A DNA stretch of 64,000 nt from contig NC_012873.2 in NCBI RefSeq assembly GCF_000003195.3, positions 24,587,317-24,651,316 on the forward strand. Reading direction: 5' to 3'. This document shows positions 1-64,000 of the stretch, piece after piece. The DNA is from Sorghum bicolor. Its lineage: Eukaryota; Streptophyta; Magnoliopsida; Poales; Poaceae. Within the stretch, counting starts at the first letter, position 1. Each line of letters opens with the position of its first letter. The translations under genes and the position numbers were made by a program. The notes beneath the pieces were generated by a model. The model did no database searches. It worked only from the letters and a program-made list of their open reading frames with translations, and was not told the DNA's origin.

Positions 1-614
1 AATCCAGAGCGTAGTGCTCTACTTCTCTAATCGCTATCTAATCAATCCTCTAAACTTGAAGGATTAGGGAGTAGCTAATTCTAATTCTTTGTGGGAGAGA
101 AGTCCTAAAACCCTAACTTTGATGGCTACCTCTGATAATGATTTCTCCTCTTCTCTTCTCTCCCCTAGGGGTGGAGAGGCCTTGATTATATAGTCCTTTC
201 AAGTGAATTTGGGCCGTCGGATCAAACCGACATTGATCACATGGGTTTCCTTGATCCTTTAGGTTGGTGGAGCGTAATCCACAAGATGGGTCCTGATTGG
301 ACTCCAACTCAGGGCAGGCGCCCAAGGGGGGAGGGCGGGCGCCCTGCCCCCGAGCCCGATCGTCTTCCTGTTCGTTCCCGTGGCTTTTGGACTCTTCTCG
401 ATTGAGGAAAATTATGCGGCACATAATTATCTCGTTGTAAACATGACATGTTGGCCTTCTCTCCATATTTTCTGATAACCCCCTGCAAAAATAGATAAAC
501 ACCAAAGCTCGTGGAATTCTGTCAGATAAAACCCTAATTCTAGATGTTTGGTGCATATTGATCCTTTTCCATGTTTAGTTGATGGTTAAATTTAGTACTT
601 AAGGACCGTCGACA
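1..614 (-). repeat. E1 Athila-like element, 3' LTR (partial)
   Basis: This is the U5-side end in plus coordinates of the 3' LTR of a minus-strand element; the rest lies left of the window. Position 1 aligns with 15703 and position 614 with 16316 of the complete partner LTR with no net length change, and the edge ends in GTCGACA against GTCAACA in the partner. By eye the two copies differ at about 6% of positions, so this is an older insertion. ORFs read from it are chance frames. Seen directly: the duplication and the terminus. Inferred: orientation, from PBS, PPT and coding order. Confidence 0.9.
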
Positions 615-629
615 AACTCCCCCAAGCTT
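615..629 (-). promoter_or_regulatory. E1 polypurine tract
   Basis: On the minus strand the 15 bases abutting the LTR read AAGCTTGGGGGAGTT. This is the purine-rich plus-strand primer expected next to a 3' LTR, and the same sequence abuts LTRs A and B further right. Confidence 0.8.
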
Positions 630-2141
630 ACTCTTTGCTCATCCCTGAGTAAATAGCTAAACTCAGACGAATTTGGAGTTGCTTTGATGTTTTCTTTCCT
701 ATCAAGCACACATGCTTTCACATAAAAATTCTTCCAGATTAGAGTGAAGTGTCATGGAGCTTAGTACCTGCACTTAAGTCTTAAGTAATCGAAAGACAAA
801 ATAATTAAGTCAAGCACTATTCCTCCTGCCTATACTTCACCTTTGTTCCAGAGTTTTTCATAAGTTTTCAAAAATAAAACTCAGAGTTCCTAGCAATAAT
901 TCTCTCAAGTCTCTCTATATGTGGTATTTGTGGATCCTTACCAAAATGTCACTTACCTATAGCTAATGGAATATTTAAGTGGAGCTCATAGGAGTGAAAA
1001 ACAGCTCATACATATGTTGTCTAATCGAGCCATGGATCCAAAGGAACTCAGCATTAAATCAAGATGTGCATGTGTGGTGGAGTAAATGATAGTAATGGTG
1101 AAAATATATAAGTGATAATAAAACTTACTTCTCATTGCTCCTCATATTGCTATCTCTCCTCTTCTTTGATCTTTGCTTTGGGAGAACATGGGTTATCTTT
1201 CTTTTTTTTCAGGTGGGTAGTAGACACCCCTAATTCTACTGTCGAACACTTGTCCATTTTTTCCGCTCAAGTCGGCATCTTTGTACCCCTAATTCTACTC
1301 CGGACACATGTCCATTTTTACCTGTCGTCTCACTCTTTTTCTTTCTTTTTCGAGGTTCCAGGCACTTGCCCCTTTTTATTACCTCGCATATTTTTGCATA
1401 ACCCATGCCTCTTCTGCATTGAATCTTTTTAGAGAGAGAGAATAACAACACTTGGGATAGTGAGTGATAATAATATTTTAGCAAATTTAAGGTAAGGTGG
1501 TGAATGGTGTAGTGGATGTGTGCAAGTGAATATCTTAATTTAACCACATGCAAAGCTCCTAAGGGTCTATACAGCTCGATCAAACTCAATGTGAATATAG
1601 TAAAAGATGTTATAGCAAGTATGGCTGTGGTAGGAATTTTGTTATGCTAGGAACTCGTCATGTGATTTGTAAGTTTTAAAAATAAATCTCCAGAACTTAG
1701 TGTAGTAGGAACAAGATAAACAGTAGCTCAAACTTTATATCTTGCCTTTCTCTTACCTAGACATTAGTTTTATGCTTCCCATAGATAGTAATTTCAGTTT
1801 TAGTAATTCATGGAAGAACTCTAATATAAAAGCTAGGTACTTGAAAGTAAGCAAACAGAGCAGCTGTTCATCATTTCCATCATCCATTTTTTGGTCTTTT
1901 ATATTTTTCTAGAGATTAAACTTAGCACGAAAAATAAAGCACACTTATCTACACACTCTTTTTATTTTGTTTTCATGTTTATAGAATGCAGTAAATTAAA
2001 GCAAGAAAATATTTATTGGGTTTTCTAAGTTTTTTTATTTAAAATAAAATATTAAAACAGAAAAGAATAAATAAGAAAAGCAAATAAACTCACTTGATAA
2101 AACGGGGTGGAACTCCCCCAAGCTGGATGTTGTTGTCGGTA
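630..2141 (-). other. E1 3' untranslated region
   Basis: This 1.5 kb holds no convincing ORF. It is AT-rich, with a pyrimidine-rich block (about 1200-1400) in which the phrase CCCCTAATTCTACT occurs twice in tandem context (about 1228 and 1288). The same block recurs once at about 39520-39640 and once at about 41855-41975 in the 3' regions of the A-B-C complex, showing that the two elements are relatives. Confidence 0.6.
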
Positions 2142-3726
2142 TTACCCAATGTTCCAAAATCGCATCATGGTTGTGATGTTGACATTCATCGTCGTGGTGT
2201 CTTGTCTCAGTTCTTGTACTGCAGTGGCGTGGTCCTGGTTCCATTTTTGTTGCTGTTCCAAGAGTCGTCCATGTTCCGCTTGCGTATTCTGGATGTCGAG
2301 GAGAGTGTTGTCGGTACGGGTGAAGAAAGCGCCGGCCTCTTGGTAGTAGTTGTTCGTGAAAGCGTAGGAGGCGTCGGAATATCGTCCTGCATCGAATTGG
2401 GGCAGATGTCTGGATCCTGAAGCTCCATATGGATCAGTGGAGTACCTGCCCATATTAAAAGGCGGGTTTGTCCACTGGTTATCTTGGCCCTCCGGCCATG
2501 TCTCCTGTGTTGGCTCTTGTGGTTGTGCATGTCGAACCCATGGGTCTCGAAGGACTCGGGGGTTGTAGTCGTAAAAATGCAGGTGCGCTGCTTCTTCTGG
2601 CCCGGGATCAGCTCCATACCAGGTGCGTTCTTGATGGGTGGTCATCCTTTTAGATGTCACTCGCTGTGGAGCTCTCTGGTTTACCGATGTTACTGCAATC
2701 TCAATCATAAAATTTTGAACAACATAGAGGCCAAGGTTCGGGTTAGATAACCGAATCTTGCCTTTATTATCATATAGCATATACATTATATTCTCCTCTT
2801 TTTTCAACATCCGAGCTTGCCTAAATGTGTCATAGCCATGATAAATTCGTAACACATCTATGAATTCCAATGATGAATTTTTTAGTAAATGAAGATTAGA
2901 GGCTAGACGAGCGATAAGTGAAGTACATCCTACTGGTCCCTGAAGACTAGGTATACTAAGCCAATGAGAAACCAAAAGTGTAACAGGTGAAGTGGGTACT
3001 TTATTTATAGCAGCATATAAAAGTCGCAAATCTCCTACTCTTACTTTTCTAATATCGTCACGATGGAAAAGATTGTACCCAAGCCATTTGTGGAACATCC
3101 TAAGAGTGGTGTGTTCCATGTCACTGGTTCAGGCTTGAATATAAAAATTATCTCTAGATATCTCTCTCCAGAACTGGTGTCTCTAAAAATTAGGTAGGTC
3201 GGAGTCAATGTTCAAGAGGCATCTTGAAGAGAAACCAAGATGGTCACTCAATTCTCTCTAAGACAACAAAATGTCCTGTTTGAACATCCGAAAAAACAAT
3301 TACCACCTCATAATATTGTAAAGTGCAAAGAAATTCAAGGGTGAGAAGACGGGAACCCAGCTCAGTTATGTTCCAAAAATTTGTCCAACCTAACATCTGG
3401 AAAATTAAGTCGAATTCAGTATCCGTACCTGTTTCTTGTAGCAAGATTGGATCTAGAGTAGGGGTGTCAATGAAATCTTTGTTCTTTAGTTGCTGGTAAA
3501 CTTCCTTTTCACTGCGGGTCTTTAGTCCAAGGTCTCCTATCTTGAGAAGGACCTTGACTTGCTGATGAGATGAAAATGACGGAGCTTGTGTAGGCGTTGG
3601 GTCGACGATCATCTCTGACGGGTGCGAGGAGTGTCGGGATGAACTCCTCGTACCTATGTTCTTGAGAGCTTTCCCTGCGTTCTTCACCTTCTTGAACATC
3701 CTGCAGACAAAAGTTGACACACACAC
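2142..3726 (-). pseudogene. E1 env-position ORF, ATHILA ORF-1-like, broken
   Basis: Two minus-strand ORFs (3726-3244, 160 aa; 3119-2142, 325 aa) form one decayed gene. The first ends after a segment containing LGWTNFWNITELGSRLLTLE. The second contains RMFHKWLGYNLFHRDD, VRVGDLRLLYA and CTSLIARLASNLHLL. These resemble the conserved domain of plant Athila 'ORF-1' proteins (PF03078-like, recognised by eye). Between them the reading continues in the second frame through LSDHLGF and FWREIS, with two in-frame stops (about 3203 and 3129), so at least one frameshift and two stops break the gene. The C-terminal third is Q/N/Y-rich and ends in a possible coiled coil (LLEQQQKWNQDHATAVQEL). It lies after protease and before the PPT, the position where Athila elements carry env-like ORFs. 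No signal peptide or membrane segment is evident. The function is unknown. Confidence 0.6.
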
Positions 3727-4576
3727 AACTAATGGAAAATGTGAGAGAAAATGTTAGTGGTCAACTGTCCGGGATGTCAGTAGTCTAGGGGTTAGTCGTT
3801 CAAGACAAGTTTTAATTTTGGCAGCACCTCCCCCTAAACAACTTTTACTTCCGCTTTGGACAGCGGGATCACTACTTACTAGGTGAAACTCACTCTCTCA
3901 CTCAAAAACTACCAACTTCTTTCCCACTCTTCTCTTCCTGTCTTCTCCCTTCTTACTTCACTACAAGAGCTCCTTCTCTGGAAACTGAAACTTATGTGGT
4001 TTTCTGGGAGGCTTGTGTGATGGAGATGGAGGTAGGAGGTGGCAATTTACAGGAGGAAGAGGGGACAGGGCGGGTGCCCTCTATAGGTGGGCGGGCGCCC
4101 ACTTGTGATGCCCATCCTGGCTGCCCTTTCTCCACTCCCTCCTTTGCTTAACTCTTACGCAAAATAATAGATCATGGGTGGTGGTTGGTCGGTGGAGAAG
4201 TGCTGGTGAGTGGAGTTATGTTGGTGGATCAAATAATGTGATGGGATGTGTGTGAAGCATGGTGTATGATATGTGGGACCCAAGGAGTGTGGGTCATGCT
4301 TCTAGAAGGTTGCTATAATTAAATATAGTGCAGGAAAATCTATGAGAATTATAACTTATTGAAATGATAATGGAAAAATATTTTTTTGCCTCCACAATAA
4401 TTATTTATACCATAAATATTATTTATATGGGGCTTTTCATTATTGTAATAATGCTGTGAATAAATATGACTAATGCAATAATTAAATATGAGAGATTTAA
4501 TAATGCGGATAAATACCGATTTACCTCCCGAAGAGAGTTTGAGATTTTTGGTCCCCCAAGCTGGACCTCCAAACTT
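3727..4576 (-). other. E1 spacer between protease and env-position ORF
   Basis: No coding sequence is visible in 850 bp. In an autonomous Ty3/gypsy element RT, RNase H and integrase would lie here after protease. No trace of RT (YVDD-like), RNase H or integrase motifs is seen, so pol has been lost or was never present in this subfamily. Confidence 0.55.
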
Positions 4577-5131
4577 TTAATCTTCTGAATTACCTTCCTC
4601 TAGAGATGGTGTCTCCAGTGGTTCTTCTTCATGAAATTCCTTCACTGTGGAGTCTCTCTCTAGTCTGGGTTTGAATGTGAAGTGTTCTTCTTTTCCGTTT
4701 ATGCTGAACTTGATTTCTCCTTTCCCGACATCAATGTGGGCATTGGCAGAGCTCAGAAATGGCCTTCCAAGGATGATGGATACTTTTGAGTCAGGACTCA
4801 CGTCCAGTACCACGAAGTCTACTGGCACTAGGAAATCTCTTACCTTGACTGGAATGTTTTTGGTGATGCCCAACGGGTGTCGAACTGATTGATCTGCTAG
4901 TTGCAGGCACATTGATGTTGGTTCTAGGGTCGTATGCTCAAGCTTTTTGTAGACTGATGCTGGCATCACACTGACACTTGCTCCAAGATCACAGAGTGTA
5001 TTGTTGAAGTGTTCGTTTCCGATTGAGCAATCAATAGTGGGACATCCGAGATCTTTCTTCTTCTTTGGTGGTTTATTGAGGATGGCCCCACTACATTCTT
5101 TTGTCAGCTTGATAACCTCAGTGGTGGGCAA
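4577..5131 (-). pseudogene. E1 retropepsin (aspartic protease) domain
   Basis: A 184-codon open segment with the retropepsin features of the Athila/Tat branch. The active-site region reads LCDLGASVSVMP (Asp-Leu-Gly in place of Asp-Thr/Ser-Gly, usual for this branch), followed by QLADQSVRHPLG, PVDFVVLDV and the second conserved motif ILGRPFL. It processes the Gag polyprotein inside the particle. The segment is open, but it is out of frame with gag upstream (which stops at 5383) and no RT follows. The N-terminal boundary is arbitrary because an in-frame ATG is not evident, and KPPKKKKDLG precedes the domain. It is classed as pseudogene because its parent polyprotein is broken. Confidence 0.75.
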
Positions 5132-5382
5132 TGGTCTCTTCTTGTTACGAATATCTCTGGTGTACTTTGCATATGTAGGTACTTGTATGGCATCAAGTAG
5201 AGGTATGTTGACATATAATTTCTGAATGACCTATACAAACTTACCAAACTGCTCATCCGACTGCAGTCCTCTGTTTCTTGTGGGAAATGGCAAATAGTTG
5301 GTGTTGTAAAAATCTTTCCTCATTTCTCCAGTTCTTGGTGGTTGTAGCAGATCTTCTGCTTCAACTGGGCTTTCTTCTTCTA

Positions 5383-6311
5383 TCAGTGCTGGTTGCACTG
5401 ATGCTGATGTTCTTTGTTTCTCTTTTGAGTATGGGGGATCCCTGGTAGCTTTGCCTCCACTAGTGCAGCAGCTAGCTTTATTAATTTAAGCTCTACCCTT
5501 TTATTAAGAGTGTTTTGCTCATCAAAGGCAGTTAATAGAAAATCCATTTTATTGTGTATATCTTTTAGAGATGATTCATTTGTGTCTAGCCTTTGTTTAA
5601 CTTCATCATTAATTTCGGTTTGTTGAGCAATTATCTCTTTTAATGAAAGTTGCTTGAAAGTATTACCTGAATTCATACCTTTGCTATTGGGTTGACTCAA
5701 GGTAGGCTGATATTTGTATGCTGTCTCAATGGCCCTTTGATCTTCTTTGAACCTGGCCCTCTGGTCAATCCAATGGAGCACATTTTCCATCTTGGTTGAT
5801 AATGCATTTACTTCTTCTAGTATTTCTTCAGTTTGATGACATTGTTGAGCTTCATCTTGGAACCAGCTTTGGTTTTCTGCTATCTTATCCAAAAGTATCT
5901 CTGCTTTTCCAATTGTAAGCTCCAAGAATGATCCTTTAGCAGATGCATCTAGGCACTCATGAGCCTTCTGGGTTAATCCATGGTAGAAGGTCTGCATAAG
6001 TAACCATGTGGCCATTCCATGGTGAGGACAATCTGATATGTATCCTTGAAAACGCTTCCATGCTTCTCAAATGGTTTCTGTCTTCTGCTATTGGAAACTG
6101 ACAATATTTCCTCTTAAGGCAGTTGTTTTGCCTATAGGGAAAAACTTTGATAGAAAGGCATCTGACAAGTTCGTCCAGTTGTTGATGTTATCTTGATGAA
6201 TGTAGAACCACTTCCTCGCCTTCCCTTCTAGTGAGAATGGAAAGAGGCGAAGCAGTATGACGTCTTTGTCGACTCCATTGATGTGGATTGTGCTTCCAAT
6301 CTCTAAGAAAT
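5383..6311 (-). pseudogene. E1 gag, 3' portion
   Basis: The minus-strand reading resumes at the solo-LTR junction with FLEIGSTIHINGV, then LRLFPFSLEGKARKWFY and LSKFFPIGKT. This is the retrotransposon Gag capsid core (PF03732-like), continuing to CPHHGMATWLLMQTFYHGL. In-frame stops near 6087 and 6062-6016 break it. A region of helical, charged residues follows to the stop at 5383 (LDKIAENQSWF, LSTKMENVLHWIDQRARF). No CCHC zinc knuckle is visible. The 5' part of the same gene lies at 14315-14485 on the other side of the insertion. It would have formed virus-like-particle capsid. Confidence 0.75.
6307..6311. repeat. Target-site duplication GAAAT, left of solo LTR 1
   Basis: GAAAT occurs here and again at 14315-14319, directly flanking the LTR inserted in E1 gag. 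Confidence 0.85.
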
Positions 6312-9300
6312 TATAACACTCCAAAATTTTTAATTTTGGATTGTTATTAGAAAACACTAAATTAAATAAGGATTTAAAATTTTTCTAAAATATTACAAGA
6401 TTTTTATTAATTACTGTTATTATAAAATGAGAAAAATATGAAATTTTAAAACTTTTATTAAATTAAGTGGTGAGTGTTTTATTTGATGTGTGTTTTGTGC
6501 CCTAGTTTTGTTTGGCTTGTCTCAGAAAAATGAATTATAAAATTTCTAGCGAGCCACATTTAGTCTCTTTTGGTTTTCAGAAAAATAAAACTCCAAAAGC
6601 CCTATTTAAAATCTAGTTCAAATTTGAGTTGAGAAACAATTTAAAAATGTGTTATTAGGAAAATATGTTTTGTTTCCAAAAGTAGGAAAGAAAACAATTC
6701 TTAAAATAACCCCAAATTAATAAATCAAATTTTTGTTTATAAATGTGTTGAAAACTTTGGTTTAAACCCTTGTTAAATAAAAAGAAGAAGGCTTTTCCTT
6801 TTGCTTGTGTCGGCTCCATTTCTTTCTGGCCTAGCAACGCGCAGCAGCTGGCCCAACTCCCCCCCTCTCGCGCGCAGCTGCCCGCGTGGGCCGCGGCCCA
6901 TCCCGCACCCCCGCGCCCATGTCGCTGACCTGTGGGCCCCACCTGCCAGCCAGCGCTCGCAGTCGCTGCCACCGCGGCCCCATGCGTCAGTCATCATCCC
7001 CAACCTCCGCCCGCATTGCGCGGGAGCCGCCACAGCCGTTTGATCCGAGTCCAAGCATGCCCCACGAGGTTCGTCGGCCTATGAAGGCCCTTACCCTAGA
7101 ACGCCGCAGCCCCCGTTCAACCCTAAGGCAGCAGCCGCCGCCTCTCGTGCCCTAGCAGTGCACCGCCATTGCCGCACCGAGGAGCTCGAGCCACCGCCGT
7201 CGATCTCTCGCACCGACGCGTCTCACCGAAGAAAAACCGTTCCCTGAGCTTTGCAGCGAGGTGGGGATCCCAACGGTACCTTTCCCTCCCTATCTCTCCC
7301 TTCCTTTCACGCGGATGATCTCGCCGCAGTTTCGCCATCGGCGTCGAGCCGCCCCACCGCACAGCCCGTCCTCCCCGGCCCTACTTCCGCGCAGCCATCG
7401 CGCGCACCGCGCTCGCCTCAGCCCGCGCAACACGCCCGTGCCCTCGCCATCGTTTCCCGTGCTCCATAGCGCTGCGGAGCAAGCTCGCCGCGAGGCCGGC
7501 CATGGCGCCGCCGCGGCCAGCCCTGCCGCCGCGCGCACCCGCCCGGTCCCGGCCGCGGTCCGCCGTGGACCGCAGTCCAGTGCCCCCACGCGGCCGGTCC
7601 ACCATGGACCCGGCCCACGCCACACCCGCGCCCCCCCGGTCCACCATGGACCGGTGGACCACCGCCCCTCGCGCGCTCCACAGCCCACCGTGGACCGGGC
7701 CACTCCCAAGCCGACGCGTGGCCAGCCGGGCTGGCCATCCCGTGCTGCATCTGGCCCTTTTGCAAAAAGGCCGTCGGCCTTTATAGTATTTAACCCGCAG
7801 TCCACTGCCTTTCAAAAATTATTAGAAATAAGTCCTATTTTTAGCAGTCTAGCCCCTGGATCCGTTGGTATTCGTAGATTTAGTCCAAAATGCTTTTAAA
7901 ATTCAGTTTTAATTATTTAAATTACGAAAAATAGTTCTGCTCATTCATAGTTTTGCCACAGACCTAGTTTCGGCCATAGAATCCGCGTTTTAACTCTGTT
8001 TGAGCCCGTTCTTGTCGCGTTAGGTTCGTATCGACATAAACTACACATTATTAACAATGTTCACCATGTTTGACACTTTTAGATTTCACCACAAATGTTA
8101 TTTTGTAAATGCTTATTCAATAATCGTTGAAGTCAAAAGCAACTTAGGGGTTAATAAATCTCTGATCTTTTTCATAAAATAAGTATTAGTATGTTCTATG
8201 CCATCTTTAATGCCTTTTTAGTTGTGATCCACTTAATCTAATCTTATTTCATAAATGCTCTGTTTAACGTGTCTCAAATTCTTTGTTTTCTAATTATAAA
8301 TAGTAAACTGACTTAAGTGATGAAGAATGGTTTGTAATTAGGTTATGACTAAAGTTTAACTCCAACTTTTATAATTATTTATAATTTGGTCAACTCAACT
8401 TTCCGATATTTCTTTGAATAATCCATCACCTGTTTTCTTAAAACACGACCAACGTATAGTTGTCTTCTCCGTTTCACTCCGACCCTCGAAAGTCGTGTCC
8501 GATCAACGATAGCTCCGTTCTCAATCGTTTTTGCGTTGTCACGATCGTAGCAGTAAGTCGTGTCGTTTATTGTGCTATTCTTTTCAAAGCTTTTCTTTTG
8601 ATTTATGCTTGTTCTTAGTCGTGATTGTTTGTTTGTCTGTTTGTGTTGCTTGGTTGCTACGAGTAGAGGAAGCCTGGTTCGTCAACAGTGAAGATCAGGA
8701 GCTGAGGACCGACAGTCGAAGCAGAAGATAGAGATCTGGAAGATGGGAACCAAGGACTTCAGAGCATATATACGCTGGGAATAAAGGCAAGTGCAGACAC
8801 CGTTTGATCATTTTGAACCTACTCATTAATATCATTTACTTTACATGCATGTGTCCAATGAATGCAAACCCTAAGGACATGACTAGTTTTACTTACCATT
8901 CCTTGTTCACCTAGGGTTATGTATATGGGTAGTCTAGGCTATACTAGGTTTGCTTAACTGCTCTACTCATCTTACACACATGCTTAAACAAGAATTACTC
9001 TCTGCTTAACTTGATGCTTAAACTGTGCTGAATCTTTGGTCACTGCGGTGATGGCGATGTTGGATGCTTACGAGCATCGTGATGATGGTGGTGACAGGGG
9101 GAGCAGGTACTGTTGGTGGTCCGGTTTGTCGGGCGTACCCGTCTCTGCTCTCCGTGAGGACTTAGTTAGGGAGCGGCCCCCTGGGACATACAGTGCAGCT
9201 CCAAGCTATATGGCTCTGGCTTGACTAATTAGCAGGACCTCCGCTAGTAGGGTGTTACTTTCCGGGTAGGCATGAGGAAGTAACTTGGGTAATGAATATT

Positions 9301-9914
9301 AAGTTAGCAGCTGCTCGGTACGCCATGGCTATGGGTATCGACTGTCGAGCGCCCCGGCGAAAACTTGCGAGTGGAATCCTATTAGTTAGACCCTGTGAAA
9401 GGTCTCGTAGTGAGACCCTGCCTGCTCACCTTGGCAGTGTTTTGGGGAGTCATGACCCCGAGCAAATGGGAATCAGAACTTGGAGTGAACGTGAACACCT
9501 CTGCAGAGTGTAAAACTGATATATCAGTCGTGCTCACGGTCACGATCGGCCCAGACCCTCACTTGATGAGCAAATTAGACTCACTGGATACTTGGAGATG
9601 GAACTTAGCGAGGTTGCTACCTCATGTTTTGGCAGAATGGCTATTCCGTGTTGGCAGGATTGCTATCCTGTGTTAATAATTGGGGTTAATCCCTGGACTA
9701 CTATGATTATTAGGATAGTCATTTAAAAGATGCTAATTACTACTTACACTAATTAAGGGTTGGGTTTATGCTACTCACAATTCGTAGTAGGTTGTTCTAA
9801 TAATAGTCATAATTAAAAGTGATCAACTAAAATGCTATCGCAGTCAAACCAAGTCAGCTTTACCTTGTTTTAAGCCTTGCATGTCATTACTTTCCGTCTG
9901 TGCTTGCTGAGTTC

Positions 9915-9919
9915 GACAT
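9915..9919. repeat. Target-site duplication GACAT, left of solo LTR 2
   Basis: GACAT is repeated at 13980-13984 and flanks solo LTR 2 exactly. Confidence 0.9.
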
Positions 9920-12900
9920 TGTGGCAGAACCCCCTAAGTGTTTGGGCCCACCGGCACCTGCCATTGTCCTAAGGACCTCTGACGGTGATGCCGGGAGTCC
10001 TCCCACTTTAGAAGTCCGATGAGCATTGCTGGGCGCTCATTCCACTGCTACCTGTGGCGTACCAAGCTGGCTCGTCCTGACCACTGGTAATGGTCAAACA
10101 ACGAGAACTGTTTCTTCTCGCCCTTACAGGATAGCAAGTGGCCACCTTAACACTAGGATCATTCGTTGCGAAGATAAAGCAGTAACTCAACGACACAAGA
10201 CCAAAATAATATTTCAGAGTGAAACAGCGGAAGTATTACATAACTTAATTTACAAAAGGAGTTATTCCAAATAGTAGAGTGTTATTACAAGCCTGGTCCA
10301 GCGGAGCAACTGAAACTTTAGTATAGACAGAACAAATTTACAGACCCTGCCCATGGGTCACGCTCACTCTTCTTCGTCGTCAACCTCGACGACGGTCACA
10401 CAACAGGGTCCGAAACAAGTCGGCTCCTGTGCTTCACCTGCAACAGGGGTATTGAAACCCTGAGTACGGGAGTACTCAACAAGACTTACCCGATGGGAAA
10501 AGAGGAGAACTTAGGGATGCAGGCTTAGGGTAGACAAGGGGTGGCTGAGCAAGGAGCCAAAGTGTTTTGCGTAAAAAGCTTACTAGTAGTGCATCCTTAT
10601 TTTCAAGTTTTACCCACGAATTCCTCCCTCGCAGAGGCCGAGGAGTTCAGGACAGGCTAACTGGTTGTTCCTCACAGACGAATCCGTGAGTTCCTAGTCC
10701 TATCTTAAAGTAATAGTTATTGATGGCCATAGCTTCATGTCGCTATGAGTCCGGGAATTGGGATCCGAACCTCATGAGACATTTTCCCCTTTCTCATTTT
10801 ATCACTTAGTTGCATATTTAACTACGATGAGGGTCGAAGGAATTGAGTCTCCCAATCGGGGAGCAACGACGATTCGAATCGCTTAGCAATCCAGCTGGAG
10901 TTCCTAACCACCCGACATATGTAGAACCAAATCTTGCATATGTCAACCCAAATCAAGCTCTCCCCAAATCTGACCAGGTTCGCGGCACCCGAGAGCACAG
11001 TACTCCACCATCCTACAGCCGATCTAGATGTTTTCCGGTCATCTCAGATCCGTAAGGTGGGTACACACTACTCTCGCCATCTTTCCACTCCCAGTGCGCG
11101 AGTAGCTGTTCGCGTCGAGAGATCACAAGACCGGGCTTACTGAGGGTAAGCGGTTAGTACTATAAATTCTCAACCCAGCAGGCCATCAACGGAACGGTCC
11201 TTAATCAACACAGTCGGAGACACTACTTTAAGACTCCATTCTTAGAGCAAGTCCACCGACCGGTCTCAAATTGAAACATCATTGATCATAAGTGTATCCC
11301 ACAACAACCCTTCAAACTTTCTTGTTTAAAAACCTATCTAGTAGCAGGGCTAAGCATCGCTACGCAGTTTTAAAATAAAACAGGTGTCAAGGACAGGATA
11401 CAGATATCAAGGTAGTAAATGCAGCAAGTAGGTTAACCCAATTCTCAACTACCTAATGCAGCATTTTCAATTCATAAGTGATAAAAGATTTAAAACATCC
11501 AAGGAGGGGTTAATGCATCCGGGGCTTGCCTTGGTTGCAGGGCAGAGAGGGACCCTCGGAGACTTCCCAAGTCTCGGATCCGACTTCCTCGAACGGAGCA
11601 CCGACCTCGGGGTTCGGTTCAATGGGCGCTCCTTCGGTCACGGACACTATACGCAACATGATGAATGCTTATGATATGCGTATGACAAATATGCAAGAAG
11701 GGCCAAATCGAGTACAACTCGCCTTCTTGATGCAATACAGAATTATCACTAAATAAAGTTGCTTAATAACTTAATGTTTTTACCCAAGAGGTTGCATCTG
11801 TAAACTAAGACTTTATTTAATTCATACTTATCTTAAATTAGTTAATTATTAATCCTAATTACCTTAATTAACTCTTAATTAATTACTAATGACAGTAATT
11901 AAGCATTAAGGCTAAACAATAATTAAATGCCAAAGGTCATTAGGGTTAATGACCTCAGGTCATCACACAATCCAAAATCACTCAACCCTAATTATGAGGA
12001 TCTAAATAATCACTATTTAATTATTTTGGAATTATTATTTAAGTGCTAAATAAGGGTTTATTAATATTTTAAACAAACATTATCCAAATGCCACCAAATT
12101 TTGTGTGGAGCCAGGGAATAATATTCAGAGGCTCCCCACAATTTTTGGTGATTTTTGGACATACAATTAAATTATTAAAAATCATACAAGTTTTATTTGC
12201 TAATTAAAAGGGCCAATTTTTATATCCTTGCAAACTATTAGAAAGCAGAACCTAGTATTTTTCTTGGATCCTACATATTTCAGAGAGTTTATACAAAAAT
12301 TCTCATTATTTTTGGATCAGCACAGAATTCACCATTCAAATTCAAACATTAAGCACTTTTAAACAAAAAGAAAAAAAAGAAAAGGGCACTGTGCCACGCT
12401 GGCGGCCCGCTGGGATCCGGCCCAAGTCGGCCCGAGAGTGCTCTCCCGCGTGGACCGCGCGCGCGCTCTCTCTCACGCGGCTACTGACGGGCGGGACCCG
12501 CCCGTCAGAGGCGTCTTCAACCTCCCACCACCGCTCCGGTGAGCTCCGGCTCCGCGCCGGTGAGCTCCCGGCCTGCGCGGCGGGGTGGGTTAGCATCTCC
12601 GGCGTCTCACGCAACCTCTAGGACACACGAGACCACCTCTACTCCCTCCTACCCTCCCTGTCCACGCTCATGGCGGATGGCCGCCGCGGCCGAGCCAACG
12701 CCGGCCGCCTCAGGCGAGTAGAGCGTGAAGTAAGCGGCGCAACAGCACCAGAAGCTCACCGTGACTTCAACGAAGCAAGAAACAGCAGCGAGGAGGCGCG
12801 GGGTGAAGCTGGCCACGGTGAAGTGCTCCCGGCGGCGCTTTGGCCGGAGTTGGAAGGAAATGGCTCGGTAGAGGGCGCGGGTGGGTTATAGCTTGTGCGT

Positions 12901-13979
12901 GGGGGTGCAACCGGTGGCGGAGCTCAAGGCGGAGTCGCTGGGGTGCTCAAATCGCGTGGAAAGGCAACGGAGAGGACGAATTTTGGCGGCGGATGGTGGT
13001 GGTCGGCGGTGAGGTTCAAAGGAAGAAAAAGAAAAACTCCGGCCGTCCGAGGCTTTATCCAAGCGGCGGAACAGGGGATGTGGATGAGGCCGTCCGCGCG
13101 AAGCACAGCAGCAAGCAGCTGCGTGGCCAGCTGCGTGGCGTCGCGCACGGAGGCGGCTCTGCCGCGGCGGCAGAGCACCCCCCCTGCCAAACACTGTAGC
13201 AGGCCACATCCATTCAGTTTGTCTTTTTGCGAAATCCGACCAAAATTTGAACTAAAGTCAAATTTCCACCAAAACAAAAGTTGTGCCAAATTTTGTAAGC
13301 TACAAATCATATTTAGGTGTCCCAAGCTGATTCTCAATGGAAAAAGGTTAATTTTGCCAGACAGTTTGAAAATCAAACTCAATTCAAAGGAAATTCAAAT
13401 TTTTGAATTGGGGCAAATCATGATTTCCAAAATTACTTTTGATTTGGCATAACAACTTGAAAAACTCCCAACATGAAAGTTGCTCAAATTTTTGTGTTCC
13501 ACAACTTTCATGTTGACCACTTTTCAAAATTCCAAATGGATTTTGAATTGGGGGTTTAAGTTAGAAAAGGGGACACTTTTCGGAAATCTGTATTTTCAAA
13601 ATTACTTTGAATCTTGTATTGAAACTTCAAAAACTCAAAACACCAAAGTTGTACATCTTGCCAAGAGCTACAACTTTGATTTTGAACTCAACCTCAAATT
13701 TTGCTTAGTTTTTGACTTATGCAAAAGGGGGCAAATCTAGGATCCAGAAATCAGGGTTTTTCCCCCCCTTAGCTTTTCGGAAAAAATTTCCACCCTAGGG
13801 TTTTAGCAACCACACAAGCATCAACATCCCACATAAACACACTCTACCTCCCTAAGCTCAAGCAATAAAAATAAACTTGTTTTAAGTTGATGCATACTAA
13901 TGTGCTTTAACAATTATGCTTTGCAATGCTTATGATGACATGATCCGTTTTTAGTAACCGTAACATCGGGGATGTTACA
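9920..13979 (-). mobile_element. Solo LTR 2, Tekay/Del-type family, minus orientation
   Basis: A 4060-bp solitary LTR. Read on the minus strand it begins TGTAACATCCCCGATGTTAC and ends TTCTGCCACA, matching the 4116-bp LTRs of the full element at 19895-34158 along its whole length with scattered differences and small indels. GACAT duplications flank it. It sits inside solo LTR 1 in the opposite orientation. It includes the same 25-bp GC-rich perfect palindrome (12484-12508) as the full element's LTRs. No internal sequence remains. Confidence 0.92.
12484..12508. repeat. 25-bp perfect GC-rich palindrome in solo LTR 2
   Basis: Two 12-base arms, CTGACGGGCGGG and its reverse complement, around a single A. 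It is identical to the copies at 21360-21384 and 31508-31532. Confidence 0.9.
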
Positions 13980-13984
13980 GACAT
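13980..13984. repeat. Target-site duplication GACAT, right of solo LTR 2
   Basis: Matches 9915-9919. Confidence 0.9.
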
Positions 13985-14314
13985 GAACTCACCCTTGCTA
14001 TTCCCCCCCCCCCACACCCCCAGTGTGTAGTAAAGTGCGGCTCAGAAGAAGGGTAAAGATGTTATGGAGTTTTCTAGAATCTTATGAGAAGTGCTTGGCG
14101 TACGGAGCCCCCAGTCAACCATCCCTGAGAAGAATGGAGCCTAAGAAGTTTAGCTACTGTTTTTGTGTACTATGATGTTTGTAAGTGTTAACATAAATAT
14201 GTTTTCCGCTATATATAACATTGTTTCTGATATTTCTATTCCTTGTTGTATGTGTGGACTTCCTGGGCACACATATGACGACTCTGGTCCTATTTTAATT
14301 GCCAAGGTGTGACA

Positions 14315-14319
14315 GAAAT
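14315..14319. repeat. Target-site duplication GAAAT, right of solo LTR 1
   Basis: Matches 6307-6311. The duplicated bases belong to E1 gag. Confidence 0.85.
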
Positions 14320-14485
14320 TATGCAAGTGCATCTTCATGTGCCTTTACACTGAATTCTGTAGCTTGCACCAAATTGATGAGGCTTGACTTGAGCTCGAAC
14401 TCAGGTACTTCTTCTTCTACTGCAAATCTTGGACCAGCTGGAATGTTCTTGGAGCAGAGAATTCATGTAGGGTCTTCTGTGCCAT
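14315..14485 (-). pseudogene. E1 gag, 5' portion
   Basis: The minus-strand ATG at 14485 opens with MAQKTLHEFSAPRT, the usual start of Athila-like Gag (KTLREFSAP consensus, from family knowledge). After a stop and a frameshift the second frame gives FELKSSLINLVQATEF and HEDALAH, which continues into the capsid core beyond the solo LTR (at 6311). The gene is therefore broken both by an early frame error and by the 8-kb nested insertion. Confidence 0.7.
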
Positions 14486-14773
14486 AGCTTCAGCAATTGG
14501 TAGCTAGCTTCTTCTTCCTTTCTTGATTGCTTTGGTTCTGATGATGAAGAGTTGAATGTACCCAAAGTCAATCTTGATATACCCTGTATGAAAATGCAAA
14601 CATAGAAAAACAACAGGGTGAATCTGCCAAAGCAGAGGTGCCTTGTTATGATTTCTCACTTAGTAGCTGTTTTTATGCAATTATTTCTCTATAGTCTAGT
14701 CTAATATTTTATGTGAATAACCTTGACTGAATTCCTGACTTTCCTTACCGTTTCTATGTGTCTCCCTTCTACT
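14486..14773 (-). other. E1 5' leader
   Basis: Untranslated sequence between PBS and gag start on the minus strand. No ORF or structured element was recognised. Confidence 0.5.
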
Positions 14774-14790
14774 CCCCGGCAACGGCGCCA
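14774..14790 (-). other. E1 primer binding site
   Basis: On the minus strand it reads TGGCGCCGTTGCCGGGG, the primer-binding sequence typical of Athila/Tat elements (commonly assigned to a tRNA-Asp-type primer). Eight bases (AGCATTTC on the minus strand) separate it from the LTR, the same spacer as in the A-B-C complex. Confidence 0.85.
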
Positions 14791-14798
14791 GAAATGCT

Positions 14799-16316
14799 TG
14801 TTGACACTAGCTAACACCACTTAGATACTAGGTTGTCATCCCCAGCATGGTGCCAGAGTGAACAAAGGTATTTATAAATATGGAGGCTCTCTAGAAAATA
14901 ATCTATTCTATCTGCAAGCGCACAGATAAAACACCTGATTGTAGCCTTTCACTAGGATAAGTATTCCAGGTATCGTTCTTTATAATTTTGCTCAGGAGAA
15001 AAAGGATTAAATGAAGATAAGGATAAATCTATCAAGGCATAGACTAGAGATAAACTTGCAAGAACATGATTACTAATGAGGAACTCGTCACACAGTCACT
15101 TACTTTGGCAGGGCGTAAACCATGAAGATAATGATTGAGAATTATAGGTTCATGGGTAAATAACACAGCGATTAGAAAATAGACTACTCCTCATATATGT
15201 AAGGTGATGTCGGATTAGCTAGAGAATGGATTCAAAGTTATCTACTATCTACTATGTCACAATCTACTCTAGTTATATACAAGATCATATATAGCATAAA
15301 AGACTCTTCATTCGTGTATAAAGACCATTGGTAAAGTAAATCAGAGCATCACAAGACTTACTCCGCAATACAAATTCTGCCTGTCCTATCAATGGAGGGT
15401 GGACTATATAAGAATCAACGAAGCTGTCACTATCGCGAACTACCACATGACCCGGCCAATAGGATACATTTGCAGGTAAATAACATCTGAGCACCATGCC
15501 CACATGTGATCTACCACTTAAGTCCCATGCGTCAAGAGCTAAGCGCTTTGCAAACTTATACATAAACTCATTATCAATCATAACTATATCAAATATAGAA
15601 CTAGAGCAAACTAAGAGCATAATAAATAGAGACATAATGCAATTAGAAGAAAGTAATAGAGAAAGATATGAAATAATACCAATCTTTATTACCGAAGATC
15701 CGAATCCAGAGCGTAGTGCTCTGCTTCTCTAATAGCTATCTAATCAATCCTCTAAACTTTAAGGATTAGGGAGTAGCTAATTCTAATTCTCTATGGGAGA
15801 GAAGTCCTAAAACCCTAACTTTGATGGCTACCACTGATAATGATTTCTCCTCTTCTCTTCTCTCCCCTAGGGGTGGAGAAGCCTTGATTATATAATCCTT
15901 CCAAGTGAATTTAGGCCGTCGGATCAAACCGACATTGATCACACGGTTTTCCTTGATTCTTTAGATCTGTGGAGCGTAATCTGCAAGACAGGTACTGATT
16001 GGACTCCAACTCAGGACGGGCGCCCAAGGGCGGAGGGCTGACGCCCTGCCCCCAAGCCCGATCGTCTGCCCGTTCGTTCCCGTGGCTTCTGGACTCTTCT
16101 AGATTGAGGAAAATTGCACGACATGTAATTATCTCGTTGTAAACATGACATGTGGGCCTTCTCTCCATATTTTCTGATAACCCCCTGCAGAAATAGATAA
16201 ACACCAAAGCTCGTGGAATTCTGTCAGATAAAACCCTAACTCTAGATGTTTGGTGCATATTGATCCTTTTCCATGTTTAGTTGATGGTTAAATTTAGTAC
16301 TTAAGGACCGTCAACA
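14799..16316 (-). repeat. E1 Athila-like element, 5' LTR (complete)
   Basis: A 1518-bp LTR with inverted ends TGTTGA and TCAACA. The right 614 bp align with window positions 1-614. It shares long blocks (CCGTCGGATCAAACCGAC, the CTTAAGGACCGTCAACA end) with LTRs A-C, in particular with LTR B. The flanking right duplication is probably GGTAG (16317-16321), but its partner is outside the window. Confidence 0.92.
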
Positions 16317-16473
16317 GGTAGCTCTCCCCCTCTGGCGCCCTCCAACCGCTGAGCTCTTGGTTGTGTAGCAGTCCCATTCCGACGAGGACGTTGAGCGACC
16401 TCATGCTGCTCTAGTACTTTTTCCATTCCTTGGCCATCAACTCGGCCCTTTTCTTCGAGTCGCTCTTCGCCAT
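16317..16473 (-). pseudogene. Z-left antisense gene, 5' fragment
   Basis: The minus-strand ATG at 16473 begins MAKSDSKKRAELMAKEW, nearly identical to the start of the fuller copy at 49017 (MAKSDSKKRAEMMAKEW). An in-frame stop follows after KKY. The fragment ends at 16317, where E1 inserted; the rest is outside the window. It runs opposite to the Z-left LTR, so it is an antisense gene. Confidence 0.7.
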
Positions 16474-16900
16474 TGATGTCGCAGGGAGAAATTTGAACAT
16501 GATGTCGAGGATGGCAGTGGAAGGAGGCAGCAATGGCAAGGGCAAGAGGTTTGTAAGCACAAGCAGTATGGATGCCGCATCGAGCTTTTTATAACAGCGG
16601 CTCCACCTCTACCACTTCCCGTGTTATGGGGAAGTGGGCGGATCTCACGGCGTCCGCGGCGCTTCGGTTCTCAATATTTATCACAGTTAATATGGTGGCT
16701 TTTCTGCATAATTGATGGTTTCCTTTTCTTGGACCGCGCAAAGAGCGGCTGCACAGTTATCGGGCGTACCTTTTTATGCAATAGCCTGACAATGTGCCAG
16801 GATGCTCCATCACATTGCGCATTAATACAGCTATATGCTTTTTTCAAAATAGAAGCGGGTCTGTTGGTGGAACGGACATGGCATACTTGTTGACTGCATC
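16474..16900 (-). promoter_or_regulatory. Putative promoter region of the Z-left antisense gene
   Basis: On the minus strand a TATA-like GTTATAAAAAGC (about 16584-16595) lies about 115 bp upstream of the ATG. The corresponding GTTATAAAGGGC lies about 130 bp upstream of the ATG in the second copy. The stretch between this and the palindromic repeats is otherwise unremarkable. Confidence 0.45.
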
Positions 16901-17255
16901 GACCACCGAGCATGACATGCTCGGAGACTGGTCGACCAATTTTTTCATTTTGACTTTTCGATTGACTGTACCGACCACCGAGCATGACATGCTCGGGGAC
17001 TGGTCGACCAGTCTTTTCATTTTGACATTTCGATTGACTGCACCGACCACCGAGCATGACATGCTCGGGGTCTGGTCGACCAGTCCGCTAAATTGACATC
17101 TTGATCGATTATACCGACCACCGAGCGTCGTGCGCTCGGGGACTGGTCGACCAGCTCGCCCATTTGAGAATCTGGGGACTGTATCGACCACCGAGCATGA
17201 TACGCTCGGGGACTGGTCGACCAGTCTGCTCCATCACAGACGAGCGTGATATGCT
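16901..17255. repeat. Palindromic tandem repeat array in Z-left (5 units of 70-72 bp)
   Basis: Units start near 16901, 16973, 17045, 17116 and 17186. Each begins GACCACCGAGC and contains two short palindromes: GAGCATGACATGCTC (or variants) and CTGGTCGACCAG. The array lies in the 3' region before the LTR in element sense, and upstream of the antisense gene. Tat-lineage elements are known to have variable tandem repeats in this position. Confidence 0.9.
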
Positions 17256-17756
17256 TGGGGTCTGGTAAATTCAATTGCATAACTTACAGCTCTGTAATTT
17301 TAAATTTTTAGACCTTGCTACAAGGCTCATACTTTGCCTTCCAGCAAGCTCGGGGACTACATCGGTACGATGCATCTAGCGATGCATGTTAGTATCATAA
17401 ATTTTAAAATGATTTTTTCTCTTTAGACCCTGGCACCACGTGCCTACGTCACCTACTACCAGGCTCGGGGACTAAGTGGGCACACTTCACCTTGCGGTGA
17501 ACATGCTTGCTTTTTGAAAATCGGTACTTTTCAGAAAAGTAAAGTGGGCACACTTCACTAGGAAAGAAATCTTTTTTCTCAAGAGCACCATGGATTCTTC
17601 AAACAACCTGCTTCCTCGATGATTGATGTTGGTCAACTGGTTTTTAAGATGATCGAAATACCGTTGCAACTGCTTGGGCGATTTTCCTGCGTATTGAAGA
17701 CGTCGTGTCTCATTGGTCGAAGAAGCTCAAGACGGTGTGTTACATCATAATACATG
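17256..17756 (+). other. Z-left 3' internal region
   Basis: Non-coding. It matches Z-right (37188-37426 joined to 48112-48350) in reverse, including several GCTCGGGGACT phrases. No ORF of note. Confidence 0.7.
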
Positions 17757-17772
17757 GTGCTCGGGGACTAGC
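17757..17772 (+). promoter_or_regulatory. Z-left polypurine-type tract
   Basis: GTGCTCGGGGACTAGC immediately precedes the TGTGGGGG LTR start and is conserved in the Z-right copy. It is the likely plus-strand priming site, though only moderately purine-rich. Confidence 0.5.
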
Positions 17773-18235
17773 TGTGGGGGTATAAACCCCTATACCCTTA
17801 CGACTAGACTTAGGCCAGGAGGCTTGGCCCAGCACGAGACAGTTTGGGGCTTGATCCAACTAATCTAAGTCTCACGCAAGGAAACAAGCCGTGGAGATCA
17901 AGCCAGATTCTAGTCGGTTAGAATAGGAATTGATAGCGTGTTATCTATGGCGATTGTAACCGACTAGGATTAGTTTCCAGATCTGTAACCCTGCCCTCTG
18001 GACTATATAAAGAGAGGCAAAGGACCCCCCCTAGGACCCATCATATCAACTCAGCACAATCCAATACAATCAGACGCATGACGTAGGTATTACGCCCACA
18101 CGGCAGCCGAACCTCGATAAAAAACCTTGTCCGTGTCTTGCGTCACCATCAAGTTCATAGCTTGCACACCGTCTACCGATAAACTACTACCTTGGGTATA
18201 CCTCAAGGTAGACTGCCGACTAGCTTTCGTTGACA
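17773..18235 (+). repeat. Z-left 3' LTR (Tat lineage), 463 bp
   Basis: It begins TGTGGGGGTATAAACCCC and ends TTCGTTGACA. The inverted copy at 36723-37187 is 465 bp. A TATA box (TATATAAAG, 18004-18012) fixes the orientation as plus. It is followed directly by the CACTA fragment; the likely target duplication GGTAC (18236-18240) has no partner in the window. Confidence 0.85.
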
Positions 18236-18840
18236 GGTACCAACCTCTTGGAGAGTTGGTCATAGACCCAAAACACGAACACGTCATCTTGGCTCCTTTG
18301 CCCCACACACAGCAGCATACACATCCCGTTCTTGAATTGTTCTATCCTTCAACTCTGGTTGAGCTTCAACAATGGCTTTAAGCTCATCCTATAGAATATA
18401 AATAAGTAAAGTGTAGGCAACAGAACCATGTTTCTTTTTGTGGGAAACTTACAATCGTTCCTAATGCCTCCCTTAAAGGTACTCCATTTTTTTGTATGTG
18501 TGCTGATGTACACTTCATCACTTTGAGGGGTGCATCCAAGTGCTTTACCCTACAAGTTGTGTAACTATTTACCAATGAAAATGCCCCAAAATAAAGTAGA
18601 AGTCATAGATAAATTATAGAACTAAGTCAATGCATTACTGTAGCTACTAAAAATACACGATAAGAGAACTCATAGAACTATGGAGCAAAAGCACATATTA
18701 TATATAAAAATAGACTACAAGATAGGATTTTGTACCACATTATAACTACGACAAGCGTGCCTAATGCTTCCAGATGTATGATGAACCTTCAACTTCGCAC
18801 GATTTGTGTCGAGGATGCCAATAAGGGGTATCCCATCTAG
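18236..18840 (-). pseudogene. CACTA/En-Spm-type transposase gene fragment
   Basis: On the minus strand there are pieces of a spliced gene: an exon-like segment near 18835-18740 reading NRAKLKVHHTSGSIRHA, then a segment around 18565-18452 (KNGVPLREALGTIV) ending at a GTAAGT-like donor, and after an intron-like AT-rich stretch AIVEAQPELKDRTIQERDVY and AAVCGAKEPR. These resemble the Transposase_24-type domain of plant CACTA elements (by eye). Stops follow KEPR. The left end is cut by Z-left at 18235, and the right end merges into the RIRE2-like LTR. No terminal inverted repeats are seen. Confidence 0.45.
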
Positions 18841-18884
18841 CGCTCAGAATATAAGGATTCACAAACAATTCGAGGCTCCAGCTC

Positions 18885-19840
18885 GACGCTATGACATAAA
18901 TACGTGATCGCCAGGGCACGGTGTCGACCATAGCCCCAAATATGGAAACAGGGTTGAGCGAATCGGTAAGGGCTCGATGGCCAGCGATCGTCGAATACGG
19001 AAATAGCGTCAAGCGAAACGGCGAGCCTCGAGCGCAAGAGCGCTCCTCGCCGTCAGTCACGAGTACGGGAGCCAGAGCATTTAATGCGGCTGCCATGCTC
19101 CTACCTAACCTGACAGTCATGAGAAGCATGATAGGGGAACAAGCACCTGTCAAATCCACGCTTTTCCCAGCTTTATCCCTGAGATTGGATAAAAGTACAG
19201 ACCTGTACAGTATGGTAGGCGTAATATCCCATCGTGACACCCCTCGAGACGCTCGAAGTCAGCGCTCTTGAGCTTCTTCCCCAGGAAGGATCGAGCGACG
19301 GAAGTCAGCGCTTCAACCACCCTAGATGTGACTACTGCCACGACGTATAAGCGTGCTCGCGCCCATGCCAATACCAGACGATATACAGGGAGTTAGGCTC
19401 AGGGAACACTCGCACCATCATCACCAAAGTACCCCGTGACAAGACAGCTCGAGGCCACGCTCGTACGGAGGCCTCGAGTGGGTTAGCGCCATAGCCCTAT
19501 CGAGGCCTATCCAAACGCCTATACTCTATAACCTAGGCCTCCCCTTGAAACAATAAAAGGGGACACTGGGAGAAACATCTAAGGGATATATAGAACACAA
19601 TTCTCACACACCACCATCGGCTAGGACTTAGAACTCTTGGCCACATCCACTTGTATTCACCCTTATACAAGCACTTAGGTGCAAGATAATACAAAGTCCC
19701 CCCCCCCCCGCTGGACGTAGGGCCTTCTCTTGCCCGAACCAAGATAAATCTTTGTGCCACTCTTGTATCACCATCCAGAAAAGGGAGCACGCACACAAAT
19801 TCACTTATTGGTGCCACCCCCCGTGGTTAAAACACCAACA
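18885..19840 (+). repeat. RIRE2-like (Tat) 5' LTR, left boundary uncertain
   Basis: The right end is AACACCAACA, immediately before a PBS. It contains GCATTTAATGCGGCTGCCATG and a TATA-like AATAAAAGGGG (19548-19558). The partner LTR is not in the window, so the left boundary is a guess based on where CACTA-like coding sequence stops. Confidence 0.55.
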
Positions 19841-19841
19841 A

Positions 19842-19860
19842 TTGGAGCGCCAGGTAGGGG
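19842..19860 (+). other. RIRE2-like primer binding site
   Basis: TTGGAGCGCCAGGTAGGGG follows the LTR end by one base. It is close to the TTGGCGCGCCAGGTAGGGG primer site of RIRE2-type elements (family knowledge). Confidence 0.7.
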
Positions 19861-19889
19861 TCCTGCATGTTACCACCAATTTCCCATCT

Positions 19890-19894
19890 CTTTC
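19890..19894. repeat. Target-site duplication CTTTC, left of Tekay-type element
   Basis: Matches 34159-34163 exactly. Confidence 0.95.
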
Positions 19895-22800
19895 TGTAAC
19901 ATCCTCGATGTTACGGTTACTAAAAACGGATCATGTCATCATGAGCATTGCAAAGCATATTTGTTAAGCACATTAGTATGCATCAACTTAAAACAAGTTT
20001 ACTTTGATTACTTGAGCTTAGGGAAGTAAAGTGTGCTTGTGTGGTTGCTAAAAACCCTAAGGTGGAAATTTTCCGAAAAGCTAAGGGGGGGAAAACCCTG
20101 ATTTCTGGATCCTAGATTTGTCCCCTTTTGCTTAAGTCAAAAACTAAGCAAAATTTGAGGTTGATTTCAAAAGCAAAGTTGTAGCTCTGGGCAAGATGTA
20201 CAACTTTGGTGTTTTGAGTTTTTGAAGTTTCAATACAAAATTCAAAGTAATTTTGAAAATACAGATTTCCAGAAAGTGTCCCCTTTTCCAACTTAAAACC
20301 CCAATTCAAAATCCATTTGGAATTTTGAAAAGTGGTCAACATGAAAGTTGTAGAGCACAAAAAGTTGAGCAACTTTCATGTTGGGAGTTTTTCAAGTTGT
20401 TATGCAAAATCAAAAGTAATTTTAGAAATCCTGATTTGCCCCCATTTCAAAAATTTGGAATTTCTTTGATTTGAGTCTGATTTTCAAACTGTCTGGCAAA
20501 ATTAACCTATTTCCAGTGAGAATCAGCTTGGGACACCCAAATACGATTTGTAGCTTACAAATTTTGGCACAATTTTTGTTTTGGTGGAATTTGGACTTTA
20601 GTTCAAATTTTGGCTGATTTTCACAAGGGGACAAATGAGAGGAGATAAGGGAGAGCTACAGTGATCCAAGGGGATCACGAGCTCGTCCACCCCGGTTGCA
20701 GGGCGGGCAGGCGCCGCTCTCGCGCGCGCTGCCACGCACCGGCCACGCAGCTGCTTGGCCGCGCAGAGCCGCCGTGAAGTGGACACGACCCCGGCGTACT
20801 CATCCCCTCTCCTCGATGTTTCCCCTGAGCGGCCGCTTTATTTTCTTCCCCTCACCCAACTCCGGCGACCCCTCTGCGCCTTCAATTTTCGCCTCGGTTG
20901 ATCCCTTCCCATCTTCCCCGAGCACTCTACCAGCTTCGCCTAGTTCTCCGCTATCCGTTGCGCCCCCGAGCGCAAGCTCTACCTTTCTACAACTCCGCAC
21001 CGAACCGTTCTTCCCCAAACCCGGCCGGAGCTCCGCCGCGAGCGCCTCACCGTGGGCAGCGTCACCCAGAGCTTCTCCGCCACTGTTTCTTGCTCCTTTG
21101 GGATCGCGGTGAGCTACTGATGCTCTTGCGCTGCTCAGTTAGCATTCTACTCAAGTGTGGTGATCGGTGTTCGTCTGGCCGAGGCGGCCGTCCGCCGCGT
21201 CCGTGGCCGGGGCAGCTAGAGTAGGAGAGAGCAGGGGTAAAGGAGCTCTACGGGTGCGCAAGGATCTGGAGAAACTAGCGCACCTCACCGCGGGAGCCGG
21301 GGTCTCACCGGTGTTGCGGTGGAGTTCGCCGGAGCGGTGGCGCGAGGTAGGAGGCGAAGCTGACGGGCGGGACCCGCCCGTCAGTGTCTGCGTGAGGAGA
21401 GGGGGCAGCACGCGCCGTCCGCGCGGGAGCGCCCCCGGGCCGATTTGGCCGTGTCCAAGCGGGCCGTCTGCGCGGCGCGTGAGCAGGCCGAGCGCGCGTG
21501 GGCCGGCTTGCGGGCCAAGTTCCAGGCCGCCCGCCGCGCGAAAAATCTTTTCCTTTTTCCTTTTATGCAAATTTTTGCAGATTGTTTGAATTTGTGTAAT
21601 AATTCGTGTGTTAATCCAAAAATCATGGAAATTTTTGTGTAGATTCTCTGAAATAAGTAGAACCCAAGAAAAATACTAAGTTCTGTTTTCTGGTAGTTTA
21701 CATGTCTGTAAAAATTTGCCCTTTTAATTAGCAAATAAAACTTGTATGATTTTTAATAATTTATTTGTATGTCCAAAAATCACCAAAAATTGTGGGGAGC
21801 CTCTGAATATTATTCCCTGGCTCCACACAAAATTTGGTGGCATTTGGATATTGTTAGATTAGAATACTAATAAACCCTTATTTAGTACTTAAATAATAAT
21901 CCCAAAACCATTAAACAATAATTAATTAAGTTCTCATGATTAGGGTTGAGTGATTTTGGGATTGTGTGATCACCTGAGGTCATTAACCCTAATGACCTCT
22001 GGCAGTTAATTATTGTTTAGCCTTAATGCTCAATTACTGTCATTAGTAATTAATTAAGAATTAATTAAGGTAAATAGGTTTAATAATTACTTAATTTAAG
22101 ATAATTACGAATTAAGTAAAGTCTTAGTTTACAGATGCAACCTCTTGGGTAAAAACATTAAGTTATTAAACAACTTTGTTTATTGATTATTCTGTATTGC
22201 GTTAAAAAGGCAAATCGTACTTAATTCGGTCCATCTTGCATAATTGCCATACGCATATCATAAGCATTCATCATTTTGCGTATAGTGTCCGTGACCGAAG
22301 GAGCGCCCGTTGAACCGAACCCCGAGGTCGGTGCTCCGTTCGAGGAAGTCGGATCCGAGACTTGGGAAGTCTCCGAGGGTCCCTCTCTGCCCTGCAACCA
22401 AGGCAAGCCCCGGATGCATTAACCCCTCCTTGGATGTTTTAAATCTTTTGTCACTTATGAATTGAAAATGCTGCATTAGATAGTTGAGAATTGGGTTCAC
22501 CTACTTGCTGCACTTACTACCTTGATATCTATATCCTGTCCTTGACACCTGTTTTATTTTAAAAACTGCGTAGCGATGCTTAGCCCTGCTACTAGATAGG
22601 TTTTTAAACAAGAAGTTTGAAGGGTTGTTGTGGGATACACTTATGGTCAATGATGTTCAATTTGAGACCGGTCGGTGGACTTGCTTTAAGAATGGAGTCT
22701 TAAAGTAGTGTCTCCGACTGTGTCGATTAAGGACCGTTCCGTTGATGGCCTGCTGGGTTGAGAATTTATAGTACTAGCCACTTGCCTTCGGTAAGCCTGG

Positions 22801-24010
22801 ACTTGTGATCCCTCGACGCGAACAGCTACTCGCGCACTGGGAGTGGAAAGACGGCGAGAGTAGTGTGTACCCACCTTACGGATCTGAGATGACCGGAAAA
22901 CATCTAGATCGGCTGTAGGATGGTGGAGTACTGTGCTCTTGGGTGCCGCGAACCTGGTCAAATTTGGGGAGAGCTTGCTTTGGGTTGACATATGCAAGAT
23001 TTGGTTCTACATATGTCGGGTGGTTAGGAACTCCAGCTGGATTGCTAAGCGATTCGAATCGTCGTTGCTCCCCGATTGGGAGACTCAATTCCTTCAACCC
23101 TCATCGTAGTTAAATAAGCAACTGAATGATAAAATGAGAAAGGGGAAAATGTCTCATGAGGTTCGGATCCCAATTCCCGGACTCATAGCGACATGAAGCT
23201 ATGGCCATCGATAAGTAATACTTGACGTTAGGATTAGGAACTCACGGATTCGTCTGTGGGGTACAACTAGTTAAACTATCCTCGAACTCCTCGGCCTCTG
23301 CGGGAGAGGAATTCGCGGTTAAAACTTGAAAATAAGGATGCACCACTAGTAAGCTTTTAGCAAAACATTTTGGCTCCTTGCTCAGCCACCCCTTGCCTAC
23401 CCTAAGCCTGCATCCCTAAGTTCTCCTCTTTTCCCATCGGGTAAGTCTTGTTGAGTACTCCCGTACTCAGGGTTTCAATACCCCTGTTGCAGGTGAAGCA
23501 CAGGAGCCGACTTGTTTCGGACCCTGTTGTGTGACCGTCGTCGAGGTTGACGACGAAGAAGAGTGAGCGTGACCCATGGGCAGGGTCTGTAATTTTGTTC
23601 TGTCTATACTAAAGTTTCAGTTGTTCCGCTGGACCAGGCTTGTAATAACACTCTACTATTTGGAAGAACTCCTTTTGTAAATTAAGTTATGTAATACTTC
23701 CGCTGTTTCACTCTGAAATATTATTTTGGTCTTGTGTTGTTGAGTTACTGCTTTATCTTCGCAACGAATGATCCTGGTGTTAAGGTGGCCACTTGCTATC
23801 CTGTAAGGGCGAGAAGAAACAGTTCTTGTTGTTTGACCATTACCAGTGGTCAGGACGAGCCAGCTGGGTACGCCACAGGTAGCAGTGGAATGAGCGCCCA
23901 GCAATGCTCATCGGACTTCTAAAGTGGGAGGACTCCCGGCATCACCGTCAGAGGTCCTTAGGACAATGGCAGGTGTCGGTGGGCCCAAACACTTAGGAGG
24001 TTCTGCCACA
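19895..24010 (+). repeat. Tekay-type 5' LTR, 4116 bp
   Basis: It begins TGTAACATCCTCGATGTTAC and ends TTCTGCCACA. Every position maps to the 3' LTR by adding 10148. The layout is an AT-rich 0.75 kb with internal short inverted phrases (AAAGTTGTAGAGC, GAGCAACTTTCATGTTGG), a GC-rich block (about 20660-21545), then an AT-rich remainder. The GC-rich ORFs have no domains. Substitutions seen between the copies include positions 20313, 20667, 21989, 23009 and 23096 (approximate). Confidence 0.95.
21360..21384. repeat. 25-bp perfect GC-rich palindrome in 5' LTR
   Basis: Arms of 12 bases (CTGACGGGCGGG and complement) around one A. It would form a very stable hairpin in RNA. Confidence 0.9.
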
Positions 24011-24012
24011 GC

Positions 24013-24024
24013 TGGTATCAGAGC
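24013..24024 (+). other. Tekay-type primer binding site (tRNA-Met)
   Basis: TGGTATCAGAGC, complementary to the 3' end of initiator tRNA-Met, two bases after the 5' LTR. This is the usual chromovirus primer site. Confidence 0.92.
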
Positions 24025-24383
24025 ATTCGTTGCTAAGATGACTGCTGAACCTTTTGAAAAACTTCAAAAATTCGTTTGGAACTAATACTATGAACCTGCC
24101 TATTTTGAGTCCAAGTGCTTAGTCCTAACCTACCCCTGTCTATAGGCTTTCTTAGAATTTTTGAAGTGGTATGGAGGAGCAACATAAAGTATTGCCCTAT
24201 GTTGTAAAAGTTTAAAGTAATATCGTTACGAATTGTTAGTAGGAATCGTAAGTTCGTGCATGCATCATGATGTATTAACTGGTTAAGTTCCTTCCTCCTT
24301 GTTTGGGTTGGGTGAATAGAATCAATCCTATTCTTGCTAACCTTTAAGGTCTCTCTTACTCATCTAAACTTACCCTCTACAGG
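24025..24383 (+). promoter_or_regulatory. Tekay-type leader with candidate splice donor and acceptor
   Basis: Untranslated leader. It holds a consensus donor GTAAGT at 24248-24253 and a pyrimidine-rich stretch ending CCCTCTACAG at 24382, one base before the ATG of the extra ORF. Short upstream ATGs (e.g. about 24039) are present. Splicing is inferred and not demonstrated. Confidence 0.5.
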
Positions 24384-25088
24384 ATGGCTCGTCAGAAGCA
24401 GACCCCGCGTAAGCGGACCGGTCCAAAAGGAGTTCCCCGACATCAGCTAGCTCCACGCAGTGATCAAGCCAGTAGTAGCCGTTCACCGCCTCAGCAGGAG
24501 GTGGACAGGTTGTCCGCCGAGTTGACTGAGGTGATGAGAGAGAGAATGTACAATGTTATGGAGATTGGCAAACTTAAAGCTCAACTGGCCAAGGAAAAAC
24601 AAGCTACGGAAAACTGTGAAGCTATGTTGTCCCGGATGGTGGAGGAGCGGAATGCAGCCATTGCCCGAGAGGAAGAAGCTAGGAGCACTCATAGGCATGA
24701 GCTAACTAGGATGAACGCAAAGTTGGGCAAGGCAAGGTATCTTAAGGATTTGTATGTGAAGATGGCGGCCACGGTCACCGCACAACGGGACGTCGCGTGG
24801 CAACGAGAGGACCAGCTCCAGCTGGAGAAACTGGAGCTGGCACATCACTTAGATACAGTCAATGACCTGGCTATGCAATATCGTGATATTGCATTTGATC
24901 TGTATCATCAACTCCACCCACCTCCCGGCGAAGGAGAAATGGATACAGATGGCGAGTTGGCAGACGATGGAGAACCCGATCCAGGCCTCAGTGATGAAGA
25001 GGAGTCCGACCCCGATGACCACAACCCAGGGGGTAATCAGGATGATGGTAATGACGACCCGGGCTACAGCTCTGGCCACACCGATTAG
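24384..25088 (+). CDS. Extra ORF with histone-H3-like N-terminal tail, coiled coil and acidic tail
   Basis: An intact 234-codon ORF between PBS and gag. The ATG is fixed because the resemblance starts at the initiator Met: MARQKQTPRK against H3 MARTKQTARK, then TGPK against TGGK, and after a one-residue insertion PRHQLA against PRKQLA. About 15 of the first 23 residues are identical, and the positions equivalent to H3 R2, K4, Q5, T6, R8, K9, T11, G12 and K14 are kept. A7 is Pro, S10 is Arg and K18 is His. Residues ~37-172 are charged and predicted helical (VDRLSAELTEVMRERM, KLKAQLAKEKQATENCEAML), with coiled-coil character. Residues ~179-234 have about 21 Asp/Glu and no Lys/Arg. There is no histone fold, zinc finger, membrane segment or catalytic motif. 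The basic start RKRTGPK could also act as a nuclear localisation signal. The Met-Ala start should leave a free N-terminal Ala as in H3 (inference). A role in binding chromatin readers or modifiers is a hypothesis. Confidence 0.8.
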   Translation: MARQKQTPRKRTGPKGVPRHQLAPRSDQASSSRSPPQQEVDRLSAELTEVMRERMYNVMEIGKLKAQLAKEKQATENCEAMLSRMVEERNAAIAREEEARSTHRHELTRMNAKLGKARYLKDLYVKMAATVTAQRDVAWQREDQLQLEKLELAHHLDTVNDLAMQYRDIAFDLYHQLHPPPGEGEMDTDGELADDGEPDPGLSDEEESDPDDHNPGGNQDDGNDDPGYSSGHTD

Positions 25089-25303
25089 TTCGGTGAAACC
25101 GAGGGCAACGTTGTTGTAGGGGTCTTAGCTTGTCGTAGTGGGGTTTGGGTTTGTAATATAAGTTCTCTTTTGGTTTGAAAAGTTGTACTTGCTTACTCTT
25201 GGTGTGTATCTAACTAATGTTTAATAAGTGAATGAAAGAATGTAAGATATGTTCTGTGTTATGAATTTTACGTGGTAACAGGTATCTACGATTCTTGTAA
25301 CAG
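25089..25303 (+). other. Spacer between extra ORF and gag, with acceptor-like end
   Basis: 215 bp, T/G-rich, non-coding. It ends TTCTTGTAACAG directly before the gag ATG at 25304, an arrangement resembling a 3' splice site that places the gag start at the first base of an exon. Confidence 0.45.
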
Positions 25304-28300
25304 ATGCCGATGCGTACTCGCGGATCTGATGGAGCTGGGACATCCCAGGGAGGGGATGATATCCCCAACCCTCCACCTACTCCACCTTCTTTGGCTGACG
25401 CCATTGCTGTCTTGCTAAGTGCCACAACTGACAACGCTCGCTTGCTGCGCGAGCTAGCACAGCGACAACCACACCCTGTTCCAAATTTCAGGGCACCGCG
25501 CAACGGGGACGGAGAGGCTCGGTATGTGGATTTTACTGAGACCAGGCCCCCGGTGTTCACTAAGGCCGATGAGCCTTTAGAAGCGGATGACTGGCTCCGA
25601 ACTATGGAGCATAAGTTCAGCTTGATACAGTGTTCAGAAACTCAGAAACCTCTATTTGCAGCTCAGCAGCTTCGGGGAGCTGCAGGTGCCTGGTGGGAGA
25701 ACTTCTTAGCTATTCAAGCTCCCGGTCACCAGGTTACCTGGACCGAGTTTAAGGACGCGTTTCGCGCCCACTACATCCCCGAAGGGCTCATGGCCATGAA
25801 GGCCGAAGAGTTTCTCGCCTTGCAGCAAGGCGATAAGAGTGTTATGGAATACGTGGCAAGGTTTAATCATCTCTCTCAATATGCCACGGATCATGTGAAC
25901 ACTGACAGAAAGAAGAAAGCCTGTTTCATGCGTGGTCTAAATACTAAACTTCAGACCATGATGACCACTTGCCAAAATGCTACTTTCTATGAGGCGGTAA
26001 ATATTGCCATCGCCTCTGAGGAAAAGAATAGGAAACATAAGGAAGCCAAGAAGAAGGCTGCTTCCTCTTCTTTCTCTGGTCGCGGTCAAAAGCGCCAGAG
26101 GATCATTTATCATCCACAGGGCCACGGACGTTTCCAAGCGCCGTCATCTTATCGTGGTCCTTTCTCCCCTCCACAGTACAGACCCGGGCAGCAGGTATAT
26201 TCTCGACCTACTGCCATCGCTTTTGCACCACGCCAGCCGAACGCCCCGGGTGTTCGCCCTACTGCTCCGCCCAGCCACAATTACCCTTGCTTCAATTGTG
26301 GTAAACCTGGGCATTTCTCTAAAGAGTGCCCTTTTCCCCGCCAAACCAACCCTACCTTTCCAAGGCCACCTATGGGCCAACCCCAGCCGGGTCAGTTCAG
26401 AACTGGGGTTCAAAAAGGGCAACAGGCACAGAAAGGTAGACCGGTAAAGAAAACAGGGCAAGTCTTCCATACTGAAGTGGAGACAATTCCAGAGGGTGAA
26501 CCAGTGATGATGGGTACGTTTCCTGTTGCGAAGTATCCTGCTTTAATGCTCTTTGATTCTGGTGCATCTCATACATTCATCAATCGCACCTTTGTGTTAA
26601 AGCATGGCATACCCATTGGGGAAACACAAGATCATTTTTATATACAGTCGCCAGGAGGACGGCTGATGTCTAAAGAAATGGTTCACCAAGTACCCATCGA
26701 ATTTGGTGGGCACAATTTTCCTACTAGCATGATTGTTCTTAAGGACCAAGAGATTGATGTCATCTTAGGCATGAACTGGATGGCGCAACGAGGGGTTGTG
26801 CTAGACACTTTGCACCGAACTATTAAAATCCCATTGCCCAATGAGAATTCCTACTTGCTAATCCAATTAGTTACTCCCAAACGGACAATTGGGCAAGTTC
26901 ATGCCGCTAATGTGTCTGAAGTTAAAGATATCCCGGTAGTTCGAGATTTCCCGGATGTATTTCCTGAAGACTTACCAGGTCTGCCTCCGGACCGGGATGT
27001 ACAATTCAGTATAGAATTGAAACCAGGAACGGCCCCAATATCTCGAAGGGCCTACAGAATGGCACCGAAAGAGCTGGCCGAATTAAAAACCCAATTACAA
27101 GAGTTGTTGCAGAAGGGTTTTATTCAGCCCAGTTCTTCTCCATGGGGTTGCCCAGCCTTGTTTGTGAAGAAGAAAGATCAGACATTAAGGCTGTGTGTCG
27201 ACTATCGTCCTCTAAATGAGGTGACGATTAAGAACAAGTACCCATTGCCCCGCATTGACTTACTGTTTGACCAGCTAGCTGGGGCCAAAGTGTTCTCAAA
27301 AATTGATTTGAGATCAGGGTACCACCAAATTAAAATTAGGCCGGAAGATGTGCCCAAGACTGCTTAACAACCCGTTACGGGCTGTATGAATACTTGGTGA
27401 TGTCTTTTGGGTTGACTAACGCACCGGCCCATTTTATGTACCTGATGAACTCTGTCTTCATGCCAGAACTAGACAAATTTGTGGTCGTCTTCATCGATGA
27501 CATCTTGATTTACTCCAAAACTAAGAAGGAACATGCTGAACACTTGAGAATCGTGCTGACCCGTCTCAGGGAGCATCAGCTATATGCCAAGTTCAGCAAA
27601 TGTGAGTTCTGGCTGGACAAAGTTCATTTCCTGGGTCATGTATTATCAGCGGAAGGAGTCGCTGTAGACCCAGGCAAGGTAGAAGATGTGTTGAATTGGA
27701 AACCCCCGACTACGGTACATGAGGTCCGTAGTTTTCTGGGCATGGCGGGATATTACCGTCGTTTTATCCCGGACTTTTCCAGAGTCGCCAAACCAATCAC
27801 AACCTTGCTCAAAAGTCAAACAAAATTTGTTTGGTCACCCCAATGTGAGCAAGCCTTTCAGACTCTGAAAAGGTTGTTGACAACTGCACCTGTCTTAGCC
27901 CAGCCAGATATTGAAAAACCCTTTGATGTATATTGTGACGCATCAGGAATCGGGTTAGGCTGTGTGCTGATGCAGGAGGGTCGCGTAATTGCATATGTTT
28001 CCAGACAACTCAAACCTCATGAAGAGAATTACCCGACCCATGATCTCGAACTAGCCGCCGTGGTACATGCATTAAAGATCTGGCGTCATTATTTGTTGGG
28101 AAACACATGTCATCTATATACAGATCACAAAAGCTTGAAGTATATCTTTACTCAAGCTGAGCTTAATATGCGCCAGCGAAGGTGGCTAGAACTAATTAAA
28201 GATTACGACCTTGAGGTGCATTATCACCCTGGCAAGGCAAATGTAGTAGCGGATGCCCTCAGTCGTAAGGCTCACTGTAATTGCTTAACAGTGACGCCTA

Positions 28301-29835
28301 GGGATATAACTTTGTGCCAAGAGCTAGAGAACTTGGGAATAGAAATGATTTCCCAAGGAAGCCTTTCCAATTTAAAGATTGATTTCAATCTCGAGGCTCA
28401 AATCATAAGGGCACAAAAAGAAAACAAAGGCATGAGACATCTTAAAGAGAAGATTTCTAATAGAGCACCCACAGACTTAAAGGTGGATGATGCGGGAGTA
28501 ATCTGGTTCAAGAACCGGTTAGTGGTTCCAAAGGTACCTGAGCTACGTCAGCAAATCCTGGATGAAGCTCATACCACGAGGTATTCCATTCATCCGGGAA
28601 GCAATAAGATGTATCAGGACCTGAAGCAAAGGTTTTGGTGGACAAAAATGAAGATAGAAATAGCTCGCTATGTGGCCCAATGTGACACCTGTCGAAAGGT
28701 CAAAGCCATTCATCTCAAATCCGCTGGGGAATTGCAACCTTTGCCTATCCCCGCATGGAAATGGGACGACATAAGTATGGATTTCATAGTAGGATTGCCC
28801 AAGACGGCCAAGGGCTTTGATTCCATTTGGGTCATAGTAGATCGTCTCACCAAAACAGCACATTTTCTGCCAGTAAAGCTATTGTATCCTGCCTCCACCT
28901 ATGCTAAGATTTATTTCGACCGTATCCTAAGTCTGCATGGGGTGCCAAAGACAATAGTGTCAGATAGAGGCACACAATTTGTCTCCCAATTCTGGAAATG
29001 TTTACATAAGTCCCTGGGCACTAAGCTTTTATACAGCACAGCCTACCACCCTCAAACTGGTGGGCAAACTGAAAGGGTAAATCAAACCCTAGAAGATCTA
29101 TTAAGATCTTGTGCCCTGAATTTTCCAGATAAGTGGGATGACTGCTTGCCTCTAGCAGAATTTTCCTACAATAATAGTTATCAAGAGAGTATCAAAATGG
29201 CTCCCTTTGAGGCACTGTATGGTCGCCGATGTCGAACTCCGTTACACTGGTCGGAACCTAGAGAAAGATGGTTCTTCGGAGTTGACCTAGTGAAAGAGAC
29301 TGAGAACAAAGTGAAACAAATCCAAAATAACTTGAAAGTTGCTCAGTCTCGACAGAAAAGTTATGCTGATAAAAGACGTCGACCATTAAAGTTCGCCAAA
29401 GGTGATCATGTGTATTTGAAAGTATCCCCAATGAAAGGAGTAAATCGTTTTGGTGTTAAAGGCAAGTTAGCGCCTCGTTACATTGGTCCATTTCCCATTA
29501 TTGACCGATGTGGACAAGTCGCTTACCGCCTTAAATTGCCCGAACGATTATCCGGGGTGCATAATGTGTTCCATGTGTCTCAACTGAAAAAGTGTCTTCG
29601 GGTACCAGATCGAGTTCAAGATATTGAAGATGTAAAACTTGAACCAGATCTAACTTATTCGGAATACCCTATCCGAGTACTGGATCAAAAAGCTAGAGTT
29701 ACTCGAAGGACAACCACCAAATGGTATAAGGTACAATGGAGCCAGCACTCTGAAGAAGAAGCCACCTGGGAACCTGAAGATTACTTGCTAGAGAATTTTC
29801 CTGAATTCCATGCTTCTCTTCAGGATAACATATGA
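25304..29835 (+). pseudogene. Tekay-type gag-pol with chromodomain, one frameshift
   Basis: The ATG at 25304 opens gag. Domains: Gag core (residues ~90-200, [28 protein letters not shown]), CCHC knuckle C329-x2-C-x4-H-x4-C342, protease DSGA at residues 418-421 with ILGMNWM, and RT from about residue 560 ([30 protein letters not shown]). The first frame stops at TAA 27365-27367. Reading resumes one frame back, giving [10 protein letters not shown], the FIDDILIYS catalytic motif (27490-27516) and RNase H ([18 protein letters not shown]). Integrase follows with an HHCC finger (about 28567-28690) and a DD35E triad at codons 28780, 28963 and 29071, then the GPY/F module ([11 protein letters not shown]). 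A C-terminal chromodomain (about 29665-29800; [21 protein letters not shown]) ends at 29835. All other motifs look intact, so the lesion is recent. The chromodomain of this lineage is thought to guide integration to H3K9-methylated heterochromatin (family knowledge). Confidence 0.93.
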
Positions 29836-30029
29836 TAATTAGAGAGTGTACTCTAGTGAAGGAAAAGAGTCACCAAAGCCATGTACTTAATGTACATATA
29901 TGCTTATAATGAAGTATTTTTTTTCCCAACTCCTTGCCTTATGGAAAAGTTAAAGATGAAAGAGTTTTGACAAATTTCCTTTTCCATTGCTTACCCTAAG
30001 GTTTTAAATCTCGGGGACGAGATTTCTTT
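29836..30029 (+). other. Tekay-type 3' untranslated region
   Basis: Short non-coding stretch between the pol stop and the PPT. No feature beyond CTCGGGGACGAGATTTC, a phrase common next to the PPT of chromoviruses. Confidence 0.6.
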
Positions 30030-30042
30030 AAGGGGGAAGGGC
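30030..30042 (+). promoter_or_regulatory. Tekay-type polypurine tract
   Basis: AAGGGGGAAGGGC abuts the TGTAAC start of the 3' LTR. Confidence 0.88.
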
Positions 30043-33000
30043 TGTAACATCCTCGATGTTACGGTTACTAAAAACGGATCATGTCATCATGAGCATTGCA
30101 AAGCATATTTGTTAAGCACATTAGTATGCATCAACTTAAAACAAGTTTACTTTGATTACTTGAGCTTAGGGAAGTAAAGTGTGCTTGTGTGGTTGCTAAA
30201 AACCCTAAGGTGGAAATTTTCCGAAAAGCTAAGGGGGGGAAAACCCTGATTTCTGGATCCTAGATTTGTCCCCTTTTGCTTAAGTCAAAAACTAAGCAAA
30301 ATTTGAGGTTGAGTTCAAAAGCAAAGTTGTAGCTCTGGGCAAGATGTACAACTTTGGTGTTTTGAGTTTTTGAAGTTTCAATACAAAATTCAAAGTAATT
30401 TTGAAAATACAGATTTCCAGAAAGTGTCCCCTTTTCGAACTTAAAACCCCAATTCAAAATCCATTTGGAATTTTGAAAAGTGGTCAACATGAAAGTTGTA
30501 GAGCACAAAAAGTTGAGCAACTTTCATGTTGGGAGTTTTTCAAGTTGTTATGCAAAATCAAAAGTAATTTTAGAAATCCTGATTTGCCCCCATTTCAAAA
30601 ATTTGGAATTTCTTTGATTTGAGTCTGATTTTCAAACTGTCTGGCAAAATTAACCTATTTCCAGTGAGAATCAGCTTGGGACACCCAAATACGATTTGTA
30701 GCTTACAAATTTTGGCACAATTTTTGTTTTGGTGGAATTTGGACTTTAGTTCAAATTTTGGCTGATTTTCGCAAGGGGACAAAAGAGAGGAGATAAGGGA
30801 GAGCTACAGTGATCCAATGGGATCACGAGCTCGTCCACCCCGGTTGCAGGGCGGGCAGGCGCCGCTCTCGCGCGCGCTGCCACGCACCGGCCACGCAGCT
30901 GCTTGGCCGCGCAGAGCCGCCGTGAAGTGGACACGACCCAGGCGTACTCATCCCCTCTCCTCGATGTTTCCCCTGAGCGGCCGCTTTATTTTCTTCCCCT
31001 CACCCAACTCCGGCGACCCCTCTGCGCCTTCAATTTTCGCCTCGGTTGATCCCTTCCCATCTTCCCCGAGCACTCTACCAGCTTCGCCTAGTTCTCCGCT
31101 ATCCGTTGCGCCCCCGAGCGCAAGCTCTACCTTTCTACAACTCCGCACCGAACCGTTCTTCCCCAAACCCGGCCGGAGCTCCGCCGCGAGCGCCTCACCG
31201 TGGGCAGCGTCACCCAGAGCTTCTCCGCCACTGTTTCTTGCTCCTTTGGGATCGCGGTGAGCTACTGATGCTCTTGCGCTGCTCAGTTAGCGTTCTACTC
31301 AAGTGTGGTGATCGGTGTTCGTCTGGCCGAGGCGGCCGTCCGCCGCGTCCGTGGCCGGGGCAGCTAGAGTAGGAGAGAGCAGGGGTAAAGGAGCTCTACG
31401 GGTGCGCAAGGATCTGGAGAAACTAGCGCACCTCACCGCGGGAGCCGGGGTCTCACCGGTGTTGCGGTGGAGTTCGCCGGAGCGGTGGCGCGAGGTAGGA
31501 GGCGAAGCTGACGGGCGGGACCCGCCCGTCAGTGTCTGCGTGAGGAGAGGGGGCAGCACGCGCCGTCCGCGCGGGAGCGCCCCCGGGCCGATTTGGCCGT
31601 GTCCAAGCGGGCCGTCTGCGCGGCGCGTGAGCAGGCCGAGCGCGCGTGGGCCGGCTTGCGGGCCAAGTTCCAGGCCGCCCGCCGCGCGAAAAATCTTTTC
31701 CTTTTTCCTTTTATGCAAATTTTTGCAGATTGTTTGAATTTGTGTAATAATTCGTGTGTTAATCCAAAAATCATGGAAATTTTTGTGTAGATTCTCTGAA
31801 ATAAGTAGAACCCAAGAAAAATACTAAGTTCTGTTTTCTGGTAGTTTACATGTCTGTAAAAATTTGCCCTTTTAATTAGCAAATAAAACTTGTATGATTT
31901 TTAATAATTTATTTGTATGTCCAAAAATCACCAAAAATTGTGGGGAGCCTCTGAATATTATTCCCTGGCTCCACACAAAATTTGGTGGCATTTGGATATT
32001 GTTAGATTAGAATACTAATAAACCCTTATTTAGTACTTAAATAATAATCCCAAAACCATTAAACAATAATTAATTAAGTTCTCATGATTAGGGTTGAGTG
32101 ATTTTGGGATTGTGTGATGACCTGAGGTCATTAACCCTAATGACCTCTGGTAGTTAATTATTGTTTAGCCTTAATGCTCAATTACTGTCATTAGTAATTA
32201 ATTAAGAATTAATTAAGGTAAATAGGTTTAATAATTACTTAATTTAAGATAATTACGAATTAAGTAAAGTCTTAGTTTACAGATGCAACCTCTTGGGTAA
32301 AAACATTAAGTTATTAAACAACTTTGTTTATTGATTATTCTGTATTGCGTTAAAAAGGCAAATCGTACTTAATTCGGTCCATCTTGCATAATTGCCATAC
32401 GCATATCATAAGCATTCATCATTTTGCGTATAGTGTCCGTGACCGAAGGAGCGCCCGTTGAACCGAACCCCGAGGTCGGTGCTCCGTTCGAGGAAGTCGG
32501 ATCCGAGACTTGGGAAGTCTCCGAGGGTCCCTCTCTGCCCTGCAACCAAGGCAAGCCCCGGATGCATTAACCCCTCCTTGGATGTTTTAAATCTTTTGTC
32601 ACTTATGAATTGAAAATGCTGCATTAGATAGTTGAGAATTGGGTTCACCTACTTGCTGCACTTACTACCTTGATATCTATATCCTGTCCTTGACACCTGT
32701 TTTATTTTAAAAACTGCGTAGCGATGCTTAGCCCTGCTACTAGATAGGTTTTTAAACAAGAAGTTTGAAGGGTTGTTGTGGGATACACTTATGGTCAATG
32801 ATGTTCAATTTGAGACCGGTCGGTGGACTTGCTTTAAGAATGGAGTCTTAAAGTAGTGTCTCCGACTGTGTCGATTAAGGACCGTTCCGTTGATGGCCTG
32901 CTGGGTTGAGAATTTATAGTACTAGCCACTTGCCTTCGGTAAGCCTGGACTTGTGATCCCTCGACGCGAACAGCTACTCGCGCACTGGGAGTGGAAAGAC

Positions 33001-34158
33001 GGCGAGAGTAGTGTGTACCCACCTTACGGATCTGAGATGACCGGAAAACATCTAGATCGGCTGTAGGATGGTGGAGTACTGTGCTCTTGGGTGCCGCGAA
33101 CCTGGTCAAATTTGGGGAGAGCTTGCTTTGGGTTGACATATGCAAGATTTGGTTGTACATATGTCGGGTGGTTAGGAACTCCAGCTGGATTGCTAAGCGA
33201 TTCGAATCGTCGTTGCTCCCCGATTGGGAGACTCAATTCCTTCGACCCTCATCGTAGTTAAATAAGCAACTGAATGATAAAATGAGAAAGGGGAAAATGT
33301 CTCATGAGGTTCGGATCCCAATTCCCGGACTCATAGCGACATGAAGCTATGGCCATCGATAAGTAATACTTGACGTTAGGATTAGGAACTCACGGATTCG
33401 TCTGTGGGGTACAACTAGTTAAACTATCCTCGAACTCCTCGGCCTCTGCGGGAGAGGAATTCGCGGTTAAAACTTGAAAATAAGGATGCACCACTAGTAA
33501 GCTTTTAGCAAAACATTTTGGCTCCTTGCTCAGCCACCCCTTGTCTACCCTAAGCCTGCATCCCTAAGTTCTCCTCTTTTCCCATCGGGTAAGTCTTGTT
33601 GAGTACTCCCGTACTCAGGGTTTCAATACCCCTGTTGCAGGTGAAGCACAGGAGCCGACTTGTTTCGGACCCTGTTGTGTGACCGTCGTCGAGGTTGACG
33701 ACGAAGAAGAGTGAGCGTGACCCATGGGCAGGGTCTGTAATTTTGTTCTGTCTATACTAAAGTTTCAGTTGTTCCGCTGGACCAGGCTTGTAATAACACT
33801 CTACTATTTGGAAGAACTCCTTTTGTAAATTAAGTTATGTAATACTTCCGCTGTTTCACTCTAAAATATTATTTTGGTCTTGTGTTGTTGAGTTACTGCT
33901 TTATCTTCGCAACGAATGATCCTGGTGTTAAGGTGGCCACTTGCTATCCTGTAAGGGCGAGAAGAAACAGTTCTCGTTGTTTGACCATTACCAGTGGTCA
34001 GGACGAGCCAGCTGGGTACGCCACAGGTAGCAGTGGAATGAGCGCCCAGCAATGCTCATCGGACTTCTAAAGTGGGAGGACTCCCGGCATCACCGTCAGA
34101 GGTCCTTAGGACAATGGCAGGTGTCGGTGGGCCCAAACACTTAGGAGGTTCTGCCACA
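30043..34158 (+). repeat. Tekay-type 3' LTR, 4116 bp
   Basis: The same length as the 5' LTR with about a dozen substitutions and no net indel. It ends TTCTGCCACA followed by CTTTC. The palindrome copy lies at 31508-31532. Confidence 0.95.
31508..31532. repeat. 25-bp perfect GC-rich palindrome in 3' LTR
   Basis: Identical to the copies at 21360-21384 and 12484-12508. Confidence 0.9.
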
Positions 34159-34163
34159 CTTTC
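34159..34163. repeat. Target-site duplication CTTTC, right of Tekay-type element
   Basis: Matches 19890-19894. Confidence 0.95.
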
Positions 34164-34166
34164 CGG

Positions 34167-36722
34167 ATGGCTACTCATGTCTCACTGATCCCACCCTCCA
34201 TGGTGATCTGGTTTGGGAGCCTTGAGTTCATGTCCACCGGCTTCGGCTATGACATGATCCTGCTCTCAGTCAAAGGACCAGGAGGGGCTCGCGTCATGCC
34301 GACACGATCAAAGGCCCCACGACGGCCTCACCACCACGCTTCCCCGCCCAAGAGGAGGCGTGATCAGCATCGCCACTGCCCCACCGATGCTGCACGATCG
34401 TCACCTCGTGCAGGACGGGCAACGGTGGAGGAGCTGACACCTCCGTGCACAGAGACCACAGTCACGACGGCTAGACGACAGAGCGGCCACGCGACGGCGT
34501 CAGGCGGCAGCGTACCCTGCGCACCCTCGCCACCATCCGCACTGCTACCACATGGACTGTTCACCACAAGGCAGACGCTCCCATTCGACTTGGACAACAC
34601 TGCGACATCGCTCGCTATGACCACATGTCCAGGTGCTGGGACGTGCGTGGAGCGACCACTAGTCCTCCCGCATGACATAGAGATGCAGCGGCAAACTCAG
34701 CAAATGGCCGAGCAGTCAGGTTTTCCCCAGATACGCAGGCCTCAACGCTTGGGACCTGGGCGATACACCCTCACCATGCTCAGACAGCAGTTGGCGGAGG
34801 AGGGGCGCGGATGTTTGTACACTGCCGAGCCAGACCTCGACTCTGAATCTGACAGCTACGACCCTACAAGGTATTGCTTCAACATCAACGAGGCTGTGGC
34901 TACCACGGACGACACGTAGGATGCCACCGCCGGTGCTCGAGCTCCAGCAGCTAGGGAAGATCCTAGGATGCCTAGGAAAGACGGGCAGGCGGACCCGCCA
35001 CCTCAGGACGACAAGGCCGTGCAACTTGCACAGCTGTGAGAGCTGAAGGCCAAGCTAGACGAGGATCATGAGCGCCTTAGCCAGCTTGAGCGGGCCCTCA
35101 AGTGAGACCAACCGCACCCGCACGATGGGGGCACGCGCGGTCATGCTCGAGACATGTACCAATAGATCGTCGGGGACGAGGAGCCTAAGCCGCTCGTTAG
35201 CCGTTTCCCTCAAGCTGATCAGAACATCGTGGCAGCAACTATGCTACTATGCAACGTGCCTGAGCCCTCGAACTCCTAGGCACGGCGCATTCGAGACGAG
35301 GTGCAAGGCTTGCTCCACGTGGCAGCAGCCCAGCAAGATCAGAGCTCAGCCTCTCGACGTCGAGGAGCAGCCACAGAAAAGCGCCCCGAGCCGGCCCGAA
35401 ACGAGAGAGAGATATCAGTCCACTAGGAGCCACCACCTCGAGGCAAGAAGACGGTGCCCGTTTAGGAACACCTCGTCGACAATCGAGGAGCACGCGACGC
35501 TTGCCTTGATATTAACGAGCATCGACGCCGTAAACACAGTGACGCTGAGGAACGGGGTTACAGCGCCTACCACGGCGGACATTATGACAGTGACGAGGAC
35601 CGAATGGCTCCCGAGCCGCTGGGCCCTCGAGTCTTTAGCAGGACAATCCACAGCATGCCACTGCCAAGCCCATTCCAGCCTCCGACCAGCATTGCCAAGT
35701 ACAACGGCGAAACCAAGCCAGAACTGTGGCTGGCAGACTTCTGGCTGGCATGCTAGTTGGGAGGCGCCCGAGGAGACGATTGAGCCATCATCCGACAGCT
35801 CCCGCTCTTCCTCACCGACACCGCTCGAAGATGGCTCAAAGAGCTCCCTGCCAACTAGATCCACGACAGGACCGACCTTGTCTAGTTGTTCGAAGGAAAT
35901 TTCAAGGGGACTTAGATCCACCCTGGCAATTCGTGGGACCTCAGCAAGTGCAAGCAGAAATCTGGGGAACCTCTCTGAGAGTATGCTCAACGCTTCTCCA
36001 AGCAACGCACAGAGCTCCTGCACATGCCCAACCATGATGTCATTTTGGCGTTTGTCTCAGGCACCACTTGCAAGGATTTGGTGCAGAGTTAGGCCGGAAT
36101 CGTCCGCCGAACGTCGACGAGCTGATGGATGTAGTGGCAAACTACGCTACCAGCGAAGAGGCGCTCGGTCCTTTCTTCAGCCACGAGTGCGACAAGGGGA
36201 AGGCACCGGCAGACGACGACGAGGGCCCTAGCAAGGGGGCCAAAAGGAAGAAGAAGAAGAAGACACGGCAGATCAAGCGGGAGGCCCTCGATGATGATTT
36301 CATTGCCGCTGTCGAACGCAAAATGCCTCAAGGCCCCTAGAGAGGGCCATCTTTGATAAGATGCTCAAAGAGCCCTGCCCTTACCATAAGGGAGGGGCTA
36401 ATCACAAGCTCGAGGACTGCCGCATGTTGAACAAGTAGTTCGACAGCTTAGTGCTGAAGAAGGATGACCAAAGTAAAGACAAAAGTGACGACAAGGGCGG
36501 GAGTAAAGACGATGATGGGTTCCCCATCGTCCATGATTGTTACATGATCTATAGCGGGCCCTTGACGCAGCTCACCTCGAGACAGCGCAAGAGGGAGCGC
36601 CAGGAGGTTTTCACGGTAAGGATGGTAGTGCCACAATACCTTAACTAGTCGAGCATCCCCATCAGCTTCAATCGCGATGACCACCCTGACAGGGTCGTCG
36701 CCCCTGGCGTCTACCCACTCGT
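34167..36722 (+). pseudogene. RIRE2-like (Tat) gag and start of protease, decayed
   Basis: Continues the RIRE2-like element after the Tekay-type insertion. The first open part (34167-34919, 250 codons) is low-complexity and ends in an RRPQRLGPGRYTLTMLRQQL segment. Downstream the frame changes several times, but Gag motifs follow in order: GETKPELWLADFWLA (about 35709), LPLFLTDTARRWLKELP (about 35800), LFEGNFKG (about 35888), SWDLSKCKQKSGE (about 35928), RFSKQRTELLHMPNHDVI, and a nucleocapsid-like CPYHKGGANHKLEDC (about 36375). ISFNRDDHPDRV and PGVYPLV (about 36660-36722) then mark the start of the protease domain of this lineage. The sequence is cut at 36722 by the Z-right LTR; pol is not in the window. 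Stops and frameshifts are numerous. Confidence 0.7.
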
Positions 36723-37187
36723 TGTCAACGAAAGCTAGTCGGCAGTCTACCTTGGGGTATACCCATGGTAGTAGTTTATCGGCATACAAGTGCGCAAGCT
36801 ACGAACTTGATGGTTATGCACGACACGAACAAGGTTTTTATCCAGGTTCAGCTGCCGTGTGGGCATAATACCTACGTCATGCGTCTGATTGTATTGTTGT
36901 GGATTGTGTTGAGTTGAGATGAGATGTCCTAGGGGCGTCCCTTGCCTCTCTTTATGTGGTCTAGAGGGTAGGGTTACAGATCTAGAAACTAATCCTAGTC
37001 GGTTACAATTGCCATAGATAACACGATATCAATTCCTATTCTAACCGACTGGAATCTGGCTTGATCTCCATGTCTTGTTTCCTTGCGTGAAACTCCGAGC
37101 AGTTGGATCAAGCTTCAAACTATCTCGTGATGGGCCAAGTCTCCTAGCCCAAGTCTAGCCGTAAGGGTATAGGGGTTTATAACCCCA
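36723..37187 (-). repeat. Z-right 3' LTR (Tat lineage), 465 bp, minus orientation
   Basis: An inverted copy of the LTR at 17773-18235 with ends TGTCAACG and AACCCCA (plus strand). The TATA region is mutated (CACATAAAG on the minus strand). The likely target duplication CTCGT (36718-36722) has no partner in the window. The LTR interrupts the RIRE2-like protease start. Confidence 0.85.
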
Positions 37188-37426
37188 GAGCTAGTCCCCG
37201 AGCTCCATGTATTATGATGCAACACGCCGTCTCGAGCTTCTTCGACCAGCAAGACGTGACATCTTTGACAACCAGGAAAGTCACTCGAATGATTGTAACA
37301 GTATTTTGACCAATCTTGAAAACCACTTTACTTTTCTGTATAGTAAAGTCTGCCAAAAACAAGCAATTTCACCTCAAGGTAAAGTGTGCCCACTTAGTCC
37401 CCGAGCCTGGTAGTATGTGACATAGG
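37188..37426 (-). other. Z-right 3' internal region, first part
   Basis: Reverse match to Z-left (17480-17772), including the PPT-like GGGGACTAGC phrase next to the LTR. The match breaks at 37426 and resumes at 48112, proving that the 37427-48111 block is an insertion. Confidence 0.85.
37422..37426. repeat. Probable target-site duplication ATAGG, left of A-B-C complex
   Basis: ATAGG here and GTAGG at 48112-48116 differ at one base. In Z-left the uninterrupted sequence carries a single GTAGG at this point (reverse strand). Confidence 0.75.
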
Positions 37427-38793
37427 TGTTGATATTAGGTAACGCCATCAGGAAATGATCTGCAAGCACACGGATATCAGTGTGCATTTCACCCGGGAGG
37501 TTATCCAGAGTATCGTATTTATATTTTTACCACCGGGAGAAAGCGTGCTTCTGACTAACCAAATCTATTGCTACTACCCTTTAGGCTACAAACAATGTGA
37601 TTCAATGTGAGCGATGTATAGAGAAGACTACAATCGTACTCTCGTTATAACCTTGGTAAGAATGATTTACTGTTCTATTTGGGAGGCTCACAGAATCTAG
37701 ACACCATAGAGGATGTTCGACCCGCACCTATATACCCTATTGATCCTGCTAACGGGATGTGGTCTACAAGGGTAGCTCGGAAATGTCACGTTCCTCGGTA
37801 CTACCACGGTCCAGCTAGACAGGGGATATCTATGAGTACCCTAGCCCAAACACCACGTTTACGCTAGCAATGATTACTCTAAACTCAACCGGAAGATATT
37901 AAAGTAAACTCATAAACCAAAGAACAATAAAACAAAGAACTTACTAGAATTTAGAAGTCGAAATACTGAAGAATCCTTGGAGCAAGCCTCAGGTTAGGAG
38001 ACTTGATCCCGTAGGTACAACCTCGGAGTAGACAACGACAGGTCGGGCTTCCTCCGATCTACACCTCCACTCTATCTCTCTCAATCTAGAAGAACTTAGA
38101 AGAACTAATTCAAATCTCACATTGGATTCTAAGCCCTAATTCTCCAGAGGAAAGGTTATCCTTCGAGGGCACCTCTCAACTCTATAATGATGTGTTCTCC
38201 TCCAGGGGCCAGGGGCCTTGCTTATATGGCCTCCTCCTTTTGTGCCTTTTTGGTTCAGCAGGCGATTTGGTACTAAAATTTCCACCATATCTAATTAAAA
38301 TGCACACAGGCCTTAATGGACCAAAATCTGATTTGGGCCCAATTATTCCCTCAACTCTTTTATGTGGACCTTCTTTTATTAATATCTCTTGATTCCGAAC
38401 TCCAAATATAGAAAATAATATATGCATTTCGATCAGCTCGACGAGATCTTTGTAATGGTGTACTCCATTCTGTGATTGGTGCTTGTACCAGGGTGGGCGC
38501 CCAAGGGGGGAGGGCGGGCGCCCTACCCTCGGGCCCGTTCGGCCTCCAGTTCGTTCCCGTGGCTTGTGGAGTCTTCTAGATGATAGAAAATTGTGCGGCA
38601 TGTTAATATCTCTATGTAAACCTGACATGTGGGCCTTTCCTCCATATTTCCTGATAACCCCCTGCAGATATAGACAAACACCAAAACTCGTGGAATTATG
38701 TCATATAAAACCCTAAGTCTGGGTGTTGGATGCATTTGGATCCTTTTCTTTATTTATATGATGATTATATTTGGTACTTAAGGACCGTCAACA
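37427..38793 (-). repeat. LTR A (1367 bp)
   Basis: Begins TGTTGATATTAGGTAACGCC and ends GGACCGTCAACA. It shares with LTR C a ~250-bp block (about 38215-38470) that is absent from B. Confidence 0.88.
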
Positions 38794-39901
38794 ACTCCCC
38801 CAAGCTTACCTCTTACCCATCCCTGAGCAAGGATGGACTCAAGAGTTTCTGTAGTGGTTTTATGCCTTAAACGTACACATGCGTTCAAGCAAGATCTCAT
38901 CTCTGAGTTAGAGTAAATTGTTAAGATTTAAAACTTACTCATTTTACATTTTACCATGGGGCTCGCAACCGTCACTTGTGTCTTGAGCAGTTAAAAGATA
39001 GAACAGTCTAGTTAAGCGCCATGTCTCTTTGTCTTTGATTAACTATAGCTCTGGAGTTTTTGCAGATTTTCAAATAAAACTCAGAGATTCCTTGTATGAC
39101 TCTCTCAAATCTCTCTTTTGTGGTATTTCTGGATCCTTTCCAAGGCAGTAATGGTATATGCCTTTTCTCAAAGTATGTGGTATTTTTGGTATGAGGCATA
39201 GTGATATTGCCTTCTCTCTCACCCTACTCTAATAAGGTCTTGATATCTGGAGCTCATAGGTGGGAGATAGATAATACATACTTAAGACATATATTGCATA
39301 GTCAAACCATGGATCCAGAAGAACAAGTCAATAAGTCAAATCAAGATGTGCATGTGTGGCGAATAAATGGTGTATGGTGATGATGGTGATAACAATGGTG
39401 AAAGTCTAATTTTACTTTTGCTCTTTTAAGGGGATACATACCTTTCTTGCACTTTGAAGCTTTTTGAGGAGAATGAGATGCTCTACAATTTCTTTTTCTT
39501 TCCTCTCAGGTGGGTATCTTGTACCCCTAATTCTACTGTCGGACACTTGTCCATTTTTACCTCTCGTCTCACTTTTTCTTTTCTTCGAGGTTCCAGGCAC
39601 TTGCCCCTTTTTATTTCCTCGTATCCTTTCTCTTTCTCTTTTTTTTCTTTTTTAGAGCACTCATCTCCTGAAATAATATAGCAAGTGGCAGTAACCAAGA
39701 TAGCTCGAGCATTTTATTTCATAGATGAAAACAGAAATAGGAGAATGTTTTTGGCTATTCTCTCTCGGATTAGGAGTAGAATAATTTTAGGTGAATCTGG
39801 AGATGGAATTGAGTGGATGTTTATGGATGCGTACTTCCAGAGTAGAAGTAGCATGTATGAGTGAACGTGCAAGTGAATCTTGATTTTAACCGCGTGACAA
39901 G
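38794..39901 (-). other. Duplicated 3' internal region between LTRs A and B
   Basis: Begins with the PPT (ACTCCCCCAAGCTT on the plus strand) and runs in parallel with 41129-42230 at high similarity, stopping exactly at the LTR B edge. Non-coding. It includes the pyrimidine-rich block shared with E1. Confidence 0.8.
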
Positions 39902-41128
39902 TGTTTATATTTGGTAACGCCATCAGGAAATGATCCGCAAGCGCACGGATATCGGTGAGCACTTCACCCGGGAGGTTATCCAGAGTATCGTATTTATATT
40001 TTTACCACTGGGAGAAAGCGTGCATCTGACTAACTAAATCTATTGCTACTACCCTTTAGGCTACAAAGAATGTGACTCGATGTGAGCGATGTATAGAGAA
40101 GACTACAACCGTAGTCTCGTTCTAACCTTGGTAAGGATGATCTACTGTTCTATTGGGGAAGCTTACGGAATCTAGACACCACAAAGGATGTTCAACCCGC
40201 GCCTATAAACCCTACCTATCCTGCTAACGAGATGTGGGATGCAAAGGTAACTCGGAAATGTCACGTTCCTCGCTACTACCACGGTCCAGCTAGTCAGGGG
40301 ATATCTATGAGTACCCTAGCCCAAACACCACGTTTATGCTAGCAATGATTACTCTAAACTCAACCGGAAGAGATTAAAGTAAACTCATAACCCAAAGAAC
40401 AATAAAACAAGAACTTACTAGAATTTAGAAGTCGAATTACTGAAGAATCCTAGGAGCAAGCCTAGGGTCAGGAGAACTTGATCCCGTAGGTACAACCTCG
40501 GAGTAAACACTGATAGGCCAGGCTTCCTCCGATCTACACCTCCACTCTATCTCTCTCAATCTAGTAGAGCTTAGAAGAACTAAATCTACTCTCACATTGG
40601 ATGCTAAGCCCTAAGTCTATTTAGAGGAGAGGTTATCCTTCGAGGGCTCCTCTCAACTCTATGATGACCTTGTTCTCCTCCAGGGGCCAGGGGGTCTGCT
40701 TATATAGTCGCCTCTAGTGAATCTGGGCCGTCGGATCAAACCGACATTGATTGAACGGTTATCCTTGATCCTTTAGGTTGGTGGAGCGTAATCCCCGAAA
40801 CAAGTCCTGATTGGACTCTGGGACAGGGCATGTGCCCTAAGGGGGAGGGTGGGCGCCCTGCCCTCGGGCCTGTTCGCCTTCCCGTTTGTTCCCGTGGCTT
40901 CTGGAGTCTTCTAGATGACAGAAAATTGTGCGGCATGTTAATATCTCTATGTAAACCCGACGTGTGGGCCTTTCTTCCGTATTTCCTGATAACCCCCTGC
41001 AGAAATAGACAAACACCAAAACTCGTGGAATTCTGTCAGATAAAACCCTAAGTCTGTGTGTTGGTGGCATTTGGATCCTTTTCTTTATTTATTTGATGAT
41101 TATATTTGGTACTTAAGGATCGTCAGCA
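39902..41128 (-). repeat. LTR B (1227 bp), variant
   Basis: Ends TGTTTATATTTGGTAACGCC and GGATCGTCAGCA, so both termini carry a substitution. Its middle (about 40720-40830) has CCGTCGGATCAAACCGAC and GGTTGGTGGAGCGTAATCC, as in the E1 LTR, in place of the A/C block. Confidence 0.85.
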
Positions 41129-43340
41129 AACTCCCCCAAGCTTACCTCTTGCTCGTCCTTGAGCAAGGATAGACTCAAAAGTTTCTGTAGTGGTTTCATG
41201 CCTTAAAAGTACACATGCGTTCAAGCAAGATCTCATCTCTGAGTTAGAGTGAACTGTTAAGACTTAAAACTTACTCATTTTACCTTTCACCATGGGGCTT
41301 CAACCATCACTTGTGTCTTCAATAGTTAAAAGATAGAACGGTCAAGTCAAGCGCCATGTTTCTTGTTCTTGATCAACTATAGCTCTGGAGTTTTTGTAGA
41401 TTTTCAAATAAAACTCAAAGATTCCTTGTATGACTATCTCATATCTCTCTTTTGTGGTATTTCTGGATCCTTACCAAGGCAGTAATGGTATATGCCTTCT
41501 CTCAAACTATGTGGTATTTTTGGTATAAGGCATAGTGATGTTGCCTTCTCTCTCACCCTACTCTAATAAGGTTTTGATATCTGGAGCTCATAGGTGGGAG
41601 ACAGTTAATACATACTTACAAGACATTTATTGCATAGTCAAACCATGGATCTAGAGAAACAAGTCAATAAGTCAAATCAAGATGTGCATGTGTGGCGAAT
41701 GAATGGTGTATGGTGATGATGGTGATAACAATGGTGAAATTCTAATGCTACTTTTGCTCTTTTGAGGGGATACATACCTTTCTTGCACTTTGAAGCTTTT
41801 TGAGGAGAATGAGATGCTCTATATTTTCTTTTTCTTTTCTCTCAGGTGGGTATCTTTGTACCCCTAATTCTACTGTCGGACACTTGTCCATTTTTACCTC
41901 TCGTCTCACTCTTTCTTTTCTTCGAGGTTCCGGGCACTTGCCCCTTTTTATTTCCTCGTATCTCTTTTTTTATTATTTTTTTATTTTTTAGAGAACTCAT
42001 CTCCTTAAATAATATAGCAAGTGGTAGTAACCAAGATAACTCGAGCATTTATTTTACAGGGAAAAACAGAAATGTTTTTGGCTATTCTCTCCTGGATTAG
42101 GAGTAGAATACTTTTGGGTGAATCTGGAGATAGAAATGAGTGGATGTATGTGGATGCGTACTTTCGAAGTAGAAGCAGCATGTATAAGTGAACGTGCAAG
42201 TGAATCTTGATTTTAACCGCATGACAAGCTCCTAAGGGTCTACACAGCTTGACCACACTCAATGCTCATAAGTAGTAAAAAGTAAATGTGTGGCTCAAAG
42301 TCTAGCAAGCATGTATATATGGTTGTGGTAGGAATTTAAACTCTCATCATATAGGAACTCATCATGTGTTATTTTAAAGATTTTCAAAGATAAAATTCTC
42401 CAGAATTCTAGCATCTCTAGGAATAGATAAACTACAACTCAACCTTCCCATATCGTATCCGTTAACAACTTAGACTTTAGATCAAGTACTCTTCCCATAA
42501 TTTCAGGTTTAGAGCTGGTTTAAATTATAACAGTTATGCCTAAACTTGAGAGAGAACTCAAATTTGAAAACTAGGTACATGGCAGAGCAACTATTCATCA
42601 TTTCCATGTGAGAGGTTCATAGCAAACTTTATTTATTTATTTATTTAGCAAACTAAGCAAACATATATATATGAGCATAAAATCTTTATTTTGGTTTTTA
42701 TGATTATGCATCTTTTTATTATTTGAGTAAAGTATAAACAAGAGTAGAACACTTAGCTGGATAAATGGGGGTGCTCTCCCCCAAGCTGGATTTTGCCGTA
42801 ATTTCTTCTGATGTAGCTAGCAGGTGACGGAGGTGTATTTGAATGTCAGCAGCACCCTGACAACAATTACTATGTCCTCCGTCGGCTAGTCTTCTTTGAT
42901 CCTTGAATTCTGTGGAGCTCAAATAGACAAGAAAGCTTTGTGGAACTGGTTAAGTGTTAGCATAAATATCTTGCCTTTATTATGTTGAGTCTCCTCAATA
43001 AATGTTACTCTCTTTGGTAGGATCACAATCTTATTTTCATTTTTATAGAGCAGAAAAAATATTTATTTTATTTTTATGCCACCATAGTGAATGTACTTAT
43101 GGGTTTTAGGCCACTCGTATACTCACATGGGGCTTACTATTTTTTAACATTTTTATTTTCTTTTCAAGATAGTATGAACCCGATTAACTAAACAAGCTAT
43201 TTAAAGAAAATAAATAATTGAAGGGAAGGTGACAACTACCAAGTTTACCTCATGGCACGGCGTTTGGCGTTTTTAAGTCCTCCCATGTGGACTCCTTGTG
43301 TTTTCAGTCGTCCTAGGATTCAGGCGGTGCCTCCTCTTCT
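41129..43340 (-). other. A-B-C complex 3' internal region
   Basis: PPT next to LTR B, then 2.2 kb of AT-rich non-coding sequence similar in order to E1 630-2141. No gene recognised; short ORFs here are chance. Confidence 0.6.
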
Positions 43341-43868
43341 AGTACAACTCTCTTCTCTATCCACACCTGATTTGGTGCTACGGTCTCCTCTGGACAATCC
43401 TGTTCAAGATGTATATCTTTCAACCTTATTACATCTCCTTTGTAGTCTGCCCATCCGTCCTTGATGATTTGCCTCCTCTAGTTTCGGTTGTGTCACCTTC
43501 TTCTCATCCTGATCTGCTTAGAATCTTCAACTATATAATTAGAATCATTAAAGTAGTGGCGTACCTTCTCAGAGGGGAAGTGCATGTGGACTTCTCGGTT
43601 CCAATATAGATGATAACTTTGATAGTGTTGTGGAACAGTCTTCCAAGGATGATGGGTGGATCGTACTCGTCTTCTCCCATGTCAATGACCTGAAAATCAT
43701 CTGGAGCTGAATGTATGTTGGTTGTAGGGGCATGGTTCCATGCAGGAGCTGATAAGTGAGTGCGGCTATTATGTTGACGTCAGATCCGGTGTCGTAGAGT
43801 GTCTTCTGAAAAGAGTATCCGTTGGTTGTGCACTCGATGCTTGGAACACCAGGGTCGTCCGTGTTCAT
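43341..43868 (-). pseudogene. Retropepsin remnant of the A-B-C complex
   Basis: The minus-strand reading NTDDPGVPSIECT, LYDTGSDVNIIAALTYQLLHG and PTYIQLQM gives the Asp-Thr-Gly active site of an aspartic protease. After a frame change near 43705 the motifs DFQVIDMGEDEYDPPIILG and, after another change, HFPSEKV follow, as expected for the C-terminal half. At least two frameshifts break it. There is no RT downstream. Confidence 0.65.
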
Positions 43869-45299
43869 CCTTTAGGTGCATCATTTGATTAGGTGTGGGC
43901 CTTGACATCTGCACCTCTTGATACGGTGTCACCCATGTTCTTCGTTTGTCCAGTAGTTCGAGATGTGGCATTGGCAGCATCCTGCTCAGTGTGTTTGTGC
44001 TCGTAGATCCAAGTTCTTCACTTCGTGGAATCTAGGAGTTGTAAAACTCCTTCAAGTTTTGCTCGAAGTGTACCTGCTCATAGAGACAAGGCAGAGATCA
44101 AGTGCATGGGCCCTATTGGTGAAAAACACCAACAGAACCAAAAGTGTATTTGTTCTTCTCTAACCTTAAGCATGGTGAGCAAGACAAAGTTGATGGATAA
44201 TAAGATCATGAGTGTATTATTTGAAACATTTGTCAGATCAGATTGCTCAACCCAATGGGAAGATAATCCATCCATATTTATGTTTTGTTTATATCTTCTA
44301 AAGATTGAATGTGCAACATTTTAGCTTATATGATTAGGAGTGTGGGATCACGAAGGTAGTACTAGGAACAAAGATTAAAGGACTAAACATGCTGAATCAG
44401 TTGGGTTGGTTAATTTGGAGTTACAAATCATACATGTTTGTCTCTTTATTTATGTGAATACCGGAACCAAGGAGAAGCTTATAAAACTAATAGTCACATA
44501 TCTTAAGATGTTACCTTAATTGAAGAGTGATCGTACAGTATCACCTTGTGCAAGCTTTCCTTTCTTAGCGGTTGTGCACCGTGTTTGTGGCACTCTTTGT
44601 CTCGTTCCATGGATCATCTCTCTATTAGAATGAGCTATGTCTTCCTTGTGCAAATTGTTAAACTTCATGTGTCTCCTTTGTCTCCAATGTGAGTTCGTAT
44701 CTCAGGACTTCCCAGGTTGATATTGAAAGTTTTCCTGCAGGGGTTAGTCCGACAAAATATACCAATGTCTACTCAAGCAGTTTTTAGTTCAGTAACCAAA
44801 CTAAACTCCATATCTAATCAGATTAAGGAAGGCTTTTAACCTAAGCGCCATGCTTAATTTAAAAGCCAATAGAAGTATGTGCAGTACTTCCAAACTAACA
44901 CTTACTAGGATAAACAAAGGTAGCCTGATGGCTTTTATAGAGATCTACTCAAGTGGAGATGAAGTAGTGTGATTAGTATTTAACAAATTGAGCATGTCTC
45001 AAAGGTAGGGACAACCAACACAGCAACATGGCAAATGATGTTTTTATGTAAGGTATTTTCCCCAAGCTTGAATTTTGCAAAATTCAAGATTGGATGAATT
45101 TAATTCAATGTTGCATGATGATTGGCATACCTTGTGCTTGTCATTCCTCAGATCTTCTTGCTCTAATCCTAGAGAGGTTAGTGACACGAATACCCAACGG
45201 AATATTTCTACAATTATCTTTATATGCTCAATGCACAAGGCAATGTTGCAAATAATTAAAAGTTCATGTTACGATTTGATAAGTGCTTGTTTTAGGACA
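43869..45299 (-). other. A-B-C complex internal stretch without recognised gene
   Basis: 1.4 kb with frequent stops on both strands. No domain, repeat or RNA gene was recognised. Confidence 0.5.
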
Positions 45300-46118
45300 C
45301 TAAGCTTGTCCTTGGGAAACCATCAAATTATGTTGGCGAAATGGTTTCCCCTCAAACACTGACCTATAATGAGATCTGCAATATTTACTATAGACATATG
45401 CATCGACAACCGCCCTTTTAAAGTTTATATAAATAGAAAGGATGAGGGGGTAGGAGATCTTAATTGTGGTATGGTTGAAGAGACCAATTGATTGGGGAGA
45501 TGTTTTATATGAGCAAGGACTTGGTGAGGTATTTATGAAATAACTTCCATGGTCACTTTTGTTTCTCTCATTCTCAAACTCCAAGGATGATTCTTCATGA
45601 ATGCTTAAAATTCCTCTAGGATTCTCTCTCAAGTTTGTTTTATCCATCCATTCAATGGTGATAGGACATGGACTTTTAATGCCCTCTAGCCATTGATGTT
45701 GCTCTTCTCGATCCTCCTTGTGGTCTTGGTGACTCTTATGCTTGGGATGTCTAGATAGATTCATAGGATCATCGAGAGGTTCAAGAGAAAGAGCATAGTA
45801 GAAATTATTAGGCTCAAGGATGGGTTTAAAAATAGGTTCGAATGAGTCATCAAAAGTGGGCGTAGAAGGGGAGAAGATGATATTGTCTTCTAAATGGCTT
45901 CGCTCTCCTTCTATTGCATCACTTAAGATGCCATCCTTGAGTCTTTCGAGATGTCCATCAAAGGGATTGGATTTGAGATGCACTCTAAGAGATTCCTTCT
46001 TAGGAAGGTTCAGATTATATGTACTCAAAGGTCTCTTATGAAGCAGGAAGTTTAAGCTCATCCCAAAATGACTTTCCAAAGGTAGAATTTCTTCTTCTCT
46101 TAGATGATTTTGGAGCAC
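45300..46118 (-). CDS. Unrecognised ORF of the A-B-C complex (272 codons)
   Basis: A long open segment on the coding strand of the complex, with the phrases FEPIFKPILEPNNFYYAL, DDPMNLSRHPKHKSHQDHKE and EEQHQWLEGIKS. It is acidic/polar and Asp/Glu/His-rich. There is no zinc knuckle, protease or polymerase motif. Similar hypothetical proteins occur in pol-less grass gypsy elements as far as I recall, but I cannot name a function. An upstream ORF (46618-46220) may belong to the same protein through a frame change. The start codon in this segment is uncertain. Confidence 0.45.
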   Translation of the reverse strand: MLQNHLREEEILPLESHFGMSLNFLLHKRPLSTYNLNLPKKESLRVHLKSNPFDGHLERLKDGILSDAIEGERSHLEDNIIFSPSTPTFDDSFEPIFKPILEPNNFYYALSLEPLDDPMNLSRHPKHKSHQDHKEDREEQHQWLEGIKSPCPITIEWMDKTNLRENPRGILSIHEESSLEFENERNKSDHGSYFINTSPSPCSYKTSPQSIGLFNHTTIKISYPLILSIYINFKRAVVDAYVYSKYCRSHYRSVFEGKPFRQHNLMVSQGQA

Positions 46119-46219
46119 TACTAGTTTTGGTTGGATAGCCGAATTATGGGATTGAAATGTTTGGAAATCGGCTATTGAAACTTCCTTTCCTCGTCTGGGA
46201 GATGATTCCTTCTCTATCT

Positions 46220-46618
46220 CTAGGATTTTTTATGAAGACTAGTGCAAGAAGGATGTCCACGAATGAAGACATACCTTGCTTTACTAACAGATAAAGAAAG
46301 AAAAACTCTACCAAAGGTTATATGATTAAGACCAATGTGAAAATATCGAGGAAAAACATGGTCTTGTAGGGTTAGGTCTAAACCAGAATTTATAGAAAGA
46401 TTAAAAGATTCCCTAGTTGTAGCTAAAAGTTCATTATCTTCTTGATTAAAAGATAGGACCTCGGCTATATAAAAGGGTTGGTTTTGACCTATTGCAATCA
46501 ACTCCGGACACAGATCATAATTAGGGGCAAAGAAAGGACTTGTTGACTCCCATGGTCTATGGCTGGTCTTCGAAGGTGCAAAAAATTCAATAATAGGTGT
46601 GGAATTTGAGTTATCCAT
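46220..46618 (-). CDS. Unrecognised N-terminal ORF of the A-B-C complex (132 codons)
   Basis: The minus-strand ATG at 46618 is the first good start after the PBS, about 100 bp downstream of it. It reads MDNSNSTPIIEFFAPSK and PNYDLCPELIAIGQNQPF. Its position is that of gag, but no Gag core motif is evident. It could be the N-terminus of a divergent Gag, with the 45300-46118 segment its continuation. Confidence 0.45.
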   Translation of the reverse strand: MDNSNSTPIIEFFAPSKTSHRPWESTSPFFAPNYDLCPELIAIGQNQPFYIAEVLSFNQEDNELLATTRESFNLSINSGLDLTLQDHVFPRYFHIGLNHITFGRVFLSLSVSKARYVFIRGHPSCTSLHKKS

Positions 46619-46715
46619 AAACATGGAAAAAATAACAAGATAAAAGAATAAAAGTATAAAAGTATAATACAAGATAATATCAAGACTCAAAGTTATCTCA
46701 GCAAACCATCTTTCT

Positions 46716-46732
46716 CCCCGGAAACGGCGCCA
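46716..46732 (-). other. A-B-C complex primer binding site
   Basis: On the minus strand it reads TGGCGCCGTTTCCGGGG, one base different from the E1 site, with the same 8-base spacer to the LTR. Confidence 0.85.
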
Positions 46733-46740
46733 GAAATGCT

Positions 46741-48111
46741 TGTTGATATTGGGTAACGCCATCAAGAAATGATCCGCAAGCGCATGGATATCGGTGAGCA
46801 TTTCACCCGGGAGGTTATCCAGAGTATCGTATTTATATTTTTACCACTAGGAGAAAGCGTGCATCTAACTAACCAAATCTATTGCTACTACCCTTTAGGC
46901 TACAAACAATGTGATTCGATGTGAGCGATGTATAGAGAAGACTACAACCATACTCTCGTTCTAACCTTGGTAAGGATGATTTGCTGTTCTATTTGGGAGG
47001 CTCATGGAATCTAGACACCAAAGAGGATGTTCGACCCACACCTATATACCCTATCGATCCTGCTAATGGGATGTGGGCTACCATGGTAGCTCGGAAATGT
47101 CACGTTCCTCGCTACTACCACGGTCTAGCTAGACAGGGGATATCTATGAGTACCCTAGCCCAAACACCACATTTACGCTAGCAATGATTACTCTAAACTC
47201 AACCGGAAGAGATTAAAGTAAACTCATAAACCAAAGAACAATAAAACAAAGAACTTACTAGAATTTAGAAGTCGAAATACTGAAGAATCCTAGGAGCAAG
47301 CCTCGGGTTAGGAGACTTGATGCCACAGGTACAACCTCAGTGTAGACACTGACAGGCCGGGCATCCTCCGATCTACACCTCCACTTTATCTCTCTCAATC
47401 TAGAAGAACTTAGAAGAACTAATTCTAATCTCACATTGGATGCTAAGCCCTAATTCTCTATAGAGGAAAGGTTATCCTTCGAGGGCACCTCTCAACTCTA
47501 TAATGATGTGTTCTCCTCCAGGGGCCAGGGGCCTTGCTTATATAGCCTCCTCCTTTTGTGCCTTTTTCGTTCAGCAGGCGATGTGGTACTAAACTTTCCA
47601 CCATATCTCATTAAAATGCACATAGGCCTTAATGGACCAAAATCTGATTTGGGCCCAATTAATCCCGCAGCTCTTTTATGTGGAGTCCTTCTTTTATTAA
47701 TATCTCTTGATTCCGAACTCCAAATATAGAAAATAATATATGCATTTCGATCAGCTCGATGAGATCTTTGTAATGGTGTACTGCGTTCTGTGATTGGTGC
47801 TTGTACCATGGCGGGTGCCCAAGGGGGGAGGGCGGGCGCCCTGCCACCGGGCCCGTTCGGCCTCCCGTTCGTTCCCTTGGCTTCTGGAGTCTTCTAGACG
47901 ATAGAAAATTGCACGGCACGTTAATATCTCTATGTAAACCCGACATGTGGGCCTTTCTTCCATATTTCCAGATAACCCCCTGCAGAAATAGACAAACACC
48001 AAAACTCGTGGAATTCTATCAGATAAAACCATAAGTCTGGGTGTTGGTTGCAATTGGATCCTTTTCTTTATTTAATTGATGATTATATTTGGTACTTAAG
48101 GACCGTCAACA
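46741..48111 (-). repeat. LTR C (1371 bp)
   Basis: Begins TGTTGATATTGGGTAACGCC and ends GGACCGTCAACA. It acts as the 5' LTR because the PBS adjoins its left edge. Close match to LTR A. Confidence 0.9.
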
Positions 48112-48116
48112 GTAGG
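48112..48116. repeat. Probable target-site duplication GTAGG, right of A-B-C complex
   Basis: Pairs with ATAGG at 37422-37426. Confidence 0.75.
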
Positions 48117-48350
48117 CATGTGGTGCAAGGGTCAAAAAAGAAAAAGTCTTCATAGAAAATCTGATGCTGAGATGCATCGCTAGATGCATCGTACCGATGT
48201 AGTCCCCGAGCTTGCTGGAAGGCGTAGTATGAGCCTTGTAGCAAGGTCAAAATAGTTAAAATTATTAAATTAGACGTTATGCAATTGGATTTTCCAAGCC
48301 GAGGGCGCGCCAAACTTGTTTGCGATTGAATGGAAACGACCAACCGGTCC
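48117..48350 (-). other. Z-right 3' internal region, continued
   Basis: Non-coding, reverse match to Z-left about 17256-17440 (e.g. GATGCATCGTACCGATGTAG, CCCCGAGCTTGCTGGAAGGC). Confidence 0.75.
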
Positions 48351-48602
48351 GGCGAACTGGTCGGCCAGTCCCCGAGCATATCGTGCTCAGTGGTCGGTAC
48401 AGTGCCCAAATTGTCGAATAGGCGAACTGGTCGGCCAATCCCCGAGCATATCGTGCTCGGTGGTCGATACAGTCCCTAGATTGTCAAAAAGACGAACTGG
48501 TCAGCCAGTCCCCGAGCATATCGTGCTCGGTGGTCGGTACAGTCCCCAAATTGTCGAATAGGCGAACTGGTCGGCCAGTCCCCGAGCATATCACGTTCGT
48601 CT
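48351..48602. repeat. Palindromic tandem repeat array in Z-right (4 units of 70 bp)
   Basis: Units start at 48351, 48421, 48491 and 48561, an exact 70-bp period; the last is partial and decayed. Each has CTGGTCGGCCAG and GAGCATATCGTGCTC, the counterparts in reverse of the two palindromes in the Z-left array. Confidence 0.9.
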
Positions 48603-49016
48603 AGCCAAAGATCATGCTTATCTTTTTAAAAATCGTATCGCCGTATTAATGTGCGATGTGACGGAGCGTCCTGCCATATTGTCAGTCTGTTGCATAAAAA
48701 GGGGCGCCTGCTAACTGTGCAGCCGCTCTTTGCGTAGACCAAGAAAAAAGGAAACCAGCAATTATTCAAAAAGGCCACCAAATTAACTGCGATAATCCTT
48801 GAAAACCAAAATGCCACAACTGCCGCAAGATCCGCCCACTTCCCCAAAATGTGGGAAGTGGGAAAGGTGGGTTTGCTGTTATAAAGGGCTCGATGTTGGT
48901 CAGTATTTTTTACCGAGCAGTTGCATAGCAGCCTCCTGCCTTTACCACTACTGCCTCCTGCCTTCACCATCCTCAGCATCCTCAACACCCAGTTCAAAGC
49001 TCCTCTTGCTACGACA
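48603..49016 (+). promoter_or_regulatory. Putative promoter and leader of the Z-right antisense gene
   Basis: GTTATAAAGG (about 48879-48888) lies about 130 bp upstream of the ATG at 49017 and has a positional counterpart in Z-left. No other motif recognised. Confidence 0.45.
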
Positions 49017-52000
49017 ATGGCGAAGAGCGATTCGAAGAAAAGGGCCGAGATGATGGCCAAAGAGTGGAAGAAGTCTCGGAGCACCACGAGGTCCCTAAAT
49101 GACCTCGTCGGAATGGGGCTTCTCCAACAACGAGGAGCTCGGCGGCTGGAGGGCACTAGATGGAGAGAGTTTCCTCGACCCCCACGCCGGTGAGATTGTA
49201 ATCTTTGAGGATTACTTCAAAAGGGGATTTGGGGTTCCCGTTCATCCTTTTCTTCAAGGTCTTCTCCGTTACTATGAGATCGGGATTTACAATCTACACC
49301 CGAACTCTATTCTCCTTATCCTACCTTCATTCATGTGTGCGACGCCTATGTTGGGATAGAGCCACATTTCAATCTCTTCCACTATCTGTTCTGTTTGAGG
49401 AAGAAGGGAGCAGTTGGAGGCTCCAAGATTGCAGGTGGAGTATACCTCAATCTTCACGACGGGATGAAGATGTGTTACCTCAGCTGCCCATGGAACACCT
49501 CCCTCACCGAGTGGTACAAGAGGTGGTTCTACATCAGGGAGGAGCCGGGCAGCGCCACGTTCTGCGACGTCAGCTATGTTCCCGAGAAGAGGGTTAGCTG
49601 GACAGATCGTCCAGAGTATACTGGTCAAGTGTCAGAGCTGATGAGCATGATCGACTGGTCACGCCTGGACAGACCAGGAGTGGTCAAGAATTTCCTCGCT
49701 CGACGAGTGATGCCTTGCCAGAAGATAGTGCACTCGGTGTATGAGTATGCAGGAAGCCAAGACCCGACCAGGATGCACCGGGACAGTTTGGAAAAATTAG
49801 AGATCCAGCAGATGATGAGCGAGTTATTCAGCCTAGTTGACAATAGCTTCGTTCGAAGTGATGACTAGATGCACGCCTTCAAGCTAGGCCGACCAGCTCC
49901 TAAGGTAAATGAATACCTTGGTTTATTTGTATTGCTATTTGAATACTATAGCATTTGGCTGATGACTTGTCGTCTTTGTATCGCATATAGGAGATATTGA
50001 TCGATGCACGGTGTATGTGTCGCTGGCACCCGGTATGGACCATCCTGCTGGGGTAGACCCACCGGCAGACAATGCTGCTCGGTGTCTGCAATACACCAGT
50101 AGAGACGAGGACCAAAACCGTCCAGCACCGAACACAGATGATAGAGTGGCTGGGAAGAGGCCAATGACTGTGGAGCCATCCTCCACAGAAGCAATTCCAG
50201 TGGGGACGGCTGCAGACCCTTCGATGGGCCAAGGCTTGACCAGCCATGCCCCCAAGCGTCGCCGACTTGTGAGGATTGTCGACAACGACAATGAAGAGGA
50301 TGAAACTGCCCCGTCCTTGGTCCGGAGACCAAGCAGCCGCCCTGACGTCGCGCCGATCGACGCTGGTCGGGTAACCAGGGACCCGCCTGCCGCGCACGTC
50401 GAGCCGATACGTCCTGGAGGAACAGAAGCGGCAGCGGCGGCTGGGAGGACCAGGAGAAGGTTCTTCACAGCGGCGCACCGGAGCTCCGACCTGTAAGTCT
50501 GAAAAAGCATCTCTGCGCTATCCTCTTTTTTTACTAGGTTTGATATCAGTATGATGATTTGCATTGAATCTTCTTTTATTAGTGCGGCCTCGGATGTTGA
50601 TCCAGGCAACGTCGCCGAGCAGACCGTCCGCGAGCAGCCTGTGGAGCGGCTCGCAGTTGTGGCTCCAGCAGAGGTTGCGGAGGAGGACTCGGCCCGAGAC
50701 AAGGCCGGGGCGAGCACCCCGACAAGGGTCGATAAGACCGTAGGGACACCTCCCCCGAGCAGCATGGTGGAGGAGGAAGACAAGGTCCCGTCGCCCCCTC
50801 TTGCTGAAGAAGAGAGGATCCCAACTCTAGCCCCGGTGGAAGCTTCCACACTGGAGGGCTCCCATTGTCGAAGTAAGGGTCCAATGATACACGTTACCGT
50901 GGCTGGAGGTAGTGCGGAGGGCTAGGAGACCCAAGCGGCCTCCGATGACGAAGTGGAGGAAATCCAGGGGCGCCCCCACGATGGTCACCAACATGTTTAC
51001 GTATGATGCTAGTGTGGGGACCACTAGGCTGGCCACGAGGAGATCGCCGAGACAGAGGAGGCGGCGAGGGTAGAGCGTGCTGCTAAGCGGCTCGTTGATG
51101 AAGTTAAGGTGGGTGGTCTTACATCCTGCTGGATTATGTATATAATGTTGCTTGTTCATTATGTGATATGTATATTTCTCGCAGGGTGCAATGAAAACGG
51201 CGAAGTACCAAAAAAGTTGCTTCGACCAAATTGAAGGTGTGGTCGCCGAGAACAAGGCCTTAACTACAGAGGTGGACCGCCTTCGGCTGGAGGCCGAAAG
51301 GGAGGCGGTCGAGAAGGCGGCTCAAGAGGAGCATCTGCTGGACCTAAATCGGCGGCTAGCCGATAAGGATCATGAGAAGAGGGGTAAGTGGAGTGATCCG
51401 AGTAGTTGCAGTTAACCACGTGGTCGGTTTTGATGACCAACAAGTGTTGCTTCAAGTGTAGGGGAGGAGATCGAACGTCTCCAAATAGAGAGGGACCGGC
51501 TCGACTAGGAGCGTGCTAGTGCGCTGGAGACCGAGCGCAAGGTTGGCGAGGAGCTGAAGAACAGGAATCGAGAGCTGGCTGGTAAGAGCTATTTCGTCCT
51601 TTTCGACCACACAGTTCTCTTTCTTTTTTATACTGCCGTAGCATGTTGCTGACTGTTTGCTTGGTTTTTCTTGAAAACTTTGTCATAGTGCTTAAAGCCA
51701 ACACCAAGAAGCAGCTCGATGAGCTGGTCAAGGAACGAGACTCCTAGAAAACGAACTGCATCAAGCTCTGGAAAGGAGTTGCCCCAGTACTTGACCTGAT
51801 CAGCCTCGAGCTCCCTCAGGACCAGCCCCGCGCGCCGAAACTGACCCCGGTCGAGAAGGCGCAGCAAGCGTGGGGCTGGCTTCAGCAGTTCGTCAAGGAT
51901 GCTGGGGAGTTTGCCAGAGCACACGTCCTCAGCATGGTATGCGCTCAGTACCCCCTGGTTGATTTGTCCCAGCTGGAGAGGGGATATCCGAAGGAGGTTG

Positions 52001-52068
52001 GTCCGAGGGAGGCAGATGACCTTCGCGTCAGCCTGCTCGACCTGTCATCGACGGTGATCGGCGTATAA
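49017..52068 (+). pseudogene. Multi-exon antisense gene of a Tat element (PF04195-like), broken
   Basis: It runs opposite to the Z-right LTR. Exon 1 (49017-49904) starts MAKSDSKKRAEMMAKEW and carries IVIFEDYFKRGFGVPVHPF and LLRYYEIGIYNLHPNSILL, resembling the 'putative gypsy type transposon' domain PF04195 (by eye), then SCPWNTSLTEWYKRWFYI. Five introns with GT/AG ends are predicted: 49905-49990, 50493-50582, 51109-51184, 51384-51461 and 51592-51688. Exons 2-3 are low-complexity, acidic and Pro/Ala-rich. Exons 4-5 form a coiled coil (VVAENKALTTEVDRLRLEAE). The last exon ends YPLVDLSQLERGYP, then a stop at 52066-52068. Defects: frameshifts near 49125 and 49325, stops at 49866, about 50922, about 51507 and about 51745. 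Extra antisense ORFs with this domain are known in Tat-lineage elements; their function is not established. Confidence 0.65.
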
Positions 52069-52082
52069 ACCTCTACTGGACG

Positions 52083-52087
52083 TCAAC
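52083..52087. repeat. Target-site duplication TCAAC, left of CRM-like element
   Basis: Matches 60049-60053. Confidence 0.9.
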
Positions 52088-53259
52088 TGGTGAGGTCGTT
52101 GTCCCGATCTTCATGACGTAGGATAACTAGCTGAAGATCAGCCGATAACTTGCTGCAAGCAGCGAGGATAACTAGTGCAACCTGACGACACGCACAAGGA
52201 GCTAACCACCGTCTCTATACGGCAGCCTGAACCAAGGATTCGCCCAACCACACTCTCAAAGAACCAACCTACGCAATCTGAACTCGAGGATCAGGAGCAC
52301 GGATTGGGTGCCGATGACGCGGCCGCTTCTGTAATCTCCACGAAGGAAAACACAAGAGCAAAGGGGTAGAGATCTCTCTCTGAATTTGTTAGCACACAGC
52401 TGAACAAAGTGGTTTGTATTCTCAATATCATAAGTCTTCGATTACAATGAGTCTTAGGGGGTATTTATACTAGCAACAGCCCTGCTAGATAGGTATGAAA
52501 ATGAAATAGAGTTTCTGAGCGAAGGCAATGTGAAAGGTCCCCTCGAAATGGATTCCCGAAGTGACTTCGCGTGACTGTTGGCCTCCAGAGCAGTTTCCAA
52601 TAAACTGACCATAACTTTCCATTGGGAAGTCCAAATGATGATCCGTTTCTTGGGTGTGAAACTAGACTCCGAGAGATTTCTATCAATATATTCCGTGCAC
52701 CACGAAACGCTGTAGATTGGTACAGTTTTACTTGGCAAGTTGTACCAACATTCTGTCACGACAGACTGTTGACCTTCTGAGCAGTCTATACTAATTCTAG
52801 TCTGCAGGTAATATGGAGTATCCAAACTGGTCGCCACTTGATTCACTGGAAAGTAGACTCGAAGAGCTTTCCAACAAGTGCTCATGGGCCTTCATAGCAT
52901 CTTGAAAGTGAAAGTTATGATCTTTTCTTTCAACTAGTCTGTTCTGCACCGCACTGGTCCGATCTGCCCTTCTTTCAACTGGTCCGTTCTGCACCGTGTT
53001 GTTCCAATCCTTGCGATCCAGGTCACCTCCCTCCTCATGTGTATACCTAAGCATAACCAAAGTAGAACACTTAGGTAGTATAATATTCTCATTAACATTA
53101 ATAGAACTCTCACAAAGTAGCGCGTTCACCTCTTGTTGTAGCTTCTTGGCTCGGCTACGTGTAATTGCTCCATCAATGGCTTGGGCTGGTGCCGGCGTAG
53201 TCAGTGTAGAGGTTGGCGTGGAATTAGATGGAGCATGCTGGGTTGGGATGTCCTCATCA
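52088..53259 (-). repeat. CRM-like 3' LTR, 1172 bp
   Basis: Plus-strand edges TGGTGAGGTC and TCCTCATCA, i.e. TGATGAGG...GACCTCACCA on the minus strand. It contains the 3' end of the pol reading frame (52797-53259). Confidence 0.9.
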
Positions 53260-56200
53260 TCCTCCCCCTCTTGAAAAGGAGTCGACCTCGACTCTGATTC
53301 TTCTAATCTGAAGAACGGTGTCAAGTCAGCAACGTTGAAGGTTGTGCTAACACCATAATCTTCAGGAAGCTCAATCTTGTAGGCATTATCATTGATCCTG
53401 GACAGCACTCTGAATGGACCATCTCCCCGTGGCATCAACTTGGATTTACGCTTCTCAGGAAAACGGTCTTTGCGAAGATGTACCCACACTAAATCTTCGG
53501 GCTCAAATATCACCTTCTTGCGATGCTTGTTTGCCCAATCAGCATAGTACTTGGACCTTCTTTCGATTGCTTCTTTGGTCTTCTCATGAATCTTCTTGAC
53601 ATATGATGCACGCTTGGAAGCTTCCATGTTAATCCTTTCCTGCAATGGTAGAGGCAACAAATCGATCGGAGCAAGGGGTTTGAATCCATACACAACTTCA
53701 AAAGGACACATATTAGTTGTAGAATGTACTGCCCTGTTGTAAGCGAATTCCACATGTGGCAAGCACTCTTCCCACTCCTTCAGGTTCTTCTTTATCAAGG
53801 CTCGTAGCAGCATAGAATGTGTTCTATTCACAACTTCAGTTTGTCCATCCGTTTGAGGATGACAAGGGGTGGAAAATAGCAGCCTTGTTCCAAGCTTTGC
53901 CCACAATGTCTTCCAAAAGTAGCTCAAGAACTTGGTGTCACGGTCTGAAACAATCGTTTTGGGCACGCCGTGTAATCTTACAATATCCCTGAAAAATAGA
54001 GAGGCTATGTGGGAAGCATCATCGCTTTTATGACAAGGTATAAAATGTGCCATTTTAGAGAACCGATCAACAACAACAAAAATTGAATCCATTCCCCTCT
54101 TTGTCCTAGGTAAACCCAAAACAAAATCCATGCTAATATCTTCCCAAGGGGTACTAGGAACAGGCAAGGGAGTATATAATCCATGAGGGTTCAGTTTTGA
54201 CTTAGCTTTGTGACATGTGATGCATCTTTGAACAAGTCGTTGGACATCTCTTCTCATCTTTGGCCAGTAGAAGTGATCAGCTAGCATCTCATATGTCTTT
54301 CTCCATCCAAAGTGACCCATCAATCCACCTGCATGTGTTTCCTGTAGCAACAAAAGCCTAACAGAGCAGTGGGGTACACACAATTTGTTAGCTCAAAACA
54401 AAAATCCATCATGTATATGATATTTTTCCCACCCTTTTCCAGTTGTACAGTTTGCAAATGGTTCTGAAAATTCATGATCAGTGGGGTACAATTCTTTTAT
54501 GCTTTCAAGTCCTGGCACCTTGACATTTAGTTGATTCAACAAAACATTTTTACGTGACAAAGCATCAGCAACAATGTTTTCTTTACCTTTCTTATATTTC
54601 ACAACATATGGAAAAGTTTCAATGAATTCAACCCATTTGGCATGTCTACGATTCAGTTTTGCTTGCCCCTTTAAATATTTCAAAGCCTCATGATCTGAAT
54701 GAATAACAAATTCTTTTGGCCATAAATAATGTTGCCAAGTCTCAAGAGCTCTTACCAAAGCATACAATTCTTTGTCATACACCGAGTAGTTCAGTTGTGC
54801 ACCTTCTAACTTCTCACTGAAGTATGCAACCGGCTGTCCATTTTGCATTAGGACACCACCGATTCCGATCCCACTTGCATCACATTCAACCTCAAAGGTT
54901 TTAGTGAAATCTGGTAACACCAGCAAGGGGGCTTCGGATAGCCTCTTCTTCAATTCTTGGAATGCTCTCTCTTGTGGTTCACCCCATTGGAAGGCAACAC
55001 CTTTCTTTGTTAACTCATTCAACGGAGCAGCTATGGTGCTGAAATCTCTCACAAATCTCCTGTAAAAACCAGCAAGTCCATGAAAACTTCTCACCTGACT
55101 CACATTTTCAGGAGTTGGCCAATCCTTGATTGCTTTCACCTTTGATTCATCAACCTGAATTCCTGAACCTGAAACAACAAAACCAAGAAACACAACCTGA
55201 TCTGTACAAAATGTGCACTTCTCAAGGTTAGCAAATAATTTTTCTTTTCTTAGCACATCCAAAACTTGCTTAATATGATCAACATGTTCCTCCAATGTCT
55301 TGCTGTAAATTAGAATATCATCAAAGTAAACAACAACAAACTTTCCAATGAATGCTCGCAAGACATGGTTCATCAATCTCATGAACGTGCTAGGGGCATT
55401 GGTCAAACCAAAAGGCATAACTAACCATTCATACAGCCCAAACTTTGTTTTAAAAGCAGTTTTCCATTCATCTCCAATCTTCATTCTAATTTGATGGTAA
55501 CCACTTCTCAAATCAATTTTAGAAAACATCATAGAACCACTTAATTCATCAAGCATATCATCTAGCCTAGGAATAGGATGACGATAACGAACGGTGATGT
55601 TGTTTATGGCTCTACAATCTACACACATCCTCCAAGAACCATCTTTCTTTGGCACCAAAATCACAGGAACAGCACAAGGACTTAAACTTTCTCGCACATA
55701 TCCTTTATCTAAAAGTTCTTGTACTTGCCTTTGAATCTCCTTGGTTTCTTCCGGATTGGTGCGGTACGCCGGACGGTTTGGAAGTGCAGCTCCAGGGATG
55801 AGATCAATTTGATGTTTGATACCGCGCAAAGGAGGAAGTCCAGAAGGTGTTTCCTTTGGAAAAACATCGTCATAGTCCTGCAAAACATGTGCAACAACAC
55901 TAGGGACAGATGTTAAGTCATTAGCTGAAAGCAATGTGTCCTTGCACACAAGTACAAATAGTACTTGATCTGGGTTTTTCCTCACATCTCTCATTTCAGA
56001 TTTGGTGGCTATCATCACGAAGTTCTCTCCCTCTCTTTTTCTGTCATCTCTCATGTTTGGCTTGTGGCTCTCACTCACTGATTTGTGGAGGGCACTCAAA
56101 TTATTTTTCTCTCTTTCTTTTGCACTCTCATTCCTCACTTCAAAGCACTTTTGCAAGTGCTCAGCTAGGATTTGCTGAGGTGTCATGGGTTTAAGAATCA

Positions 56201-57941
56201 ACTCCTTGTTCTTCCACTTGATGGTGTATTGATTGGTTCTACCACAATGTAGAGACGATCGATCATATTGCCATGGTCTTCCCAACAGCATGTGGCATAC
56301 TGTCATAGGCGCCACATCACACTCAACAGTGTCAATATATTCACCAATCTTGAATGGAACTTTCACTCTTTGTGCAATCTTCATAGAACCTGAATTATTA
56401 AGCCATTGCACATGATATGGATGGAGATGTTTCAGCAGCTTCAACCCAAGCTTTTCAACCATTTCTTTCCTTGCAAGATTGTGGCAACTGCCACCATCAA
56501 TGATCACTTTGACAACCTTATCTTGCACTTTAGCTCTAGTCTGAAAAAGATTGTGCCGCTGTCCATTTTCAGCATCGCTCATTTGTACACTCAAAATCTG
56601 AGTTACAACAAGAGCAGCACCAGATTCAAATTCACAGATGTCCTTCTCAAGATTACTCTCACTTCCACTATCTTCTTGTTCTTTCTCACTAGCAGATTCA
56701 TACTCCCCTTGATCATTCACAATGATGGTTCTAGCATTTGGACACTCTCTTGCAACATGACCACGACCACCACACTTGAAGCACTGAATTCCACTACTCT
56801 TGCTGGAAGAACCCACTGAGTTTGCTGATTTGAGTTTCTCATTTTGAGCAGCCAACTCTTTGCTACTAGAAGAACCAAGGTTGCTAGATCGTGCACCACC
56901 GTTTGAGCTGGAAAATGAACCTTTACTTCCACTTTCTTTGGGTGCAAATTTACTTCCACTTGCTGCACTCTTTGTGCTGAAAGATACTCCTCTAGTGGAC
57001 TTCATATCCTGCTGCAATTGCCGCTCAGCTTTGCTAGCTTGATGCACCAATTCAACAAGATTACGATATTGCTGAAATTCAACAATGCGCTGAATATTCC
57101 GATGCAGCCCTGACATAAATCTTGCAATTGTTTGCTCTTCATCTTCAATTACATTGGCTCTAATCATCGCCTTCTCCATCTCTTTATAATCCTCATCAAC
57201 ACTGAGGCTTCCTTGCTTCAGATTCTGTAGCTTGTCAAATAAATCACCGCGATAATGTTTGGGGACAAATCTTGCTCTCAATTCTCTCTTCATTTCAGCC
57301 CATGAACGAACATCACCTTGACCAGCTTCTTCTCTTTCATTCAACATTTGCTCCCACCAGATTAGAGCATACCCATCGAACTCAAGAGCAGCCATGGCAA
57401 CCTTCTTTCTCTCAGAATAATTATGCACACGAAAAATTTTATCCACCTTCAACTCCCATGTAAGATATGCTTCAGGATCAGATCCTCCTTCAAACTGGGG
57501 CATGGTGAATTTTAACTTTCCAAACCTCTCTTCATTGTGCTGATTACGCCTACGATTTCTTCGGTGACGACGATCATCATAATGGGGCTGTTCATCCTCT
57601 TCTTCTTCATCCTCTTCCTCAGTTTCACTTTCTTCCAATCCAATACCTCTCCCATGTCCATGACCAGCACCTCTACCACCATGATCACGTCGTGGAAAAG
57701 GAGGTCTTCTTGCATTGGCAGCAGCTCGCTCTCTACGCCGTTCCCTTGCACGACGAGCAGCTTCTCCTTCGCTTTCTTCATCTTCATCTTCATGGTGACT
57801 GCCATTTGCATTATCATGAGGATGAATTTGCAACTGGTTCATGAGTGCTTGAACATTGTTTGTTAGCGTCTCCATGCTTTGTTTCATCTCATCGAATTGT
57901 GCCATGGTGACACAATCATCAATCTCCGGATGCTCAGCCAT
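52797..57941 (-). pseudogene. CRM-like gag-pol, one in-frame stop
   Basis: Minus-strand ATG at 57941 ([16 protein letters not shown]). A charged N-terminal region with [17 protein letters not shown] and a long acidic run precedes the Gag core ([42 protein letters not shown]), then a CCHC knuckle ([14 protein letters not shown]) and protease ([18 protein letters not shown]). RT ([21 protein letters not shown]), RNase H ([13 protein letters not shown]) and integrase (HHCC finger around 54340-54220, SMDFVLGLP, SDRDTKF, QTEVVNRTH) follow. TGA at 54395-54393 interrupts the frame between RNase H and integrase; the frame is open on both sides. After the GDGPFRVL and YGVSTTFNVADLTPFF modules the frame enters the LTR at 53259 and ends at 52797, with ITRSRAKKLQQEVNALLCE and a repeated QNGPVERRADRTSAV-type peptide. 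A clade-specific C-terminal targeting motif is plausible there. Confidence 0.85.
53260..53271 (-). promoter_or_regulatory. CRM-like polypurine tract
   Basis: On the minus strand AGAGGGGGAGGA abuts the LTR start TGATGAGG. It lies inside the coding frame of pol. Confidence 0.8.
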
Positions 57942-58863
57942 CTTGTTGTAAAAAATTAGTGAAGGCAAAGCAACAATATATATAGAATAGGGAATTATAT
58001 GTGGAATCTCACAATCTCACCTCTCTTACCAACCGAAGCTCATGTGAGTTCCCCGCAGATTACAACGGCCAATGCGAGGTGGTAACCGAGAATGATGGTT
58101 GGGAGAATCCAAGATCAGTATTTTCCTATGACGGTGGGTTATTTGTGGAGCTTGGTGGGGATATATTTATCAAGGAATGCAATCTGAATTCTTGATATTG
58201 TAAAGTTAAACCACAATCCAAACTAGAAGTTCAATGCCTAGTGCTGACCACAAGATATGAGTGATGTAAATAGACCAAACACACGCGCAAAGATAATTCA
58301 GATTTGATGCAAACAAGGAGTATGCCTAGGATGCAAGTGTTGTAAGCAAACCCAAGCAAAATTTTGCACCAAAGATGGATAATGACTGATTGTGTGACTT
58401 GATATAAAATTCAGAACTTGAGCACATAAACAGAGTGAATTTTCTACTCTTTCTTCACAACTTTTCTTCCTCAACTCTCTTTTTTTTCACTTTCCTTTTT
58501 TTTATACCTTTTTTTTATAACTAAGAACAAGAGCAGATATAACACTTGCACACATTTTTTTTTTTGAAACAAGACACAACCGTCAGCGTTCTAACTTGAT
58601 AGGCTCAAAGTTTACGCGAAGGATGATACCGGTTTCAGATTTTCTTTAGGGATTTGTAAATATAAAAGAGGCACAAAGGACACACAAAGAATATGATGAT
58701 CAGCAACTAAACAAAACTCTAATGGACTGAAACTTAATCAAACTCACAAGAAAAACAGATTGAAACAAAGGGCTAATACAATTTTTTTATGGCTTTTTGG
58801 TGGATAGGACGAACAAGATATATATATGTAGCTAAGGGTAAAAATCCTACCGTGGAAACTTGA
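57942..58863 (-). other. CRM-like 5' leader
   Basis: 0.9 kb of AT-rich untranslated sequence with several T/A runs (58480-58570). No ORF or structured element was recognised. Confidence 0.6.
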
Positions 58864-58875
58864 GCTTTGATACCA
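58864..58875 (-). other. CRM-like primer binding site (tRNA-Met)
   Basis: On the minus strand TGGTATCAAAGC, two bases from the 5' LTR end. One base different from the Tekay-type site. Confidence 0.88.
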
Positions 58876-58877
58876 GA

Positions 58878-60048
58878 TGGTGAGGTCGTTGTCCCGATCT
58901 TCACGACGTAGGATAACTAGCTGAAGATCAGCCGATAACTTGCTGCAAGCAGCGAGGATAACTAGTGCAACCTGACGACACGCACAAGGAGCCAACCACC
59001 GTCTCTATACGGCAGCCCGAACCAAGGATTCGCCCAACCACACTCTCAAAGAACCAACCTGCACAACCTGAACTCGAGGATCAGGAGCACGGATTGGGTG
59101 CCGATGACGCGGCCTCTTCTGTAATCTCCACGAAGGAAAACACAAGAGCAAAGGGGTAGAGATCTCTCTCTGAATTTGTTAGCACACAGCTGAACAAAGT
59201 GGTTTGTATTCTCAATATCATAAGTCTTCGATTACAATGAGTCTTAGGGGGTATTTATACTAGCAACAGTCCTGCTAGATAGGTATGAAAATGAAATAGA
59301 GTTTCTGAGGGAAGGCAATGTGAAAGGTCCCCTCGAAATGGATTCCCGAAGTGACTTCGCGTGACTGTTGGCCTCCAGAGCAGTTACAATAAACTGACCA
59401 TAACTTTTTATTGGGAAGTCCAAATGATGATCCGTTTCTTGGGTGTCAAACTAGACTCCGAGAGCTTTCCATCAATATATTCCATGCACCACGAAACATT
59501 GTAGATTGGTACAGTTTTACTTGGCAAGTTGTACAAACATTCTGTCACGACAGACTGTTGACCTTCTGAGCAGTCTGTACTAATTCTGGTCTGCAGGTAA
59601 TATGGAGTATCCAAACTGGTCGCCACTTGATTCATTGGAAAGTAGACTCGAAGAGCTTTCCAACAAGTGCTCATGGGCCTTCATAGCATCTCGAAAGTGA
59701 AAGTTATGATCTTTTCTTTCAACTGGTCCGTTCTGCACCGCACTGGTCCGATCTGCCCTTCTTTCAACTGGTCCGTTCTGCGCCGTGTTGTTCCAATCCT
59801 TGCGATCCAGGTCACCTTCCTCCTCATGTGTATACCTAAGCATAACCAAAGTAGAACACTTAGGTAGTATAATATTCTCATTAACATTAATAGAACTCTC
59901 ACAAAGTAGCGCGTTCACCTCTTGTTGTAGCTTCTTGGCTCGGCTACGTGTAATTGCTCCATCAATGGCTTGGGCTGGTGCCGGCGTAGTCGGTGTAGAG
60001 GTTGGCGTGGAATTAGATGGAGCATGCTTGGTTGGGATGTCCTCATCA
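58878..60048 (-). repeat. CRM-like 5' LTR, 1171 bp
   Basis: Direct copy of 52088-53259. It also carries the open C-terminal pol segment (about 59612-60048 on the minus strand), as expected if that coding sequence lies in U3. Confidence 0.9.
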
Positions 60049-60053
60049 TCAAC
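60049..60053. repeat. Target-site duplication TCAAC, right of CRM-like element
   Basis: Matches 52083-52087. Confidence 0.9.
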
Positions 60054-60064
60054 CCCCCCCCCGT
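60054..60064. other. 11-bp remnant of Z-right between two insertions
   Basis: A run of C followed by GT, between the CRM-like duplication and the next LTR. Only 11 bases of the host element are visible before the next insertion begins. Confidence 0.5.
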
Positions 60065-63000
60065 TGTAACACCCCAGTGTTATGGTTGCATAAATCACAT
60101 TAATAACATGAGCATCATCATTTACTCAAGCATATCATGATCATCATCTACCTTGAGTCATGTCATTTTATGCAAAAATGTGATTTAAGTTGTTTAAATA
60201 GGCTTCCTATGCTTATGTTTGTGTGAACGATGCTCATGCTTGTGTGTTAAGCCTTGGTAATTAGCTTATCTATGCTTAACTGAACCTTAGGAACAATGTT
60301 CATGTTGATCACTTCTCCAAAATAATCACTTAAGTTATACTTCCACAAATAGGCCCTAGAAACCTCTTTTGCTTAGGCCTTTAAAAAGTGTTTCATAAAA
60401 TATTTGCATGTCAAAACTTTATACAGCAAAGTTGTAGAAAATGTTATAAGGAACAAATGTTGTTTTATGGCCATCTCATGAAAATGATCACATCTAGCTC
60501 AAAAGTGACCCTCAAGGCAGATTTGGGGCTGTTTCCAACAGTTAGAAAATTTGTCTAAGTCCGGGGACGCAGTAGTTTGCTTGATCGATTTTGAAAACTT
60601 TATATCTCTCAATTCAGGCCGATCTGGCTCTTGCTCCAGTAGACAATGTTGTAGAACTCAGTTAGTACTTCAACTTTGTCAACTACATTATCTCCTAACT
60701 CGCTCTGGTTTGGGAGTTAATCACCGTCAAAGTCGCTCTGTCAGAGAGTCATCACCTTAACTGAATCGAGGCCGAGCTTGACGAAGTGGCCGACCGGCGA
60801 CAGAGCTCCGTCGATATTTGGCGCCCGTACGTCGCTCCTGGCCCCGCTCGTCAGATCCCAGCGCGTGCATGACCTCCACGGCGACACCCCAGGCGAAGTG
60901 GACGCGTCCATTCCCTTTTGCCTCGCCCTCTCTCGCGAGAAACGCGGCCGCAGCGGGCTCACTGTCGCGAGCTCACTCCGGCAAGCTCGTACGCGCTCCT
61001 CGCTGCGTTGCCGTCCACCAAACCTCGCCCACAGCTCCGCCGTGAACCGCTCTCCACTCTCCACCCGCTAACTCGCCGTGAAACCCTCCGGTGAGCCGAC
61101 ATTCCCAGCTTCCCCCAAATCGGGTCGTCGTGACCTTCTTCTCCGGCGAACTCAATGCCGAACTCCTCGAAGCCTCTCGTCTTCTCTGGTTAGGTCCTAG
61201 AGGTAGCTTAGGTCCTTAGCGAACGTTTGCGCCACTTGGTGGACGCTCTACCGCGCTCACCGTCGCCGGACACGACGCGCAGCGCCGCCGTGTCTCCGCC
61301 GGAGTTGGGCTCTCTCGTGGCCAGCTCCTTCCACCCCGTCTCAAGCCAAGTCGCCTACCTAGGAAGCTTCGCCGTAGTCTGCTGGTGCTGTAGGAAACCC
61401 TAGGTCGCGCTCTACCGGCCTGAGAGCTCCGGCGTAACGCCGAGCACCTCCGCCGAGCCGCCATGGTCGATGGCAAGCCATTTCCGGTGGCTCCGCCGTG
61501 GGGAAAAGGGGTCAATCGAGTCGCAAGGGTCTGGCGGTCACGTTGGTACCCTGGGTTTGGCCGGAGACCTCGCCGTCGCTGAGAAATCGCCAGCGAGAGT
61601 CGCCTCGGTCGTGAGGAAGACGACCCTGACAGGCGGGACCCACTGTCAGTGTCACCTCGTTTCCCTCCTTTTCTTTTATTCAAATCTAGGTTTTTGGCTT
61701 TCTTGCAAAAATCATATCTTCTGTTTCTGAGACCCAAAATTTGTGAAACCAATTTTGTGAGATTCTTTGAGATGGCTAGTGTTTATTAAAAATATAAAAT
61801 GAACCATGTTTTCTGGGAAAAATAATTATTAGGATTTAATCTTGTTATTCATGAGTAAATTCATATCTTTTGTTTTACTGCTCCTTTTGCTACGAAATTT
61901 TTATGGTAGTCTCTGTGTGGTATTAGAATGCTTTATTAAATATCTCATGATTTTTGGAGTACTGCATCTGTGATATGTAATTTATGATTGAGATATGGCT
62001 TGTTTTCTTATTAAAATCATAGTAAATAATTGATGCTTATGCTGGTGCTCTACTTTGGTGTCACACTTCTTTATGATAATAGTAGTATGTAAATAATATG
62101 AAATCTGTTGTTTGACACTATATAAGCCATGTTCCTTAATTTATGAAATAAGTACCTTGTCACATGTTAAATGCTTATTTTAAGTTTGGCATGTGCAATT
62201 GCTCTGAAATTTTTATGGTGATGTCAAAATGCTATGCTTGTGCTTCTGTAATGTTTGTAGATTTTCCTAAGCAATTTTGCTAGTATCTTGTAATTATGTC
62301 CCTTTATAGAATTAAATTAATAATGCCTTGTTAGTAAATGTTTAGAGGTTAACATGTGATGTTCTGGTGGTCTTATGATATGCTTGTGCTTATAAGCCAT
62401 GTGGTTGATACTGATTATGTTTTGGCTATGTCATCAAATAATTAATTAAAGGGTTAAAAGCTGTTCTGGACAGCAAGGGAGTAATTCAATCCTTGCTTAA
62501 TGATAACTTGGTTTTCTGGAGGACTTGTCTAAATCAAAGTTGTTGTAAACTTTATGAACTAGCTGTGGTTTAAATTTGGGATCATTTGGTCTAGTAGTTT
62601 TGAAGCTATGGCTTTTCCAAGTTAGGTTCCAGAAATAGGTGCTTTCTGTTTTTCTGGGACAGAACCTGGAACTTTGTTTATAAGGCTTGTTTAACTTATG
62701 AAACTTGCTGTGATGTTTAAAGATGGTTTGTAGACAATTTCATAAGCTTTCCAGAATGCCCTCACTCATGTTGTTAGATGTTTTTAGCAATAGTTAAGAC
62801 CTGTTTACTGAGCTAATTCTGTTATGTGTTGCTTGCTGTTTATAGTTTGACTTGCCAAGTTTGCTAAGTCAATTGGTTTTCCTTTGTGTGTTAACTTCTA
62901 AGTTTACTCAGTAAATGAGTGTCCAATGAGTTTAATTATGTTATCAAGCATTCATTCTTTAGTATGCACGCCTTCTTATTCATTGAGCATGCAATAGGTG

Positions 63001-64000
63001 CATCGGACGTGACAGCCTCATTCGAGCTTCAAGTGAACCCCGAAGGCCAGGAGGGCAACCCGGAGGTGGAGGTCCAGCAAGTCGGACTCGAGGAGCCCGA
63101 AGAGGAGATTGAGTGCCCGAACCACGAACCAGCCTCGTTTGTGAAAGGCAAGCCCCAGAGCATCCTAAGTCTCCCCTTTATTTTTGAAAGTTTACTTGAA
63201 TATGTTATATCTATTGATGCATTTAAGTATGGGAGTTGTGACGAAACCTTTGCTGCATTTTACTCAATCCTTGTCCAGATATCGTACCACTACCTGGTTA
63301 TAGAGTTAGGATCGAGTAGCAGCTTAGCCATGCTTTAATCGGTAGAAGTCAGGTGATATCCTGTCACCTATGTGATATAGGGTTATGTCGGATCACGATG
63401 GACTATATGTGCTATCGTGGATGGAACCTGATTAAATTGACTTAAGCCGGGCGGAGTTTTGCAAGGTTGTAGTAACTCCGTCTGTGGCAGCTAAGGACCG
63501 ACCATTGTACGTCCTCTTGTCATGTTGAACACATGCCTAACACTTAGTTGGCCGGATAACTCGTTCTGACCGCGAAGCCTAGTAGTATGACTCAGGCCGG
63601 AAGACCGGCAAGTATAAAGTGCGCACTACCGGAGGAAGTGCGGTGTGCGGGGGACCATTGGCGTAAGACCAAAGGCAGGTGAGTTAAAATTCCTGGCAGA
63701 GTGGTAGCCCTGGGAGTGCGGCGCTGATCGGAGCTGCGATTCCTGAGTCGTACCAAAGGTGACCCGCTGGCTCTCTGACGGGTGATGCTTGGGTGAGTTC
63801 TAGGAATACCCCTCCAGCTTGATAGGAATCGATTCGAATCACCGTCTCTCCTGGATAGTGTGAACTTGACAGAGCAGCGGCAAACGTAGCATTCACTAAT
63901 GAACTTGATTCGTGATGATGATGATAGCAAGGAAGAACATATGATGAATTTGATATGGTTACTATTGCTTGTAATAATCAAGTGATGTGTTTTAGTATAG
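60065..64000 (+). repeat. Long LTR of a third 4-kb LTR family (partial)
   Basis: Starts TGTAACACCCCAGTGTTATG and runs off the window without reaching a recognisable LTR end or PBS. Layout as in the other long LTRs: AT-rich start, GC-rich block (about 60770-61650, with GGCGGGACCCACTGTCAG), AT-rich middle, and a short acidic-coding-like stretch near 63000-63140 (GQEGNPEVEVQQVGLEEPEE). Whether it is a solo LTR or the 5' LTR of a full element cannot be seen. Family by layout: Tekay/Del-like (inference). Confidence 0.7.

Follow-up and report, generated by a model that had tools for sequence, protein, structure and literature searches.

The extra 5' open reading frame (ORF) of a Ty3/gypsy LTR retrotransposon with a chromodomain (a chromovirus) begins with a mimic of the histone H3 tail, which starts at the first residue, spans about 25 residues, occurs family-wide and is the best-conserved part of the protein. 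The ORF occupies positions 24384-25088 on the forward strand of the 64,000-nucleotide stretch of DNA that was analysed, referred to here as the window. The main new observation is that the family has shed the lysines that H3 uses for acetylation, while K9 stays. Judged from sequence alone, the most likely mechanism would be a bait centred on K9.

The element and its extra ORF

The two LTRs of the element differ at 14 of 4117 aligned bases (99.66% identity), and the duplication CTTTC flanks both ends (Table 1), so that the element is indeed young, as the initial annotation had proposed; assuming about 1.3e-8 substitutions per site and year, this divergence would mean an age of roughly 0.13 million years. 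Between the LTRs, Pfam matches follow in the order gag, protease, reverse transcriptase (RT), RNase H, integrase and C-terminal chromodomain, and the primer binding site TGGTATCAGAGC is one that we take to be of the initiator-Met type. The extra ORF, located between the 5' LTR and gag, consists of 234 uninterrupted codons, intact as had also been claimed, and begins MARQKQTPRKRTGPKGVPRHQLAPRS (24384-24461).

The motif EEATWEPE, found in the open piece 27400-29835, matches the motif EEXTWEXE described for Tekay chromodomains (PMC3350952), and the stretch R-V-T-R-R-T of the window agrees with the second motif given there, (K/R)-X-(L/T)-R-X-(k/r), except at its last, less strict position. On the basis of the chromodomain motif EEATWEPE and the layout, the element is provisionally filed under the Tekay/Del-type chromoviruses. 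The RT of this otherwise young copy is split at 27365-27400 across two frames, which may reflect either a recent break or the mobilisation of the copy by helper elements; with gag-pol in two frames, the window copy may not be autonomous, though its extra ORF is intact.

The element is apparently nested in another LTR element (18500-19894 and from 34164), and its left flank, inspected by eye, contains an LTR-end-like stretch followed by a primer-binding-like stretch near 19845. A second Ty3/gypsy element, on the reverse strand (52797-57941), is made of one open piece running from gag to RNase H and a second one with the integrase, and shows no chromodomain match in Pfam at E<=0.01; its C-terminus is presumably CRM-like. 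An ORF of 325 codons on the reverse strand (2142-3119) has the look of a plant mobile element.

Table 1. Features of the element and of its extra ORF, in window coordinates
Feature	Position	Strand	Basis
Target site duplication CTTTC, left copy	19890..19894	.	Flank comparison
5' LTR	19895..24010	+	99.66% identity to 3' LTR; edges and target site duplication
Donor-like CGG/GTAAGT in 5' LTR, first intron base 23441	23438..23446	+	Rank 2 of 347 GTs
Primer binding site TGGTATCAGAGC	24013..24024	+	Sequence
Acceptor-like AG/G, one base before the ORF ATG (putative 3' splice site)	24381..24383	+	Rank 1 of 104 AGs
H3-tail mimic, residues 1-26 of the extra ORF	24384..24461	+	PDB searches, shuffles, relatives
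Extra 5' ORF (ORF0/5'aORF position), 234 aa, intact	24384..25088	+	ORF list, Pfam
Single long helix (predicted), residues 36-177	24489..24914	+	AlphaFold2
Acidic C-terminal tail, predicted disordered, residues 180-234, net charge -21	24921..25085	+	AlphaFold2, charge count
Acceptor-like AG directly before the gag ATG (putative 3' splice site)	25302..25304	+	Rank 2 of 104 AGs
gag, protease, first part of RT (open piece 1)	25304..27367	+	ORFs, Pfam
Rest of RT, RNase H, integrase, chromodomain (open piece 2, other frame)	27400..29835	+	ORFs, Pfam
Chromodomain with EEATWEPE	29677..29805	+	PF00385, E 2.4e-6, 27.8 bits (cut-off 25.1); PDB chromodomains
3' LTR	30043..34158	+	LTR alignment, edges and target site duplication
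Target site duplication CTTTC, right copy	34159..34163	.	Flank comparison

Similarity of the N-terminus to the histone H3 tail

In a global alignment to the 25 N-terminal residues of H3 (with Met), the N-terminus of the ORF shows 16 identities and one inserted residue (15 identities without Met), bearing out the H3-like start that had been listed residue by residue. The alignment score of 68 compares with a mean of 19.6 for shuffles (sd 5.1, maximum 48; z 9.4), and none of 20,000 composition-preserving shuffles reached it. Among the 734 ATG-started open 26-mers of the window, the mimic included, the runner-up scores 27. When the 26 residues were searched against PDB chains using phmmer, histone H3 ranked first (E 0.0047), and all of the best 60 of 119 rows at E<=10 carry H3 names. 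The corresponding search, whose profile was made from 15 family tails and no H3 sequence, again placed H3 first (E 9.6e-7), with 59 H3 names and one Cse4 in the best 60 of 138 rows. Twelve relatives submitted to the same shuffle test gave z values from 6.9 to 10.2, with 0 of 20,000 shuffles reaching the score in eleven of them and 1 of 20,000 in P0046; two relatives have more identities to H3 than the window copy (18 in P0053 and 17 in P0047). Chance resemblance is excluded by the PDB searches with the ORF tail and with the family profile, together with the shuffles.

No histone fold follows the tail: histone families are absent from the Pfam matches of the extra ORF, and the body after the tail is predicted as one helix, unlike the H3 protein family.

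Distribution of the tail among relatives

The extra ORF, used as query, retrieved 57 protein matches; an alignment of 11 members retrieved 141, of which the best 120 were taken, and a body-only search with residues 28-186 of a distant member retrieved 168, of which the best 120 were likewise taken. The tail was counted by profile searches in place of looser tail patterns, one of which gave false positives, and is present in 106 of the 249 family proteins, window ORF included. A single-copy curiosity is thus ruled out; the observation made on the window copy was right and extends far beyond it.

The other 143 proteins all match one of five references, and in the itemised positions none has a first residue that projects to reference residue 27 or earlier; the first residue falls in the bin 27-45 in 19 cases and later in 124. 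Relatives without the H3-like start had been named as grounds for doubting the mimic, which survived this comparison, as no tail-less protein (0 of 143) covers the N-terminus. Within the best 120 of the 168 body-only matches, the tail is present in 20 and the start lies downstream of it in 100. Possible causes of the late starts of the 143 proteins are the gene callers' choice of start, contig edges or true truncation. P0009, whose start is unrelated, could be a rearranged copy. One hundred proteins contain the tail from its first position on; in 72 of them it begins at the predicted N-terminus or is offset by a single residue, and in the other 28 the gene caller places the start 11 to 32 residues upstream of it. 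A pattern scan of viral contigs returned 19 matches, with no relative among them.

Conservation of the tail and of its individual positions

At the protein level, 14 members hand-chosen from diverged groups, all with the tail, share a mean pairwise identity of 74% in the tail versus 33% in the rest, and tail identity exceeds body identity in 90 of the 91 pairs, which are not independent of one another. The initial annotation had allowed that a tail conserved no better than the neighbouring sequence would point to a chance or single-copy resemblance; the mimic withstands this comparison. Between the window ORF and P0077, 18 of 25 residues are identical in the tail and 26 of 159 in the rest. Sliding windows of 20 columns give values of 0.64-0.78 for starts at residues 1 to 16, and of at most 0.45 for starts at residue 26 or later.

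Position counts were made on 71 distinct full-register tails from 101 proteins, five of the 106 tail matches having been excluded because they start too late. The H3 residues kept in nearly all of these are T6 (67), R8 (62), K9 (69), T11 (61) and G12 (64) in the first half, and P16 (70), Q19 (69), L20 (71) and A21 (69) in the second, so that K9 is lost in two tails and R8 in nine. Changes fixed in the family are G13 to Pro (67), A15 to Gly (71), an inserted Val (71), K18 to His (70), T22 to Pro (67) and K23 to Arg (69). The positions A1 (26), R2 (48), T3 (58) and Q5 (12) are looser, and K4 is kept in 32 tails (Arg in 37), K14 in 24 (Ile in 36), A7 in 30 (Pro in 25, Thr in 11, with Ser also seen), S10 in 38 (His in 19, Arg in 10) and R17 in 44 (Cys in 21, with His also seen). 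Positions 1-24 contain no lysine other than K9 in 20 of the 71 tails, and the sequence ARKS occurs in 17.

These counts do not support the earlier suggestion that K4 or K14 matters more for the action of the mimic, as K9 and R8 are far better kept than either. A free Ala1-Arg2 terminus, which had also been brought forward, is no family property, since A1 is so often lost and many relatives start M-P-P-R-T. The group P0071-P0134, a large set of close relatives, combines this start with Arg in place of K4 and Ile in place of K14; going by its residues, position 4 of this group cannot be lysine-methylated. A family-wide reading centred on K4 and PHD readers is ruled out, because K4 and Ala1 are often lost. 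The expectation that A7P and S10R alter the context of K9 applies to the window copy, but not to the relatives that keep ARKS.

The same pattern bears on the origin of the tail. The likeness begins exactly at Met and spans 25 residues, as a captured exon would, and the tail could be the captured start of an H3 gene that was kept for another job, in which a basic tail would bind RNA or the particle, for example, without a chromatin role; a basic tail and an acidic C-terminal tail could also serve self-assembly. However, the uncharged residues T6, T11, G12, P16, Q19, L20 and A21 are kept while several lysines have been shed, which a merely basic tail would not need, and we consider such a capture rather unlikely as the explanation of what is conserved.

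Predicted structure and charge of the protein

For the window ORF, AlphaFold2 (55-sequence alignment; mean pLDDT 78.7, pTM 0.41) predicts a disordered N-terminus, one helix comprising residues 36-177 and a disordered C-terminus. A member of a far group has the same predicted plan, with a helix at residues 37-136 (33 sequences; mean pLDDT 73.9, pTM 0.36). Periodicity analysis of the helix showed power at 3.4-3.7 residues that was matched by 27 of 2000 shuffles; the strongest period, however, is 2.7, so that support for a coiled coil is only weak. The rod may nonetheless self-associate and so display several tails together. Diverged groups (P0002-P0250) also have in common a second conserved spot near the end of the helix, with the sequence LHE-x-VHxLYxQLHP or a variant. 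No Pfam family matches the extra ORF above its cut-off, and three relatives gave Pfam matches below the cut-offs or none. A dsRNA-binding fold has been proposed for maize and sorghum 5'aORFs with TM-scores of 0.35-0.37 (PMC11728184); AlphaFold predicts it in neither member modelled here.

The C-terminal tail carries a charge of -17 to -27 in seven members, of -10 in P0069 and of -5 in P0077, and residues 1-26 of all nine members for which charges were calculated have net values between +6 and +8. Such a basic tail would suit an H3-type nuclear import signal, recognised by the karyopherins of H3 and bringing the protein, perhaps with the particle or integration complex, into the nucleus. Both Kap123 and Kap-beta2 recognise the H3 tail itself as an import signal, and Kap-beta2 makes contact with residues 11-27 (PMC5677370). 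Kap123, however, reads K14 and K23 and ignores the sequence of residues 15-22 (PMC5677370), whereas the family keeps K14 in 24 and K23 in 2 of the 71 tails and is most conserved precisely in 15-22; a Kap123-type K14/K23 signal is accordingly disfavoured. The Pro that replaces T22 in 67 of the 71 tails should disturb the helix at residues 20-27 seen with Kap-beta2 (PMC5677370), and T6, G12, Q19 and L20 would be dispensable in a plain import signal. Import is a serious rival explanation, if an unlikely one.

Putative function as a K9-centred bait

The tail is kept in distant relatives in which the rest of the protein has changed, and it may therefore let the element bait or mislead the silencing machinery of its host. 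The reading that we tentatively prefer, and hold to be plausible though short of probable, is that a K9-centred H3-tail mimic has been selectively kept on a helical rod as bait for the host factors that handle H3K9. The ORF protein would enter the nucleus and present its pseudo-H3 tail, of which K9 is the one constant lysine, as bait or substrate to these factors; candidate partners are SUVH/KYP-type writers, CMT-, ADCP1- or SHH1-type readers, and RdDM. Host factors might then be drawn off the DNA of the element (an anti-silencing effect), or alternatively be recruited to its integration complex. The partner would have to read T6-R8-K9-T11-G12 together with P-x-x-Q-L-A and be indifferent to K4, K14, K18 and K23; on biochemical grounds, H3K9 writers or readers, or an SHH1-type RdDM reader, best fit the first half of the tail. 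Both partner and effect are thus putative. The narrower possibility of an anti-silencing decoy, in which several tails on a helical rod are methylated or bound by the H3K9/RdDM machinery, divert it from the element and have been kept by selection since the family groups parted, is doubtful.

The pattern in which T6, R8, K9, T11, G12, P16, Q19, L20 and A21 are kept counts for the K9-centred bait, as does the disordered tail followed by a long helix that is predicted in two diverged members. Other considerations count against it. Pro in place of A7, seen in 25 of the 71 tails, should disfavour HP1-type chromodomains, and S10 is replaced by His or Arg in 29. The second half of the tail, G-V-P-x-H-Q-L-A-P-R, is better conserved and contains family-specific residues that H3 lacks; we know of no reader for it. 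In favour of the bait, G9a/GLP contain H3-like motifs that undergo methylation and bind HP1 (PMC9768651), and EHMT2 substrates and mimic sites share an R-K core (PMC10611923). Against it, the EHMT pattern derived from human proteins, [ASGNLKEC]RK[SVTRQNMLKEAGR] (PMC10611923), is matched by only 19 of the 71 distinct tails, and P-R-K-R of the window copy misses it, since Pro is disallowed at the first position.

A reader closer at hand would be the integrase chromodomain of the element itself, on which the tail might dock, either tying the ORF protein to the integrase in the particle or masking the chromodomain until integration. The idea is attractive because reader and pseudo-tail occur in one element, and the chromodomain, when aligned to that of Clr4, keeps Tyr and Trp at the positions of that reader. 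The third aromatic position, however, aligns to His, and the Tekay (group II) chromodomains are described as having an incomplete cage and no known ligand (PMC3350952, PMC12786077); we regard such docking as distinctly improbable.

Possible splicing and expression

Splice sites were scored with an approximate matrix, covering 104 AGs in 24010-25400 for acceptors. The two best acceptor-like sites lie immediately upstream of the extra ORF and of gag (Table 1), the latter in the context TTGTAACAG followed by ATG (25284-25304). The best of 347 GTs is a donor-like AAG/GTAAAT in the LTR, with its first intron base at 22070, and the second best is listed in Table 1. The interval from the primer binding site to the extra ORF contains seven ATGs. 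P0045 reads LTLYR just ahead of its Met, as the window DNA would in that frame, which suggests that the acceptor-like site is shared. Two spliced messages may thus be produced, one for the extra ORF and another, from which the extra ORF would be removed, for gag.

The ORF start adjoins the best acceptor-like site, as might be expected if the stretch were held at the RNA or DNA level, for instance as a splice enhancer or packaging signal, with the peptide merely following. Against this, first- and second-base codon swaps occur inside the block (A7 to Pro, Thr or Ser; S10 to His or Arg; R17 to Cys or His), and the block reads as H3 in frame from Met; conservation at the RNA or DNA level is very improbable.

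Comparison with known systems

In the literature, the extra 5' ORFs that grass Tekay-type elements carry are said to evolve fast, and their function is given as unknown or uncertain (PMC3485330, PMC11728184, PMC7264820). The ORF0 or 5'aORF of Retrosat2, RIRE3, RIRE8, FRetro3 and maize and sorghum elements likewise lies in sense orientation between the 5' LTR and gag (PMC3485330, PMC11728184), and the window ORF has this position; it is likened to them by position and description. As in the window, the elements concerned have long LTRs and a chromodomain, the body of the protein evolves fast, and helix or disorder is predicted in some. The published models of the maize and sorghum 5'aORFs differ in having alpha-beta parts and a weak DRBM-like match (PMC11728184), whereas the window ORF is predicted to have one helix only. 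The word 'histone' does not occur in the main texts of PMC3485330 and PMC11728184, which mention no H3 likeness for ORF0/5'aORF, and no H3 mimic in the extra 5' ORFs of such elements was found among the open-licence PMC papers searched. No function has so far been agreed on for the extra ORFs of plant LTR retrotransposons, and a conserved H3-tail mimic offers a concrete handle on how these abundant plant elements meet H3K9/RdDM silencing.

Histone mimics include influenza NS1, SARS-CoV-2 ORF8 and the SNAG domains, the last of which also act through the N-terminus; to our knowledge, the known ones are short motifs. The automethylation sites of G9a/GLP (PMC9768651) and the motifs of EHMT-CBX interactors (PMC10611923) are likewise non-histone, H3-tail-like stretches that can engage writers or readers, but they are mostly short, with about four residues, against about 25 from the first residue here. 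The present family further differs from other histone mimics in being a family of LTR retrotransposon proteins, with the fixed changes G13P, inserted V, K18H and K23R. A mimic of about 25 residues that starts at the first residue and has been retained across a retrotransposon family would amount to a novel type of histone mimicry.

Anti-silencing proteins are found in plant DNA transposons, where VANC is an example; those of the Vandal type give sequence-specific protection from RdDM, and we know of no H3 tail in them. The Vandal aORF is described as such an anti-silencing protein of a plant DNA transposon (PMC11728184). The Vandal aORF and VANC are accessory transposable element proteins that counter host silencing, and the role proposed here for the window ORF would be alike.
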